Assembly: GCA_003024785.1 (NCBI GenBank)
Contig: PUQB01000457.1
Span: 124,001 to 188,000 of the forward strand
DNA length: 64,000 nucleotides
Origin: Selaginella tamariscina
Taxonomy: Eukaryota > Streptophyta > Lycopodiopsida > Selaginellales > Selaginellaceae
Reading direction: 5' to 3'
The notes under the pieces are model-generated. The model ran no database searches and had not been told where the DNA came from. It saw only the letters and a list, made by a program, of their open reading frames with translations. Positions 1 through 64,000 of this stretch are shown here, one piece after another (position 1 is the stretch's first letter; every line of letters begins with the position of its first letter). The translations under genes were made by a program, and so were the position numbers.

Positions 1-193
1 CCTCCAAAACGCAAACACTATAAACACCACCGACTCTCGTGTCTTTAAGAGGCGGTTCACATGTGCCCTCACTCACATATGAAGGTGACTTAATAAAATT
101 TATTTTTAAAAAAAAAATAAATATAAATTAAAATTATGAGTTTTTTAATTATATAAATTTTTTATATAAAATAAATAAAATTAAAAATCTTAC

Positions 194-398
194 TGAAAGA
201 GCAGATATATAATGAAAAATGTTTCGATGTATTAGTTTACAAAAACCCTGCTTATATCAGGAGACTTCCTGCCACGTGGCACACATGCGACACGTGGCGC
301 TGACACATGGGGGCCAGATCACCACCCATGTGTCACTACGCATGTGTGTATATACACATGCGTATATACGGTATATTACTAATATACAGTATCTTACA
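194..398 (-). repeat. 3' LTR of the gypsy element
   Basis: This ~205 bp repeat starts TGAAAGAGCAG and ends CTTACA. It matches 4921-5121 with a few substitutions and small indels. It contains CACGTG (G-box) cores, nested ACACATG/CATGTGT inversions and TATATAC stretches, which could act as LTR promoter elements. Confidence 0.88.
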
Positions 399-415
399 CT
401 ATCCTCCCCTCTGCG

Positions 416-1710
416 GCTGTGTAGATGGTGATGGATCTGATGGTCCTGGATCCGTGTGAGCTGGGCCATCTAAGGTATGACCAAATGTACTCAACGAGTC
501 TCGAACGACAAACCGTTTCATTCGAACCACGTGAACTATCTCAACCTCATGAGATCCCACCAACTGTACTTGATATACCTGAGGACCAACCTTTCGGAGT
601 ACTCGGTAGGGACCAAGCCACTTATGTAATAAACCAGTTGCAAGCCCAGGTGCAGTCAGCTTGGGAAAACGTACCAGGACTAAGTCACCGTCAGCAAAAT
701 CTGGTGGAATTTGATGTCGTGCATTGTAAGAAGATTGCTGCCGCATTTGAGCTCGACCAAGATGTTCAGCAGACTCTGCACGCAGAAGAGGCAAAACAGC
801 ATCCAAATGTCGAGCCCACATCTTTGCATCCTCGGCACGTGGCAGATTCGATGATAACCCCAATTCACTAGGCAACTTAGGATCATATCCATACAATGCC
901 TTGAATGGAGAGATACCAATCGAACTCTGAATGCCTGTTACATAAGCAAATCTCAAACATCGCAAATACCAATCCCAGTCCGTGTGATTGAAGTTCACAT
1001 ACTTCGAGATCATACCCTTGAAGGTCCGATTCAATCGCTCCACCAAACCATCAGTTTGTGGATGATGGAGAGGCAAATGAATGTTTTACCCCTAACCTCT
1101 CACACAACACTCGGAATACCTCTGCAATGAAAGCGGGGCCATTGTCTGATAACATCCGCTCTGGACAAGAATGCTGCAAAACCACATTATCGAACAGAAA
1201 CAAAGCTGTTGACATGGCAGTTGCATCGGAAGAGCACCAACCTCCACCCATCGAGTTAAATAATCGGATACAACAATGATGTACTGGTTACCTTGAGAAG
1301 AACGTGGAAAAGGTCCCATTAAATCCACTGCAATTAACTCAAAAGGGCGAGAGACATTGATGGATTCCAACACCCCATGGCCCGAGTCGTAGAGGAATTC
1401 CGAGTTTGACAAGTGGGACAGCTTTGAATATACCTGATCACATCACCACGCATGCTGGCCAATAAAATGATCGGCGCAGCTTCTCCAACACTCGTTGGTG
1501 ACCAAGATGACCTCCAACAATAGGTGAATCATGATATGCTCGAAGAAGGTGTGGAACATATGTAGAGGGTACAGCCAAACGCCATCTGTCCTCTGGATTT
1601 GTCCCAATAAAATACAATAAACCATCCTGAAGTCGAAACTGAGCATGATATTGTCGAAACCGAGGTTCGGAAGACGGATTGCAAACGCATCGCGTAATTG
1701 CCTCGTCCAT
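416..1710 (-). pseudogene. integrase (gypsy element)
   Basis: The HHCC zinc-binding part (GGHLGHQRVLEKLRRSFYWP) is at 1438-1545. The catalytic core lies in frames 1092-1412 (AVDLMGPFPRS, IIVVSDYLTRWVE) and 399-1076 (HPQTDGLVERLNRTFK). The C-terminal domain contains GDLVLVRFPK and LGPYRVLRKVGPQVYQV. No chromodomain signature is obvious. The core is split by frameshifts near 1090 and 1440. Confidence 0.85.
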
Positions 1711-1779
1711 GGTTCATGTTTTTGAGCATCCTGCCACTGTTCCAAGGATGGTAAGTCGGCATCGAATACCTGAGGGGCT

Positions 1780-3410
1780 TGTATCAAACCGAACGCTGCA
1801 GCTACTGCATGAGCAGGCAAAGTGGAATCGGAGAGGGGTGCTCGAGAAAGTGCATCCGCATCCACCATTGTTCGCCCAGGCCTGTGCACCACCTTAAAGT
1901 TATATACCTGGAGACGTAATGCCCATCTGGCTACGCGACCCACTAAATTCTTCCGTTTTAATAAGGAAGTGACAGCAGCATGATCACACTCCAAAAGTGT
2001 TTCACTCCCATGTAAGTAGGCATGAAGTCGTTCAAAACCCCAAACAGCAGCAAGGCATTCTTTTTCAGTAGTGGAATAATTCCGCTCAGCCGGCGTGAGT
2101 ACTCGACTAATGTAAGCCACCGGGTGTCGAATTGAAGAATCCACAGCATCAGTTTGCATCAATACACCACCAATACCAACATCTGAGGCATCTACTCGTA
2201 AAATGAACGGACGAGTAAAATCTGGGTATTGAAGCAATGGTGGAGTTGTCAGGAACTCTTTTAACTGGTCAAATGCCTGCTGACACCTGCGAGTCCACCT
2301 AAAAGATACCTGTGGATGGAACTAACTCCCGAAGAAGGGGCAGTTCGATCAGTGAGATGATCGATGAATCGACCCAAGTACTGCACCGTGCCCAAGAAAC
2401 GCTGGACTTCCTGTACTGTACGGGACGAGGAACTCTCGAACAGCTCGCAACTTCATTGGATCCACCTGTAAACCCTCTCGAGATATACGGTAACCCAAGT
2501 AAGTGGTGTCGGTCGAACCAAACACACACTTTTCAAGTTTCAACTTCAGGCCAACTTCTCGAAATCGATCAAGAACGCGCCGTACATCACGAATGTGATC
2601 CTCCCAAGAACCAGACCCATGAATGAGCACATCGTCGATAAAATCGGCAGTGATATCAGGCATATCGGAAAGAAGCTCATCCATCATGCGTTGAAAGGTG
2701 GCAGGAGCTGAAGTCAATCCAAAAGGCATGACCAAAAACTCGTAAAGACCAAATGGTGTCCGGAAGGCCGTTTTTGGAATATCCTCCTCAGCCATAGGAA
2801 CCTGCCAATATCCTGATGCCAAATCCAACTTAGTAAACCATCGACTCTGACCCAAACGATCTAATAGATCGGCAGAGTTCGGAAGTGGATAGACATCTTT
2901 GATGGTAACATCGTTAAGAGGTCGGTAATCCACACAAAATCGGAGAGATCCATCAGGCTTGGGAACCAAATGAGGTTCACATGCCCATGGACTCCGTGAC
3001 GGACGACACACTCGTTTACCAATCATATCAGTAACAGCTGTTCGCATGGCTGATAACTCCTTTGGTGACCTGCGTCGAACCGGGACTTTGAAAGGCTTTG
3101 CATTGCCGGTGGGTATACAGTGTCGAGTCTTCACACGTGCACCTTGGGACAGATCAAATTTGAACAAACTTGCATACTGCTTAAGTTGTTCGATGCAGTG
3201 TGCTCGACACTCAGGTGACGGATCCGGCATTTGAACCTGTTGAGATGAACACCACCCCAAGACCGGAATCAAAGGAGCTGTATGCGTGATACAAACAGCA
3301 ACAAGCTTCTCTGGACGTAAAGGAACAGACTGCAGAGACACAGACTCCAAGCGTAATACAGGAGGAGAGAGTGAAAAATCACACATGTACCTTTCGACTG
3401 CTTTAACCAA
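1780..3410 (-). pseudogene. reverse transcriptase and RNase H (gypsy element)
   Basis: The frame 2349-3410 shows classic RT blocks in order: FCVDYRPLND, KLDLASGYWQ, TAFRTPFGLYEF, MPFGLTSAPATFQ and the catalytic FIDD (a variant of YxDD). RNase H follows at about 1780-2237, in a frame starting with FILRVDASDVGIG, then STTEKECLAAVWG and VDADALSR. The two parts are separated by a frameshift between 2237 and 2349. The domain order identifies Ty3/gypsy rather than copia. Confidence 0.88.
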
Positions 3411-3419
3411 TCACATCCC

Positions 3420-3816
3420 AGAATGATGTCAAAGACCTGGGAAGGGACAACCCTAAGAGACCCAGAGGGAAACTTACAGTTGGCACCCAAACCAGCGTAG
3501 TCGAAGTGGTGTACTGTGATACTGCACGAGACTGCCCATTACCATATAAAATGTGCAAGACCTTATCTGCACGTCTTAAGGGTAATGAGCACCGATGCGC
3601 TAGAGAAGTAGTTATGGAAGACATACTGGATCCTGTATCCACAAGCACTGTGACTGAAAGATCATTCACTCGTGCAGAAAATGTGAAAACTGGATGATCT
3701 GGTGGAACTTGCAAACCCTTGATATGCATAGCGGAAAAAACATGGAGGTGAAGTCTTCCATCGCACGGGATCCCTCCGTCGCCCGTACGATTACTGGTTT
3801 TCCGCAACAGATCCAT
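3420..3816 (-). pseudogene. aspartic protease (gypsy element)
   Basis: The minus-strand frame 3403-3816 contains VLVDTGSSMSSIT, the retropepsin active-site motif (DTGS), at about 3590-3640. A hydrophobic strand, FSARVNDLSVTV, precedes it. It lies between the gag zinc knuckle and the reverse transcriptase, as expected for Ty3/gypsy. It is frameshifted relative to the flanking pol. Confidence 0.78.
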
Positions 3817-4868
3817 GCAAGAGAGGCTTCGTCATCTGGAAGCTCATCATCAGACATAATGGCCGCCACAGGCACACCATCCGGAACATATGGTCGCCAG
3901 CCTGGATGTGGTGGACGCCAATCAGGATACACATCGCATGCCCGCCAAGTATGTCCAGGTGCCCAACAGGCCCAACAATGAACTTGATTGGGTCGACCTG
4001 CATTGTTCCGATTCCTCCTGTCACGAATCCGTGGATTTTGACCACCACGGGCAGGTACTGGAGCAGGTGCAGGACGATTTCGTGGAGGTGGTCCACGGGG
4101 TGGGCCCCGAGGTCGACCACGAAAGGCTTGTCGTGCGGGCACATATGCAGCAGCATCAACCTCCATTGGATCAGCACGCTGAACAAGAGGAGCAGGTAAC
4201 CCAAGGGGAACACGGCCCTCACCAGGCACCAACTCAAAACGTTGAGCTAGTGCAAAAGCTTCCTCCAATGTGGTAGGACGAAGAGCCCGAACGAATCGAA
4301 CAAGTTCGGGTCGCATAGTTGGCCATAACATACCGAGCTTAATAAGGCTCAGGCATGTTAGGATATGCACGCCGAACTAAATCCCCGAACCTAATACTGA
4401 ACCGCATAACAGACTCACCAGGATGTTGTCGTATCGCATGCAGTTGTTGGAAAGCATCATCTGAATCCTCAACTTTGCCAAACGTACGTTTGAGGCATTC
4501 CGTTAACCGATTACTATTGGCTTGAATCTCCGCAGCCAATCCATTATACCACTTGAGCGCAGGGCCTTCCAAACATGTAGGGAATTCTCTGAGAGCACGG
4601 GCCTCATCCCAACCATGGTAACGAACAATGACTTGGAAATGATCAAACCAGTGGTATACATCATCTCCCGGATCACCACAAAAAGATCGGGGTCGAACCC
4701 TCGGATTTGTGGCCTGTAAGATGAAGGAGTACTAGAAGCAGATCCCCCGGCATGAGGCTCAGACGGGGAAGAGGAGGACGGACCCTCAACAAAGCGCTCC
4801 AACAACTTAGTTTGTGCATCAATAGCAGTAGCAATAATGCTAAAAGCCGTCTCCATGTTCATTGTCAT
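3750..4868 (-). pseudogene. gag region with zinc knuckle (gypsy element)
   Basis: The minus-strand frames contain a retrotransposon gag segment (4339-4572, with WYNGL and GESVMRFSIRF-type motifs). A basic Arg/Pro-rich stretch follows, then a CCHC zinc knuckle CWACWAPGHTWRAC (C-X2-C-X4-H-X4-C) near 3940-3985. The N-terminal part (4503-4868) and the central part lie in different frames, so at least two frameshifts are present. Gag coats the element RNA and forms particles. This copy cannot make an intact Gag as sequenced. Confidence 0.8.
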
Positions 4869-4920
4869 GGAAACAAAAAAAGAAAAGGCGGAAGAAAGGA
4901 ATACCCAACTTCTCCACCAA

Positions 4921-5121
4921 TGAAAGAGCAGATATTATAAAAAATGTCATGATATTAGTTTACAAAAACCCTGCTTATATACAGGAGACCTCCTGCCACG
5001 TGGCACACATGCGACACGTGGCTGACACATGGGGGCCAGATCACCACCCATGTGTCACTACGCATGTGCGTATATACACATGCGTATATACGGTATATTA
5101 ACTAATATATAGTATCTTACA
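4921..5121 (-). repeat. 5' LTR of the gypsy element
   Basis: Partner of the repeat at 194-398, with the same TG...CA ends and the same CACGTG and TATATAC content. It is the 5' LTR because the coding region reads leftward from it. Confidence 0.88.
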
Positions 5122-5337
5122 TTACCTATTTATATTAATATATTTTAAATTTTAAATGTAAACTTATTATTAATGAAACTTGTAGCAAGAAAAAGCATAT
5201 TTTGATTTTCATAAGGGTGAAAGAATTTAATTTAATCTAGATTTATTTAAAATCTTGCCTTTGAGTAAAATATTAGATATGACCTGGTAAAAGTAAAAGG
5301 ATTTGTTGAGGGTGAGGCACATGTGAACCGCCTCTAA

Positions 5338-8300
5338 GCATTTCGTTGGAATTGGTTTTAAACGTCTCAAATTTAATAATATATTAAATCTGGTTTATTT
5401 AGCATTATTTTAAATAGGATTTACATTTAGGGCATTTTATAAAATCCATATCTATATTCGCCATTTCATATACACTACTATCGATATATATCTTATGAAT
5501 ATTAAAAACATAATCACATATTAATAAATATACTACTAATTATTTTAAATTTATATCTAAATGTATATAGTATTTTAGAGATTATACTTTAACATAAAAT
5601 AGAAAATAGAAAATAGCCCAAAGTTATATAGCTGGAGTTAAAATGAACACTAATACATATACACACCTATGTACATACATACACAGTAAAAAAGTAAAAT
5701 CTTATAGGTTTCCATGTTAGTCTTATATTGGTCCAGGTGGTGGATTCGGCTAGGCATTTATAAGAATTTTAAACTTTTTATTAGAGCATTTTTCAAATGC
5801 ACTGATCTATCTTTATTTTAAATTTAAAACATTACTATGTGTGTCTATATATATATATATATATTATATATATATATATATTCTAATTAGAACGAAGAAA
5901 GCAATGAGTATATATAACATATATACGTATGTCTAAAGGAGATTCTGTAAAAAAATACATTAATTAATTTTAAGCATATACTGTAGAATCTCCTTTAGAC
6001 ATACATATATATATGTTATATGCCTTCTTCGTTCTAATTAGAATTTATATTATTCTAGAGATATATTTTAATATTTTCGTGTTTGATGTAGTAGTATAAT
6101 GTAATTTAAAAAATAATATCTACTTTTGTATATGTTATTCCTATTTACAACAGTGAATCCTATATTATTAAATATGAATTTAATAACAGCTAAAAGTGAA
6201 TTGATGCCATTTTTTATTACAATTGATAAAGGATTGTGGACTGTGAGATTCCACTTATGATAACAATAATAATAATATATATAAGCGATCTTGGCAAACA
6301 TTAACAAATATTTATAAAAGCAGATTCTGAAAAAAATAAACAAAGGGTTTAATAATTGATGAATCAACAAATATAATATGTACACAACATCTCATTTGTT
6401 AAAACTTGTTTAAAAGATGCTAAGGTTAAGCAAGTTTAAGTTTAATTCATTTTACAAGTAATAAATGCCCAAATTTAACATAAATATTATAAAGAAATTG
6501 AATAATTTTATTAAATAGGAAAGCTTATTGTTTTTGGAAGTTTTATGATAATGGCAAGATTAATAAAATCAATCTTTTATAACTTTGGTTCATGTGTTGG
6601 AGATGTTATTAAAGCATTTAAAAAAATTACAAAATGAATTTTCTAAACTAAAGATTTAGAGAATATTCAAGAGATAAATATGATTAAAGTTGTTTACATC
6701 TTTGCACTTTTTAATTAATACTTTCATTCAATTAAATTTAGTATTGTAGAAGTACTCAATTGACACATTTTTTAACATGATATTTAATTATAAGTCATAT
6801 TTAATTAATTTTTTGAAAGGTTCTTAGATAAGTAATAAAGAATGAACAATTAAAAGTTATTAATGAAATTTAAATGTTAAAAATATAAAAGAGTATAAAT
6901 AAGAAAGAAAACTTAAACATTGTTGTGTAATTTAATTTAATTTTATAAAATTGTTTAATAAAGCTCATGGATTTTTATAAAGTTGACAAAATTGTCAATT
7001 TTTTTTAAAATTAATAAATAAATATGTAAAATTTAAAATTTAAATTAACACAAAATGGGTTGGTAAAAATTTCATAAATATAATAGTCATCATCTCTCGA
7101 GTAAGATCATAAAAAAATTAAATATTATGAATTAATTAAATTTGAGACTATTGGGATTGCATAGAGTTGTACAATAATATGTAAAAGAAGTTCTTACAAA
7201 GTTGCACACATTAAAAATAAGTATAAAAATAAATGTTAATATATATGAATTGTTTATTCATAATTAAGTATTTGAAGGATATTCTCTTATAAGAAATGAT
7301 TTGGATTTTTAAAATATTTTCTATAAAGAAAAATTTAAGATAAAAGGAAATTTTTAAAATTAAGAAGAAGAAAAAAGTTTACAAATCACTACATGCGCAA
7401 ATGTTGTCCGGTTATCGATTAATTTTTGAAGTATGTTAAGAAATGAATTGTTTTTATTTGATTACTTCAATATATTTAAAGTTTTATGTTTAAAAATTGA
7501 TCAGTATCCATTGTGTTGTGCTCGGAATGCATTAGTGAAAAAATGAATAATTTATAGCAAATGTTAACTGTTTGTCATGGATTAACAAGTTAAGATTCAT
7601 AATTAGGTTAAAATAATGTTTTTCAAAATAAGTTTTTAAACATGGCATATACTTTAGCTCCAAGCTTGTAAATATTTCAAATTAATCAAGTGCAATAGAA
7701 TTTTCGAGGACATGATATGCAGAGTTAATTTTAATTAATGTTAACTATTATGCATTAATCAAAACTTGAAGACAAAGGAGTCTATAAGTTATTATTGATT
7801 TTTCATTTATCTTTTAATTAATGTTTTTTGTGAGCTAACTAAGTTCAATAAATTTTTTTAATAAAACTTGATAAAGAACTTGAAGATTAAGACATCTCAT
7901 AAACAACTAGTAAATTTAATTAAATGATGGTGCATCATTTACATTTCAAAGTAGTTTTAACTTTGAAATAAAATGGTGATAATCGACAACAATTTCTTGA
8001 CTTGAATTAAGTGTTTTGAAACAAAAGAAGTGAGTTATAAAACATTTTCAAAATATGCTAGATGGATTAGAGAACAGATTTTCATATATGAGGCTTTTTA
8101 ATGGGATGAAGCTCTTTATACCCTCCATAGCTACATGTAAGAAGATGAACACTCTCTTGTGGTTGCAAATGTTAGTTATAAATTTCAACATCACTAATTA
8201 AATTACTTAGTACTACTGTTAATCAAAAAATTCATTAAAGTTTTTTGAAGTTACAAATAAACAAGGAATATGAGATACTTGATATGGTTGTTATCTAAAT

Positions 8301-9270
8301 TAGTAATGGTGGGAACACAGTTTAGCAAATACAATTGCATTTGAATGTGAAGTTTCACTCCAAACAATATTAATGCCCTTGGAAAGCTTACTCTTGTTAT
8401 GTTATGGAATACACACGTTCTTGTGTGTGAATATAAACAGGTATATGTTTGTCCATCTCTATAAAGCCCCACAGTTAGCCGAACAAAAACTAAATGTCAA
8501 CAACATGAGTGTATGATCCGTTGTAAATATATAAATACTTGTACATATGAATATACACACATATGTATATACACATTTATATACATCCATCAGTATATGT
8601 TTCTGGATACACAGTGAATACATGCAACTGCATACTCATATTTTTGTGTGTGTGTGTGTGTGACCAAATGAAAACAAGAGATCGTTAAGAAAATAAAGTT
8701 AACGACATGAAAGTATAATGAGCATGTCTCTAAATATAGACACATATATAAATAATGTATAAGTACATATAAATGGATATGTATGTATATGTCCGTGTGC
8801 GTGCGATATAAATACATGAACACCACGTAAGAGGTCATCTGAACAACGACAAGTCAACAATATAAATGTATGTGTCCTAGTATATATATAAATGTATCTA
8901 CCTATATATACGCATGTATACCTGTATTTACGTACACTCTATGTGTGTGCAGATATATATCATTTCTTTTCCGGGTTAAGCATATTTTCTGGAATCAAAT
9001 TTTACATCCAAATTAAAACTTTTGATCCGACGTTAATATTATGAGAGCATTTTGTAAATCCAGTGTTTAGGTTTTGAGTTGAAAGCTTTATATTATTCAA
9101 GTAAAGTTATAATAGAATTAATTTAAATTTTTACAGTTCTAATCTTATTCACAATTTTAAATAATCAAAAGCACATGATAAAAATAAATAAAATAATCCG
9201 CGTCATTATGGTGGATTGACAGTAAACCATGCCGCAAAAATATACATATTAATTAAACATACTATACAAT
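5338..9270. other. AT-rich intergenic spacer without recognisable genes
   Basis: About 3.9 kb of AT-rich DNA. Only short chance reading frames are present on either strand, and none has a recognisable domain. It contains TA-dinucleotide runs (5850-5880), a hairpin element (5880-6044), a short GT run (8645-8661) and many ATGTATATACACAT-like palindromes between 8500 and 8960. I see no RNA gene. Confidence 0.6.
5880..6044. mobile_element. hairpin-forming MITE-like inverted repeat
   Basis: The left arm (5880-5946) begins ATTCTAATTAGAACGAAGAA and ends GTCTAAAGGAGATTCT. The right arm (5985-6044) is its near-perfect reverse complement, and about 40 bp separates them. The ~165 bp sequence could fold into one long hairpin, typical of a MITE. 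Boundaries and superfamily are uncertain because the flanks are simple TA repeats. An independently formed RNA hairpin precursor is the alternative. Confidence 0.65.
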
Positions 9271-9599
9271 TAACACTAACGTCCACGTGCACGGCTGTAT
9301 GCACACATACTGTTCCTTAGCACAGATCGCCTGCGAGGGACCAACCAAGCCAAGAGACCCATACACACCTCAAAAGGGACAGGTTGAGTGCCGTAGTGCT
9401 CCCGGAAAAACGAGCACCAGGCTTGAACATTGCTCCATCCAGCGATGTCGACAGAGCCAACTCCACAGATCAATAGCAACCTCTACCAGGGCGTCTGTCG
9501 GCAAAGGAAGAAAGTGTGAGGAGCCAGCCTGGAGTCAAGACAGGTGTGACAGACGTGTACACAATGTGATGATACATGTGCACTGAGCGTTTACGACGT

Positions 9600-9683
9600 T
9601 CCAATACTTTGTATATATATATGAGAAAAATCAATATAAAAAAAATGTTAATTAGAAAAACTGATTTGGTATCGGAGTCGTAT
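9600..9683 (+). mobile_element. possible copia 5' end remnant (PBS-like sequence)
   Basis: TGGTATCGGAGTC at 9667-9679 differs by only two bases from the initiator-Met tRNA primer-binding site common in plant Ty1/copia elements. A TATATATATATGAG promoter-like stretch lies upstream (9610-9624). No intact LTR was delimited. The left end of the large DNA element (9684) starts a few bases after the PBS, so that element may have landed in a copia element. Low confidence. Confidence 0.35.
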
Positions 9684-9710
9684 ATGCAAGTTGTAACTAA
9701 AATAGGCATG
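9684..9710 (+). repeat. left terminal inverted repeat of copy 1
   Basis: The core GTTGTAACTAAAATAGGCATG matches the inverse of 24536-24562 and the end of copy 2 at 39172-39198. Subterminal GAATATTC-type sequences follow at both ends. Confidence 0.65.
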
Positions 9711-10489
9711 GCTATAGTCCCTTTCCTAATAATTAACAATTTTAGCTATTTAATTAGCATTTCTAATATTAAAGGAATATTCTTTAGAATATATATTTGA
9801 AAATAGAATATTCTTTAGAATATTCTATTTTGTATTCTACCCTTTAATAAATTATAGCATTCATTGAACAAAATTAATAACATTATAAAAGTAGAATGTA
9901 TTAAATTATATAATAATTGCCTAATATAACAATTAAGGAAGAGCATAAGAGGTACATTATATAAATATTGATGTTGTTATTAAAATATTAATATTTAAAT
10001 ATAACATTATTAATTAAAAATTTGTAGTAGTAAATATATATATAAATCCTATAATAATATAGTCAATCTTCCATATCATTTTTTAAATTTAATAGTTAAG
10101 TATACAATTTGGTACTATTATTAAAGAGTTATATAATTATGAATATTAAATATATAATTTTATAATTTTGTAATTGCTTTAAGCTTCAGAAAACATACAT
10201 TCCCTTGCAGTTTTGTTAATTGTGACTTTATCAACGCTTCTTGACATCCACCCATATCGAATGGATTTAACATTTATAAAAACATGCTGGGTCTTTTTGA
10301 TTGGGAGACCATGTTTTCTCTAGGCATCCATTATATCTTTCGCTCTCCTTCTCGTGTCGCCTTTTTTGTGGTTTGAACCATGCAACCTTAACATAATACT
10401 ATTTTTGTGATTACTTCAGGTGTGTCGATAATTTGACCCATCCAAATAGGCTGATTATATGACGCATCGGAGTAATAGAACCATCATTA

Positions 10490-13298
10490 GTTTTTGAAGA
10501 TCCTTGCAGCAATCAAAGTATGCTTTAGGTTTTTGGTTCCTTTGTTCAACAAAGTGTGGGGTTTGCACTTCCACATCACTACTGGCTTCTATTGTCGTCT
10601 GTGCTCAGTGATGTCATTTCAATCTCCTCTGCCACCTTGTTTTAGGCCAGAAAGGGTGTTGCAATTCTGTACTTGTGACAGTAAGCCCTTCCAACTCGAA
10701 CAACAGTCTCTCCCAATAGTTGACCACATGCTTATATAGTTCTGAGTAACCAGTTGCCTTATCAGAATTCTTTGGCATCGATTTTTGAACCATGCCACAT
10801 ATTTTTTGATGCCATCAATAATAACCTCTTGTTCCTTGAGCTGGGCACTCAATGGAATAGGGTCTGGTTGTCCTTCTGGGAGAAGTGGCTTTCCATCCTC
10901 TCCACTTTTGAAGAGCATTAAGCCCTCTTTCAGTAACACTCCTGCTCTGATGGTTGTAACTTGTACTGCATAATAGGTATACCATCTCGTATGGAGAAAA
11001 AGAATTGTAGCGGCACAAGGTGACCAAGTAAAGAATCACTCCCTTCTTTTATATTACTCCTTGAGAAATTTTTTGAAGTCTGGCACCTCAGTCACAAGCA
11101 AAGCACAACTTTTTTTGGAGATGCAATTTTCAAAAGATTCATCATATGCGGTAAGGTAAGTGCACTTGTCCTTTTTTGTAGAGTTGGAGACCTTGCTGAA
11201 GAACGCATCAATATCTTCATGAGTGTGACCAATATAAAGAAACTGAGCGTGATTGTTTCAACACACCTTTGGCAACAAGCATTGACAAGTATGCTAGCAC
11301 ATATCTAGAAAATAAAAGTAAGTATGAGCTTGAGAAACCCTTAAGTAAAAATGATTTACCTATTTTTGTTCTCGCCTACACAATTATCCATCTGTAAAAG
11401 CAAATGACGAGAAGCTTATTTGATGTTGAGGACACATGTACACTATTTGAGCTAGATCCCTCCACTGAACCTGAATCTCAACAGGGCCATCTGTTTTTTG
11501 TGCAGGTTGCTGACAATGCCTCTTCATATTCCTAAGTAGCCCAAGTGCAGATGTGTTCATGAGAGCATTATGTAAAGGTTGAAGGTGTTGTTTTCTTCAC
11601 TTTGAGATCACTGATAGGACTTTGTCTGTGAGTGGGCTTCAAGGTTTCTGAAACACATGGCTACGACCCAATAGTGAAATTGGAGTCGCTTAGAGCAATG
11701 TGGAAGTGAAAAGTGTCCATATGACTCACAACCGTGTCCATGTGTTAGCACACCTGTCAATGAAATTGGAAGTTTCATGACATTTCCAAGGCACTTTTGT
11801 TGCAAAGAGCTTTGGAATGCTGGTCTTTGAAATGATCCATCTTGTCATGGATCAAGCACAGGTACTCTGATGGGCGTGACACAGAAAGCATGCGGTGTGC
11901 ATAGTACGAGACTGGCAAGTTTGTTGTGCAATCATGTGGGCCTCCATCTTCTTTGAATGGTAGTGATCTTCACCAAGGTTTTTGCACAAGCCCTGCAGCC
12001 TTCAATGATGTACAAGTGTCACTTAAAAAGCTAGAGTGTTTTGCAATCTCCACATCCTTAAAAATGAGTATTCCATATGTTGTTGAAGGTACCATTGCAG
12101 ATTGCTTGGAGCCCCATCAAACTGAGGCCACTTGTTCACATGTTCACACAGTTTCAATTGAGTGTAGATTGAAGGTAAAACCTTGAGATTTTCCCTGACC
12201 CCTGCATTTGTGGTTCGGCATTTGTGAGGCATCCTGTCTGCATTTGCTTCCACAAAAGCCTTGAGTATCTCTATGGCTGCCATGATGTGAGAGCGGGTTT
12301 TGACCAAGCCAGTGTTCCCATGAACTGAGGTTCGCGCTCCATCTAGCCACTCATCCCTCCGACGGTAGAACGTGGTCTTTGGGATCCCGTATATACTGTA
12401 CCAAGCTTTGAAGCAGATGGCCACCTTATTAAATACCATGGATGTACTCTGATAACCTGTGTCCGAGGCCATTCCATCAATACACCCAGTTAGTGCAGCA
12501 TATACAAACTCATGCCTTTGCTTTTGGGTGAGCATACGAAAGACATGTCTACATTGGGTAATTTCATTCCGGTCTGCCATCTGACAACACTTCTTCTTGC
12601 AACAGTCAATCGTGGAAATGCTCGTAACACTTTCGGAAGATGTAGGATCCATCTTTACCCTCTTGCTGAAACTTGCAGGGGAAGATCTACAACCCATGAA
12701 TCGCCTTTTTCTTACAATAGGACCAATGCAAGGAACCTCTTCAAATATGAGTTGTTCTTCCGGGTTGTTATTATTGAAATCCAACCCAGAATATGTTGAA
12801 CCATCTTGCCGTCTTAATTCAGATGTTCGCCACCTCACGAGGGATCCAGGATACAATGTGCCATTAGGTGAAACCTCTGTCACAACTACACCCACGAAGT
12901 CGGACCCTAGTTTCTCTTCTGACACTGCTTCCATTGGATTTATAGCTGTGATGATGCCTCTTCCGACTTCAATCTCACGAAGAAAGAGAATCACCTCATC
13001 CATCACAGCAGGCAAGCCATCATCTGGTAAACTCGTGCTACTATTTGTTTGTGACTCTGCATATTCTGTGTCAGCCTTGACTTCATCCAAATTCCACAAT
13101 ACAGGAGAACCCTCCTCAAATTCCATTCCCAGAACCTCAACATGCTTGTAAATGGTGTTCACCCATACGTACACACAAGATCCTTGGGCAATATTGTGAC
13201 ATGATGCATTATTATCTCGAACTTCCACAGTTCCAGTGCCAACTATCTCGTTGTTCCGAAGAAGACATACTTTATCTCCAGTATTAAACATATTGTCC
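10490..13298 (-). CDS. DDE transposase-like protein (DUF7869-type family), multi-exon, frameshifted
   Basis: The largest open exon runs from a splice acceptor at about 13298 down to 12023. It encodes about 424 residues: an N-terminal acidic region, a paired-cysteine motif CCKKKCC, and a helix-turn-helix-like IPKTTFYRRRDEWL. A frameshift ends it. The matching frame continues with SKCDTC-type cysteines in copy 2, then IHDKMDH (11830-11855), QMDNCVGENKN (11370-11400), GHTHEDIDAFF (11205-11233), and a tail with IRDGIPIMQYKL and KSGEDGKPLLPEG (10760-11010). The three aspartate motifs in this order recall the family InterPro calls DUF7869, from memory. I infer a DDE-type nuclease fold. Array 1 lies just upstream of the 5' end. 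The first exon was not found. Intron borders in the 3' half are approximate. Confidence 0.6.
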
Positions 13299-13444
13299 TG
13301 CACATAAATAATTGTATTATTTATGATATCTGTTTATGCAATATTTTAAGAAATCTGAATTACGGTTACTTAATAATATGCATATGCAATAATACATAAT
13401 TATGTTTAGAGATAATATCTCATGTTTGATTAATACAACTGATG

Positions 13445-14140
13445 GGCGGGATTAATCCCGCCCACGAATCCCTCCGACGAGGAACGGTCGGCGGGATTAA
13501 TCCCGCCGCCGACTCAACCCCTTCGGAGAGAGTCGGCGGGATTAATCCCGCCTTGGACTCCCTCCGACAAGGAAGAGCCGGCGGGATTAATCCCGCCGCC
13601 TCTTCCTCCTCGGGGGAGTCCGGCGGGATTAATCCCGCCGACTCTCTCCGACGAGGAAGGTCCGGCGGGATTAATCCCGCCGACTCTCCCCGGAGAGAGT
13701 CGGCGGGATTAATCCCGCCGGCTCTTCTCTCGGAGTCGGAGAGTCCAAGGCGGGATTAATCCCGCCCACAATTCTTACGACGGGAATGGGTGGCGGGATT
13801 AAACCCGCACATAACTCTCTCCAAAACTATGATTTCAAAGAGATCTCGGGATAAATCCTGTCCCCAAATCTTAAAACAGGGAAGTGGTGGCGAGATTAAA
13901 TCCCGCCACCCCTTCCCTGCCTCCTAAAATGGTTGGCGGGATTAATCCCGCCGACAACTCTTTCTAATAAATTCTGGTAACTCTTCATCAGTTGAGAAGG
14001 TTATCGGCGGGATTAATCCCGCCACTCTTTTTCAGTGGCGGAGAAGCATTGCCCGAGAGATGGTGGCGGGATTAATCCCGCCACCTCTTCGAAGAGGCGA
14101 AAAAGAAATGGCCGGATTAATCCCGCCGCCCGGTTAACCT
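13445..14140. repeat. palindrome array 1 (18-bp GGCGGGATTAATCCCGCC repeats)
   Basis: Eight perfect copies of the self-complementary 18-mer start at 13445, 13490, 13535, 13580, 13622, 13664, 13702 and 13749, so spacing is 38-47 bp. Degenerate copies continue to about 14140. The spacers themselves contain short inversions (CTCTCTCCGACGAGGAAG, GACTCTCCCCGGAGAGAGTC). The array lies directly upstream of the transposase-like gene. A plus-strand reading frame encoding repeated GGINPA crosses it, but this is a by-product of the repeat. Confidence 0.92.
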
Positions 14141-16694
14141 AGATAATATTAAGTTAAAAGGATATTTAAACGGGATAAATCCCTAACGGAATATATTATA
14201 ATCCTAATGCATTCCTAAACCCCTAAATTGTAATTTTAAGAGAGAATGTAAGAGAGTGAATCTTTATAAGTATTTTTAAATTTGTTTATAATACTTACTT
14301 GTAAACAGCACTGAAGGCGCCGTGCTTTCCTATAAAGAATAGCACCCAATTTAATCTCGCTCCTGAGATGATCACTATGAAGAAAAAAGAAGATCTAAAG
14401 AGTGAAAAATACAGAAATGAAGAAACCCTTGCCGGAGAAAGAACCAGATCTGAATTTGAGTGGGAAATTAAATGCATTTTCAAATTTACATGTCAGACCG
14501 ACAATACATATGTCAGAAATTCAAATTTTTTAAAAAGAACAGAAAATAAAATTTAAGATGAGTTGACACAAATATCCGACACTCTGACATATATACTCTC
14601 CAGTTCCAATGAGTATTTTAAAATTGCATTTAATGTTATTCAAGTGATTCAAGCTGTTTAATATTACGAAATTTTAGACTATATTCTACATTCTTAGTAT
14701 TCAAGTATATTATATTATATTATATATATATATATAATATATACTTATACAATAAATAAATTGATATATTATTATGTATCATTTAAAATATATTCATAGT
14801 CTGTTTATTATTATTATTTTCTTAATTACTCGAGTATTTAGTTTTCATTTCCTAGTATCAATGGGATATTCTTTAATATTTTATTAATATTTGAAGAATA
14901 TTCTAATATTAAACCTGATTATCATAATTAAATTAGTCTTGTTCTTAATTATTGCAGTAATTATTCTACATTTGTATATATTAATGGGATTTTCTCAATT
15001 AATTTGTTATTATTTCAAGAATATTCATGTGTTAAACCTTATTATCAATATTAAATTAATACACACTATGAACATATTTTAAATTATACATAATAATACA
15101 TCATTTTATCTAATATATAGTCATATATAGTTTTAATAATATATATATTAATATCATTTCCTTAATTACTTGAGTAATTAATCTTCTTTATATTAATGGG
15201 ATATTCTTTATTATTTTCTTATTATTCCAAGAATATTCCAATATTAAACATGATTATGATAATTAATTTAGTTAATTATTTGAGTACTTAATTTACATTT
15301 GTATATATTAATGGGATTTTCTCAATTAATTTCTTATTATTTCAAGAATATTTCAATGTTAAACCTTTTTATCAATATTAAATTAATATATATTATTAAA
15401 ACTATATATGGCTATATATTAGATAAAATCATATATTATTATGTATAATTTAAAATATGTTCATAGTGTGTTTATTAATATTATTTTCTTAATTATTCGA
15501 TGTTTGTTTTGCACACATATATAAACACAATCATAAATTTACACACGCATTACAAGAACTTACAAAAACACATATGCACACACATGCACAACCCTAAACC
15601 AAACTGAAGAAATATGTTGCTTCTTTATTGAAAACATCATGTTCAACGCATGTATGATATATGTACTCAATCTGTGTGTATGTAACACATTGAATTTACA
15701 TGTGTAATATTTATATTAAGCTTGTTGGGAGCAAACCCAAACCCTAAACCCTAAACCCTGTGTATACATGTGTGTACAAAAATAATTTTTCAACACTCTC
15801 TCTTCACACCATGCATGATCCATCCTAAACCCTAAACCCTAAACCCTATGTAACACAATGAATTTACTCATGTAATATGTATGTATGTCTGTGTGTATAC
15901 ACGTGTGCATGTATATAGTGTACTCTGTATGTATATATGTGTACTTTCTGTCTTCTCTCATACATACACACCATGCATGATCCATGTTAATATGTACTGT
16001 CTCTTCTCTCAAACATACACACCATGCATGATCTATAATATGTACTCGGTCTCTCAAATATTATGTACTAATATGTATGTATGTCTGTGTGTATAATACA
16101 CACCATGCATGATCCATAATATGTACTGTCTCTCTTCTCTCATATACTATGTATGTATATCTGTGTATAATATGTGTAAGTATATATGTGTACTAATATA
16201 TGCAATGTGTACAAAAATAATTTTTCAACACTCTCTCTTCTCTCATACATACACACCATGCATGATCCATCCTAAATCCAAAACCCTAAACCCTAAACCC
16301 TAAACCCATGTAATATGTATGTATGTCTGTGTGTATACACGTGTGTATGTATATATTATGTGTATTAATATATGCAATGTGTATGTATGTATTGATACAC
16401 ATGAAACTTTAACACTCTCATGGACACACACATGTTAAATCCCTGCATGATTTATATTTTTGGGGTGTATGTGATACACCCACGCACACGCACGCGCTAA
16501 TAATATAATGAAAGAATATTCGTTTAGGGCGAATCTATATTTTATTCTTTTTAGGGTTTAAGTATATTCTCAGAAGGAATATTCTATTAGGGTTAATATA
16601 TATATTTAATTCCTTTAGGGTTTAGGTATATTCTTAGGGTTTCAAGAGGCGGCGGCTGTGAAATCGGCGGCGGCGGCTGTGCACACAGGTGAGA

Positions 16695-16731
<37 letters not shown>

Positions 16732-16998
16732 ATATGTATAGGAGTGTGCGTATAAATTTATTTATTAGTTTTATCTCTCGCACACACACGCACACTCCTG
16801 TGTATGTATATGTGTGTGTGGGTGTGTGTGTTTGTTTATCTGTATGATTTTATTTGTTTCGCTCACACACGCATACACACGATATACATATACACATATA
16901 TATATACCTATATACATATATACATACATATATTATGTGTACCAGTATCTGTAAATTTTTTTTTATTGATCTATCTCTCCCACACACACGCACACTGC

Positions 16999-17056
<58 letters not shown>

Positions 17057-17814
17057 ATCAATGCATATTAACAAATAGTATACAACACTAGTTTATATAT
17101 ATGCTTATATATTCATATGGGTTATATATCTATATACACATATATATATGTGTGTGTTTATCTGTATAATTTTATTTATTTATTAGTTTTATCTCTCGCA
17201 CACACACGCACACTCCTGTGTATGTATATGTGTGGTGTGTGTGTGTTTGTTTATCTGTATGATTTTATTTGTTTCGCTCACACACGCATACACACAATAT
17301 ACATATACACATATATATATACCTATATACATATATACATACATACAACACTAGTTTATATATATGCTTATATATTCACAGACTCTCTCTCTTTCTCTAT
17401 GGATTATATATCTATATTACACATATATATGTGTGTGTTTATCTGTATAATTTTATTTATTTATTAGTTTTATCTTTCGCACACACACGCACACTCCTGT
17501 GTATATATGTGTGTGTGTGTGTTTGTTTATCTGTATGATTTTATTTGTTTCGCTCACACGCATACACACGATATACATATACACACATATATATACCTAT
17601 GTACACACATATATTATGTGTACCAGTACTGTATAATTTTATTTATTTATCTATCTCTTGCACACACGTACACTCCTATACATATACATACATACATATA
17701 TATATATATTATATATATATATACACACACACATATATATATGTGTGTGTTTTTATCTGTATAATTTTTTTATTTATTAATTTTATCTCTCGCACACACG
17801 CTAAGCCCCTCGAG
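14141..17814. other. element spacer: AT-rich DNA, telomere-like tracts and microsatellites
   Basis: No gene is supported. 14150-15480 is AT-rich and carries four related ~170-bp segments of TTAATGGGATATTCTTT / CAAGAATATTC type. 15510-16310 carries short AAACCCTA tracts (15735-15758, 15827-15848, 16270-16305) and repeats containing CACCATGCATGATCCAT. TTTAGGGTTT motifs recur at 16550-16645. A GGCGGCGGCTGTG run lies at 16650-16685. From 16690 to 17800 there are TG/CA and TA microsatellites in tandem ~350-bp blocks. The counterpart in copy 2 is 44805-49234. Confidence 0.75.
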
Positions 17815-19400
17815 CGGCGGGATTAATCCCGCGCTATAGGTTTATGGCCTCAGCGGCGGGATTAATCCGCCGCTATATGGTTGGGGCCATGGCGGCGGGA
17901 TTAATCGCCGCGAGGCCCTTCACGCGGCTATGGGGCGGGATTAATCCCGCCGCTCTACGACAAACCGAAATGCGGCGGGATTAATCCCGCCGCACCCATG
18001 CCCTGCGCGGAATGCGGCGGGATTTATCTCGCCGGCAATGGCATGTGTGAAGGCCCTAATGGGCGGGATTAATCCCGCCGGATTCGCGCAGGGCATTTAC
18101 AGGGGATGGCGGGGGATTAATCCCGCGCTCATGAGGCTAACGAAGAGCCTGCAGGAAAGTCCTGCACAGAAGGCTAACCGAAGAGCCTGCAGGAAAGATC
18201 CTGCACGGAAGGCTAACCGAAGAGCCTGCATGACATGTCCTGCACGTAAGGCGGCGGGATTAATCCCGCCGCCTAGGGAATTCACGCAGGACATGAACGG
18301 CGGGATTAATCCGGCCCCACGCTCATGCCCTTCGCGGAGGGGCGCGGGATTAATCCTACCGCTTAGGCACTTCGCAGGATATAAGCGGCGGGATTAATCC
18401 CGCCCCCACCCATCCCTGTTCAAAATGCCGCAGCCAATATATATGTGTGAGCGCATGATTTACGAGAGGGCGGGGGATTAGTCTCTCCGAACCTTCATTA
18501 CCCGGTGGCGGGATTAATCCCGCCACCCTTCTTTTATTCCTCCATTGGTATGTTGAATCAATCCCGACTAACTCTGTCTGAGACGGAGAAGGTTTACAAA
18601 TACCAATGGAGGGAACTGAGAAGGGTGGTGGGATTAATTTCACCATCCCTTACATGGTGGGCGGATTAATCCCGCCGCGTACGCATGCCCTGCGCGGAAT
18701 CGGGCGGGATTTATCCCGCCGCCATTGGCCTTCCTGAAGGGCCTAGGCGGCGGGATTAATCCCGCAAGATTTCGCACAGGGCATTGGCGTTCGGTGGGAT
18801 TAATCCGGCCGACTAAGGCCTGAGTGAAGGGCCTGGGATGCGGGATTAATCTGCCGCGGTACGCATGCCCTGAGCGGAATCGGGCGGGATTTATCCCACC
18901 ACCATTGGCCTGCCTGAAGTGCCTAGGCGGCGGGATTAATCCCGCCCAGTTCCGCGCAGGGAATTGGCGTCCGGCGGGATTAATCCCGCCGCATAGGGAC
19001 CGAGTGAAGGCCCTGGGCGGCGGGATTAATCCCGCCGAGTCTTCAATGCCTGTTGGAGGAATGAATCCCGCCACCTTCTCTTTTTTCTCCATTGGTGAGT
19101 CGGACCAATCCCAAACGTTTCTGTCTGAGACGTAGAAGGTTTTCAACATACCAATGGAGAGAATTGGGAAGGGTGGGGAAATTCATTAACCATCACTTAC
19201 ATGGTGGGCGGAATTAATCCCGCCCCTTTCTGGAGTCACTGAAGGGGTGTGAGAAATAAATCTGCCCAGTTCTCTCTGAAACCGAGAAGGGTGGCAAGAT
19301 TAATTCCGCACTCCCGTTCAAGGCCTCCAGAAAGGTGGCGAGATTAATCCCACCCACTCTTTCAGGAGGCATTGAAGGGGTGGCGAGAATCCCGCCGCAC
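17815..19400. repeat. palindrome array 2 (diverged GGCGGGATTAATCCCGCC repeats)
   Basis: About 25 to 30 full or diverged copies of the same 18-bp palindrome recur at roughly 40-70 bp spacing, between low-copy linkers such as CATGCCCTGCGCGGAAT and GGCCTGAGTGAAGGGCCT. It contains a 38-bp tandem triplet (18138-18252) and two copies of a ~74-bp hairpin with CTCCATTGGTA / TACCAATGGAG arms (18540-18612, 19089-19162). It lies upstream of the ParB/methyltransferase-like gene, mirroring array 1 beside the transposase-like gene. Confidence 0.9.
18138..18252. repeat. three tandem ~38-bp repeats within array 2
   Basis: The unit is CGAAGAGCCTGCAGGAAAG then TCCTGCACGGAAGGCTAAC, present three times with slight divergence. 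Each unit holds an internal inversion, CTGCAGGA/TCCTGCA. Confidence 0.8.
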
Positions 19401-19510
19401 CTTCCATGTGAATATATATGTGTATTAGTATATATAAGTTGCATATCTCATTTTATTTACTTTTATCATTTTATCATAATATTTCGAGTAAAAGCTAGGA
19501 AACTATGTAA

Positions 19511-19597
19511 AACTGTCCAGAGCTCACATTTGTGGTGGTTCTAAAACGAAATGTTATCTTTCTTTTGCACTAACACAAATGTGAGCTTCGGACAGTT
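19511..19597. repeat. hairpin upstream of the ParB/methyltransferase-like gene
   Basis: AACTGTCCAGAGCTCACATTTGTG (19511-19534) pairs with CACAAATGTGAGCTTCGGACAGTT (19574-19597), leaving a ~39-base loop. In copy 2 only the first arm remains, at 43861-43893, because a deletion starts just after it. Confidence 0.75.
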
Positions 19598-19739
19598 AAT
19601 TACGTCTACTTCTTTCTGTGTATTATTTTTGTATATTCGGGTTTATACAAGTGTGTGTGCGTTTTTATATAATTTATATTTATAGTGTATTATTTTGCAG
19701 AAGGACGATTTGATCAAACAAGGAGATCGAGTCATTAGT

Positions 19740-22700
19740 ATGGAGTCGTCGTCAAATTCTGGGTAAGAATTAAAATAAAATCTGTTATATTCGGATACTT
19801 GAACTAATCATTTTTGTATTCAGATGTGAATTGAGGTCATTAAAGACAAGACAGGAGAAGAGATGGGCAGGGGGATTCTGGAATTAACATGGCCATATTT
19901 TAAGATAAATGGGAAGCGCATTGGAGCAACCATGGCTGCTGTCAAATTAACCTCTGTCACATCTCATGGACAAGCAAAACAATGGAAAGTAGATTCGCTA
20001 GTCAAGCACACTGAAAGCAGGCTGCGAACCCAGATTGGACGCATTCTCGATAGATATGCCTTGTTCCATCCAATGTCACGTTCTCGGATCCAGAGGTCGT
20101 CAGTTACAACATTAATTTCGGGTGGTTTTGTCAACTTGTGGATAATGACGTTCACGTGTTCACATGATGTTGACCTTGGAGTTTTCTTCAAACTCATGAA
20201 AGCCCATCTATGGAGGGATTCACATCTGGATGTCTACTTCGAAAATCTTCAGACTCATCGAGTAGGTGTATTGTCAGGAGATATTGCTTCACAATACAGA
20301 AAATCAGCAAGTGGAGCAATCGTCCCTCTTCACATTGAAGAAGAACACAACGACATCATAATGGAGATTGAGAGGGTGGCTCGGTCTCAGGTTCTCTACA
20401 GATCACGTTCAATTTGCTTAGGGAGCTTTGGGAGCTGGAAGAGTGTACCGAGAACACTAGAACAGCTGCAGTCGGGGATCACACATGTTTGATTCGGATC
20501 GCAAAAAAAATCATCAAAGTTTTGTCAGCTGCACCTGTGGCATCTCATGCTGCAATAAGTCACAAGGAAAATGTGTTGGATGATAAGATTTATCCTTGTA
20601 GGGTTAAATATTGCAGCGTCAACCCAAACTTCAATTACAGGCCACTCAACCAGGAACGTGTAGCTGAGCTCATGGAGAAGATGAAGGACGACAATTCTTA
20701 TACCGTTCCACATAATGCTGTTTTGTGTCCATACTATGAAAGAAGGAAGGGCGCTGACAAAGTCTGGATCACAACACCAGAACAACTCATGAAGATTCAG
20801 ACGGAGAATAAAAATCTATCAAGTACTACATCATTAGTGGCCAGCACACAATAACGGCAGCCCAACGACTTCTCGAGAACACAACAAAGGAACGATGGCA
20901 ACAAAACTTTCCGAGCATACCCGTGAGAAGCTGACAAAAAGATCGGCGTTTTTAGCTAAGCCGAATCTCACAATCGAGCAGTACCATAAGTTATCGGCGG
21001 AATGGGACGCTGCCGACACCAACCACTACAACAGCAAAATATGGGAGAAGTTTAAACACACGCGAGCCGTGTGGGAATCTCTTCAGCGACCACAAAGAGC
21101 TACCGCAGGGAATACACAATCTGCGGAATACCGGGTAAGCAAATTGTTTGGGCGGGATTTATCTCGCCGGTATATTAATCTGTCTTTTTCCTCAGAGAGT
21201 TGAAGAAATTGCAGCAGTTGATTTTGCCCAGGTGGGCGGGAAGGAAACATCCTTTCTGATGATGTTGATTTCTTGCCCCGAAGATAGGATCTTTGCCAAA
21301 TGGTTGGGGATTATGGAATCCTTTTCAAAAGGAACACTGAAGAAGAAGCAGACAAGTGAAGGGGAGCCCTCAGAAAAGTCTGCAAAGAAACCCAGTAAGA
21401 CGCCGAAGGCTAAGTCTGTTCAATCTACAAAGGATGTAGACAACGATTTCAAGCTCACATGGTTGAAGCCTTTAAATGGAACAACGATGGAGGAGATGGA
21501 AGTCTTGGCTGATTTGGTGATCGATGGCAAACTACAAATTAATAACAGCAGCCCAACCTCTCCTTTTCATCTCAAGGCAATGGAGTTGAAGACGGTCAGG
21601 CATTTCAAGGAGTGGTTGGGAATACACTGCCACAAACTGGGTTGGACCTCGACTTCAACATATGAAGAGGTCAGCAAATATTTGCATGTGACGAACGATG
21701 ATATGCTTGTCGAATGGGTGAACCAATCGGAAGATCTGGCAAGAATCTATTGCACGCCAACGCCAAAAAGGAGAACATTGGGATGACGCCTTCTCTTATG
21801 GCAGTCCTTCAGCAGCGGAGAACCGAATTGAACCTTATAAAGGAGGATGCTACGAATCACGACAAGCCCTACAGATGTTTGTTGTTAGATTCGGAGACTT
21901 TATGGGGTAACATCACTGCTTGTAGGAAACCGTTTCAATTGTTCGTGATGGATCGGCGGGTGTCAAAAAATCTTTCGACAGATAGGGCACTAGAGGATCT
22001 GGTGGAGAAACTTAGCCGTGCAAGCATATACATAGAAGGTATTTATTATTGAATTCATGCTTGCGCTCTTCACTGATACCTACTTTTTCAGGTATTTATT
22101 TCTTGATTCTTGCTCATGTCACCGATACTTTTGCCTTCGCCTTCGCCAAGAAGAATAGACATCGTTGGACAGGATTTTATATGAACGATGCTAATCCCAA
22201 GTGCATTGATACCGTTGTTCACTTGGTTGTTAGGAATGCGCCAAACAATTTCAAGCTTCCAAATGACTGGCCAGGCATCTGTTTGCACTCCAACGGCCCT
22301 GAACCTCCATCCGATACACCGATAGGTATGAGTGACGTATTCGGCAATGTACGTTATCCAAACATTACAAGTCAAGCGGCACGGAGCATCGTCAACTTGA
22401 TTAGGGGTCCTCACAGTGATGCGTGGGTTTTTGACTACTGCACTAGGGGGTCCGTCTTGAAGGAGTGTTACCTTCGGCATACATGTGTGTTTGCCGTTGA
22501 AAAGGATAAGACCATGGTTGAGGACCTGAACAAGTGGATAGATTGGGTCTCAACTGAGTACCCCAACGATTCCATAAAGGCGTATTTGAGAAAGTTCCCT
22601 CCAGATAAGTGCGATAGCTCTGAAGGTGAATCTGGTTCAATCTCGGAGTCTGAGAACGAACTTCAATCAGATATTAGACCGGAAGTTATCTCGAGGAGTA

Positions 22701-22837
22701 CAGAACATTCGCACACTCCAGGACCCATGGAAACATCAATAGAAGATGCAGAAGATCTTGAACCATCTCACAAGCGGCTTAGACCTTCTTCGCCTCACTC
22801 AGAAGGTAATAGCGAAGAAGAATTGATAATGAATTGA
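19740..22837 (+). CDS. ParB-like plus DNA methyltransferase-like protein of the large element
   Basis: A multi-exon plus-strand gene. A short first exon (MESSSNSG, 19740) may lead into a frame at 19863-20492, which has no recognised domain. From about 20550, VKYCSVNPNFNYRPLNQERV...ELMEKMKDD leads to YYIISGQHTITAAQRL near 20820-20870. This has the layout of a ParB/sulfiredoxin-type fold. Introns at 21135-21195 and 22039-22091 have good GT-AG ends. Downstream, FQLFVMDRRVSKN (21930-21970) sits where DPPY (motif IV) occurs in beta-class DNA methyltransferases. Then ITSQAARSIVNLI and VFDYCTRGSVLKE...CVFAVEKD (22421-22507) resemble the C-terminal motifs X and I. An acidic Ser-rich tail ends at 22837. 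Catalytic DPPY is absent, so activity is doubtful. Single-base indels near 20811 and 21738 break the frame relative to copy 2. Confidence 0.55.
21148..21167. promoter_or_regulatory. diverged palindrome inside the gene's intron
   Basis: GGGCGGGATTTATCTCGCCG lies within the 61-bp intron 21135-21195 of the ParB/methyltransferase-like gene. It is an isolated variant of the array palindrome, far from both arrays. The equivalent site persists in copy 2, as GGTGAGATAAATCCTGCC near 43100. Confidence 0.6.
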
Positions 22838-23093
22838 TAGAGTGATGAATAGTTGTAAATGAGTGTAACATAAGGCATTTTTGTATATTTCTTTTATATT
22901 TGTACAGAAAATAAATTCTCAAGGATTAATGAAGCTTTTAGTTCAAACATGGGTCACACATTAACAAGGTAAATAATATACCTTGATAATTTTAAGGTCA
23001 GCTAATTATCATTTTGCAGATGTAATGAAATAATTGAGAACATGGATTTTCAGCATTGCATGAGGTAAGAGAGGGGTTTGGCGACAATTTCTT

Positions 23094-24047
23094 GTGCCAC
23101 ATGTCAGAATGACAGAGTTCATGCAGGAAATGGATAATAATGCAGCTCAAAACATCGTTACCATGGGGGCCACTTCATCATCATTTTTATTGGCTTCAGT
23201 TCCGAAATCAATTTCTTCAGCGCATGCAATATCTGAATCTTGTAAGGATGATGTACAATTAAATGATGAAGGGATAGGCAACGAAATAGTGGCAACGGAT
23301 AAATGTGAAAGGGAGCAAACAAGTGATTTGCAAAGTATTCAAGAGGCAACGCTATCTCATGTTACTCATGGCCATATTGTGTTGTTGGATGTCAATGGTG
23401 TTCTGCTTCATCGACAAAGGCCCCAGGATAGAAAAACAGAAATCAAACAAGGAGATTTCATTCCTTGTCATGGTAAATTTCGATATGATATTATTTTTCG
23501 TCCAGGGTTGGATCGTCTCTTTCAAAAGCTTAAGGAGATGGGTGCGCTTGTGGGGATTTGGTCATGCATGCAGATTCATAACTTAACACCGCTGTTGAGT
23601 TTACTTAAGAAACATTGTAGTGTTGCAGAAGAGGTGATTCGTAAAGATTGGATTTTTGACCAGCGAATGTGTCATAAACCTCTCGAATTTCACAATATAA
23701 GAAAGGAAAGCAAGCCATACTTCTTCAAGAATGAAAGAATAATTGGGACTCATGGGGAGATCAGTCGCTTAAGGATAACGAAGAATGCACATATCTTAGT
23801 AGTAGACGACTCTCCTCAGAAGGCTATGCTCAACCAAAACATTGCTTGTATTCATCCAATCACTTTCGATCCATATTCTGATACCGATATCATGGATGAG
23901 CTAGTGAACTACTTGGATACGTGCCTCAGAAAGAAGAATCTCGAAAATTTTTGTGAGCAGTATCCACCGTATCATACATTTCCTGAAGCTTTTCTTTCTC
24001 GTGATATTGAATTTTATAAAATGAAGGATAGCAACCGGGCTTTATAA
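23094..24047 (+). CDS. FCP1/NIF-type HAD phosphatase-like protein
   Basis: A 317-residue open frame. After an N-terminal ~100-residue low-complexity region come HAD superfamily motifs. HIVLLDVNGVLLHR is motif I, with the DxNGxL variant seen in plant FCP1-homology proteins. ALVGIWSCMQ is the motif II region. A conserved lysine region (YFFKNE) precedes ILVVDDSPQKAMLNQN, the motif III/IV-like DDS. Such proteins dephosphorylate proteins, classically RNA polymerase II C-terminal domain serines in the FCP1/SCP branch. The substrate here is unknown. It lies 256 bp downstream of the ParB/methyltransferase-like gene on the same strand, inside the element. It is duplicated in copy 2, which argues for a stable cargo gene. 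The frame may continue beyond the stop (see next entry). Confidence 0.75.
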   Translation: MPHVRMTEFMQEMDNNAAQNIVTMGATSSSFLLASVPKSISSAHAISESCKDDVQLNDEGIGNEIVATDKCEREQTSDLQSIQEATLSHVTHGHIVLLDVNGVLLHRQRPQDRKTEIKQGDFIPCHGKFRYDIIFRPGLDRLFQKLKEMGALVGIWSCMQIHNLTPLLSLLKKHCSVAEEVIRKDWIFDQRMCHKPLEFHNIRKESKPYFFKNERIIGTHGEISRLRITKNAHILVVDDSPQKAMLNQNIACIHPITFDPYSDTDIMDELVNYLDTCLRKKNLENFCEQYPPYHTFPEAFLSRDIEFYKMKDSNRAL

Positions 24048-24057
24048 TATTATTCTT

Positions 24058-24273
24058 AAGGAACGTCAGTTTTTAGATGAGCCTTTATGCAGACCTTCTC
24101 TTATCACATCTTATGTATTAACAAGGATGGCAACTCCCAATTGCATTCGTGAGAGTGTTAAGTGGTGGCAACAACATCAAGATATTGACCAAAATGATTT
24201 GATTAATCCGGAGAGTGATGATTTAGACAAAATGAAAAGATTTCTTTGTATGATAGAAAGAAAGTATTTATAA
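24058..24273 (+). pseudogene. out-of-frame C-terminal extension of the HAD phosphatase gene
   Basis: Ten bases after the stop, a different frame stays open for 71 codons to 24273. It looks like protein (KERQFLDEPLCRPSLITSY, then RESVKWWQQHQDIDQND) and ends RKYL. Copy 2 retains recognisable counterparts at about 39470-39690. The simplest reading is that the original protein was about 390 residues long and an indel near 24045 now truncates it. Confidence 0.5.
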
Positions 24274-24529
24274 AAAAATTAACATGTTGATAAGAAAATG
24301 ATTTCATTTGTAATTATGTTTGATAGTATTTCTTCATTATTGTAAACTATTTTTAGAATAATATGAATATTCTAAGATATTTTAGGAATATTCCTTACTA
24401 AGTAAGGTTATTGAAGGATTAATTAATTAATTAATTAATATTTAAGGCTTAATTACATATTAATTAAATGATTAATTAATAATTAAAACTTAAGTATTAA
24501 TTAGTAATTTATTTTATATTCCCATTTTC

Positions 24530-24562
24530 ACGTATCATGCCCACTTTAGTTACAACGTGCAT
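24530..24562 (-). repeat. right terminal inverted repeat of copy 1
   Basis: On the minus strand this reads ATGCACGTTGTAACTAAA then GTGGGCATGATACGTG. It matches the left end at 9684-9710 over ~27 bp and copy 2 at 39172-39203 over 32 bp. Confidence 0.65.
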
Positions 24563-26149
24563 TTGTGGTAGTCACATTCAACACAAGAAGAAGATATTTA
24601 ACACTTTGCAATTTTATTTAAAATTACCTTCATCACTCATAACTTCTTAGAAAGCTTGCATTTTTTCACCATGTAGAAAACTCATAAGAATAGTGAGGAA
24701 GGATTGTACTGAGTTGGCGATTAGAGAAAAGTAAGATATCAAGTTTAGTATATACAATGTTGTGAAACACTTCGCAAAGAGAGTGAAAAAGACATTTTAT
24801 ATAATTTTATCAAATGTTATAAAAACCAAAAAACAAGTTAGAATATGAAAATTCTAGATACAAAGGGATTACTCTAATAAAAACTTTAATTAAAACAAAT
24901 AAGTACATGTATACACTTAAGTTTTAATTTTTATAATAAAATTTTTTCATATTTATAAATTCATGACTTGCTAAACACAAAGGTTGAAGACTTCTTTAAT
25001 GAATATAAAGTTAAATTTATTTTTTATGAACCTTTTGCTTGGGGATGTCATATATAAATCTTATACATAAGCATTTGCATATGTGGGAAAATGTAGAAAA
25101 AGTATTTTTGCCTTACGTACATATATGGTGCATGTAAGGAACCTAGGTAAGGTGTGTGAGAGAGGTCAATAGTTTTTTGTGACACATGATAAAGTTTCAG
25201 TATTATAATGTATTAAAATAAATGATTTGCACATTTTAAGTAAAAAATATGATTTATATAAAAAAAAGATAAATAAATTATAAATCTAAATAGAAATAAT
25301 GAAATAATTTTGTTCATAGAATTGTTTTATTAAAATTTTAGTCATATATATAAGTGAAAGGTATAAATAAATAAAAAATATAACTATAGGTAAGGGTTAC
25401 AAAATGACCTTTATACAAGGTGTAATTATGTAAACATATTATATGTGACATCCCTAAGGCCTTTTGTAGGTGACTATTAAGGTTACAATAACATACAGGT
25501 GAAATTCTTATAACTACTAGATTTAAAGGTGGTCAACCATTAAAATTATAGTGGATCGAACTCAATCATGGTTGCAAATATAAGTAATATTAATACTTAT
25601 TTATTATTGTTGACTAATGTTTTTTAATTTATTTCCTTATATATTTTCAAACTCCGAATAAAGAGAAAAGCCAATGCTATGAAGGAATAAGTGATTAAAT
25701 TCACTTGATTTAATATAAAGGGCCATCTTAGTTATATGGTGTTGTGCATCTATATATTGTGTGTGATACTTGTATGTTTTTATTTTATTTATAATATATT
25801 TTATTTGAGAAATAGAAAAGCATTGTTACCCTAAGAGATGATATAAATAAATTTGTATGGGATATTGTAAAAGCTATGGAGTCTAATAAATTTAATGGCA
25901 AACTTGTTTTATGGAATTTCTAAATAGGTCATGGCAGGGAGGTGTTGGAAAGAGGTACTACATAATTAACTTTTGTACTTACTTACACCTTGTTTAAACA
26001 AAAAAGAATATAGGGAAGGAAATGTATGCATGAGTTTATGATTATAAATTTATCTTATTCAAGTCGATCAACAACAATTAGACATGAACAAAAAATGCTG
26101 ACTACATAGTTTGCTAAATGATATTGTACTAATCATGGATCTTAATTTG

Positions 26150-26900
26150 TTGCCAAGTTTTGGAAGTGACTTTCAACTTTTAAACATGAGTACAAGTTAT
26201 CCTCAAGATATCATTTACAAACTGACAATCAATTTGAACATGCCATTCAAACCTTGAAGCAATACCTTTAGTGCTTAAGCAAGTACTAATAGGACAATTA
26301 TGCCAAACTTTTGCCCTTATAGAGTTCATGTATAGCAACTCAATGCATATAGTCACCATTCTTTGTAAGTCATGGTCATCATCCTCGTTAGTCATTGCAC
26401 ACTCGTGTGGTTCTGATCAACTTATTAACATAAATTGCCTTAATGACTTTCAAATTATTCACATGGAGTTGACTCATCATCTCCACATGGCCCAAGCCTC
26501 CCACAAGTAGTTGTCAATCGATATTATTATGTTTTCTAAATTGGTAATCGAGTTTAGCTCATTTGACATAGTTTGAAAACCACCCAACCATGAATTATCA
26601 ACGCTTTGGATTATTTTTAATCATCGATAATGTAAATGAAATTGCATTCCATTTTTAGTTTTCTCTTACTAAAAAGATCCACTTAGTTTTCATGTCTCTG
26701 TTCTTGCGTCATATACACCTAGTACTCTCAATTGTATTGTACCACTACCACACCTGTTTAACTCGATGGTAAACCCAAGTATGAAGTTCATGCTATTTTA
26801 AATTTTAAACTCTTTCATAATAAACTTTATTACCTTGTTAATTAGGCTAATTACTCTCCTAATGATTGCACTTGAGAACTTGTAAAAACTTTAGTAATGC
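26150..26900 (+). pseudogene. Ty3/gypsy chromovirus integrase and chromodomain remnant
   Basis: Translating around in-frame stops gives YHLQTDNQFEHAIQTLKQYL (26205-26270), equivalent to the integrase HPQTDGQTERxxQTLEQYL block. It is followed by LLPL.EFMYSNSMHI. Near 26770-26870 come KPKYEVHAILNF and LYYLVN.ANYSPND, equivalent to a chromodomain (PEYEVEAIL...YLVKWKGY). The order and strand are consistent with the 3' end of a decayed chromovirus. Confidence 0.65.
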
Positions 26901-27229
26901 TTAATAAGTCATTATTACATTCCATAATATAAATCAAAGATCCAAATTCATATTTAAAACAAAAGATCAAATTTAAATTTATAACTAATGATTCAATTTA
27001 AATTTATAACTAATGGTCCATATATGTCAAGTAAAGAAGGCTAGGGTTAAGGTTTTAATATTCTGATTTAACACTAATTATTGGCCGATCTCTTTTAATA
27101 TTAATAATTATTATATTTCCTTCTTTTGTTTTCTTTTTCACTAAAACATATTTTCTTATTGACTTCGATCATGACATGTATACATTGTTTTTAGGTGAGC
27201 TTAATCTCTTGGTAGAGTAAGAAATAACA

Positions 27230-27610
27230 GATCACTACCTAGTCATCAATAGAAGCAGAATATGTTACATCAATTTTAGCAACACAAAAGGTTTTGTGGT
27301 TGCAAGCTTTAGCTCTTTCACGAGAGAACAACTAATCACATCACTCTTATGTGACAAATTTATTTAGCCCAAAATTTAAGGTATCATGATCTACACCAAA
27401 CACATGTAGGTGCATGTGAGATTTTGCATGAATAAGTGGTGAGACAAATGATTAGTTTTGAGTAAAACTATGGCAGACATATTTACTAAACCACTTCATT
27501 GTTCACATTTTGACCTAAACATAATTAAATTTAAAGTTCAAAAATTTCAAAAATGAAGATCAACTTGTGACAATGAGTATTGTTAGACTAAGGGAGAGTG
27601 TTAATGGTAA
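27230..27610 (+). pseudogene. Ty1/copia RNase H C-terminal remnant
   Basis: SSTEAEYVTSILATQKVLWLQ (27245-27310) matches the copia RNase H STEAEYVA...EALWL block. TMADIFTKPLHCSHF (27465-27515) matches the terminal ADIFTKPL motif. AGGGAGAGTGTTAATG follows, a likely polypurine tract and LTR start near 27590. Several stops are present. Confidence 0.7.
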
Positions 27611-28373
27611 CGATTAATATGGCAACCTATGTGGACAAGGAGTCATGTCCCCGTAATCATTAGTTGTGTCTACTCACTAATGTATGAAAAAACATTCATC
27701 ATATAATGCAATGAAGTATTTTGAACATACATATGTGCAATTATAAATTAATAAGTCACACATTCATAACACCTAAAAGATTTATTGATAACATTTCTAA
27801 CGTACTAATAGAGTGGCCAATTGCAACAAGTACAAACTTAATTAATAAAAAGATTCTAAAGCTTAAAAGAGGAGGTTTTAAAGGAATCTGAAAGTTCCTT
27901 TTATGATAAACCACCAACAAAACGAGATAATAAAACTGTTTGACATAGAAAGAGTCCTATTTAATCAAGGAGCATATGAATTAACCATATCATGTTCATG
28001 CATTAACAAGGTAAATGTGAGGAAGTATGTATTAAGTTGGATATGGAAAGTATGTGATATAAATTTGTGGGTTCCTTACGTGTAATTGTGATGACTTTAA
28101 TAAATATAACAAAAAAAGTTTTCAACTATGTAAGACCTTATGTTTGTTTTATGTCAAGGGGGAATATCCAAAAATTTCAACCTATGTTTTAAGAAAAAGA
28201 TGTGAATATTATTATTGAAAAAGAAAATTAAATAAAAAAATATTAATTTTTTAACATTAAATTTTATATTGTTTTGTTTATTTAAAGTTTAAAATTCCAA
28301 TGCTAATTTTTTTCTTTTAATTTTCAAAAACAAATATGTGTAAATGGAATATTTCAAAAAATTCCTTATATTG

Positions 28374-28398
28374 AAAGGGAATATGCTGACCGGGTGCT
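28374..28398 (+). repeat. 25-bp direct repeat, left member
   Basis: AAAGGGAATATGCTGACCGGGTGCT matches AAAGGGAATATGCTGGTTGGGTGCT at 32228-32252 with three mismatches. The pair flanks the HSP21 and truncated IQD block. Confidence 0.6.
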
Positions 28399-28684
28399 TT
28401 CTCATTCAGGTTTCCTCCGGACTATGTCCTTCCTTTGACTCAAAGGGTCCCATCAATCGTTCCATGAAATTGTCATCCATCTAGTTTTAAATATTTTATG
28501 GATATACTTTCTTTGTAAATATATTATTATAATATAAAATGTTTTGGAAAGTTTGTTTGTCTGTTGTTCATGTCATAAGATTCAGCATTCTTGTGATGGA
28601 AATTAGGCCAGCGAATGAAATTTTCCATTCACAGAATTAACATTCACTTACAAGCCCACTACCGACATCAAACCGACAATTGAT

Positions 28685-28697
28685 TCGAGAATATTCC
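28685..28697 (+). promoter_or_regulatory. heat-shock element upstream of HSP21
   Basis: The sequence TTCGAGAATATTC is a perfect three-unit nTTCnnGAAnnTTCn heat-shock factor site. It lies ~140 bp upstream of the start codon and ~47 bp upstream of a TATA-like sequence (TATATAT, 28744-28750). It predicts heat-inducible expression of the downstream gene. Confidence 0.75.
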
Positions 28698-28825
28698 GAG
28701 GAGTTTACCGCCTTGAGTGGTCTCTAGGGCCTTCTTCATTCAGTATATATTCATCACCTTAAATCAAACGTTTCCAAGTAGTTCTTAGTGTGAGTTTAAC
28801 AGTTCCCATCCCATTCAAATCCACA

Positions 28826-29674
28826 ATGGCTTTGCAAGGTATGATTGCAAACATGATTCTCAACCCGCCTTGTGCAGCATCTCAAGAATTCGTGAGAATG
28901 CCATGTAGATCCACCTTCAGAACACGTGCCTGTGCTTCGAGTGACAATAATGTGAATGTCGGCAAAGAGAGCGGCTCCAGTAACTATGCAAGATGTTCTC
29001 CACAGCAAAACTGGAGACGAAGACCCGTAGGTGAGTGTCAAACACAAGTAGTTATGTGCTATGTGCATATACAAGTGTATAGATGTAGTGCATACACAGT
29101 CTTGTAATGTATAGTAAACACGCACACACACATGCGTATGTAAACAGGTAAAACCTGTCTTTAATTTATGTGATTTTACATATATATACACACACATACA
29201 TAAATATATGACGGTTTCTTGTGTGATCAAGCAGGTCTATGGGGCCCGTTCATGCCAGGACCGAGAACATTGAGCCAGATGATGGACATGATGAACCAGA
29301 TGATGGAGGGGCCAGCTTCCATGCGTCCTCGGCCAGCAGCTGAGCGTCCAGGCTGCAGAAGACTACCATGGGACGTTATGGAAGATGAGAACAGCTACAT
29401 GATGAGGATTGATCTGCCCGGGTTCACCAAGGAGGAAGTTAAAGTTTGTGTAGTTGACGATGGCTTCTTATTAATCAAGGGCGAGACGAGTGAGGAGAGA
29501 AAAGAAGGGGATAAGTGGGCTGCCAGGAGCTTAGGGAGATATGAATCCAGAGTTATGATCCCCGAGAATGCAGAGATCGAGAATATCAAGGCGGAGCTCA
29601 AGGATGGGGTGCTGTATGTGACTGTGCCCAAGAAGGCTGAAGAGAAGAAAACTATTGATATTGAGATAAATTAG
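28826..29674 (+). CDS. HSP21: plastid small heat-shock protein (HSP21/HSP20 family)
   Basis: Two exons (28826-29030 and 29235-29674) with a clean GTGAGT...AG intron give a 214-residue protein. The N-terminal ~60 residues are Ser/Arg-rich and look like a chloroplast transit peptide. A Met-rich segment follows (LSQMMDMMNQMMEGPASM), the hallmark of plastid HSP21. The alpha-crystallin domain begins PWDVMEDENSYMMRIDLPGF and ends with GVLYVTVPK. The C-terminal IDIEIN resembles the IxI oligomerisation motif. ATP-independent chaperones of this family protect thylakoid and stromal proteins during heat stress. The start at MALQGM is preferred over an upstream ATG at 28790 because it lies ~75 bp after the TATA-like site. 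The frame is intact. A duplicated block of IQD 3' sequence begins ~60 bp downstream. Confidence 0.93.
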
Positions 29675-30340
29675 CTGGTTAAAAGCAAAACTTGATTCAA
29701 GTGGTTGAATTATATTATTGGTGGTCACATTCAACTTGTCACACACACAGGATATGAATACACATACATATGTAATAAGAAATTAGAAATATAATAATCA
29801 TTTGAAAATTATGCTATACAAATATGTATATGAATGGTATGTGTGAGGATGAACCCAATTGTACAGTGCAGTGACCACAGAGAGAATGTTCAAGCCTTGA
29901 GAAACCGGAAACACCGTCCAGCCTTGAACATAGGCATGCGTGTGTATTACAGCGTAATAGTAAAAGTTATTTTCTGAAAGCTTATGAAATTGAAAGAGTT
30001 GAGATACCTTGATCCATTCAGAACCCTGCTTATATACACAGTATATAGTCCCAGTGGGTCTCATACACAGGAGCTTCTACATTATTGTGTATGCGTGCGT
30101 GCGTGCATGTTTGTATGCTAATAAAAAAAATATATCGCATATACGCTGATATTCTAGTTCAAGTTAATATTGTTTACTTCCGACAGTGGGACGTGAAACA
30201 TGGTTTCTTTTTTTTGTTAAATTTGCCGCCTCTTGTTCTGTGCAAAAAAGATTCTATCAAGCTTAACATAATTTCTATCACACATAGTTTAAAAGCCGTG
30301 GAAAATGTAACTTAACAAACTTCATGGTCTGAAAGGTTTT

Positions 30341-31350
30341 CTAAACTCCGAATTTGTTGATCCATCTTTCATGCTCATCCACGATCGGTCCAGTGAAAGA
30401 GGCCCAGTAAAAGCACTGTTCCCTCCTCAAGGGGGATACCTCCTTTGAGACTGAGACTGAACCGGAGCCTGGTGTTACTATGTCTATGCTGTCTATTGAC
30501 AGTCCGTAAGTCCAGTCCCGAAAGTGAGTTTCTCTTCCTAGAAACCTGCTGTTTATCCACAACACTTGAACTCGGCCTCTGCTTGGGAGCACTCTGCGAC
30601 CGTGCCTTTGCCTTTGTGGACTTTGTGAAGCCATGTAATTCGGGTACAAACCACCGTACTCGTCATAAAACACTTCATCAGCCTGATCACTTCTGTTGGA
30701 CCGGTAATGGAAGCTTGTCGATTGCTCTTGGCTGCTTTTGAACCTGTACTCGACAATGAAGGGCTGCTTTTAGCAGTCGACATGAAACTCCTCGTCCTCG
30801 AACTCGTTATACTCTCCACCATGGTGACGGTAGTTTACCTCTTCATATCTCTTTGAACCGTAGTAATGAGGCGGCTGGTCGGGGATGAGCATACCGCCTT
30901 CACAGCATATGGACTCACCAGAGGACTTTTATGGGACGACGGACCTTCATCTTTCCGGGATCGACCTCAACAACTTTGGCACTCCCATCGGAACTCTTGT
31001 CGTGCAGAACTGCCTCGGGGGCTTTTCTTGAGTCATGTAGTGGAGGGTTCTCCCATGGATGTGCGTCCATCCATCCCTCTAGCCAGCTCCACTCCCATGG
31101 ATGTGTCTCCGAGTTCATGTCAAGATCCTCTCCTCTCTGAAAAAGAAAACATTCATAATTATCATCAAAAGACTGCGTATTACCCACACATTACTGCTAA
31201 ATACAAATATATGTGGTGCACCCGACCCGGTTTGATATAAGGGCTTTATATAATCACAGACAAAGGATTTCTATGCTACTAACTTGCTTATGTAGATATA
31301 TAGCCTTGACACAGCATACAACCTATACATACATACATACATACATATAC

Positions 31351-31403
<53 letters not shown>

Positions 31404-31988
31404 AGAAGACATATATATATATTTATATGCATGTCATACATACACACGAGAGAGAGAGAGAGGTTCGAGTAAACTTAACCTGCTGCCCAGAGACATAAGC
31501 CATGGCTCTGTCACGTTGAGCACACCTATCTGCCTCGATCATATTTCGTCTGCAAATCGTCTAACCTCGTTATACTTGAGTCCCATCCATCCTAGAGATT
31601 AACAAAAGCAGTTAATGTATGACATTATACATACATTCTACATCCCCTCGTACACCAAATAATCAATTGATGAACAACAGCTTAACACGGATTTTCTTGG
31701 TCGGACTTGCTGCTGCTGTTGACGGCAATAAAGAAGCTGCTGTTGAACAGCCTGACCTTCCTCAGAGTTTCTAACACGTTTAGCGCGGACATGGGCTTGA
31801 ACTTTCACTAATGCTTGCATGCAACGAAGTGTAAGTGCTGCTTGCTTGCGAACAAGGTGGCCTCTAAACAATGCTTGCAATCTAACCACACCTTTAAGCG
31901 CTCTCGGTGCTCTCCTAGCCTGTACATAACAATAATATCCATTGTGATGCACCAACTATATATATACGTGACAACTTACCAAGTACCA
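30341..31988 (-). pseudogene. 5'-truncated IQD gene copy
   Basis: This carries the IQ67-domain exon ([39 protein letters not shown]; 31700-31925), the [15 protein letters not shown] exon (31490-31590), the WSWLEGWMDAHPWE exon (about 30920-31140) and the C-terminal exon (PNYMAS at ~30640; stop at 30341). It begins at the GTACTTG/GTAAGT junction of the IQ-motif intron, so the start codon, nuclear-localisation region and first IQ half are absent. One-base deletions relative to the other copy (for example CACGTTGAG for CACGTTTGAG near 31525) break the frame. It cannot make a normal IQD protein. Confidence 0.85.
31361..31462. repeat. AG/GA microsatellite
   Basis: Three AGAGAG runs interspersed with ATATAT sit in an intron of the truncated IQD copy. 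They are missing from the parental intron at 56240-56310. Confidence 0.9.
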
Positions 31989-32227
31989 TGAAGCAGTGCA
32001 ACCAAACATGAAGCAATTACATGTATCATAATAAAGTTAGAAGTTATGATACACTATTGGTTTTGGCCAAGATACCAATAAGGTTCTTGGTGACGATTAT
32101 GAGTGGATATGCATGTTCACTTCAAAGATAAGATTCAAGTGACGACGGGTAGATCTTACACGTTCAAAAGAGTATAATTTTTGGTACAATATCTATATAA
32201 AAATCACTAGAAATTTATGGTGAATTA

Positions 32228-32252
32228 AAAGGGAATATGCTGGTTGGGTGCT
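32228..32252 (+). repeat. 25-bp direct repeat, right member
   Basis: AAAGGGAATATGCTGGTTGGGTGCT, partner of 28374-28398. Confidence 0.6.
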
Positions 32253-32277
32253 GCACACGACGCATACCCTGACTTGT

Positions 32278-33560
32278 GGGCTCTTTGCGGGTTTGTTCAG
32301 ATCTCAAATGGAAGCGCTAAAGCAGGCATGCGAGGAGGAGGAGCAGCTATTAATACCCAGAGAACAGGCGAGTGCAGAGGTAACTAGCATTCTAGCAGCG
32401 CATTGCTTCTTCGAGATCGTCTCTTCAGTGAAACAAGAAGAGGAAGCCATTTTGTATTTTTGTAAGTTCTCTACTCCTCAGAGCCTGCCGTCTCTTCAGA
32501 AATCATGCGAATCTGGCAAAGATGTCATTCTTTTACTTGGAAATCTAATAGATCCACAGGATGCAGACAAGTGCCTAACCACATTTAACTATGCCATTGC
32601 TAAACAGACAAAAGTCGTCATGCCTAGTGATTCTTCCTTGATTAGCTATTATACGAAGATTTTGACGAGCAACTGGAGATCGAGCTCGAACCAGAGTACA
32701 TCAACAGGAGTAAAAGGACTGGAGTCATATTAAGCGACTACACTGTTAAGTACAAGACGTTTACATTAGATGCAAAGAAGAAAATCATTCAAACGCTCCT
32801 CAAACCTGCTGGTAATTAAGCTCTCATATTAATACATTATTAATTCATCAACTACAGGTTCGAGTGGACTCGTCAATGAGCAGAAGCTTGGAATTGAAAC
32901 AGAGATCGACATATTTGGGAGAGCAACAGCATTCTGATGCAAGTTTCAGCGTTCAGAGTGGGGACTGTGAAATCAGGCTTTTGTGATCACACCAACGAGG
33001 ACTTGTTTGGCTTCTATCCTGATTTCCGTCAGACTATCCATAGAACCTAAGTTCAACTCCGTCCCTGTTTTGGTTGTTCAAGACGAGAAGCTTGCAGAAG
33101 TCTCCTATAACATAACCAAGGAACACACTCAAGAGGTAAAACAGCAGGGAAGTGTTGGGGGGGTATAAACTTGGGAATCCTCAAGTTCGCGCCCAAATTT
33201 GGGGCTGAAGTAATCACCAGGGAACCGGAAACTGTGGCTGCAGCAAGTGTGACACCTGTTTTGAAGGGAGCAGTAATCAAATTTTCGAGTGGAAAATGAA
33301 GACTTGGGAAGACGGGCAGCCATATAACTGGGAGAAGCCACACGCGGACATGCGAGGATTGCATGGATGGCGGAGGCTTCCATATCCTGGGACTGGTCCG
33401 ATCATCACTGGGATTAACAGAGTGCGCTGGAATGTGCCTGAGGAGAGCATGAATCCAACTTGAGCTTTGAGTTGACTGTGGAGGCCATGATGGTGCTGCT
33501 GGAAAAGAAAGCAGTTTGGAATCTTTGTGGGTTTGGAAGTTTCTTTAGTTCCAAAGTCAA
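32278..33560 (+). CDS. unidentified multi-exon gene
   Basis: Not recognised. The first frame (MEALKQACEEEEQLL, from 32308) encodes about 120 residues with helical, acidic character and a hydrophobic ILLLGNLIDPQD segment. A one-base shift near 32655 leads to a continuing frame (EDFDEQLEIELEPEYINR...) ending at a donor near 32812. Further coding-like segments are FNSVPVLVVQDEKLAEVSY (about 33050-33105) and WKMKTWEDGQPYNWEKPHAD with GWRRLPYPGTGPIITG (about 33290-33420), which ends NPT. A G7 homopolymer at 33156-33162 may cause a frame error. It could be a separate gene or an upstream part of the CHAT gene. Confidence 0.4.
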
Positions 33561-33771
33561 CTAGAATTAAAGTCACGCACAAGGCAGTGATCCAGCTTAA
33601 AGTCATTATAATATAATCATGTCAACAAGACAACTTAATAAAAGAGTGTTTGATCTTCTAGGAAACTGCACTGCGCCGTGTGGCTGCTATACTCAACTTT
33701 AATCAGGCTTCAATGGGGATCTAAAAAGCTTTTGTGGCTTCTTTGAGATAAGATCCTCCTAATCCATTACA

Positions 33772-36700
33772 ATGGTGGAAGAGCTGCGGTCAGGGATTTC
33801 CTATCTTGCCCAGCATCCCCCACAATTTGGGCAAGCCTTGAGGAGCTTAGGACTTTGTTGTCACAAATTTCTACAAAAAATTGACGCTGATGGGTTCCAC
33901 TGGAGTTCAGTGTTTCTTGAGAGCTTCTTGCTCTGCCGCATGTCCTTTACAATTACTCCAGACAGCACCAACAAGCTCTTCAGCTATCTCCAGACCTGCT
34001 GCTTCAATGTGGATGAAAGTCTCCAAGGTGAGTCTTCCATAGCCTTGGCCGCATTTTCGTAGGCTGCAAAAGTGTGCATGGATCCAAGCTCGAGCTTGCC
34101 ATTGACTGGTTCACAAGATCCCACAATGCAGCAAGAAGTCCACTTTGAAATACAAGGTGGCTTTTGCCCTTTACGATGTCTCTCAGATGAAGAAAACTTT
34201 GATGATGCTTTAAAATGGTTGAACTTAGCAATCCAAGTGGCACAAGGCTCAGAAGCCATCAACATCACGCGTTTCACCATCGGACTAACTCTGGCAAGCC
34301 TTGGCAAGTTTGAATCTCAGCAAATTGGCTTTGATTCTCTAGCAACTTATTCTCGTGGCATTGAAAACCATGATGGACGCAAGAGATTAGGCGTCTCCAG
34401 CAGGAATCATTCCAAGGGAAACAACTCATTTCAGCTTATGCCACAGCCCGGAGGCTGCTCATCGGTTCATGCATGCCAAACCTAGGAAACGAAGCTGGAA
34501 GAGTTTCTGGGCAATTCAGATTGCTGCTCTCAGGAGTTTCTGCTCCAGTTTCTGGATCTGGATGGATTCAGTAAATATATGATCCGTGACCTTGATGGAC
34601 TGTTGAAATCCTAGAGGAGAACTAGCAGCAAGGGAAGTCTCAAGCTCATTCTTTGCATATAATATGTATTTCCACGGGAGGAAACGGATCATCAAGCTAC
34701 AAGAAGACAACATCTTCGTGGATCCTCGGCCTCATTTTGAAGAAGCTCTGGACAGGTTTTGGCAGAACGAGGTCGATATTGACTCTTTGGTCTTATGCCA
34801 ACAAATATCGATAAAGGCAGGCCATTGGACATGTTTCCATAAGTCTGCACAGATGTTAAGTGTACTCAAAGGAGAGATTAGAAGTGGACAAGGCGTTTTT
34901 ATATACTTTCCTCGAGCTTCTGTGAAAACGGTAGCGATGGAGAAGATCCAGATGCATGGGCAGCGTATTACTGTTCAGGTGCAGCTACCATCCCAGACAT
35001 TCCAGTCTCTTCAAAAAGCTATGATAAGGAGTTTCTAAAAAGATGTTTAAGGCATGCAAGAACATCAGCTTTAAAAGTAATGGCAGCACTCCATTTGGCT
35101 ATTGCAACTGATGAGACTACCGAGAAGCTGGAACTGCTGGAAAGAGCGAAAGACTACGCATTTATGAGTCATAATGAACACTTTATAATTCAGACTAGCG
35201 TCCATTTGTTTGAGGCCTTGCAACCGAGTCGAAAGTATAGTAAGATGCACCAACTTAAGGAGCAGCTGAGCAATCTGACTCTTCAAAGTTGTCCAAATTT
35301 GTTGTGCCTTGAGGCTCTTGTCAAGTGGATAAACGGGTCCACTCAAAGTTATTTGGACATACACAATCGCATCGGACACAGTCACGAAGAGCTTAGAAAA
35401 TGCATTGACGTAACAATATCTCTGGGGCTTGTTGAATACTCTGATGGGGTTTTCTACAGGTAGTCTACACCGTTTTGTTTGAGGAAAACTTATTTACTTA
35501 TCTATTTATGTAGGTACTTCACTACAGATGAACAACTACCTTTGTCCTCCATTGAGAATCACTACATGAACCACATTTCAGCCTCTGCACGGCAACAGGT
35601 CAATCATTATGAGGAAGAAGCTCAGGGGTAAGTAATAAGTATGAGCTCTTGGAACCTTTTCTGATCTGTCAATGCAGTCTTATTCATCATTGTTCAACCG
35701 CAAACTATCCCGAAGACTTTCTCTTGCTTTTCTATCATTTCAGGTCACTTGTTCTTGAGTTCAAACTGGAGGAAGCCGAAAATGCATGTGCACACATGCT
35801 AAATGTCCACCCGGTTCACACCGCCTACACACTCATCCAGCTGGTGAAGCTTTGTGCACGGTACTACGAGAGAGACTACTGTAACAGTAGCAGAAAGAGT
35901 GAAGTCGTAGAGAAATCACTAGCAGAAATAATGGAGTCCGTTGTTACAGCAGCCATAGCTTTTGAAAAAGCTGAAGTGGATCTCCTTACTTCCTCTTCGA
36001 GGCTTACTGGTACCATGCGGAAGGATTTGAAGCACTAGGGTGGCAATCGCATGCCATTGAGAAAATGGAAGAGAGTCTCAAGGTAGTTCAAAATAGGAAA
36101 TAAGCATTAAATGTTCTTACTCTGGAATTCAGGCCTTCTCCCAAGATGATGCCAACTTTGAGCTATTCAGCGATGGTCGAATCCAGTATTTGGACATGTA
36201 TTATCCAAGGTTTCAGAAGCTCCAGCTGGCTTTAATAGCAAGCGAAGACGCTGATAAGTCTCTAATCTGGTCCGAGAGGCAAAGAACCCGTGACTTTATG
36301 TACACTCTCAGGACACAAGACCGGGAGAGCTACTTGAAGGAACTGGCTGTGTTTGATATGGATGATAGTCAAGCATTGGAAGAGATTGCAACTTCTTTTC
36401 GTATGGCCGGTGACCAGGTGGTGGTTATAGTCATTAATCAATACAAGGTGACGAGCGGAGATTGGATTTTCGTCACTTTCTTTGTGCATCCCGGGTTGCA
36501 TGCCAACAAGCTACTTGCTCATTATCAAGAAGTAAGAGCAGATCATGTGATCTTTACGGCAACTGTCGAGGACATTATCAACAAAAGTATGTCCGATCCT
36601 GAGTTTAAAGATTATTTTCAGACGCTACATCGGTTGTTGATAAAGCCATTTAAAGCAGAGCTCAGGGATGTCAAGCCCAAGAAGATTATCTTTGTTCCAT

Positions 36701-37634
36701 CAAAGGTACGTTCACAGATACTAGAATACTCCGCTCAAAGATATGTTGTTTGCAGGAGACGTCCACAATACCGTTCAACTTTCTATTGGATGAATTAACG
36801 GGATTGTTTCTGATTCAGGAGTTTGCAATCGCTACCATAGCATCACTGAGAATGTTGGGCATGTGCGAGAGGAGAAAAGTGGAACTGGAAGAAAAACTTG
36901 AACATGATGAACCATACTCATTGGTTGTGGGAGATCCTACAAACGACCTGGGGTTTGCATCAGAAGAAGCTCACTCGGTGTCGAGTGTCCTCTTGGAAAA
37001 AACCAAGTGCAAAGTGAACGTTCTCCACAGTCAAAGTGCCACGAAACAAGCAGTTCTGGACAAACTGCCATCGAGTCACTGGATCCACATTGCATGTCAC
37101 GGCATTGTCGACTCAGATCAGTTCCCAGAAGGTGCATTGCTATTAGCAACTAACAAGGTCCACTTGGGAAATCCTCGAGACAGTTCAACTAGGCGTCGCC
37201 GTGTTGTTAGAGCTCTCATTGCTGCAAACGAGACGGAGAAACTACTTGGGCAGGAAATAGTGCAGCATTGCCAGGGGATGAAGGCATGTGGAGCCATCTT
37301 GACCGCTTGCTCTACTGGTGTTGGACGCAAATCCGCTGAAGGAATTCTAGCACTTCCGAGGTCTTTCCACATGTGTGGGGTTCCTAGCGTGGTGGTTTCG
37401 CTGTGGGATGTTGATGATGATGATGATACAAGCAAGCTGATTGACCTGTTTTACGACAAGCTCCTCCAAGGCACAGAGATTGCGGAGGCCCTTCAGCTGG
37501 CAATTGTGCAAATGCTAAGTGAAGAGCACGAGGTTTATGGTGGACCAGCTTACCATGTCATAACGTGGGCACCATTCACTATCTCTGGCTGTTGCTCCAC
37601 TAAACTTCCCTTCCCTCTTCTAACAAGCTCATGA
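33772..37634 (+). CDS. TPR-CHAT protein (caspase-like CHAT peptidase domain)
   Basis: A multi-exon gene on the plus strand. Helical repeat segments, consistent with TPRs, run from 33772 to about 36060 (FDDALKWLNLAIQVAQGS, AALHLAIATDETTEKLELLE, LEFKLEEAENACAHML). The C-terminal exon (about 36756-37634) is a CHAT domain. SHWIHIACHG carries the catalytic histidine, and GAILTACSTGVGRKSAEG carries the catalytic cysteine. VPSVVVSLWDVDDDDDTSKL follows. CHAT domains are clan CD cysteine peptidases related to caspases and separase. TPR-linked forms act in bacterial signalling and defence, and a eukaryotic TTC28-like form exists. The substrate here is unknown. Intron borders are good near 35460, 36091 and 36706. 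Frameshifts near 34180 and 35998 may be decay or sequence error. The start at 33772 is the first long frame, and an earlier exon is possible. Confidence 0.7.
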
Positions 37635-38360
37635 ATCAAACTACTCTCACGCTACAAATTTATAAATTTTTTGTATATAAAAAATGATGGTTGTAATTAT
37701 GTTGTCCACTTATTGTCCACTTATGTATATAAGTTGTTGCTCATAATCATGTCAATTTAAGCAGTACACAACATAGATTTAATTTACTCTTAATATCATA
37801 TTATATATCTGCTTAACAAAATGTTTTTCATTTATTTTTAAACTATATACATGTGTGTGTGTGAGCGCGTTTGCGTGCACACGTGTATATTTAGAAAGTT
37901 TTGTAGTTTGTGACTGTATATACAGTCAGCTTAATTCCAATATATATGCATGAAAATTATTTTAGTATTTAAGTTAGCTTTTCTCGATATTACACTTGAT
38001 TAAGTGGTTTAGTAGACAATGTAACAACCAGTTTGACAAATTGAATCGTATAACCTTTTTGTGGACTAACTTAATTAGGTTGATCAGTAGTAACTTGTTT
38101 CAAGCGGCATTAAGATGGTCTTCCGCCACCAAGAATAAACAAAGGAATTCTAAATAAAAAAACTCTATATTATGTATAACGTACGTCTGTATTATATACA
38201 TATGATCCGTGATTAGTGACTGTGATTATTTCATAGTTTATGACCTACTAGAAACTTCACCAACTCCTTATTAAAAACCGGACCAACTCCGTAATGAATA
38301 GAGGTTTTATTATATGATGTTGTACAGATGTATTATATATAAACACTCCCTGGGGCGTGA
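37635..38360. other. intergenic spacer
   Basis: The 3' flank of the CHAT gene. AT-rich, with a short GTGTGTGAGCGCG run near 37855. I see no gene or RNA structure. Confidence 0.6.
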
Positions 38361-38369
38361 TTGTTAGGA

Positions 38370-39170
38370 TATTTATAAACTCCTAGTGAATCTTTGTGCT
38401 GTTCGAATAGAGCTAGTGCTAACGGTTTGGTAAATATGTTGTGACCAACTCCAAGGTGCATAACTATCTCATGGTAATGCTGATCGCTCTTCGTGTGGAT
38501 GGGAACAACGAGGTGCTGGAGCTAGGGCTGCAAGAACACTCGTGTCCCTAAACCCTAACCTTGCTCCTGTTGCTACTAACTAGAGGATTATGACTAGAAG
38601 AGGGTTGATTGCTAGAATTGCCTCTAACATGTGATTCGTCCATGCTCCTCTTGGATGTATTGGCCTTGCTGCCTTGGCTATCCTATTGGTAAAAATTCCA
38701 AATCTGAGGTGTCATCACTTTTATATCCATCTTGCTTTGGTTGCCTTGTTCGATTAAAATAAGGCTCTCCTCACTATAGCCTAGGAGGATGATGGGTTTA
38801 GACTTGGGGTCCCACTTCCACCTCGCATCCTTAGGTACAAGAGCGTACACCATGTAGCCAAAAACCTTTAAGCTAGAGACATCTAGCCTACGTCCAATCC
38901 ATAGCTCCTCTGGTGTTTTGCCCTACTCCATAGCAATAGTCAGAGCTCGGTTGCAGAGATAAGCAGTTGTTATCACTGCTTCACACCAATATGTTTGGTG
39001 AGGCTTGAATCTTGGAGCATACTACAAGCACACTCCACTAAGGTCCTGTTCATTCTCTTCGCTACACCGTTTTGCTCCTAAGTATGAGGCACAACAACTT
39101 ATCTCTTAACTGCAATAAGCTATAAATGCAATTGACATAAATTCTACTCTGCTGTTGTCACAAGAAAATT
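38370..39170 (-). pseudogene. deleted Ty1/copia remnant (integrase plus RNase H tail)
   Basis: On the minus strand, 39168 downward reads CDNSRVEFMSIAF, EQNGVAKRMNRTLVECA, TAYLCNRA, TPEELW, KVFGYMVYALVPKD and WDPKSKPIILLGYSEES, the copia integrase and linker blocks. Near 38380-38445 comes FTKPLALALFEQHKDSLGV, the RNase H terminus. The reverse transcriptase is missing, so there is a large internal deletion. The integrase frame stops abruptly at ~39170, exactly where the terminal repeat of the large element copy 2 starts. Confidence 0.8.
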
Positions 39171-39171
39171 T

Positions 39172-39203
39172 ATGCACGTTGTAACTAAAATGGGCATGAT
39201 ACA
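39172..39203 (+). repeat. terminal inverted repeat of copy 2
   Basis: ATGCACGTTGTAACTAAAAT then GGGCATGATACATG, matching the reversed right end of copy 1 (24530-24562) with two mismatches. It abuts the copia integrase fragment ending at 39170. Confidence 0.7.
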
Positions 39204-39469
39204 TGAAAATTAGAAATATAAAATAAATTGCTAATTAATACTTAAGTTTAACTATTAATTAATTATTTAATAAATGTATTATTAAGCCTTAAATATTAAT
39301 TAATTAACAAATTAATCCTTCATTAACCTTACTTAGTAAGGAATATTCCTAAAATATCTTAAAATATTTGTATTATTCTTCGTTGTAAAAATAATTTACA
39401 ATAATTAAAAAATACTATCAAACATAATTACAAATGAAATCATTTCCTTATCGACATGTTAATTATTTA

Positions 39470-40690
39470 TAAATACTTTCTTCTTAACTATATAAAAAAT
39501 TTCTTCATTTTTTTAAGTCATCACTCTCCGGATTAATTGAATCATTTTAGTTAATATCTTTATATTTTTGCCACCACTTAACACTCTCACAAATGCAATT
39601 AGGAGTTGCCATCTTTGTTAATACACAAGCTGTGATAAGAACATGAGTGCATAAAGGTTTATCTAAAAAATAATGTTCCTTAATAATAATATTGTAGAGC
39701 GCCCGATTGCTCTCCTTTAATTATAAAATTCAAAATCATAAAAAAAAAAAGTGTCAGGGTATGTTTCATATAGTGGATATTGTTCACAAAAGTTTTCAAA
39801 ATTCTTCTTTCTGAGATATGTATCCAAGTAGTTCACTAGTTCATCCATGGTATTAATATCAAAATATGGGTCGAAAGTGATTAGATGGATATAAGCAATA
39901 TTTGGTTGAGCATAGCCTTTGAGGAGAATCGTCTACCACTAAAATATGTGCATTTTTCATTATCCTTAACTAATTGATCTCCTAATAAAGCCTAATTAAT
40001 CTTTCATTCTTGAAGAAGTATGGCTTGCTTTCGTTTCTTACATCATAGAATTCGAGAGGTTTATAACATATTCGTTGGTAAAAAATCCAATCTTTATAAA
40101 TCATCTCTTTTACCAACACTACAATGTTATTAAGCAAATTCAGCAGCGGTGTCAAGTTATGAAATTGCATGCATAACCAAATCCCATAAGTGCACCCATC
40201 TCCTTAAGCTTTTAAAAGAGACGGTCCAACCCCGAATGAAAAATGATATCATATCAAATTTACCATGACAAGGAATGAATATCTCCTTGTTTGATTTTTT
40301 TTCATCCTCAAGCCTTTGTCAATGAAGCAAAACACCATTGAATCCAACAACACAATATGACCATGGTAACAAAAGGTAGTGTTGACTCTCGAATGCTTTG
40401 CAACTCATTTGTTTAGTCCCTTTCACATTTATTTATTGATGCTATATTGTTGCCTATCCCTTTATCATTTACTTGTACATCATCCTTACAAAATTTAGAT
40501 ATTATAGGCGCTGAAGAAAGTGATTTAGGAATTCAAAGCAATAAAAATGGTGATGCAAAAACTGAAGTGGTCCCCATGGTAAGGATGTTTTGAGCTGCAT
40601 TATTATTCATTTCTTGCATGAACTCTGTCATTCTAACATGTGGCACAAAAAAATTTGCCAAACCCCTCTCTTACTTCATGCCACTACTGA
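39470..40690 (-). pseudogene. HAD phosphatase-like gene, decayed copy 2
   Basis: A minus-strand copy of 23030-24290. Retained fragments include MQFHNLTPLLNLL, KDWIFYQRICYKPLEF and RNESKPYFFKNER (39982-40170). The HAD DDS motif region (about 39930) and the DxNGxL region (about 40345) are recognisable at DNA level but interrupted by stops and indels. Confidence 0.8.
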
Positions 40691-40898
40691 AAATCCATGT
40701 TCTCAACTGTTTCATTACATCTGATAGTTAGCTAGCCTTATATGGTAGTTAGCTAGCCTTATATTATTTACCTTGTTAATGTGTGACCCATGTTTGAACT
40801 AAAAGCTTCTTTAATCTTTGAGAATTATTTTCTGTACAAATATAAACAAAATATACAAAAATGCCTTATGTTACACTCATTTACAACTATTCGTCACT

Positions 40899-43855
40899 CT
40901 AACAATTCATTAACAATTCTTCTTTGCTGTTACTTTCTAAGTGAGGCAAAGAAGATTTTAGTCGCTTAGAAAATCGTTCAACATCTTCCGTTTCTTCTGT
41001 TGATGTTTCCATAGTCAATGGAATAAGTGAATGTTCTGTACTCCTCGAGATAACTTCCGGTCTAATATCTGGTTCAAGATTGTTCTCAGACTCCAACAAT
41101 GAACTAGATTCCTCATCAAACTATCGCACTTCTCGGGAGGGAACTTAGAAGAACAGACATTGTTAAACTGGATTTTATATGAACGGTGCTGATTCCAAAT
41201 GTATTGATACGGTTGTTCACTTGGTTGTCAGGAATGTGCCAAACAATTTCAAACTTTCAAATGATTGGCCAGGCATCTGTTTTCATTCCAACGGGCCTGA
41301 ACCTCCATCCGATACACCGATAGCTAAGAGGGATGTATTCGATAATGTACATTATCCATTACAAGTCAAGCTGCACGGAGCATCATCAACTTGATCAGGG
41401 GTCCTCACAATGATGCATGGATTTTTGACTACTGCACTGGGGATCCATCTTGAAGGAGTGTCACCTTCGGGATACATGTGTGTTTGTCATTGAAAAGGAT
41501 AAGACCATGGTTGAGGACTTGAACAAGTGGATAGAGAGGTTCTCAACTGACTACCCCAACAAACCCATACATGAATATTTGGGATAGCGAAGACGAAGGT
41601 GAAAGTATCAGTGATGTTAGAGGCCAAAAATATAGCATGTAGGAACTGCATACATAGGACTTTCCTACGGTGGAAAGTAGCTTGTAGGTAGTAGTAGGAA
41701 ATATCCTGTGTACAGAATAAATCCTACAGCAGTAGGAAAAATCCTACAGGGTAGGAAGGATCCTACGGTTGCAGGAAGCAGACAGTTATGACGGTTGGAG
41801 GAGGACAGGATTCGGTTAGGGCAAGGAAGGGTAAGGAGAGAGAGACTATAAAGGCTATGAAGGCTATGGAGAGCAATGCATGAGAGAGAGAGTATCTTTG
41901 GGAGAGAATAAGTCTCCACACTTGCTATCTCTTTGTATTCATATAGTAATGCAAGTGCATATTTATGGGGTATTGTTAATGCTTATACATGGCAATGGCC
42001 AAAGCAAAATCCTATCCTTGACCTTAGAGACGAAATAAGTATATATCTAGAGCTCTCTATTGGACGAAATCCCTACACTTTAACGTGCAAAGCTTTTCCT
42101 GCGCTGTGAATAGTGTTTCTGCACACAGGAAAGTTTTGTATGTTAACAAGTGACATGAGCAAAATTAAGAAATAAATACCTGAAAACATAGGTATCAACA
42201 AAGCATGCAAAAATTCAATAATAAATACCTTCTTTGTACATGCTTGCACGGCTAAGTTTCTCCATCAAATCCTTTAGTGCCTTATCTGACGAAGGATTTT
42301 TTGACACCAGCTGATCCATCACGAACATTTGAAACGGTTTCCTACAAGCAAGATGTTATCCCATAAAGTCTTTAAATCTGACAACAAACATTTGTAGGGC
42401 TTATCATGATTTGTAGTATCCTTTTTTATAAGGTTCAACTCGATTCTCCACTATTGAAGACTGCTATAGAGAAGGCGTCATCACGATGTTCTCCTTTTTG
42501 GCATTGGCATGCAATAGATTCTTGGCCAGATCTTCCGATTGGTTCACCCATTAGACAAGCATATCATCGTCTGTCATATGTAAATATTTGCTGACCTCTT
42601 CGTATGTTGAAGCCGAGGTCTAACCCAGTTTGTGACAGTGTATTCCTAACCACTTCTTGAAGTGCCTGATCGTCTTCAACTCCATTGTCTTGAGATGAAA
42701 AGGAGAGGTGGGCTGCTGTTATTAATCTGTAATTTGTCATCAATCACTAAATTAGCTAAGACATCCATCTCCTCCATCATTGTTCTATTCAAAGGCTTCA
42801 ACCACGTGAGCTTAAAATCGTTGTCTATATCCTTTATAGATTGAACAAACTTAACCTTCGTCGTCTTACTGGGTTTCTTTGCAGACTTCTTCGAGGGCTC
42901 CCCTTTACTTGTTTGCTTCTTCTTCAATGTTCCTTTTGCGAACGATTCCATAATCCTCACCATTTGGCAAAGACCTTGTCCTCGGGCAAGAAATCAACAT
43001 CATCAAAAAGGATGTTTCTTTCTCACCCATCTGGCAAAATCAACTGTTGCAATTTCCTCAGCTCTCTGAATAAAAAAAGAGACAGATTAATATACTGGTG
43101 AGATAAATCCTGCCAAGACAATTTACTTACCCAGTATTCCGCACTTTGTTCTCTCCTTGCAGTAGCTCTTTATGGTCGATAAGATTTTCCCACATGGATC
43201 GTGGTGTTTAAACTTTACCCATATTTTGCTGTTGTAGTGGTTGGTGTCGGTAGCGTCACATTCCGCCGATAGTTTATGGTATTGCTCAGTTGGGAGATTC
43301 GACTTAGTTAAAATGCCGATCTTTTTGTCAACTTCTCACGAGTATGCTCGAAAAGCTTTGTTACCATCGTTCCTTTATTGTGTTCATCGACAAGTCGTTG
43401 GGTTGCCATTATCGTCTGTTGGCCGCTAATAATGTAATACTTAATTGATTTTTTATTCTCCGTATGAATCTTCATGATTTGTTTTGGTGTCACCACACTA
43501 TCTCAATGCCTTTCTTTCTTTCATAGAATGAGCACAAAAAACATCATGTGGAACAGTGTAAGAATTGTAGTCCTTCATCTTCTCCATGAGCTCAGTTATA
43601 TGTTCATGGTTGAGTGGTATGTAATTGAAGTTGGGGTTAACGCTGTAATACTTAATCCTACACTCATAAATTCTATCATCCAACATCATTTCCTTGTGGC
43701 TTATTATAGCATGGGATGCCACAGGTGCAACTGACAAAACGATAGATGTTTCTTTTGCAGTCAAAATCAACATGTGTGAGCCTCAACTACAGCTATTCTA
43801 ATGTTCTTGGCACACTTTTCCAGCTCCTGAAGATTCCTAAACAAATTGAACGTGA
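40899..43855 (-). pseudogene. ParB/methyltransferase-like gene, decayed copy 2
   Basis: Minus-strand pieces correspond to copy 1: 43498-43773 (YYSVNPNFNYIPLNHEHI), 43308-43496 (KYYIISGQQTIMATQRLVDE, ParB-like end), 42676-42963 (basic linker), about 42260-42340 (MFVMDQLVSKN, motif IV-like), and 40899-41099 (acidic tail). The block matching 22150-22600, including the motif I-like part, is present but flipped to the plus strand (41155-41590). The first ~860 bp of the copy 1 gene region is deleted. It is useful because it keeps bases that copy 1 lacks, for example GGCC versus GGC at the 21738 frameshift. Confidence 0.82.
41615..42077 (+). mobile_element. candidate solo LTR
   Basis: The segment starts TGTTAGAGGCCAAAAATATAG and ends CCCTACA, a TG...CA-bounded unit of 463 bp. 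It contains TATAAA-like promoter sequence (about 41848) and repeated TCCTACGG/TCCTACAG motifs. It interrupts the similarity to copy 1 and sits inside the locally flipped segment. No target-site duplication was seen, so the boundaries and LTR status are tentative. The orientation follows the TGTTAG start. Confidence 0.5.
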
Positions 43856-43984
43856 ACCACCACAAATGTGAGCTTTGGACAGTTTTACATGGTTTACTGG
43901 CTTTTACTCAAAATATGATAAGATTATATAAGTAAATAAAATAAGATAAAGAACTTATATATACTAATACACATGTACATTCAC

Positions 43985-44803
43985 ATGTAAGGGGTGGCGG
44001 AATTAATTCCGCCACTCTTCTCTGTCTCAGATAGAAGTAGATGGGATTGTGGGATTGATCTCGTTCACCATTTTAGGAGGTAGGGAAGGGGTGGTGAGAT
44101 TAATCCCGTCACCATTTCCTTGATTCCTAAAATGGTTGGCGGGATTAATCCCGCCACCCTTCTCCGTCTCAGAAGTGGGCGAGATTGATCTCGCCCATCA
44201 TTTCAGAAGGTATGGGAGTGACAGGATTAATCTCACCATCACTTCCTTGATTCCTAAAATGGTGAGTGAGAAATCTTCCTGTCCACTTCAATCTGAGATG
44301 AAGAAGGGTGGCAGGATTAATCCAGCCACCCCTTCCATGCATGGTGGGTGGGATTAATCCCGCCCACAACACTCTCATACCAGGCATGAAAGGGTCGACA
44401 GGATTAATCTTGCTACACTTTACGTCTCAATGAATGTGGGGCGGGATTAATCCTGCCCACCATGCATGGAAGGGTTAGCAGGATTAATCCCACCACCCTT
44501 TACATCTTAATGAGTGTGGGGCGGGATTAATCCCGCCCACCACCATTATTCGTATGAAATTGTTGTGGGTGGGATTTATCCTGCTCACTAAGCATGAAAG
44601 GGGCGATGGGATTAATCCCACCACCCTGTAGGCAGGGCATGGGTGGTGGATTTTATCCCGCTACCCTGTAGGCAGGGCATGGGTGGCGAGATTAATCCCG
44701 CCACCTTTAGGCAGGTCATGGGTGGTGGGATTAATCCTGCCCCCCTTTAGGTAGGTCATGGGGGGCGGGATTAATCCCGCTGCCCTTTGGTTAATCCTGC
44801 ACA

Positions 44804-44804
<1 letters not shown>
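43985..44804. repeat. palindrome array 2, copy 2
   Basis: About 20 diverged GGCGGGATTAATCCCGCC-type palindromes (for example starting at 43996, 44136, 44520, 44766) alternate with GGCAGGGCATGGGT and CCACCCTTCT linkers. More C-to-T/G-to-A changes are visible than in copy 1, as expected from deamination of methylated CG sites. Confidence 0.88.
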
Positions 44805-44852
<48 letters not shown>

Positions 44853-47800
44853 CAGGAGTGTGTGAGAGATAAATTAAATTATATAGTCATATACATGTAT
44901 ATATGAGTATATATATGTATCGTATATGTATATCATGTGTGTGTGTGTTGCTAAATAAATCAAATTATATAGATACACACATGTATATATGTATATGTAT
45001 ATACAGAAGTGTGCATGTGTGTGCCAGAGATAGATAAATCAATAAAATTATACAGATACACACACACACACATATATATATGTATATATGTATAAGAGTT
45101 GTGTGTGTGTGCGAGAGATACATAAATAAATTAAAATTATACAGATAAACACACACACACACACACACATATATATGTAGTATACACAGGAGTGTCCATG
45201 TGAAAAAGAGAGAGAGACTTCATCTGTGTGAATGCACCTTCAAACCCTACTACACCGCCACGGCTTTTTGCACAGCCACGCCTTGTGAGAGATAGATCTT
45301 GCACTGCTGCTCTCGCATTTCCACCACCATTGCGTTCTCCTTCACCGCCTTGAAACCTAAGAATATACCTAAGCCCTAAAAGAAATAAAATATCTAAACA
45401 AATAAGAATATACTTAAACCTTAAAAGGGATAAAATATAATTAACCCTAGATAAAGAATATACTTAAACCCTAAAAAAATGAAATATATATTAATCCTAA
45501 ATGAATATTCTTTCATATATTATCATAATTTTAAATTTTTGTGCGTGTGGGTGTATCACATACACCCCAAAAATATAAATCATGCATGGGTTTAACATAT
45601 GTGTATTTATGAGAGTGTTAAATTTTCATGTGCAGTGTTATACATACATACACATAACACATAGACATACGTACATAGTACATAATATTATCATGTCAGT
45701 ACGTATTATGGATCATGCATGTGTGTATGTAAAGAGTGCTAAAAAATTAATATCGCACACATTGCATATATTAGTACACATATATACATACACACGTGTA
45801 TACACACATACATACATACATATTACATATGTAAATTCAATGTGTTAAATACACACATATTGAATACATATGGATCCTACATGCATTGAACATGATGTTT
45901 TCGATAAAAAAGCAATATATCTCTCAGTTTGGTTTAGGGTTTAAACTCAATGCAAGTATTTTATTATTAAATTTTAATATCTGTATAAAAAGTCTATTAT
46001 TCGTATAAAAATACACAAGAAAACACACATAAAGAATTGTTGATAGTCAAGTAGATAAACATAAAATTACAAATCATTTTACTGATTTGTTAATTGTTTT
46101 AAAAACTTCATTTTTAAAAATGCAAATTATAATTTGATCATACTTTAAAATTGTATGTAATATTTGAAATTTACTCAATTTTAACTTAAAATGACATAAT
46201 GATATTAAAACACATTTGGAAGCAATCATAGCACATAATATATATATTAATATAAAATCTTTATACTAATATAAACTAAATCCATGCACATTTTTCTAAT
46301 TATTTAATATAAATTTACTCTAAACACTAAACATATGTAAGTCCTAATGTAGAATGTGTGTAACTATAAATGTTTGGTTTGAGATTTAAACTTTAAACCG
46401 TAAATGCAAAGCTCGATGCTTTATTTATATTATGATCCACTCATTGGCTTGTGTATATGTGTGCATATGTGTCTTTGTAAGTACTTCTAATGCGTGTGCA
46501 CGTGTATATGTAAATTTTTTATTGTGTTTATATATGTGTGCAAAAGAAACATTGAATTAAAGTGAAAATAATATTAATAAACACACTATAAACATATTTA
46601 AATTATACATAATAATATATTATTTAATCTAATATATAGTCATATATAGTTTTAATAATATATTAATTTAATATGATAATAAGGTTAATATTGAAATATT
46701 CTTGAAATAATAAGAAATTAATCGAGAAATCCCATTAATATATACAAATGTAGAATAATTATTAAAATAATTAAGAATATATACTAATTTAATTATGATA
46801 ATCATATTAATATTGGAATATTCTTGGAATAATAAGAAAATAATAAAGAATATCCCATTAATATAAAGAAATGTAGATTAATTACTCAAATAATTAGAAA
46901 ATAATATTAATAAACACACTATGAACATATTTTAAATTATACATAATAATATATCATTTTATCTAATATATAGTCATATATACTTTAATAATATATTAAT
47001 TTAATATTGATAATAAGGTTTAACATTGGAATATTTTTGAAATAATAAGAAAATAATTGAGAAATCCCATTAATATAAACAAATGTAGAATAATTACTGA
47101 AATAATTAAGAATATATATAAAATTTAATTATGATAAGGTTTAATATTGGAATATTCTTAGAATAATAAGAAAAAATAAAGAATATAAATTAGGCCCACT
47201 TTCCACTAGCATGTGGTTATTTGGCCCTTGGTAAATTAAAAAAATGCCACATCATTAATAATAACTACCATTGTGGTTTTCCACTAAAGTGGTTAATTGA
47301 ATTAAAAATTAAATTACCAGCAAGCAGTTTTCATTTAACCGTGGTTAATGGTTTTTGGGCTTGAAGATATGAATACGTGTCATATATTGTAAAGACTTGA
47401 GAATAAACTATATGGAAAAAATAAAAATATAAATATATTAATGAGTAGCCTTTGTCAATATATAAGTCAATGTATATTGTGTTCATTTATATGATACAAG
47501 TATATATAATATGTATTAATTGTATCAAATGATACAGTAATTCTGTGTATATTAAATAATTAACCTATAAATATAAATTATAATTTTTTTAGTTAAAATT
47601 ATACATTTTTGTTTATATATATAAAGTTATATTTTTTCCAAGCATTCTTATTTTTAAAACTTGTGTGTACATGTTAAACAAATGCATCTGCATACATAAA
47701 ACATATCAATATACACACATATATATACATATGTTATATATGCATATATACATGCATAGAGAGAGAGAGATTACATGCATAATTATATGCACTCATACAT

Positions 47801-49234
47801 ATGGGGCAAGTATTATGTATGGAGAGAGAGAGAGATTACACGCAGAGAGAGAGAGAGATATTACATGCATAACTATAAACACTCATATATATAAATATTT
47901 TTATAATTCTAATATTTAGGCTTTTCTCTTCATAATGCAAAAAAATGAATTAATTATTATGAGTTACATAAATACATACATGCATAACTATAAATAATGT
48001 TGTATATATATGTTTTGTATTCTATAATATAAAAATAACAGATTAAAATGCATGAGTATCTCACTAGAATCCTTCTTTGCCTTGATCAACCCTTTCTCAG
48101 CATTGAGAAGTTTATTTAATGGATCCAAATTAGAAAAAAAAAAGTAATTAAAATAAAAAAAGAGATCACTTGCACATCAAATTAATTAATAACAAATGAT
48201 AAAAAGATTGATTAATAGTTGCCACAGGCCGTGGCACCTTGCCATTTTATAACCCCGAATAAGTCTCTAAGGGCTCATGCAAGGAAATAAAAGAAAAGTT
48301 TAATAATAACCTACATGTTTAAATTATATACATGTCACTATTTTTATGCATGGTAGCCGTATAACCGGGCAAAATTGCCCAGTTGTTTGTTTGGTTACCA
48401 TAAAAACAGCCATATAGGCACACAAATGTTAAATTTTAAATAACTAACAAGTAAAAAAACAAACTATTGGTAGAATAAAATAATTTATTAAATTTGATTG
48501 GTTGAGGCAATTAACCACCCGCTAATGGAAAGTGGGCCTTAATTACTTGAATAATTAAGAAATAATATAATAAACACACTATGAATATATTTTAAATGAT
48601 ACATAATAATAATCATTTTATTTATTGTATAAGTATATATATAATATATACTGGAATATTAAGAATGAAGAATAATTACTAAAATGTCATAATATTAAAC
48701 AGCTTAAATACTTACTAATGTTAAAATACATTAAATGCAATTTAAAAAATCATTGGAATTAGAGAGTATATATGTTAAAGTGCTGGTTATTTATGTCAAC
48801 TCATCTTAAATTTTATTTTATTTTATTTTTAAAAATTTATAAGTATTGTCAGTTTGATATATAAATTTGAAAATGCATTTAATTTTCCACTCAAATTCAA
48901 ATTTGGTTCTTTCTCTAGCGAGGGTTTCTTTATTTAAATTTTGTAATTTTCTTTCTCAGATCTTCTTTTTCCTTGATAGTGATCACTTTAGGAGTTACAT
49001 TAAATTGAATGCTATTGTTTATAAGAAAGCACTGCGCCCTCAGTGTTGTTTACAAGTAAGTATTATAAATAAATTTAAAAATATTTATAAAAATTCACTC
49101 TCTTACATTCTCTTTTAAAATTAAAATTTAGGGGTTTAAGAATCCATTAGGATTATATTATAATTCGTTAGGGATTTATCCCATTTACACATTCTTTTTA
49201 CTTAAAATTCCCAGTTAATCGAGATCTTAAAGAG
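44805..49234. other. element spacer of copy 2
   Basis: This mirrors 14141-17814. TA and CA/TG microsatellites occupy 44805-45175, TTAAACCCTAAAA-type telomere-like motifs lie at 45360-45480, CATGCATG-containing repeats at 45570-45900, and AT-rich TTAATATAAAGAAATG segments at 46560-47190 and 48540-48780. AGAGAG-rich stretches are at 47757-47865. No gene is supported. A Harbinger-like element is inserted (see next entry). Confidence 0.7.
47193..48538. mobile_element. PIF/Harbinger-like non-autonomous element
   Basis: The ends GGCCCACTTTCCACTAGCATGTGGTTA (47193 onward) and, on the minus strand from 48538, GGCCCACTTTCCATTAGC then GGGTGGTTA are inverted repeats. TTA flanks both sides (47190-47192 and 48539-48541), the PIF/Harbinger target duplication. 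The 1346-bp interior is AT-rich with no transposase frame. It interrupts sequence that is continuous in copy 1. Confidence 0.82.
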
Positions 49235-50155
49235 TTATCGATGGGCGGCGAGATTAATCCGGCCATTTCTTTTCACCTCTTAGAAGAGATGGTGAGATTA
49301 ATTCCGCCACAACTATGTGAAACAAGAAAGTTGTGGCAGGATTAATCCGGCCAATGCTTTTCCGCTTCTTAGAAAGGGCAGCAGGATTAATCCTGCCGAC
49401 AATTCTTTGAAATGATGAAGAGCTAACAGAATTTATTAAAAGAATTATCGGCAAAATTAATTCTGCCCACCATTCTAGAGGCATGGAAGGGGTGGCGGGA
49501 TTAATCCCGCAACCAATTCCCTGTTTTAAATAATTATGGGCGAGATTTATCTTGCCAACCAGTTTAGGAGGCAGGGAAGCATTAGCGGGATTAATCCCAC
49601 CACCCCTTCGAGATCTCTATGAAATCTTGGCTAGCTAAAAATTTTAATTAAGAAAGATATATGAATGGGATAAATCCTTAACGGATTCTAGTGCAATCCT
49701 AATGGATCTTAAACCCTAAAGTAGTTTCACCAAATGGCACATCATAACAAGCCATTATGTAATCACGCCCACCATTTCGGAGGTGAATTAACCCCTCTTG
49801 CCAACTCTTCCTTGTCGAAGGGAGTCGACAGCAAGATTAATCCCGTTGAGTCTTCCTTATCAGAGGGAGTTGGCGGCAAGATTAATCCTGTCGACTCTCT
49901 TTGACGAGGAAGAGTCGACGGCGGGATTAATCCCATTGACTCTTCCTTTTCGAAGAGAGTCGGTGGCGGGATTAATCCCACCGAGTCTTTCTTGTCGGAG
50001 AGAGTCGGTGGTGGGATTAATCCTGCTGAGTCTTCCTCGTTGGAGAGAGTCAGCGGTGGGATTAGACCCACCGACTCTTCCTTGTTGGAGGGAGTTGTGG
50101 GCGGGATTAATCCTGCCCACTATTTAAGTGAGAAGGGGTGGTAGGATTAATCGTG
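49235..50155. repeat. palindrome array 1, copy 2
   Basis: Diverged GGCGGGATTAATCCCGCC palindromes recur at ~45-bp spacing between 49810 and 50120, with GAGTCTTCCTTGTCGGAG-type spacers like those in array 1 of copy 1. Looser repeats extend back to 49243. It precedes the plus-strand transposase-like remnant. Confidence 0.88.
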
Positions 50156-50304
50156 TCACCAGTTGTATTAAATAAGCATGATAATTTATGTTTATACATA
50201 ATTTATATATTATTACACACGCATATATATTAAGCTCTCGATTTAGATTTTTTGGAAATATTGTATAAACAGATATCATAAATAACACAATTATTTATGT
50301 GTAG

Positions 50305-52115
50305 GGCAATATTGTTAAAACTGGAGATAAAGTATGTCTTTTTCGGAACAACGAGATAGTTAGCACTAGAACTGTGGAAGTTCGAGATGATAATGCATCA
50401 TATCACAATATTGCCTAAGGATTTTGGGTGTACATATGGGTGAACACCATTTACAAGCATGTTGAGGTTCCTGGAATAGAATTTCAAGAGGGTTCTTCTG
50501 TATTGTGGAATGTAGATGAAGTCAAGGCTAACACAGAAAATGCAAAGTCACAAACAAATAGTAGTATGAGTTCACCAGATGATGGCTTGCATGCTGTGAT
50601 GGATGAGGTGATTCTCTTTCTTCATGAGATTGAGGTTGGGAGAGGCATCATCATAGTTATTAAATCCAATAAAAGCCGTATCATAAGAGAAACTAGGGGC
50701 CTACTTTGTGGGTGTAGTTTGACAAAGGTTTCACCTTAATGGCACATTGCATCTTGGATCCCTCATGAGGTGGCGAACATCTAAATTAAGACGGCGAGAT
50801 GGTTCAGCATATTTAGGGCTAGATTTCAATAATAACAACCCAAAAGGACAACTCATATTTGAAGAGGTTCCTTGCATTGTCCTATAGTAAAAAAAGGCGA
50901 TTCATGGGTTACAAATCTACCCCTACAGGTTTCAGTAAGAGGGTCAAGATGGATCCTACATCTTCGGCAAGCATTGCTAGCATTTCCACAATTGATTGCT
51001 ATATAGAAGAAGTGTGGTCAGATGGCAGACCGGAATGAAATTACCCAATGTAAACATGCCTTTTGTACGCTCACTCAAAAGCAAAGGCATGAGTTTGTAT
51101 ATGCTGTACTAATTGGGTGTATTGATGGAATGGCTTTGGACACAGGTTATCAGAGTACATCCATGGTATTTAATAAGGTGGCCATTTTGCTTCAAAGCTT
51201 GGTATACTATCGGATCCCAAAGACCACGTTCTACCGTTGGAGGGATGAGTGGCTAAATGGAGCGTGCACCTTAGTACATGGGAACACGCCCGGTCAAAAC
51301 CTGCTCTCACATTATGGCAGTCATAGAGATACTCAAGGCTTTTGTGGAAGCAAATGCAGACAGGATGCCTCACAAATGCCGAACCACAAATGCAGGGTCA
51401 GGGAAAATCTCAAGGTTTTGCCTTCAATCTACACTCAATTGAAGCTGTGTGAACATGTGAACAAGTGCCTCAGTTTGATGGGGCTCCAAGCAATCTGCAC
51501 TGGTACCTTCAACAACATATGGAATACTCATTTTAAGGATGTGGAGATTGCAAAACACTCTAGCTTTTCCAAGTGTGACACTTGTACATCATTGAAGGCT
51601 GCAGGCTTGTGCAATTGGTGCACTTCAAAAGAAGATGGAGGCCCACATGATTGCACAACAAACTTGCCGGTCTACTATGCACACACATGCTTTCTGTGTC
51701 ACGCCCATCAGATACCTGTGCTTGATCCATGACAAGATGGATCATTCAAAGACCAGCATTCCAAAGCTCATTTACAACACCAAAGTGCCTTGAAATGTCA
51801 TGAAACTTCCGATTTCATTGACAGTGTGCTAACACATGGACACGGTTGTGAATCATATGGACACTTTTCACTTCCACATTGGTCTAGCGACTCCAATTTC
51901 ACTATTGGGTCATTGGCCATGTGTTTTAGAAACTTTAAAGCCCACTCACAAACAGTGATCTCAAAGTGAAGAAAAACACCTTCAACCTTTACATAATGCT
52001 CTCATAAACACGTTTACACTTAAGGCTATTTGGGAATATGAGAAGCATTGTTAGTAGCATGCACAAAAAATAAAGTTCTGGTTTAGTAGAGGGATTTAGC
52101 TCAAATAGTGTACAT
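50305..52115 (+). pseudogene. transposase-like gene, decayed copy 2
   Basis: Starts after a TAG acceptor near 50304, as in copy 1. Frames 50428-50739 and 51022-51732 match the copy 1 protein (MYIWVNTIYKHVEV, IPKTTFYRWRDEWL, KHSSFSKCDTCTSLKAAGL). IHDKMDH-equivalent sequence is at ~51720. The QMDNC and GHTHEDID regions are absent because similarity ends at ~52115. Several stops are present, so it cannot encode a full protein. Confidence 0.85.
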
Positions 52116-54676
52116 GTGTCCTAGCTCGACTAATTTTTATAAAAGTTGTCTCATGTGGGATCATGAGAAGGAGATAGAATGATAGCTTATGGTAATAGAG
52201 GGATTTTAATACTGCATGCCTATCAGTGTAGCTTTGGGGTAGATGGTGTGATTTACCATAAACAAAAAATGTTGAAAAACGTTTACATTTTCAGTTTATT
52301 GAGTATAGGAGGACTTGTATAATGAAGATGTTCAATGTACACTTGTGCATTTCATTATTAACTCTTTAAGCTTGAAATCTTTAATATTTTTACAATGTGA
52401 GAATTGATTATTTTAATCTTTAATCTCTTGAACAAAGATGATTCCTTCGTTAATAAAAGCATTAAGCTGAGGATCTTCATTTTGCTCAAAAACTGGGTAA
52501 GAAAACTTGTTAGTTTTATTAAATATATTGAGAATGTTTGTGATGTGGGAATATTCGATTATATAAAGGTTTTGGTGCATGTACCTCTTTAGATAAGTCA
52601 ATATCTGGTGGGATTTAAAAAATTGGTGTTGATTTTTGGTATCAACTTCATTTTGAAGTCAAATACAATTATTTTAAAAAGCTAATTTCTTGATTCTACA
52701 TTATGGTCACAAATGTGGACAATTAAAAAACGTACAAAGTATGTATTTTCAGTTCTTTAAAATATTGAAAAGTAAAACTTTTCATAACTCAAGATTTGAT
52801 GTATTTCTTAGGTTCATTGTTGGTTATATCTCAAGATTAATAATGTTCTTTGAGTTTGGTTCAATATTTGTGAGTGTAATATCGAGTTGCTAAAATTAGC
52901 TCAAGAGGATGGTTTCCATTCTTAATGATTATGATTCAAGGTCCCTATTGTATCATTTGGTATTTGGTTTGAGAATCTGAGGTTTCCTATCACCTCATTT
53001 GTTAAGATATTTATAATTTAGACTTTGGAAGTATTTATGACAGCTTTTAAGATTAGTTAGAAATGACTTAGCAAAATATGGTAATATTTATTAAATATTG
53101 AGATTGGAACGCTCAATATTGAGACTTGGTTATAATCACATAGGGTGGCCATAATCATGCAATAAAAAGATTTAAATGAGGGATTTGACTCTAACACTTT
53201 ACTAAGGTAATACTTTAGTATTGTAACTTGAAACACAGTTTTCAAGTTACTTAAGAAATGAGAAAAAGTTTCTCAATACATTGCTTGGGGAGCAATCTAG
53301 AACTTTGTGGGATTATTAGGTGTTCAGAATGAATAGTATATTTAGTTTGACGTACTGAATTAGATATCATATTTATGTTTGGGGAGTTCTTCTGAGTTAT
53401 GAGATATAATTGAAACATGAAGTTAGTGTGGTGCTTCAATGACATGATAACATTAATTTGAAAGATAATATCTTACTAAATCGATTAGATGAATCAAACG
53501 TTGATTCATGATTCCTATTAGTCCCTGAACGATACCTCAAAATACTAAAAAGTTAATTTTTTTAACATTATCTACTCTTCAACAAGGATGTTTTACATTT
53601 TCAAAGGTGGAGAGAGTGTTTTTTGAAAAAACATGTCTATTTAGTGCACTTGAGTATTTAATTATGGTTCAGCCAAGTATTATTAGGTACTTATAAAAAA
53701 CTCTAGGCAAAGGTAACACTTCCATCTAAAAATTCTTACCCTTGTTTTTTATGTCCAAGTTGAGTTATTGATTAATTTCGGTGAGTTCGGCATGTGAATT
53801 AAACTCACCAAGTATATTTATTGGAAATATATTCTGTGCTAGCCCACTTACAAAAACAGGAAAACATGGGGTGGGCCCTCTATCACATATATTAAGTAGG
53901 ATTATAGTGAGAGTTTATGGGTTCATGACTGAGTTCATTATTTTTTCTATCGGTGCAAGCTTTAACTTGTGTTGTTAAGGCACAACCCTTTATTGTGCCG
54001 CCTTAACTTCCAAACGATAAGTGTATTTCCCACTTTCAGGGTAGCTTACCATTAACAATGGCTAATCCATGCTTGGGAGGTCTTGTCGGAGTGCACGTTT
54101 CCAAGAATCAGAAGTTGAGGCATGTCTCCAGCCTCCTCCTCCATGTAAAGCTAAGAGCAGCACTTGCAATTAAACAGGGGTTCGCAGACTAAAAGTGACA
54201 TATGTGAGCCACATTCGTGGCACCAGGTGTAACCCTTGAATCTGAGGGGTTATAGCAAGATAATCCACATCTTAAAAAATAATGTCACATAAAGATGTGA
54301 CACTAGACTAAATAAAATGCCCAAGGCACCTCTTTAGGGTTGTCTCATGAACTTAATGCCAAGGGGTTATATACTCTAGCAAGTAGGCATGTTTGTGCTC
54401 ACATTTAGGTGTTAAGCTTTGGGCATCTGCTAAAGGAAGTTAAGTCTCGTAATATGTGCTATTGACATAGGGAGTTGTTCTCTTTGAGGGGACCAACCTA
54501 AGCTTATCATTAAGAACCCATTCATGAAGCACTTAAAAGGTCGTGTACTTATGATTATCCAAATCTAACCTTAGGAAGGTTTATTTAAAAGAACACTTGT
54601 GTTGCACACTCGTGTCCTCACTAAGTACTAATCCTAGGTTTAGAGTTAATTTGGCCACTCAAACCTTTTTCAACTT
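52116..54676. other. intergenic spacer
   Basis: About 2.5 kb without a supported gene. 53960-54260 is less AT-rich, with fragments such as GGGGTTCGCAGAC, but no tRNA or domain was recognised. Confidence 0.55.
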
Positions 54677-55275
54677 TGTCACACACACAGGATATGCATA
54701 TGTAATAATAATATAATCATTGAAAATTATGCTATACAAATATGTATATGAAATGGTATGTGTGAGGATGAACCCAATTGTACAGTGCAGTGACCACAGA
54801 GAGAATGTTCAAGCCTTGAGAAACCGGAAACACCGTCCAGCCTTGAACATATGCATGCGTGTGTATTACAGAGTAATAGTAAAAGTTATTTTTTTGAAAG
54901 CTTATGAAATTGAAAGAGTTGAGACACCTTTACTCATTCAGAACCCTGCTTATATACAGTGTTCTCTCCATGACGTCTTTTGGGGTCTCATACACAGGAG
55001 CTTCTATATACATTATTGTGTATGCGTGCGTGCGTGTTTGTATACTAATAAAAATATATCGCATATACGCTGATATTCTAGTTCAAGTTAATATTGTTTA
55101 CTTCCGACAGTGGAACGTGAAACATGGTTTCTTTTTTTTAAGTTAAATTTGCCGCCTCTTGTTCTGTGCAAACTGTGCAAAAAAGATTCTATCAAGCTTA
55201 ACATAATTTCTATCACACATACTTAAAAAGCCGTGAAAAATGTAGCTTAACAAACTTCATGGTCTGAAAGGTCTT
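54677..55275. other. 3' flank of the IQD gene (source of the duplication)
   Basis: The sequence matches 29737-30340 closely, including CAAGCCTTGAGAAACCGG and the GTGTATGCGTGCGTGCG run. It probably contains the 3' UTR of the minus-strand IQD gene. Confidence 0.6.
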
Positions 55276-57695
55276 CTAAACTCCGAATTTTGTTGATCCA
55301 TCTTTCATGCTCATCCACGATCGGTCCAATGAAAGAGGCCCAGTAAACGCACTGTTCCTCCTCAAGGGGGATACCTGCCTTTGAGACTGAGACTGAACCG
55401 GAGCCTGCTGATGCAGCAGGTTACTATGTCTATGCTGTCTATTGACAGTCCGTAAGTCCAGTCCCGAAAGCGAGTTTCTCTTCTCTAGAAACCTGCTGTT
55501 TATCCACAACACTTGAACTCGGCCTCTGCTTGGGAGCACTCTGCGACCGTGCCTTTGCCTTTGTGGACTTTGTGGAAGCCATGTAATTCGGGTACAAACC
55601 ACCGTACTCGTCATAAAACACTTCATCAGCCTGATCACTTCTGTTGGACCGGTAAGTGGAAGCTTGTCGAGTTGCTCTTGGCTGCTTTTGAGCCTGTACT
55701 TGACAAGGCAGGGCTGCTTTTAGCAGTAGACATGAAACTGTCCTCCTCATCCTCGAACTCGTTATAATCTCCACCACGGTGACGGTAGTTTACCTCTTCA
55801 TATCTCTTTGAACCGTAGTAATGGGGCTGCTGGTCGGGGATGAGCATACCGCTTCATAGCATATAGACTCACCAGAGGACTTTCTACGGGACGACGGATT
55901 CTCATCTTTCCGGTATCGACCTCAACAACTTTGGCACTCCATCGGAACTCTTGTCGTGCAGAACTGCCTCGGGGGCGTTTCTTGAGTCATCTAGTGGAGG
56001 GTTTCCCCATGGATGTGCTTCCATCCATCGCTCTAGCCAGCTCCACCCCATGGATGCGTCTCCGAGTTTCATGTCAAGATCCTCTCCTAAAAAGAACATA
56101 TCATAGTTATCATAAAAAGACTGCGTATGTACCCACACATTACTGCTATTTGTGGTGCACCCGGTTTGATATAAGGGCTTTTATATAATCACAGACAAAG
56201 GATTTCTATGTTACTACCCTTGCTTGACTACACCCATGTACATATATAGCCTTGACCACAGATACATATTGCATCTATATGTATGCATGTCATACATACA
56301 CACGAACCTGCTGCCCATAGACATAAGCCATGGCTCTCTCACGTTTGAGCACACCTATCTGCCTCTGATCATATTTCGTCTGCAAATCGTCTAACCTCGT
56401 TATACTTGAGTCCCATCCATCCTAGAGATTAACAAAAGCAGTTAATGTATGACATTATGGATGAAAACATACATTCCTACAGCCCCTCATACACCCAGTA
56501 ATCAATTGATGAACAAGAGCTTACCACGGATTTTCTTGGTCGGACTTGCTGCTGCTGTTGACGGCGATAAAGAAGCTGCTGTTGAACAGCCTGGCCTTCC
56601 TCAGAGTTTCTAACACGTTTAGCGCGGACATGGGCTTGAACTTTCACTAATGCTTGCATGCAACGAAGTGTAAGTGCTGCTTGCTTGCGAACAAGGTGGC
56701 CTCTAAACAATGCTTGCAATCTAACCACACCTTTAAGCGCTCTCAGTGCTCTCCTAGCCTGTACATAACAATAATATCCATTGTGATGCACCAACATATA
56801 CGTATACATATGTGACAACTTACCAAGTACCCACGGAATGCAGTCTGGATAATAACAGCAGCCCATTCCTCAATGCCAATGGTACTACGAAACGATCCTC
56901 TGCTGTGTTTGTGGTGAGACGAACTACTGCAGCAGCAGCCTGTGCAGCAGCCACTGCAGCCTCCGCAGCAGCAGCAGAAGCAGCAGCCACGGCAATTGCA
57001 TGCTTGCTCTGCTCCTTGTCAAACGACATGCCCTCGTTCATCTCGAAACTGTTAACATGATGGTGCTCTGCGCTTCGCACTGCCTCTATTGCAGCTGCAT
57101 CCTTTGCAGATGACCTCCCAAAACTCCACCTTCTCCTTTCCCTCTTTTTCTTCTGTTACAACTTCATATATTACACTCCCATACACGTGTATTGTATACA
57201 CACATATATATACACAAATATACATAATACAGCACAATGAAATAGAGAGATCCTTCTATGTTTAGAGCATGCTAATATATAAGGCGCGTGATTAGATATT
57301 GATAATGTACAGTAGTATTAGTAAAGTGCTTACTTTATCCTCGACTAGATACGATGACAGCTGCACCGTGTTCTACTCTACTATATCCATGTATCCAACA
57401 AGCTCGCATACATATTGAATATATTTATATATGTAATTGCATAAGATAAGGAATCTACATGTGTGTGTATATAGACAAATATATAAGTTCTATCTGCTTG
57501 TCTTATGTAGAATGAACATATACACATATCATCTATATGTAATAACGCATATGTTGTGGACCATACCGGTTCTTTGTCGTCGATGCTGTATGAGTAGGAA
57601 TAGTTCTGGTCCTCAACAACAGGGAGCTTCTCCTTCGAAGACTTACTAGATTTAACTCCAATAAAATTAAGAAACCATCTACCGGATTTCCCCAT
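55276..57695 (-). CDS. IQD (IQ67-domain) calmodulin-binding protein
   Basis: Reads from ATG at 57695 to stop at 55276. Exon 1 (57567-57695) begins [17 protein letters not shown]. Exon 2 (from 57152) has the conserved [12 protein letters not shown], then an Ala-rich region and the first IQ motif ([14 protein letters not shown]). It is followed by an intron at the position conserved in IQ67 domains. Exon 3 (56525-56758) carries [26 protein letters not shown] and [17 protein letters not shown]. Later exons hold [24 protein letters not shown] and the C-terminal [16 protein letters not shown] motif. IQDs bind calmodulin and usually scaffold microtubules or the plasma membrane. One frameshift lies between the Ala-rich stretch and the IQ motif (about 56890-56940), another at ~55939 (GGAG versus GGGAG in the duplicate). 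These may be sequence errors. Confidence 0.85.
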
Positions 57696-58917
57696 TTTGG
57701 ACTACAAAACCATACTAAATCTTGCAAAAACAGATTTAATGAATCATTCAGTGAACCAAAAACCGAGTAAAAAGCTTCTAATAAATCTAAAGAAACCAAT
57801 AATGTATTCACATACCTGGAAGAAAAAAAGGGGGTTTTCGGCAAATGGGCGATTTCTGTGATAGAAGATTGAATAGCCCAAAAACGAATGTGGGCTGTCT
57901 TAATCCAATCCAAGCAGCTCCAGTGGATTAAGCTCACTAACACAAGATTAATCTCGATAACAGAGAAATGCATGCAAAGAACAAAGCTGTATACAAAACC
58001 TCAATCTCGCCTGGTCTTATGAGAGGGAAACTGTGCAAAAACAGCCGATTCCAAACTCGGATTGAGGTCCGCCGATCCTACAGAACTGCCACGTGGATAT
58101 CCACGTCATGACATATCTATTCCTAGAACGTTTAGATAATCCAGCATGGAAGTTTCAACGACTAGGATTTGTTACCCTCTTTTTATAAACTCACGGGTTC
58201 ACATTTAACTCTGTATTTATGAAATTTTTCGGATGGACAAATCATAAAGAGCTCGTCCGTCGTATCAATAGAATATTTTTTAATTAAAAAATAAGAAAGA
58301 AACAGAATATGCTAAATAATATACCCGGATTTGAATTTTCTAAACACTGATACAAAGCCGCTGCTGAACTGAACATATAAAGACAATATAACAGGACTTT
58401 ATCAACAATCGTATCTTAAGTCTTTTTTTTACTTGTCTTATTTTATATATATATTTTTATACGTAAACTGTATGTATATACGGTGTAGTCACTATTGCCT
58501 TTAATTGATGCGATAGCTCCTCGATTTTTATTATTTCTATGCATATGCACATGTTTGCGGTATTAAGTCTTACCATGACTTATACGTATACTTATATTTA
58601 ATAACATATTGTATGGAAGTGTGTATTCTACGTGTATATGTAATTTAATATAGTATAGTAAATATGTACAACACCTTGTTGGCTTTTTGACCTGGTTTCA
58701 AACAGGTCTCAGTTTTCAAGCTGGCTGTTCACGGGATGCCACGGGATAGTAAAACAATAAATTTAGTAATATTATTTTGAGACTCTGTGTGTGTGGTGTG
58801 TGCGTGCGCGTGAGAGAGACCTTTATAGACCGTAATGACGAAGCAGTGCATAGCTTATAACTAAATGTAAAATATTAAATAGACTGTCAAAAACTAATTA
58901 AATAAAACAAAACTTAC
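57696..58917. other. IQD 5' region and intergenic spacer
   Basis: The first ~300 bp probably hold the IQD leader. A G-box palindrome region CCACGTGGATATCCACGTCA lies at 58089-58108, upstream of the IQD start on the minus strand, and could be a promoter element. The rest, toward the PPR gene 3' end, is AT-rich with a GTGTGTGGTGTGTGCGTGCG run (58787-58806). Confidence 0.5.
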
Positions 58918-61191
58918 TTAAAATTCTGCAACCTTCTTCAGCAGTTCCTCCGTCTCCTCGTTCTTGATAACAATAAATCTCTTCAATGCAGCATTGTTTG
59001 GCTTGATTTTAGCAGCAACAAAGACCTTCAGCACCCCATTAAGCACTGAAACATCCCCAGAATATCTGCCCAAATATATAAATTTATAAAGCAGTGCTAC
59101 ACACACACTCTCTCTCTCTCTCTAACACACACGCACACATGCAACCTGCCCAAGTAGTAGTTGATCAGCTTCATGGTACTTTTGACATCCTTCTTTTCTT
59201 CAAATACAGGCAGCAAGCCCTTCACCGTCTCATAACTCGGAGAAATCCCGTTCTTTGTATAACCTTCTTTGAGCTTCTTCAGAGCCTTGTCTATCTCGTT
59301 CTTCCTTAAGTAACCAGTTATAAGCGCGTTGTATGGATAAAAGTTCCCTCTTTGTTCATCATTCTCAACCTTCTCCTTCAGCAACTTCTCAGCCTCCTCC
59401 ATTTTTCCAGCTCTTGCATAGACATCAATCAACTCGAAGTACGCGTTGCTCCCCCGCCTTGTATAACGATCCTCCATAACCTTCAAATTCCGTATATTTG
59501 TAATAAGTAACATGTACATTGATACATACATACAGCTATGTCGTATATAAATAAACAACGACATTATTAGACTGCATTTTTACATAGCAGTGCAACTGAC
59601 ATTCACACATTTGACCTCGCATCTCTCTCTCTCCACACTGAATGTCAGTAATTGTCCTATACAGCTACTGGAATGCAATCAATTAATGCAGATATATTGT
59701 TTCTAATTAATTCTACACGACTAACTGTATAACTACTTTCTAAATGTGTTGATGTTTATACTACATACATATATCTATTTACTTAGAGATTAATCATATA
59801 TTCTCATGGTTACCTTCTCGGCCTTCTCGATTTTATCTAGACGTCCATAAGCCGTAATAGCCACCTTAAAACTATCTTCCAGAGGTTCCTTATCAAATCT
59901 ACGTAAAGCTTCCCAGGCCTTATCTACCATCTCAAGATTTCCTGAGAACACAAGCATTAGTCGAGTGAAAGCTCATAATGTAAAAACTTAATAAATCACC
60001 TAAGTAGCCGTACGCCTCCATTATCCTGTTCAACGTGAATTCATCGGCAGTCTCAATGTTTACCTTCTCCAAACACTCCTTGATCCTCTTGTTCAACCCC
60101 TTCCTCACACCTACACGGTCCTGGTACTTCAAAAGAACGCAGCAAGTCCGTGCTTCCGGTTCAATCCCTACCTTCTTCATGTGTTTATATGTCTTCAGAA
60201 CCTGCTCATGAGAGTTCATAGCTATGTGCACGTCCATTATCGCTGCACAAAGCTCCGGACTTGTGGGGTTTAGCTTGAGCTTGGTAAGCCACTTGCTCGC
60301 CCTTATAGCTGCCTTCACCTTAAGCAAGCGTACAATAAATGTAGCAATCATCTCTTCCGTCTTCATAATGTCCGGGAGCCTGGTGAATACCCTCTCTGCA
60401 ACACTCGCACCATACTCACGAGAAGCCATCGTAATCTCCCCTATAGCGTTCTTTCTAGTTAGCTCACATAGCTTTTCATCTCTTATGTATTCCAAAATCT
60501 GCACACGAAGTAATGTACATTATATAACTTATGTAATGTCCTCTCTCTCTATATAGAGAGAAAACATAAATAAAACGGTCTTATTATGTCCTTTATACTT
60601 TGAGAGATGTTAACACACACGCCCATACACATACCTTTCTTTAAATACAACATACACACATACCCGTATTCCACCTCTGTATTGTTTTCCTCTGTATAAC
60701 TTATCACACAGCTCTCCTGCATCTTCAGGGGTGATTGTGTTACCCCGAGCTATCCAAGCCTTGAAAGCTTCAAGACACTTGTTCTCAGACTCTTCTTGTG
60801 ACAGTAAATCCTCACATAGTTTTTCCCAAGTGTCATCCGTAGGTTCAACACTTGTACACGAATTCACTTCCTTGTCATCTACAACCTTCTGTTCCTTGTC
60901 TGAGACGTGCATTTCCTTATCCTCTACAAGATCTACATCTAATCCCGCTTTGACATCCGCAGGCAGATCAAATTCGAGGGCACTCACCTGTTGTGAATAT
61001 CCCCGTGAACCCAAATACGTTCTTAGAAGACTAGTAGCACCTCCATAGAAGTGCATTCTCTGTCTCTCCTGCTGTACCGTGAAATGGATGCATTTTCTGC
61101 AAATGAGGAGATTAAAACACTTTAAACACAGAAATGCATATACATACCTGCAAGCAGCGGCGGATCGCCATGTCCTCCAGGCAGCTCGCAT
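58918..61191 (-). CDS. P-class pentatricopeptide repeat protein, probably mitochondrial
   Basis: Six exons with consistent phases give 528 residues: 61148-61191, 60664-61096, 60000-60498, 59814-59941, 59146-59480 and 58918-59065. The N-terminus MRAAWRTWRSAAACR is Arg-rich and non-acidic, typical of a mitochondrial presequence. PPR-type 35-residue helical repeats follow, including SPELCAAIMDVHIAMNSHEQ, NAYFELIDVYARAGKMEEAE and YPYNALITGYLRKNEIDKAL. The region CLEAFKAWIARGNTITPEDA...RGKQYRGGIR resembles Arabidopsis At1g80270/PPR596-like proteins. These bind organellar RNA and affect its processing or editing. No E or DYW domain is present. The frame is intact throughout. It starts 65 bp downstream of the next gene's stop codon, same strand. 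Confidence 0.88.
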
Positions 61192-61255
61192 CCTGCCTCT
61201 AAGAACCCTAAACCCTGGAATGATAAACCCTAACTAAATCCCTGATGCTCTGTTT

Positions 61256-61711
61256 TCAGGGCTCTTCTTTCACTTTGCGGTTAAGAATCACAATTAACGC
61301 TAATGACAGTGGAACAACGACGTAAGCAATTCCACGCAGAAGCTCTTCGTTGTCTTTAGATAACACACCAATTCGTGACCAATCACCACTATATCTGCAA
61401 AATCAAATGTATTAAGTGCGTGCGTGCGTGTGCGTGTGCGTGTGCGTGTGTTGAGAACCCACATACCCTGCATCTATAAAACCAAGTGCAAATGCTCCAA
61501 TTGCGATTTGGAGTAGAAAATTTACATTGCGAGCCTGCAGATTTCCCCCTTTGTTCTTGCCTGCTTTAACTACAATTTTTGAAGTTTTATGAAATGGAAA
61601 TCTGTGCTTGTTAAAGCCATGAATGCTACTTGAACCGCTGCCAAATTGGTGATATAGTGCAAGGCATTGCTTCATCTCCACCAGATTATATAAGATTAAT
61701 CTGTCGGTCAT
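61256..61711 (-). CDS. small predicted plastid membrane protein
   Basis: Two exons (61467-61711 and 61256-61394), phase-consistent, give 127 residues. The N-terminal ~45 residues are Ser/Lys/His-rich without acidic residues after the first few, suggesting an organelle transit peptide. Two hydrophobic segments follow: NFLLQIAIGAFALGFIDAG and GIAYVVVPLSLALIVIL, joined by a loop with GDWSRIGVLSKDNEELL. The C-terminus is KVKEEP. The layout fits a small thylakoid or envelope protein. I do not recognise a named family. Confidence 0.72.
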
Positions 61712-62053
61712 TTATGTATATTGTACTTACTGCCTGCATTTTTATAATGATATTGTTTAGTGGGACGACTTAAGACGAGTGGTGCCCACTAAATCCCATG
61801 AAATCCCGTTAATCCCGTCTCATCCCATGAAATCCCGTCCCATCCCATGCGAGTGGTAGAAGTGCATGTCAACGCTGGCAGTTTCCCACGTGTATCACGC
61901 ATCATATCCCGTCCGTCGAAATTAGGGTCTTATGCTGGGCATGGCGAGCTGTAGCTGTTCATCGTGAGGCGGGGCGCCTTCCTCCTCGAGGTGCGATGAA
62001 TGCATCCAGACGATCTTAGTAGGATCAGCTTGATCTCTCTATCTTTCGAAATT
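61712..62053. promoter_or_regulatory. short divergent promoter region
   Basis: Only ~340 bp separates the minus-strand small membrane protein gene from the plus-strand transporter gene, so both promoters should lie here. 61790-61851 holds a run of AATCCCRT/CATCCCAT repeats (AAATCCCGTTAATCCCGTCT) reminiscent of a half-site of the transposon palindromes. GCGAGCTGTAGCTG and a CG-rich patch follow. Confidence 0.5.
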
Positions 62054-63813
62054 ATGGATCTGAAGGGCCGTGAACATCGCCATAGCTCCTCTCCCAAGCT
62101 TCCGTTTCTTCCCTTAGTGTTCTTGATATTCTATGAAGTCTCTGGAGGTCCGTTCGGATTGAAGACGCAGTTGGAGCCGGCGGCCCTCTTCTGGCTCTCC
62201 TCGGCTTCATAATCATGCCATTTGTGTGGAGCATCCCTGAAGCAGTCATCACAGCCGAGCTAGCGACTGCTTTCCCGGAGAATGGAGGATACGTTCTATG
62301 GATCCAAGCTGCATTCGGTCCGTTTTGGGGATTTCAAGAAGGCTGGTGGAAATGGCTGAGTGGAGTGATTGACAATGCACTCTACCCGGTTATGTTTCTT
62401 GATTATCTCAAGTGGGCGATTCCAAGTGTGGGGAAGGTCCAGTGAGGTTGGTCACTCTGCTCATCATCACAGCTGCATTGACTTATCTGAACTACCGTGG
62501 GTTAACAATCGTGGGGTACACTTCTGTGGTACTGGGTGTGTTCTCGCTTCTACCGTTTGCAGTACTCTTCCTGCTAGCGATTCCAAAGATTGATCCCAAG
62601 AAATGGACGGTGGTAGACCTCAGTAAGACGAACTGGACCTTGTTTTTGAATACTCTCTTCTGGAACTTGAATTACTGGGACTCGGTGAGCACGCTTGTGG
62701 GGGAGGTTGATCGGCCGAACAAGACTGTTCCGAAGGCTCTCAGTGCTGCCTTGGTCGTTGTTGTGGTCTCTTACATTGTTCCGCTGCTGGCTGGAACAGG
62801 TGCAGCTCCTTCCACGAGCCGTGATGTTTGGTCGGATGGATACTTTGCACTTGTTGCTCTGAAGATTGGTGGTACCTGGCTCAAATGGTACGTGTGTGCG
62901 TGTGTGTTCCAATAACTGAAATAGTCAGAACACACAAATACACGCGCGTGCGGGCTATGTTTATATAATGGACAACAACGATATTATACATCAAATTTTA
63001 TCTATTTATTATGCGCTAGATGCTGCTAGCATAACAACGATTGCAGTTATGGTAAGCATTAATATAGCGGCATCTCACATTTTTATCACGCTGTACATCC
63101 ACACGCACGCACATGAATCCATACACATATTTTGTACTAAATGCTGACATTTTGTTGTTTAGGTGGGTCGAATTGGCAGCATTGCTTTCTAACGCGGGGA
63201 TGTTCGAGGCAGAGATGAGCAGTGATTCTTTTCAACTGCTGGGAATGGCAGAGCGTGGAATACTACCTGATTTTTCGCACGGAGATCGAAGCATGGAACT
63301 CCTGTATTTGGTATAGCATGCTCGGCAACGGGTGTGGTTCTGCTCTCTGGCTAGAGTTCCAGGAGATCATTGAAATCCTCAACTTTCTGTATTGCTGTGG
63401 GATGCTGCTCGAATTTGCCGCTTTTATCTGGTTGAGAATTGATCAACCAGGTTTGCACAGGTTAGCAGTTACACACACACAACACACGCACAATATTATC
63501 TATACGCTCACCTCTGCCGGGTTTGGCAGGCCTTACAAGGTGCCACTGGGTACGTTCGGTGTCATGTGATGTGTCTGGTACCATCGATTCTATTGGTGGT
63601 GGTGATGTGCATAGCATCCTGGAAAACTGTGGTTTTCAGTGTATGCTTCTCGATCGTGGGTTTCCTTGTTTATCCGCTCTTCAGTATGTCAAAAAAAAAA
63701 GTTGGCTAAGTTTCAATGAGGAGGAGGATTTGATTGGGATGAATAAGGAGGTTGTTCCGATTATGGAGGAGGAGAGCAGGTTGGAACATCAACAAGCTCT
63801 ATTGCCGTCTTAA
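62054..63813 (+). CDS. polyamine/amino-acid transporter (LAT/PUT-type, APC superfamily), frameshifted
   Basis: Starts [13 protein letters not shown] (62054). An upstream in-frame ATG at 62000 is possible. Conserved segments run in order: [135 protein letters not shown] and [12 protein letters not shown], then an acidic C-terminal tail ending at 63813. This matches plant polyamine uptake transporters: about 12 membrane helices, proton-coupled import of polyamines. Introns are 62888-63162 and 63461-63529. Frame breaks near 62156, 62431, 63275, 63345 and 63566 are single-base, two of them in G runs. It is either a young pseudogene or an error-affected assembly. Confidence 0.85.
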
Positions 63814-64000
63814 AAAGGTGTGAGTTTTATTTTCTTTGAAGCTAACACAGCTAACATAGTGTAGTTGTATCTTAGTGTTTTATAGTATAATAATATGATT
63901 GTTATACTCTCAAAGCCAACACAGCTAACATGGTGTTGTATCTTAGTATAATAATACGATTGTTATACTGTCAAAGCCCTCTCTCTCTCTCTCTCTCTCA
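63814..64000. other. 3' flank of the transporter gene
   Basis: The probable 3' UTR has a tandem ~75-bp duplication (CCAACACAGCTAACATGGTG / GCTAACACAGCTAACATAGTG with TTATACTCTCAAAG) and ends in a CT microsatellite from 63978. Confidence 0.6.

Follow-up and report, generated by a model that had tools for sequence, protein, structure and literature searches.

A decayed ~15-kb DNA transposon, probably of the Sola superfamily, with ParB-methyltransferase-like and phosphatase genes in a land plant

Introduction

What kind of mobile element, if any, accounts for a stretch of Selaginella tamariscina DNA in which inverted 27-bp ends enclose a transposase gene, a gene resembling ParB-methyltransferases and a phosphatase gene? 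Within the window – by which we mean the whole 64-kb stretch of DNA that was analysed – this arrangement occurs twice: as copy 1, ~15 kb long (9684–24562), and as an inverted copy 2 on the reverse strand (39172 to ~52122, delimited by aligned blocks and by the right-end repeat at 39172), which lacks the transposase-side end. We propose, with a probability of roughly two in three, that copy 1 is a decayed land-plant transposon of the cut-and-paste type, ~15 kb long and most likely a Sola-1-like member of the Sola superfamily, with ParB-methyltransferase-like and NIF-type phosphatase genes as accessories. A neighbouring HSP20 gene, whose best match is chloroplast HSP21 (E=8.1e-33), supports a plant host. 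An Rfam scan of the window at gathering scores gave no match.

The ends of the element

The left terminal inverted repeat of copy 1 (9684–9710, forward strand) is identical at 24 of 27 bases to the opposite one (24536–24562, reverse strand), the element's ends starting with (A/C)GTTGTAAC. None of 200 Markov-resampled pairs, generated from the flanking 600-bp stretches, was as high – the maximum being 22 – so that the matching inverted ends of the original prediction stand clear of chance. The exact core of the repeat is found at 9690, 24545 and 39178, its sole matches in the window, and copy 2 carries the repeat at its phosphatase-side end (39172–39198, forward strand).

A candidate 4-bp target duplication, TGCA, is present on the left (9685–9688) and on the right (24558–24561), and is the sole equal flank of at least three bases when 11 end offsets are combined with lengths of 2–10 at copy 1. 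Its status as a target duplication is ambiguous, because TGCA is palindromic and is also present at the end of copy 2. If it is one, the element proper may run from 9689 to 24557.

Transposase and phosphatase genes

The transposase gene of copy 1 (10288–13300, reverse strand), delineated by tblastn and profile searches, comprises an N-terminal open reading frame and a DUF7869 catalytic part, and is frame-broken after ~12023. With its relative P0001 (1055 aa) as the query, tblastn recovers seven pieces spanning residues 5 to 1012, all at E<=2.4e-7, and a read stitched over the frame breaks matches the Pfam family DUF7869 (PF25273) at E=4.5e-33 and 114.9 bits, against a cut-off of 26 – a result that bears out the predicted DDE-like transposase. 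The relatives P0001 and P0002 themselves contain DUF7869 at 163 and 155 bits (E=7.6e-48 and 2.6e-45). Three acidic motifs of P0001 – HDKMDQ at 525, QLDNC at 662 and GHTHEDID at 699 – have counterparts in copy 1, the third acid being compatible with D or E. A structure model of P0001 built from 4 sequences has a mean pLDDT of 33, a quality insufficient for fold searching.

Gene 3 (23094–24047, forward strand) is a 317-aa open reading frame of the NIF/FCP type of HAD phosphatases, likewise as predicted: the unedited frame of copy 1 matches Pfam NIF (PF03031) at E=1.4e-11 and 44.7 bits, well over the cut-off of 21.8. Against TIGR02251 it reaches 15.6 bits, under that model's cut-off, and no homologue with E up to 10 was found among 904 candidates. 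The first motif of HAD phosphatases, DxD, contains two aspartates. Copy 1 reads DVNG here, lacking the second, and the same AATGGTGTT stretch is found in copy 2; catalysis is uncertain because the second of these residues is N.

Palindrome arrays

The predicted palindrome arrays are confirmed. An 18-bp palindrome, GGCGGGATTAATCCCGCC, has 61 matches in the window at up to 3 mismatches, where 0 are expected, and these are divided between copy 1 (38) and copy 2 (23); at up to 5 mismatches the counts become 45 and 34, with 0 in the remaining window. Most palindromes lie between the divergent genes, spaced by ~45 bp, in arrays placed just upstream of both: array 1 (13445–14127; 13 units at up to 4 mismatches) precedes the transposase start and array 2 (17816–19396; 26 units at up to 4 mismatches) precedes gene 2, with an AT-rich and microsatellite-rich central spacer (14145–17800) in the middle. 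Conservation is confined to the palindrome, at 1.93 bits per position versus 0.52 in the flanks for array 1 and 1.6 versus 0.25 for array 2, the spacers not being conserved. Copy 2 retains degraded counterparts of array 2 (43996–44781) and array 1 (49247–50157).

A CRISPR-like array was considered and rejected: the spacers are merely variable and form no unique units, and the repeat sits in a promoter zone. The exact palindrome was also found in a single viral contig, an occurrence that we take as chance.

Gene 2

Gene 2 (20412–22834, forward strand) is frame-broken and was delineated from motifs recognised by eye and from a third-position excess between the copies; an upstream open reading frame (19863–20492) may be its 5' part. 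Two probable introns, both GT...AG by eye and on the forward strand, lie at 21135–21195, where an additional palindrome (21151–21168, 2 mismatches) is found, and at 22039–22091.

The predicted kinship with ParB-methyltransferases survives at the level of motifs and their order, but not in profile tests. Comparisons with Pfam, NCBIfam, PHROGs and PDB sequences and by hhalign gave nothing significant, and neither ParB nor methyltransferase families were retrieved; the 8 phage ParB-methyltransferases used with hhalign (loci L004–L007 and L009–L012) reached E=0.16. Of 60 shuffles, at least 5 beat the alignment score of the ParB part (18.94), and the score of the methyltransferase part, 12.97, is under the shuffle mean of 15.3. 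No match with E up to 10 came from tblastn against phage, and no homologue was present among the 7988 candidates listed; a model of exon 3 on its own has a pLDDT of 37, likewise insufficient for fold searching. The best local alignments, although non-significant, nonetheless pair the phage ParB box with YYIISGQHTITAAQRL and methyltransferase motif I with WVFDYCTRGSVLKECYLRHTCVFAVEKD, hitting both diagnostic places in the correct order. The phage proteins, too, have a ParB box followed by a methyltransferase in which motif IV is ahead of motif I, but they show TDPPY and GGSGS, neither of which is intact in gene 2. Motif IV, taken as (D/N/S)PP(Y/F/W), is absent from both copies, which read MDRRVSK (copy 1) and MDQLVSK (copy 2) at the expected place.

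Non-significant profiles and a missing DPPY-type motif are what would be seen if gene 2 encoded an unrelated, lineage-specific transposon protein whose ParB-methyltransferase likeness came from chance motifs. Set against this are the two ordered motif hits and a precedent: passages of PMC12477816 describe Sola1-1_Ec32 from the brown alga Ectocarpus, a Sola-1 transposon of 21.5 kb in which a gene with ParB-like and methyltransferase parts is oriented opposite the transposase, the very position of gene 2. We regard the unrelated protein as unlikely, if a serious alternative. Motif order and precedent hint that gene 2 may be a ParB-methyltransferase.

Superfamily affinity and known systems

Elements of the CACTA/EnSpm type end in CACTA/CACTG and generate a 3-bp duplication, and KDZ elements an 8-bp target duplication. 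Copy 1 has neither CACTA/CACTG ends nor a 3-bp duplication, and no 8-bp repeat is found at any of the 11 end offsets. A viral origin was likewise rejected: no relative emerged when viral contigs were scanned with four queries in turn, namely P0001, the transposase alignment, the phosphatase and exon 3 of gene 2.

Sola elements are described in passages of PMC10741241 as having a DDD transposase and 4-bp duplications, as exceeding 15 kb in some cases, and as present in Physcomitrella and uncommon in flowering plants. The candidate 4-bp duplication and the three acidic motifs of the element would correspond to features of plant Sola elements such as Physcomitrella Sola1, which have 4-bp duplications and a D-type triad, can exceed 15 kb and occur in a moss; the passages of PMC10741241 and PMC9033089, with which the comparison is one of descriptions, do not mention accessory genes. 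Sola1-1_Ec32 is likewise a giant DNA transposon, but has a brown alga as host and an accessory protein of 1104 aa, compared with ~670–950 aa readable here, again a comparison by description; neither a phosphatase nor palindrome arrays are mentioned in the passages of PMC12477816. These also report ParB-methyltransferase-like proteins from green and red algal transposons.

Could the element instead belong to another or undescribed superfamily (CACTA/EnSpm-like, KDZ-like or new) that is based on DUF7869 and has acquired accessory genes of these kinds? Two relatives have a weak N-terminal Transposase_23 (TNP1/EN/SPM) match at E=0.00066 and 0.0029, under the Pfam cut-off, and a literature search found no paper naming DUF7869. 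According to passages of PMC12477816, giant KDZ and EnSpm elements exist as well, and accessory genes pass between transposon superfamilies in fungi, according to PMC12730594. Red algal giant EnSpm elements and TET/JBP-carrying fungal transposons resemble ours in being large, with accessory genes of which some modify DNA, but are presented (PMC12477816, PMC12730594) as members of other superfamilies with other accessory enzymes and non-plant hosts. The terminal and duplication features given above speak against such an assignment, which we consider improbable and which would leave the cut-and-paste mechanism unchanged, only the family name being different.

The element, then, probably belongs to Sola, and its best reading, on the sequence at hand, is as a giant land-plant transposon of the Ectocarpus Sola-1 kind, with the phosphatase and the palindrome arrays as its novelties. 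The original prediction knew of no described plant transposon with this gene set; for land plants this stands, our literature search having found no paper on the three-gene set, but the Ectocarpus element, as described in the passages of PMC12477816, is a precedent.

Comparison of the two copies

The main aligned blocks pair 11429–24562 with 52122–39172 at ~85% identity. The similarity had been expected to end at the proposed termini, and does so exactly at 24562, the phosphatase-side end, beyond which the DNA differs; the other end of copy 2 is missing from the window, as judged by a search for exact core matches. The catalytic half of the transposase has also gone from copy 2, in which P0001 residues past ~595 of 1055 find no match better than E=4, so that the predicted inverted second copy is confirmed in gene order but is incomplete. 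Copy 2 further has a 445-bp internal inversion (41147–41587 versus 22149–22594 of copy 1) and lacks ~860 bp of copy 1 (19541–20403). Alternatively, both copies could be remnants of old transposons in which host genes, trapped between unrelated ends and never moved jointly, make up the accessory set. This fits the single clear boundary common to both copies, but is very improbable given that the three genes, their order, their orientations and the arrays are all common to both and that the DNA past the shared end is unlike.

Transposase and gene 2 frames are broken in both copies; the phosphatase keeps an open frame in copy 1 but not in copy 2, where it is broken. Differences between the copies at third versus second codon positions of the three genes number 44 v 28, 123 v 75 and 46 v 29, with Ka/Ks values of 0.49, 0.43 and 0.48; selection on the transposase and the phosphatase is weakly shown, because their wrong-frame values are 0.52–0.69 and 0.61–0.81, respectively. 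Cytosine decay of the host type is seen in the element.

Proposed mode of action and significance

As a Sola-like transposon, the element would have moved as one unit, its transposase (DUF7869, with DDE/D residues) cutting at the 27-bp inverted ends and inserting at TGCA, and the ParB-methyltransferase-like and NIF-type phosphatase genes, oriented opposite the transposase, travelling as accessories. The 18-bp palindromes are proposed to be sites for a dimeric protein of the element, the simplest candidate being the ParB-like domain; by binding there, it would mark or bridge the promoter region of the element itself.

A tentative and rather doubtful extension is that the transposon marks itself. 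The ParB-like domain would bind the dozens of palindromes, and the methyltransferase domain would set a bacterial-type 4mC or 6mA mark in the promoter zone of the element; with motif IV gone, binding alone might instead provide a protein bridge there. Either would act against host CG/CHG silencing, and the phosphatase, being of the RNA polymerase II CTD type, would adjust transcription. Passages of PMC12477816 suggest that algal transposons are bound and modified by the ParB-methyltransferases that they themselves carry, and name no target; were the self-marking idea true, the palindrome arrays would be that missing target site. The land-plant element has an abundant, specific and element-only palindrome in the right place, and the self-binding idea is therefore directly testable.

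The element would give a role, as a transposase domain, to Pfam's unexplained DUF7869. It would also widen the range of ParB-methyltransferase transposons from algae to land plants, and add a NIF-type phosphatase to their gene set.

Ends and extent of the element

The terminal inverted repeats that delimit copy 1 of the transposon (9684–24562) – ATGCAaGTTGTAACTAAAaTaGGCATG and ATGCAcGTTGTAACTAAAgTgGGCATG – are identical at 24 of 27 positions; when the same 600-bp flanks were Markov-resampled in 200 pairs, the closest 27-mer match reached 22. The 12-base core of the ends is by itself weak evidence, occurring 14 times in the window with two mismatches against 9.8 expected; its exact form is found there only at 9690, 24545 and 39178, the three ends. 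GAATATTC palindromes, 17 in the whole window, lie near both copy 1 ends (three sites in 9775–9825 and two in 24365–24392) and are possibly subterminal binding sites.

Copy 2, recognised by alignment to copy 1, is inverted and extends from 39172 to ~52122, with 85.3, 85.8 and 84.8% identity in the main aligned blocks. The original prediction held that similarity would end at the proposed termini. This proved right at one end, where the final aligned block breaks off precisely with the terminal repeat (copy 1 position 24562, copy 2 position 39172) and the DNA outside is dissimilar. At the other end, copy 2 runs out at 52122, facing copy 1 position 11429, and its left terminus is therefore missing. 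Within copy 2, gene 2 contains an inverted segment of 445 bp (41147–41587), and ~1.35 kb adjoining AT-rich repeats (47186–48540) has no counterpart in copy 1 (14842–14866).

Host genes surround the element: PPR, IQ-motif, CHAT and amino-acid-permease genes, and a gene at 29219 whose closest PDB match is chloroplast HSP21 (E=8.1e-33). The CHAT protease domain lies in a gene at 36750–37634 (E=3.8e-42), which also weakly matches a separase-like family. A host segment of ~2.2 kb with an IQ-motif gene is directly repeated ~25 kb apart (29730–31987 and 54669–56831, 89–94% identity), with copy 2 between the repeats. The window also holds a degraded Ty3/gypsy-type LTR retrotransposon (194–5124), whose direct repeats (194–401 and 4921–5124) are ~92% identical and enclose, on the minus strand, reverse transcriptase, RNase H and Tf2-1-like SH3 domains.

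Gene content

From left to right, copy 1 consists of a terminal repeat, the transposase gene (minus strand, ~13300 to 10288), palindrome array 1 (13445–14127), an AT-rich and microsatellite-rich spacer up to ~17800, palindrome array 2 (17816–19396), gene 2 (plus strand, ~20412–22834, starting perhaps at 19863, with probable introns placed by eye at 21135–21195 and 22039–22091), the phosphatase gene (plus strand, 23094–24047) and the other terminal repeat; both arrays thus sit in the zone between divergent genes.

The transposase of copy 1 has an intact, M-rich reading only to ~12023 and is frame-broken beyond. Its unedited ORFs on their own gave no significant family in a profile search; a read stitched across the frame breaks, with copy 2 letters in places, matches Pfam DUF7869 (E=4.5e-33). 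A protein search returned four relatives among 6929 candidates, with 25–38% identity in alignment, and two of them carry DUF7869 (E=7.6e-48 and 2.6e-45). Independently of the stitched read, a tblastn search of the raw DNA with one DUF7869-carrying relative, P0001 (1055 aa), found seven collinear pieces in copy 1, spanning residues 5–1012 (E 2.6e-70 to 2.4e-7), and in copy 2 a match only at residues 276–595. The P0001 motifs HDKMDQ, QLDNC and GHTHEDID (positions 525, 662 and 699) each have a counterpart in copy 1, forming a D...D...D/E pattern with spacings of ~135 and ~40 residues. An RNase H fold is presumed for the protein; the AlphaFold prediction of P0001, from four sequences, had a pLDDT of 33.

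Gene 2 had been predicted to encode a ParB-methyltransferase. That call was drawn from motifs and their order: a ParB-like part (NFNYRPLN...YYIISGQHTITAAQRL) is followed by methyltransferase-like motifs (FQLFVMD...FYMND...WVFDYCTRGSVLKECYLRHTCVFAVEKD), with motif IV before motif I. Every profile and shuffle test was negative. No significant match appeared in Pfam, NCBIfam, PHROGs, PDB sequences or phage genomes, nor among the matches listed from the protein collection (7988 candidates). The phage reference alignment comprised eight ParB-methyltransferases out of nine phage matches to the ParB protein of phage phiEf11, the ninth being excluded since only its ParB part is annotated as one gene; against these eight, hhalign gave E=0.16. 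Against the phage proteins the ParB part scored 18.94, and of 60 shuffled controls at least 5 scored higher; the methyltransferase part, at 12.97, stayed under the shuffle mean of 15.3. Support for the call comes from the top local alignments, which are not significant but fall on both diagnostic motifs in the correct order, and from an algal precedent, the 21.5-kb Sola1-1_Ec32 of Ectocarpus, in which a ParB-methyltransferase gene lies opposite the transposase (PMC12477816). A DPPY motif was not found at its expected place, which reads DRR in copy 1 and DQL in copy 2, so that catalysis is doubtful even given a methyltransferase fold.

The predicted HAD phosphatase is supported by the unedited copy 1 frame, which matches Pfam NIF (E=1.4e-11, 44.7 bits). 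The NCBIfam dullard-like model stayed under the cut-off (E=0.011), PDB sequences gave chance matches only, and the protein search found no relatives at E up to 10 (904 candidates). Its first motif is DVNG instead of DxD, in an AATGGT stretch common to copy 2.

Coding constraint and cytosine decay

Stop codons number three in the transposase, eight in gene 2 and seven in the phosphatase. When the copies were compared after dropping codons with a gap or stop, differences at codon positions 1/2/3 were 35/28/44 of 483 codons for the transposase, 97/75/123 of 746 for gene 2 and 44/29/46 of 299 for the phosphatase. Ka/Ks was 0.49, 0.43 and 0.48, respectively, against wrong-frame controls of 0.52/0.69, 0.68/1.12 and 0.61/0.81. 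Gene 2 shows a clear signal of coding constraint, the transposase and the phosphatase a weak one. The comparison still argues for gene 2 as a genuine protein-coding part of a once living element.

With up to five mismatches allowed, the 18-bp palindrome occurs 45 times in copy 1, where 20 sites are perfect, and 34 times in copy 2, where two are; the rest of the window has none. Spacing is mostly 37–48 bp, and within the arrays information content is 1.5–1.93 bits per position in the palindrome versus 0.25–0.65 in the flanks – a pattern of conserved sites and variable spacers that protein-binding sites would be expected to show. An extra palindrome with two mismatches lies at 21151, inside gene 2's first probable intron, and the matching part of copy 2 has a degraded site at 43097.

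Scored against a copy 1-like consensus, G:C to A:T transitions account for 79 of the 92 palindrome deviations in copy 2 versus 24 of the 68 in copy 1. Across the three main coding blocks, copy 1 C faces copy 2 T at 27.4% of CG, 22.6% of CHG and 11.9% of CHH sites, the reverse figures being 11.9, 8.3 and 5.5%. Such decay is the mark left by plant-type cytosine methylation. It is stronger in copy 2 and in keeping with an element that was silenced.

Proposed mechanism and relation to known transposons

The transposase would cut at the inverted ends and insert at TGCA. The symmetry, conservation and spacing of the palindrome arrays suggest binding by a dimeric protein of the element. Since ParB proteins recognise palindromic sites, the simplest candidate is the ParB-like domain of gene 2, which would put the enzyme on the element's promoters; alternatively, the transposase or its N-terminal domain may be the binder. 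The phosphatase, to judge by its family, may act on transcription.

With the ends set at 9689/24557, TGCA stands on both flanks of copy 1, the only equal flank of more than two bases among the offsets tried. Being palindromic and also present at the copy 2 end, it is perhaps equally part of the terminal repeat, and membership of Sola is therefore likely rather than established. According to PMC10741241, Sola elements have a DDD transposase, make 4-bp duplications, mostly measure 2–9 kb (some >15 kb), and are rare in flowering plants and present in moss, a distribution that by itself would make a bryophyte host no more than plausible; PMC9033089 lists a Physcomitrella Sola1, and PMC3627910 shows Fanzor genes captured by Sola2 elements, which also make 4-bp duplications. 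In the passages covered of PMC6431247 and PMC8226300, the terms looked for led to no comparable plant element. The element is a real giant transposon, ordinary in mechanism and unusual in equipment. It is probably the land-plant form of a transposon type described from algae, such as Sola-1 of Ectocarpus with its ParB-methyltransferase gene (PMC12477816).
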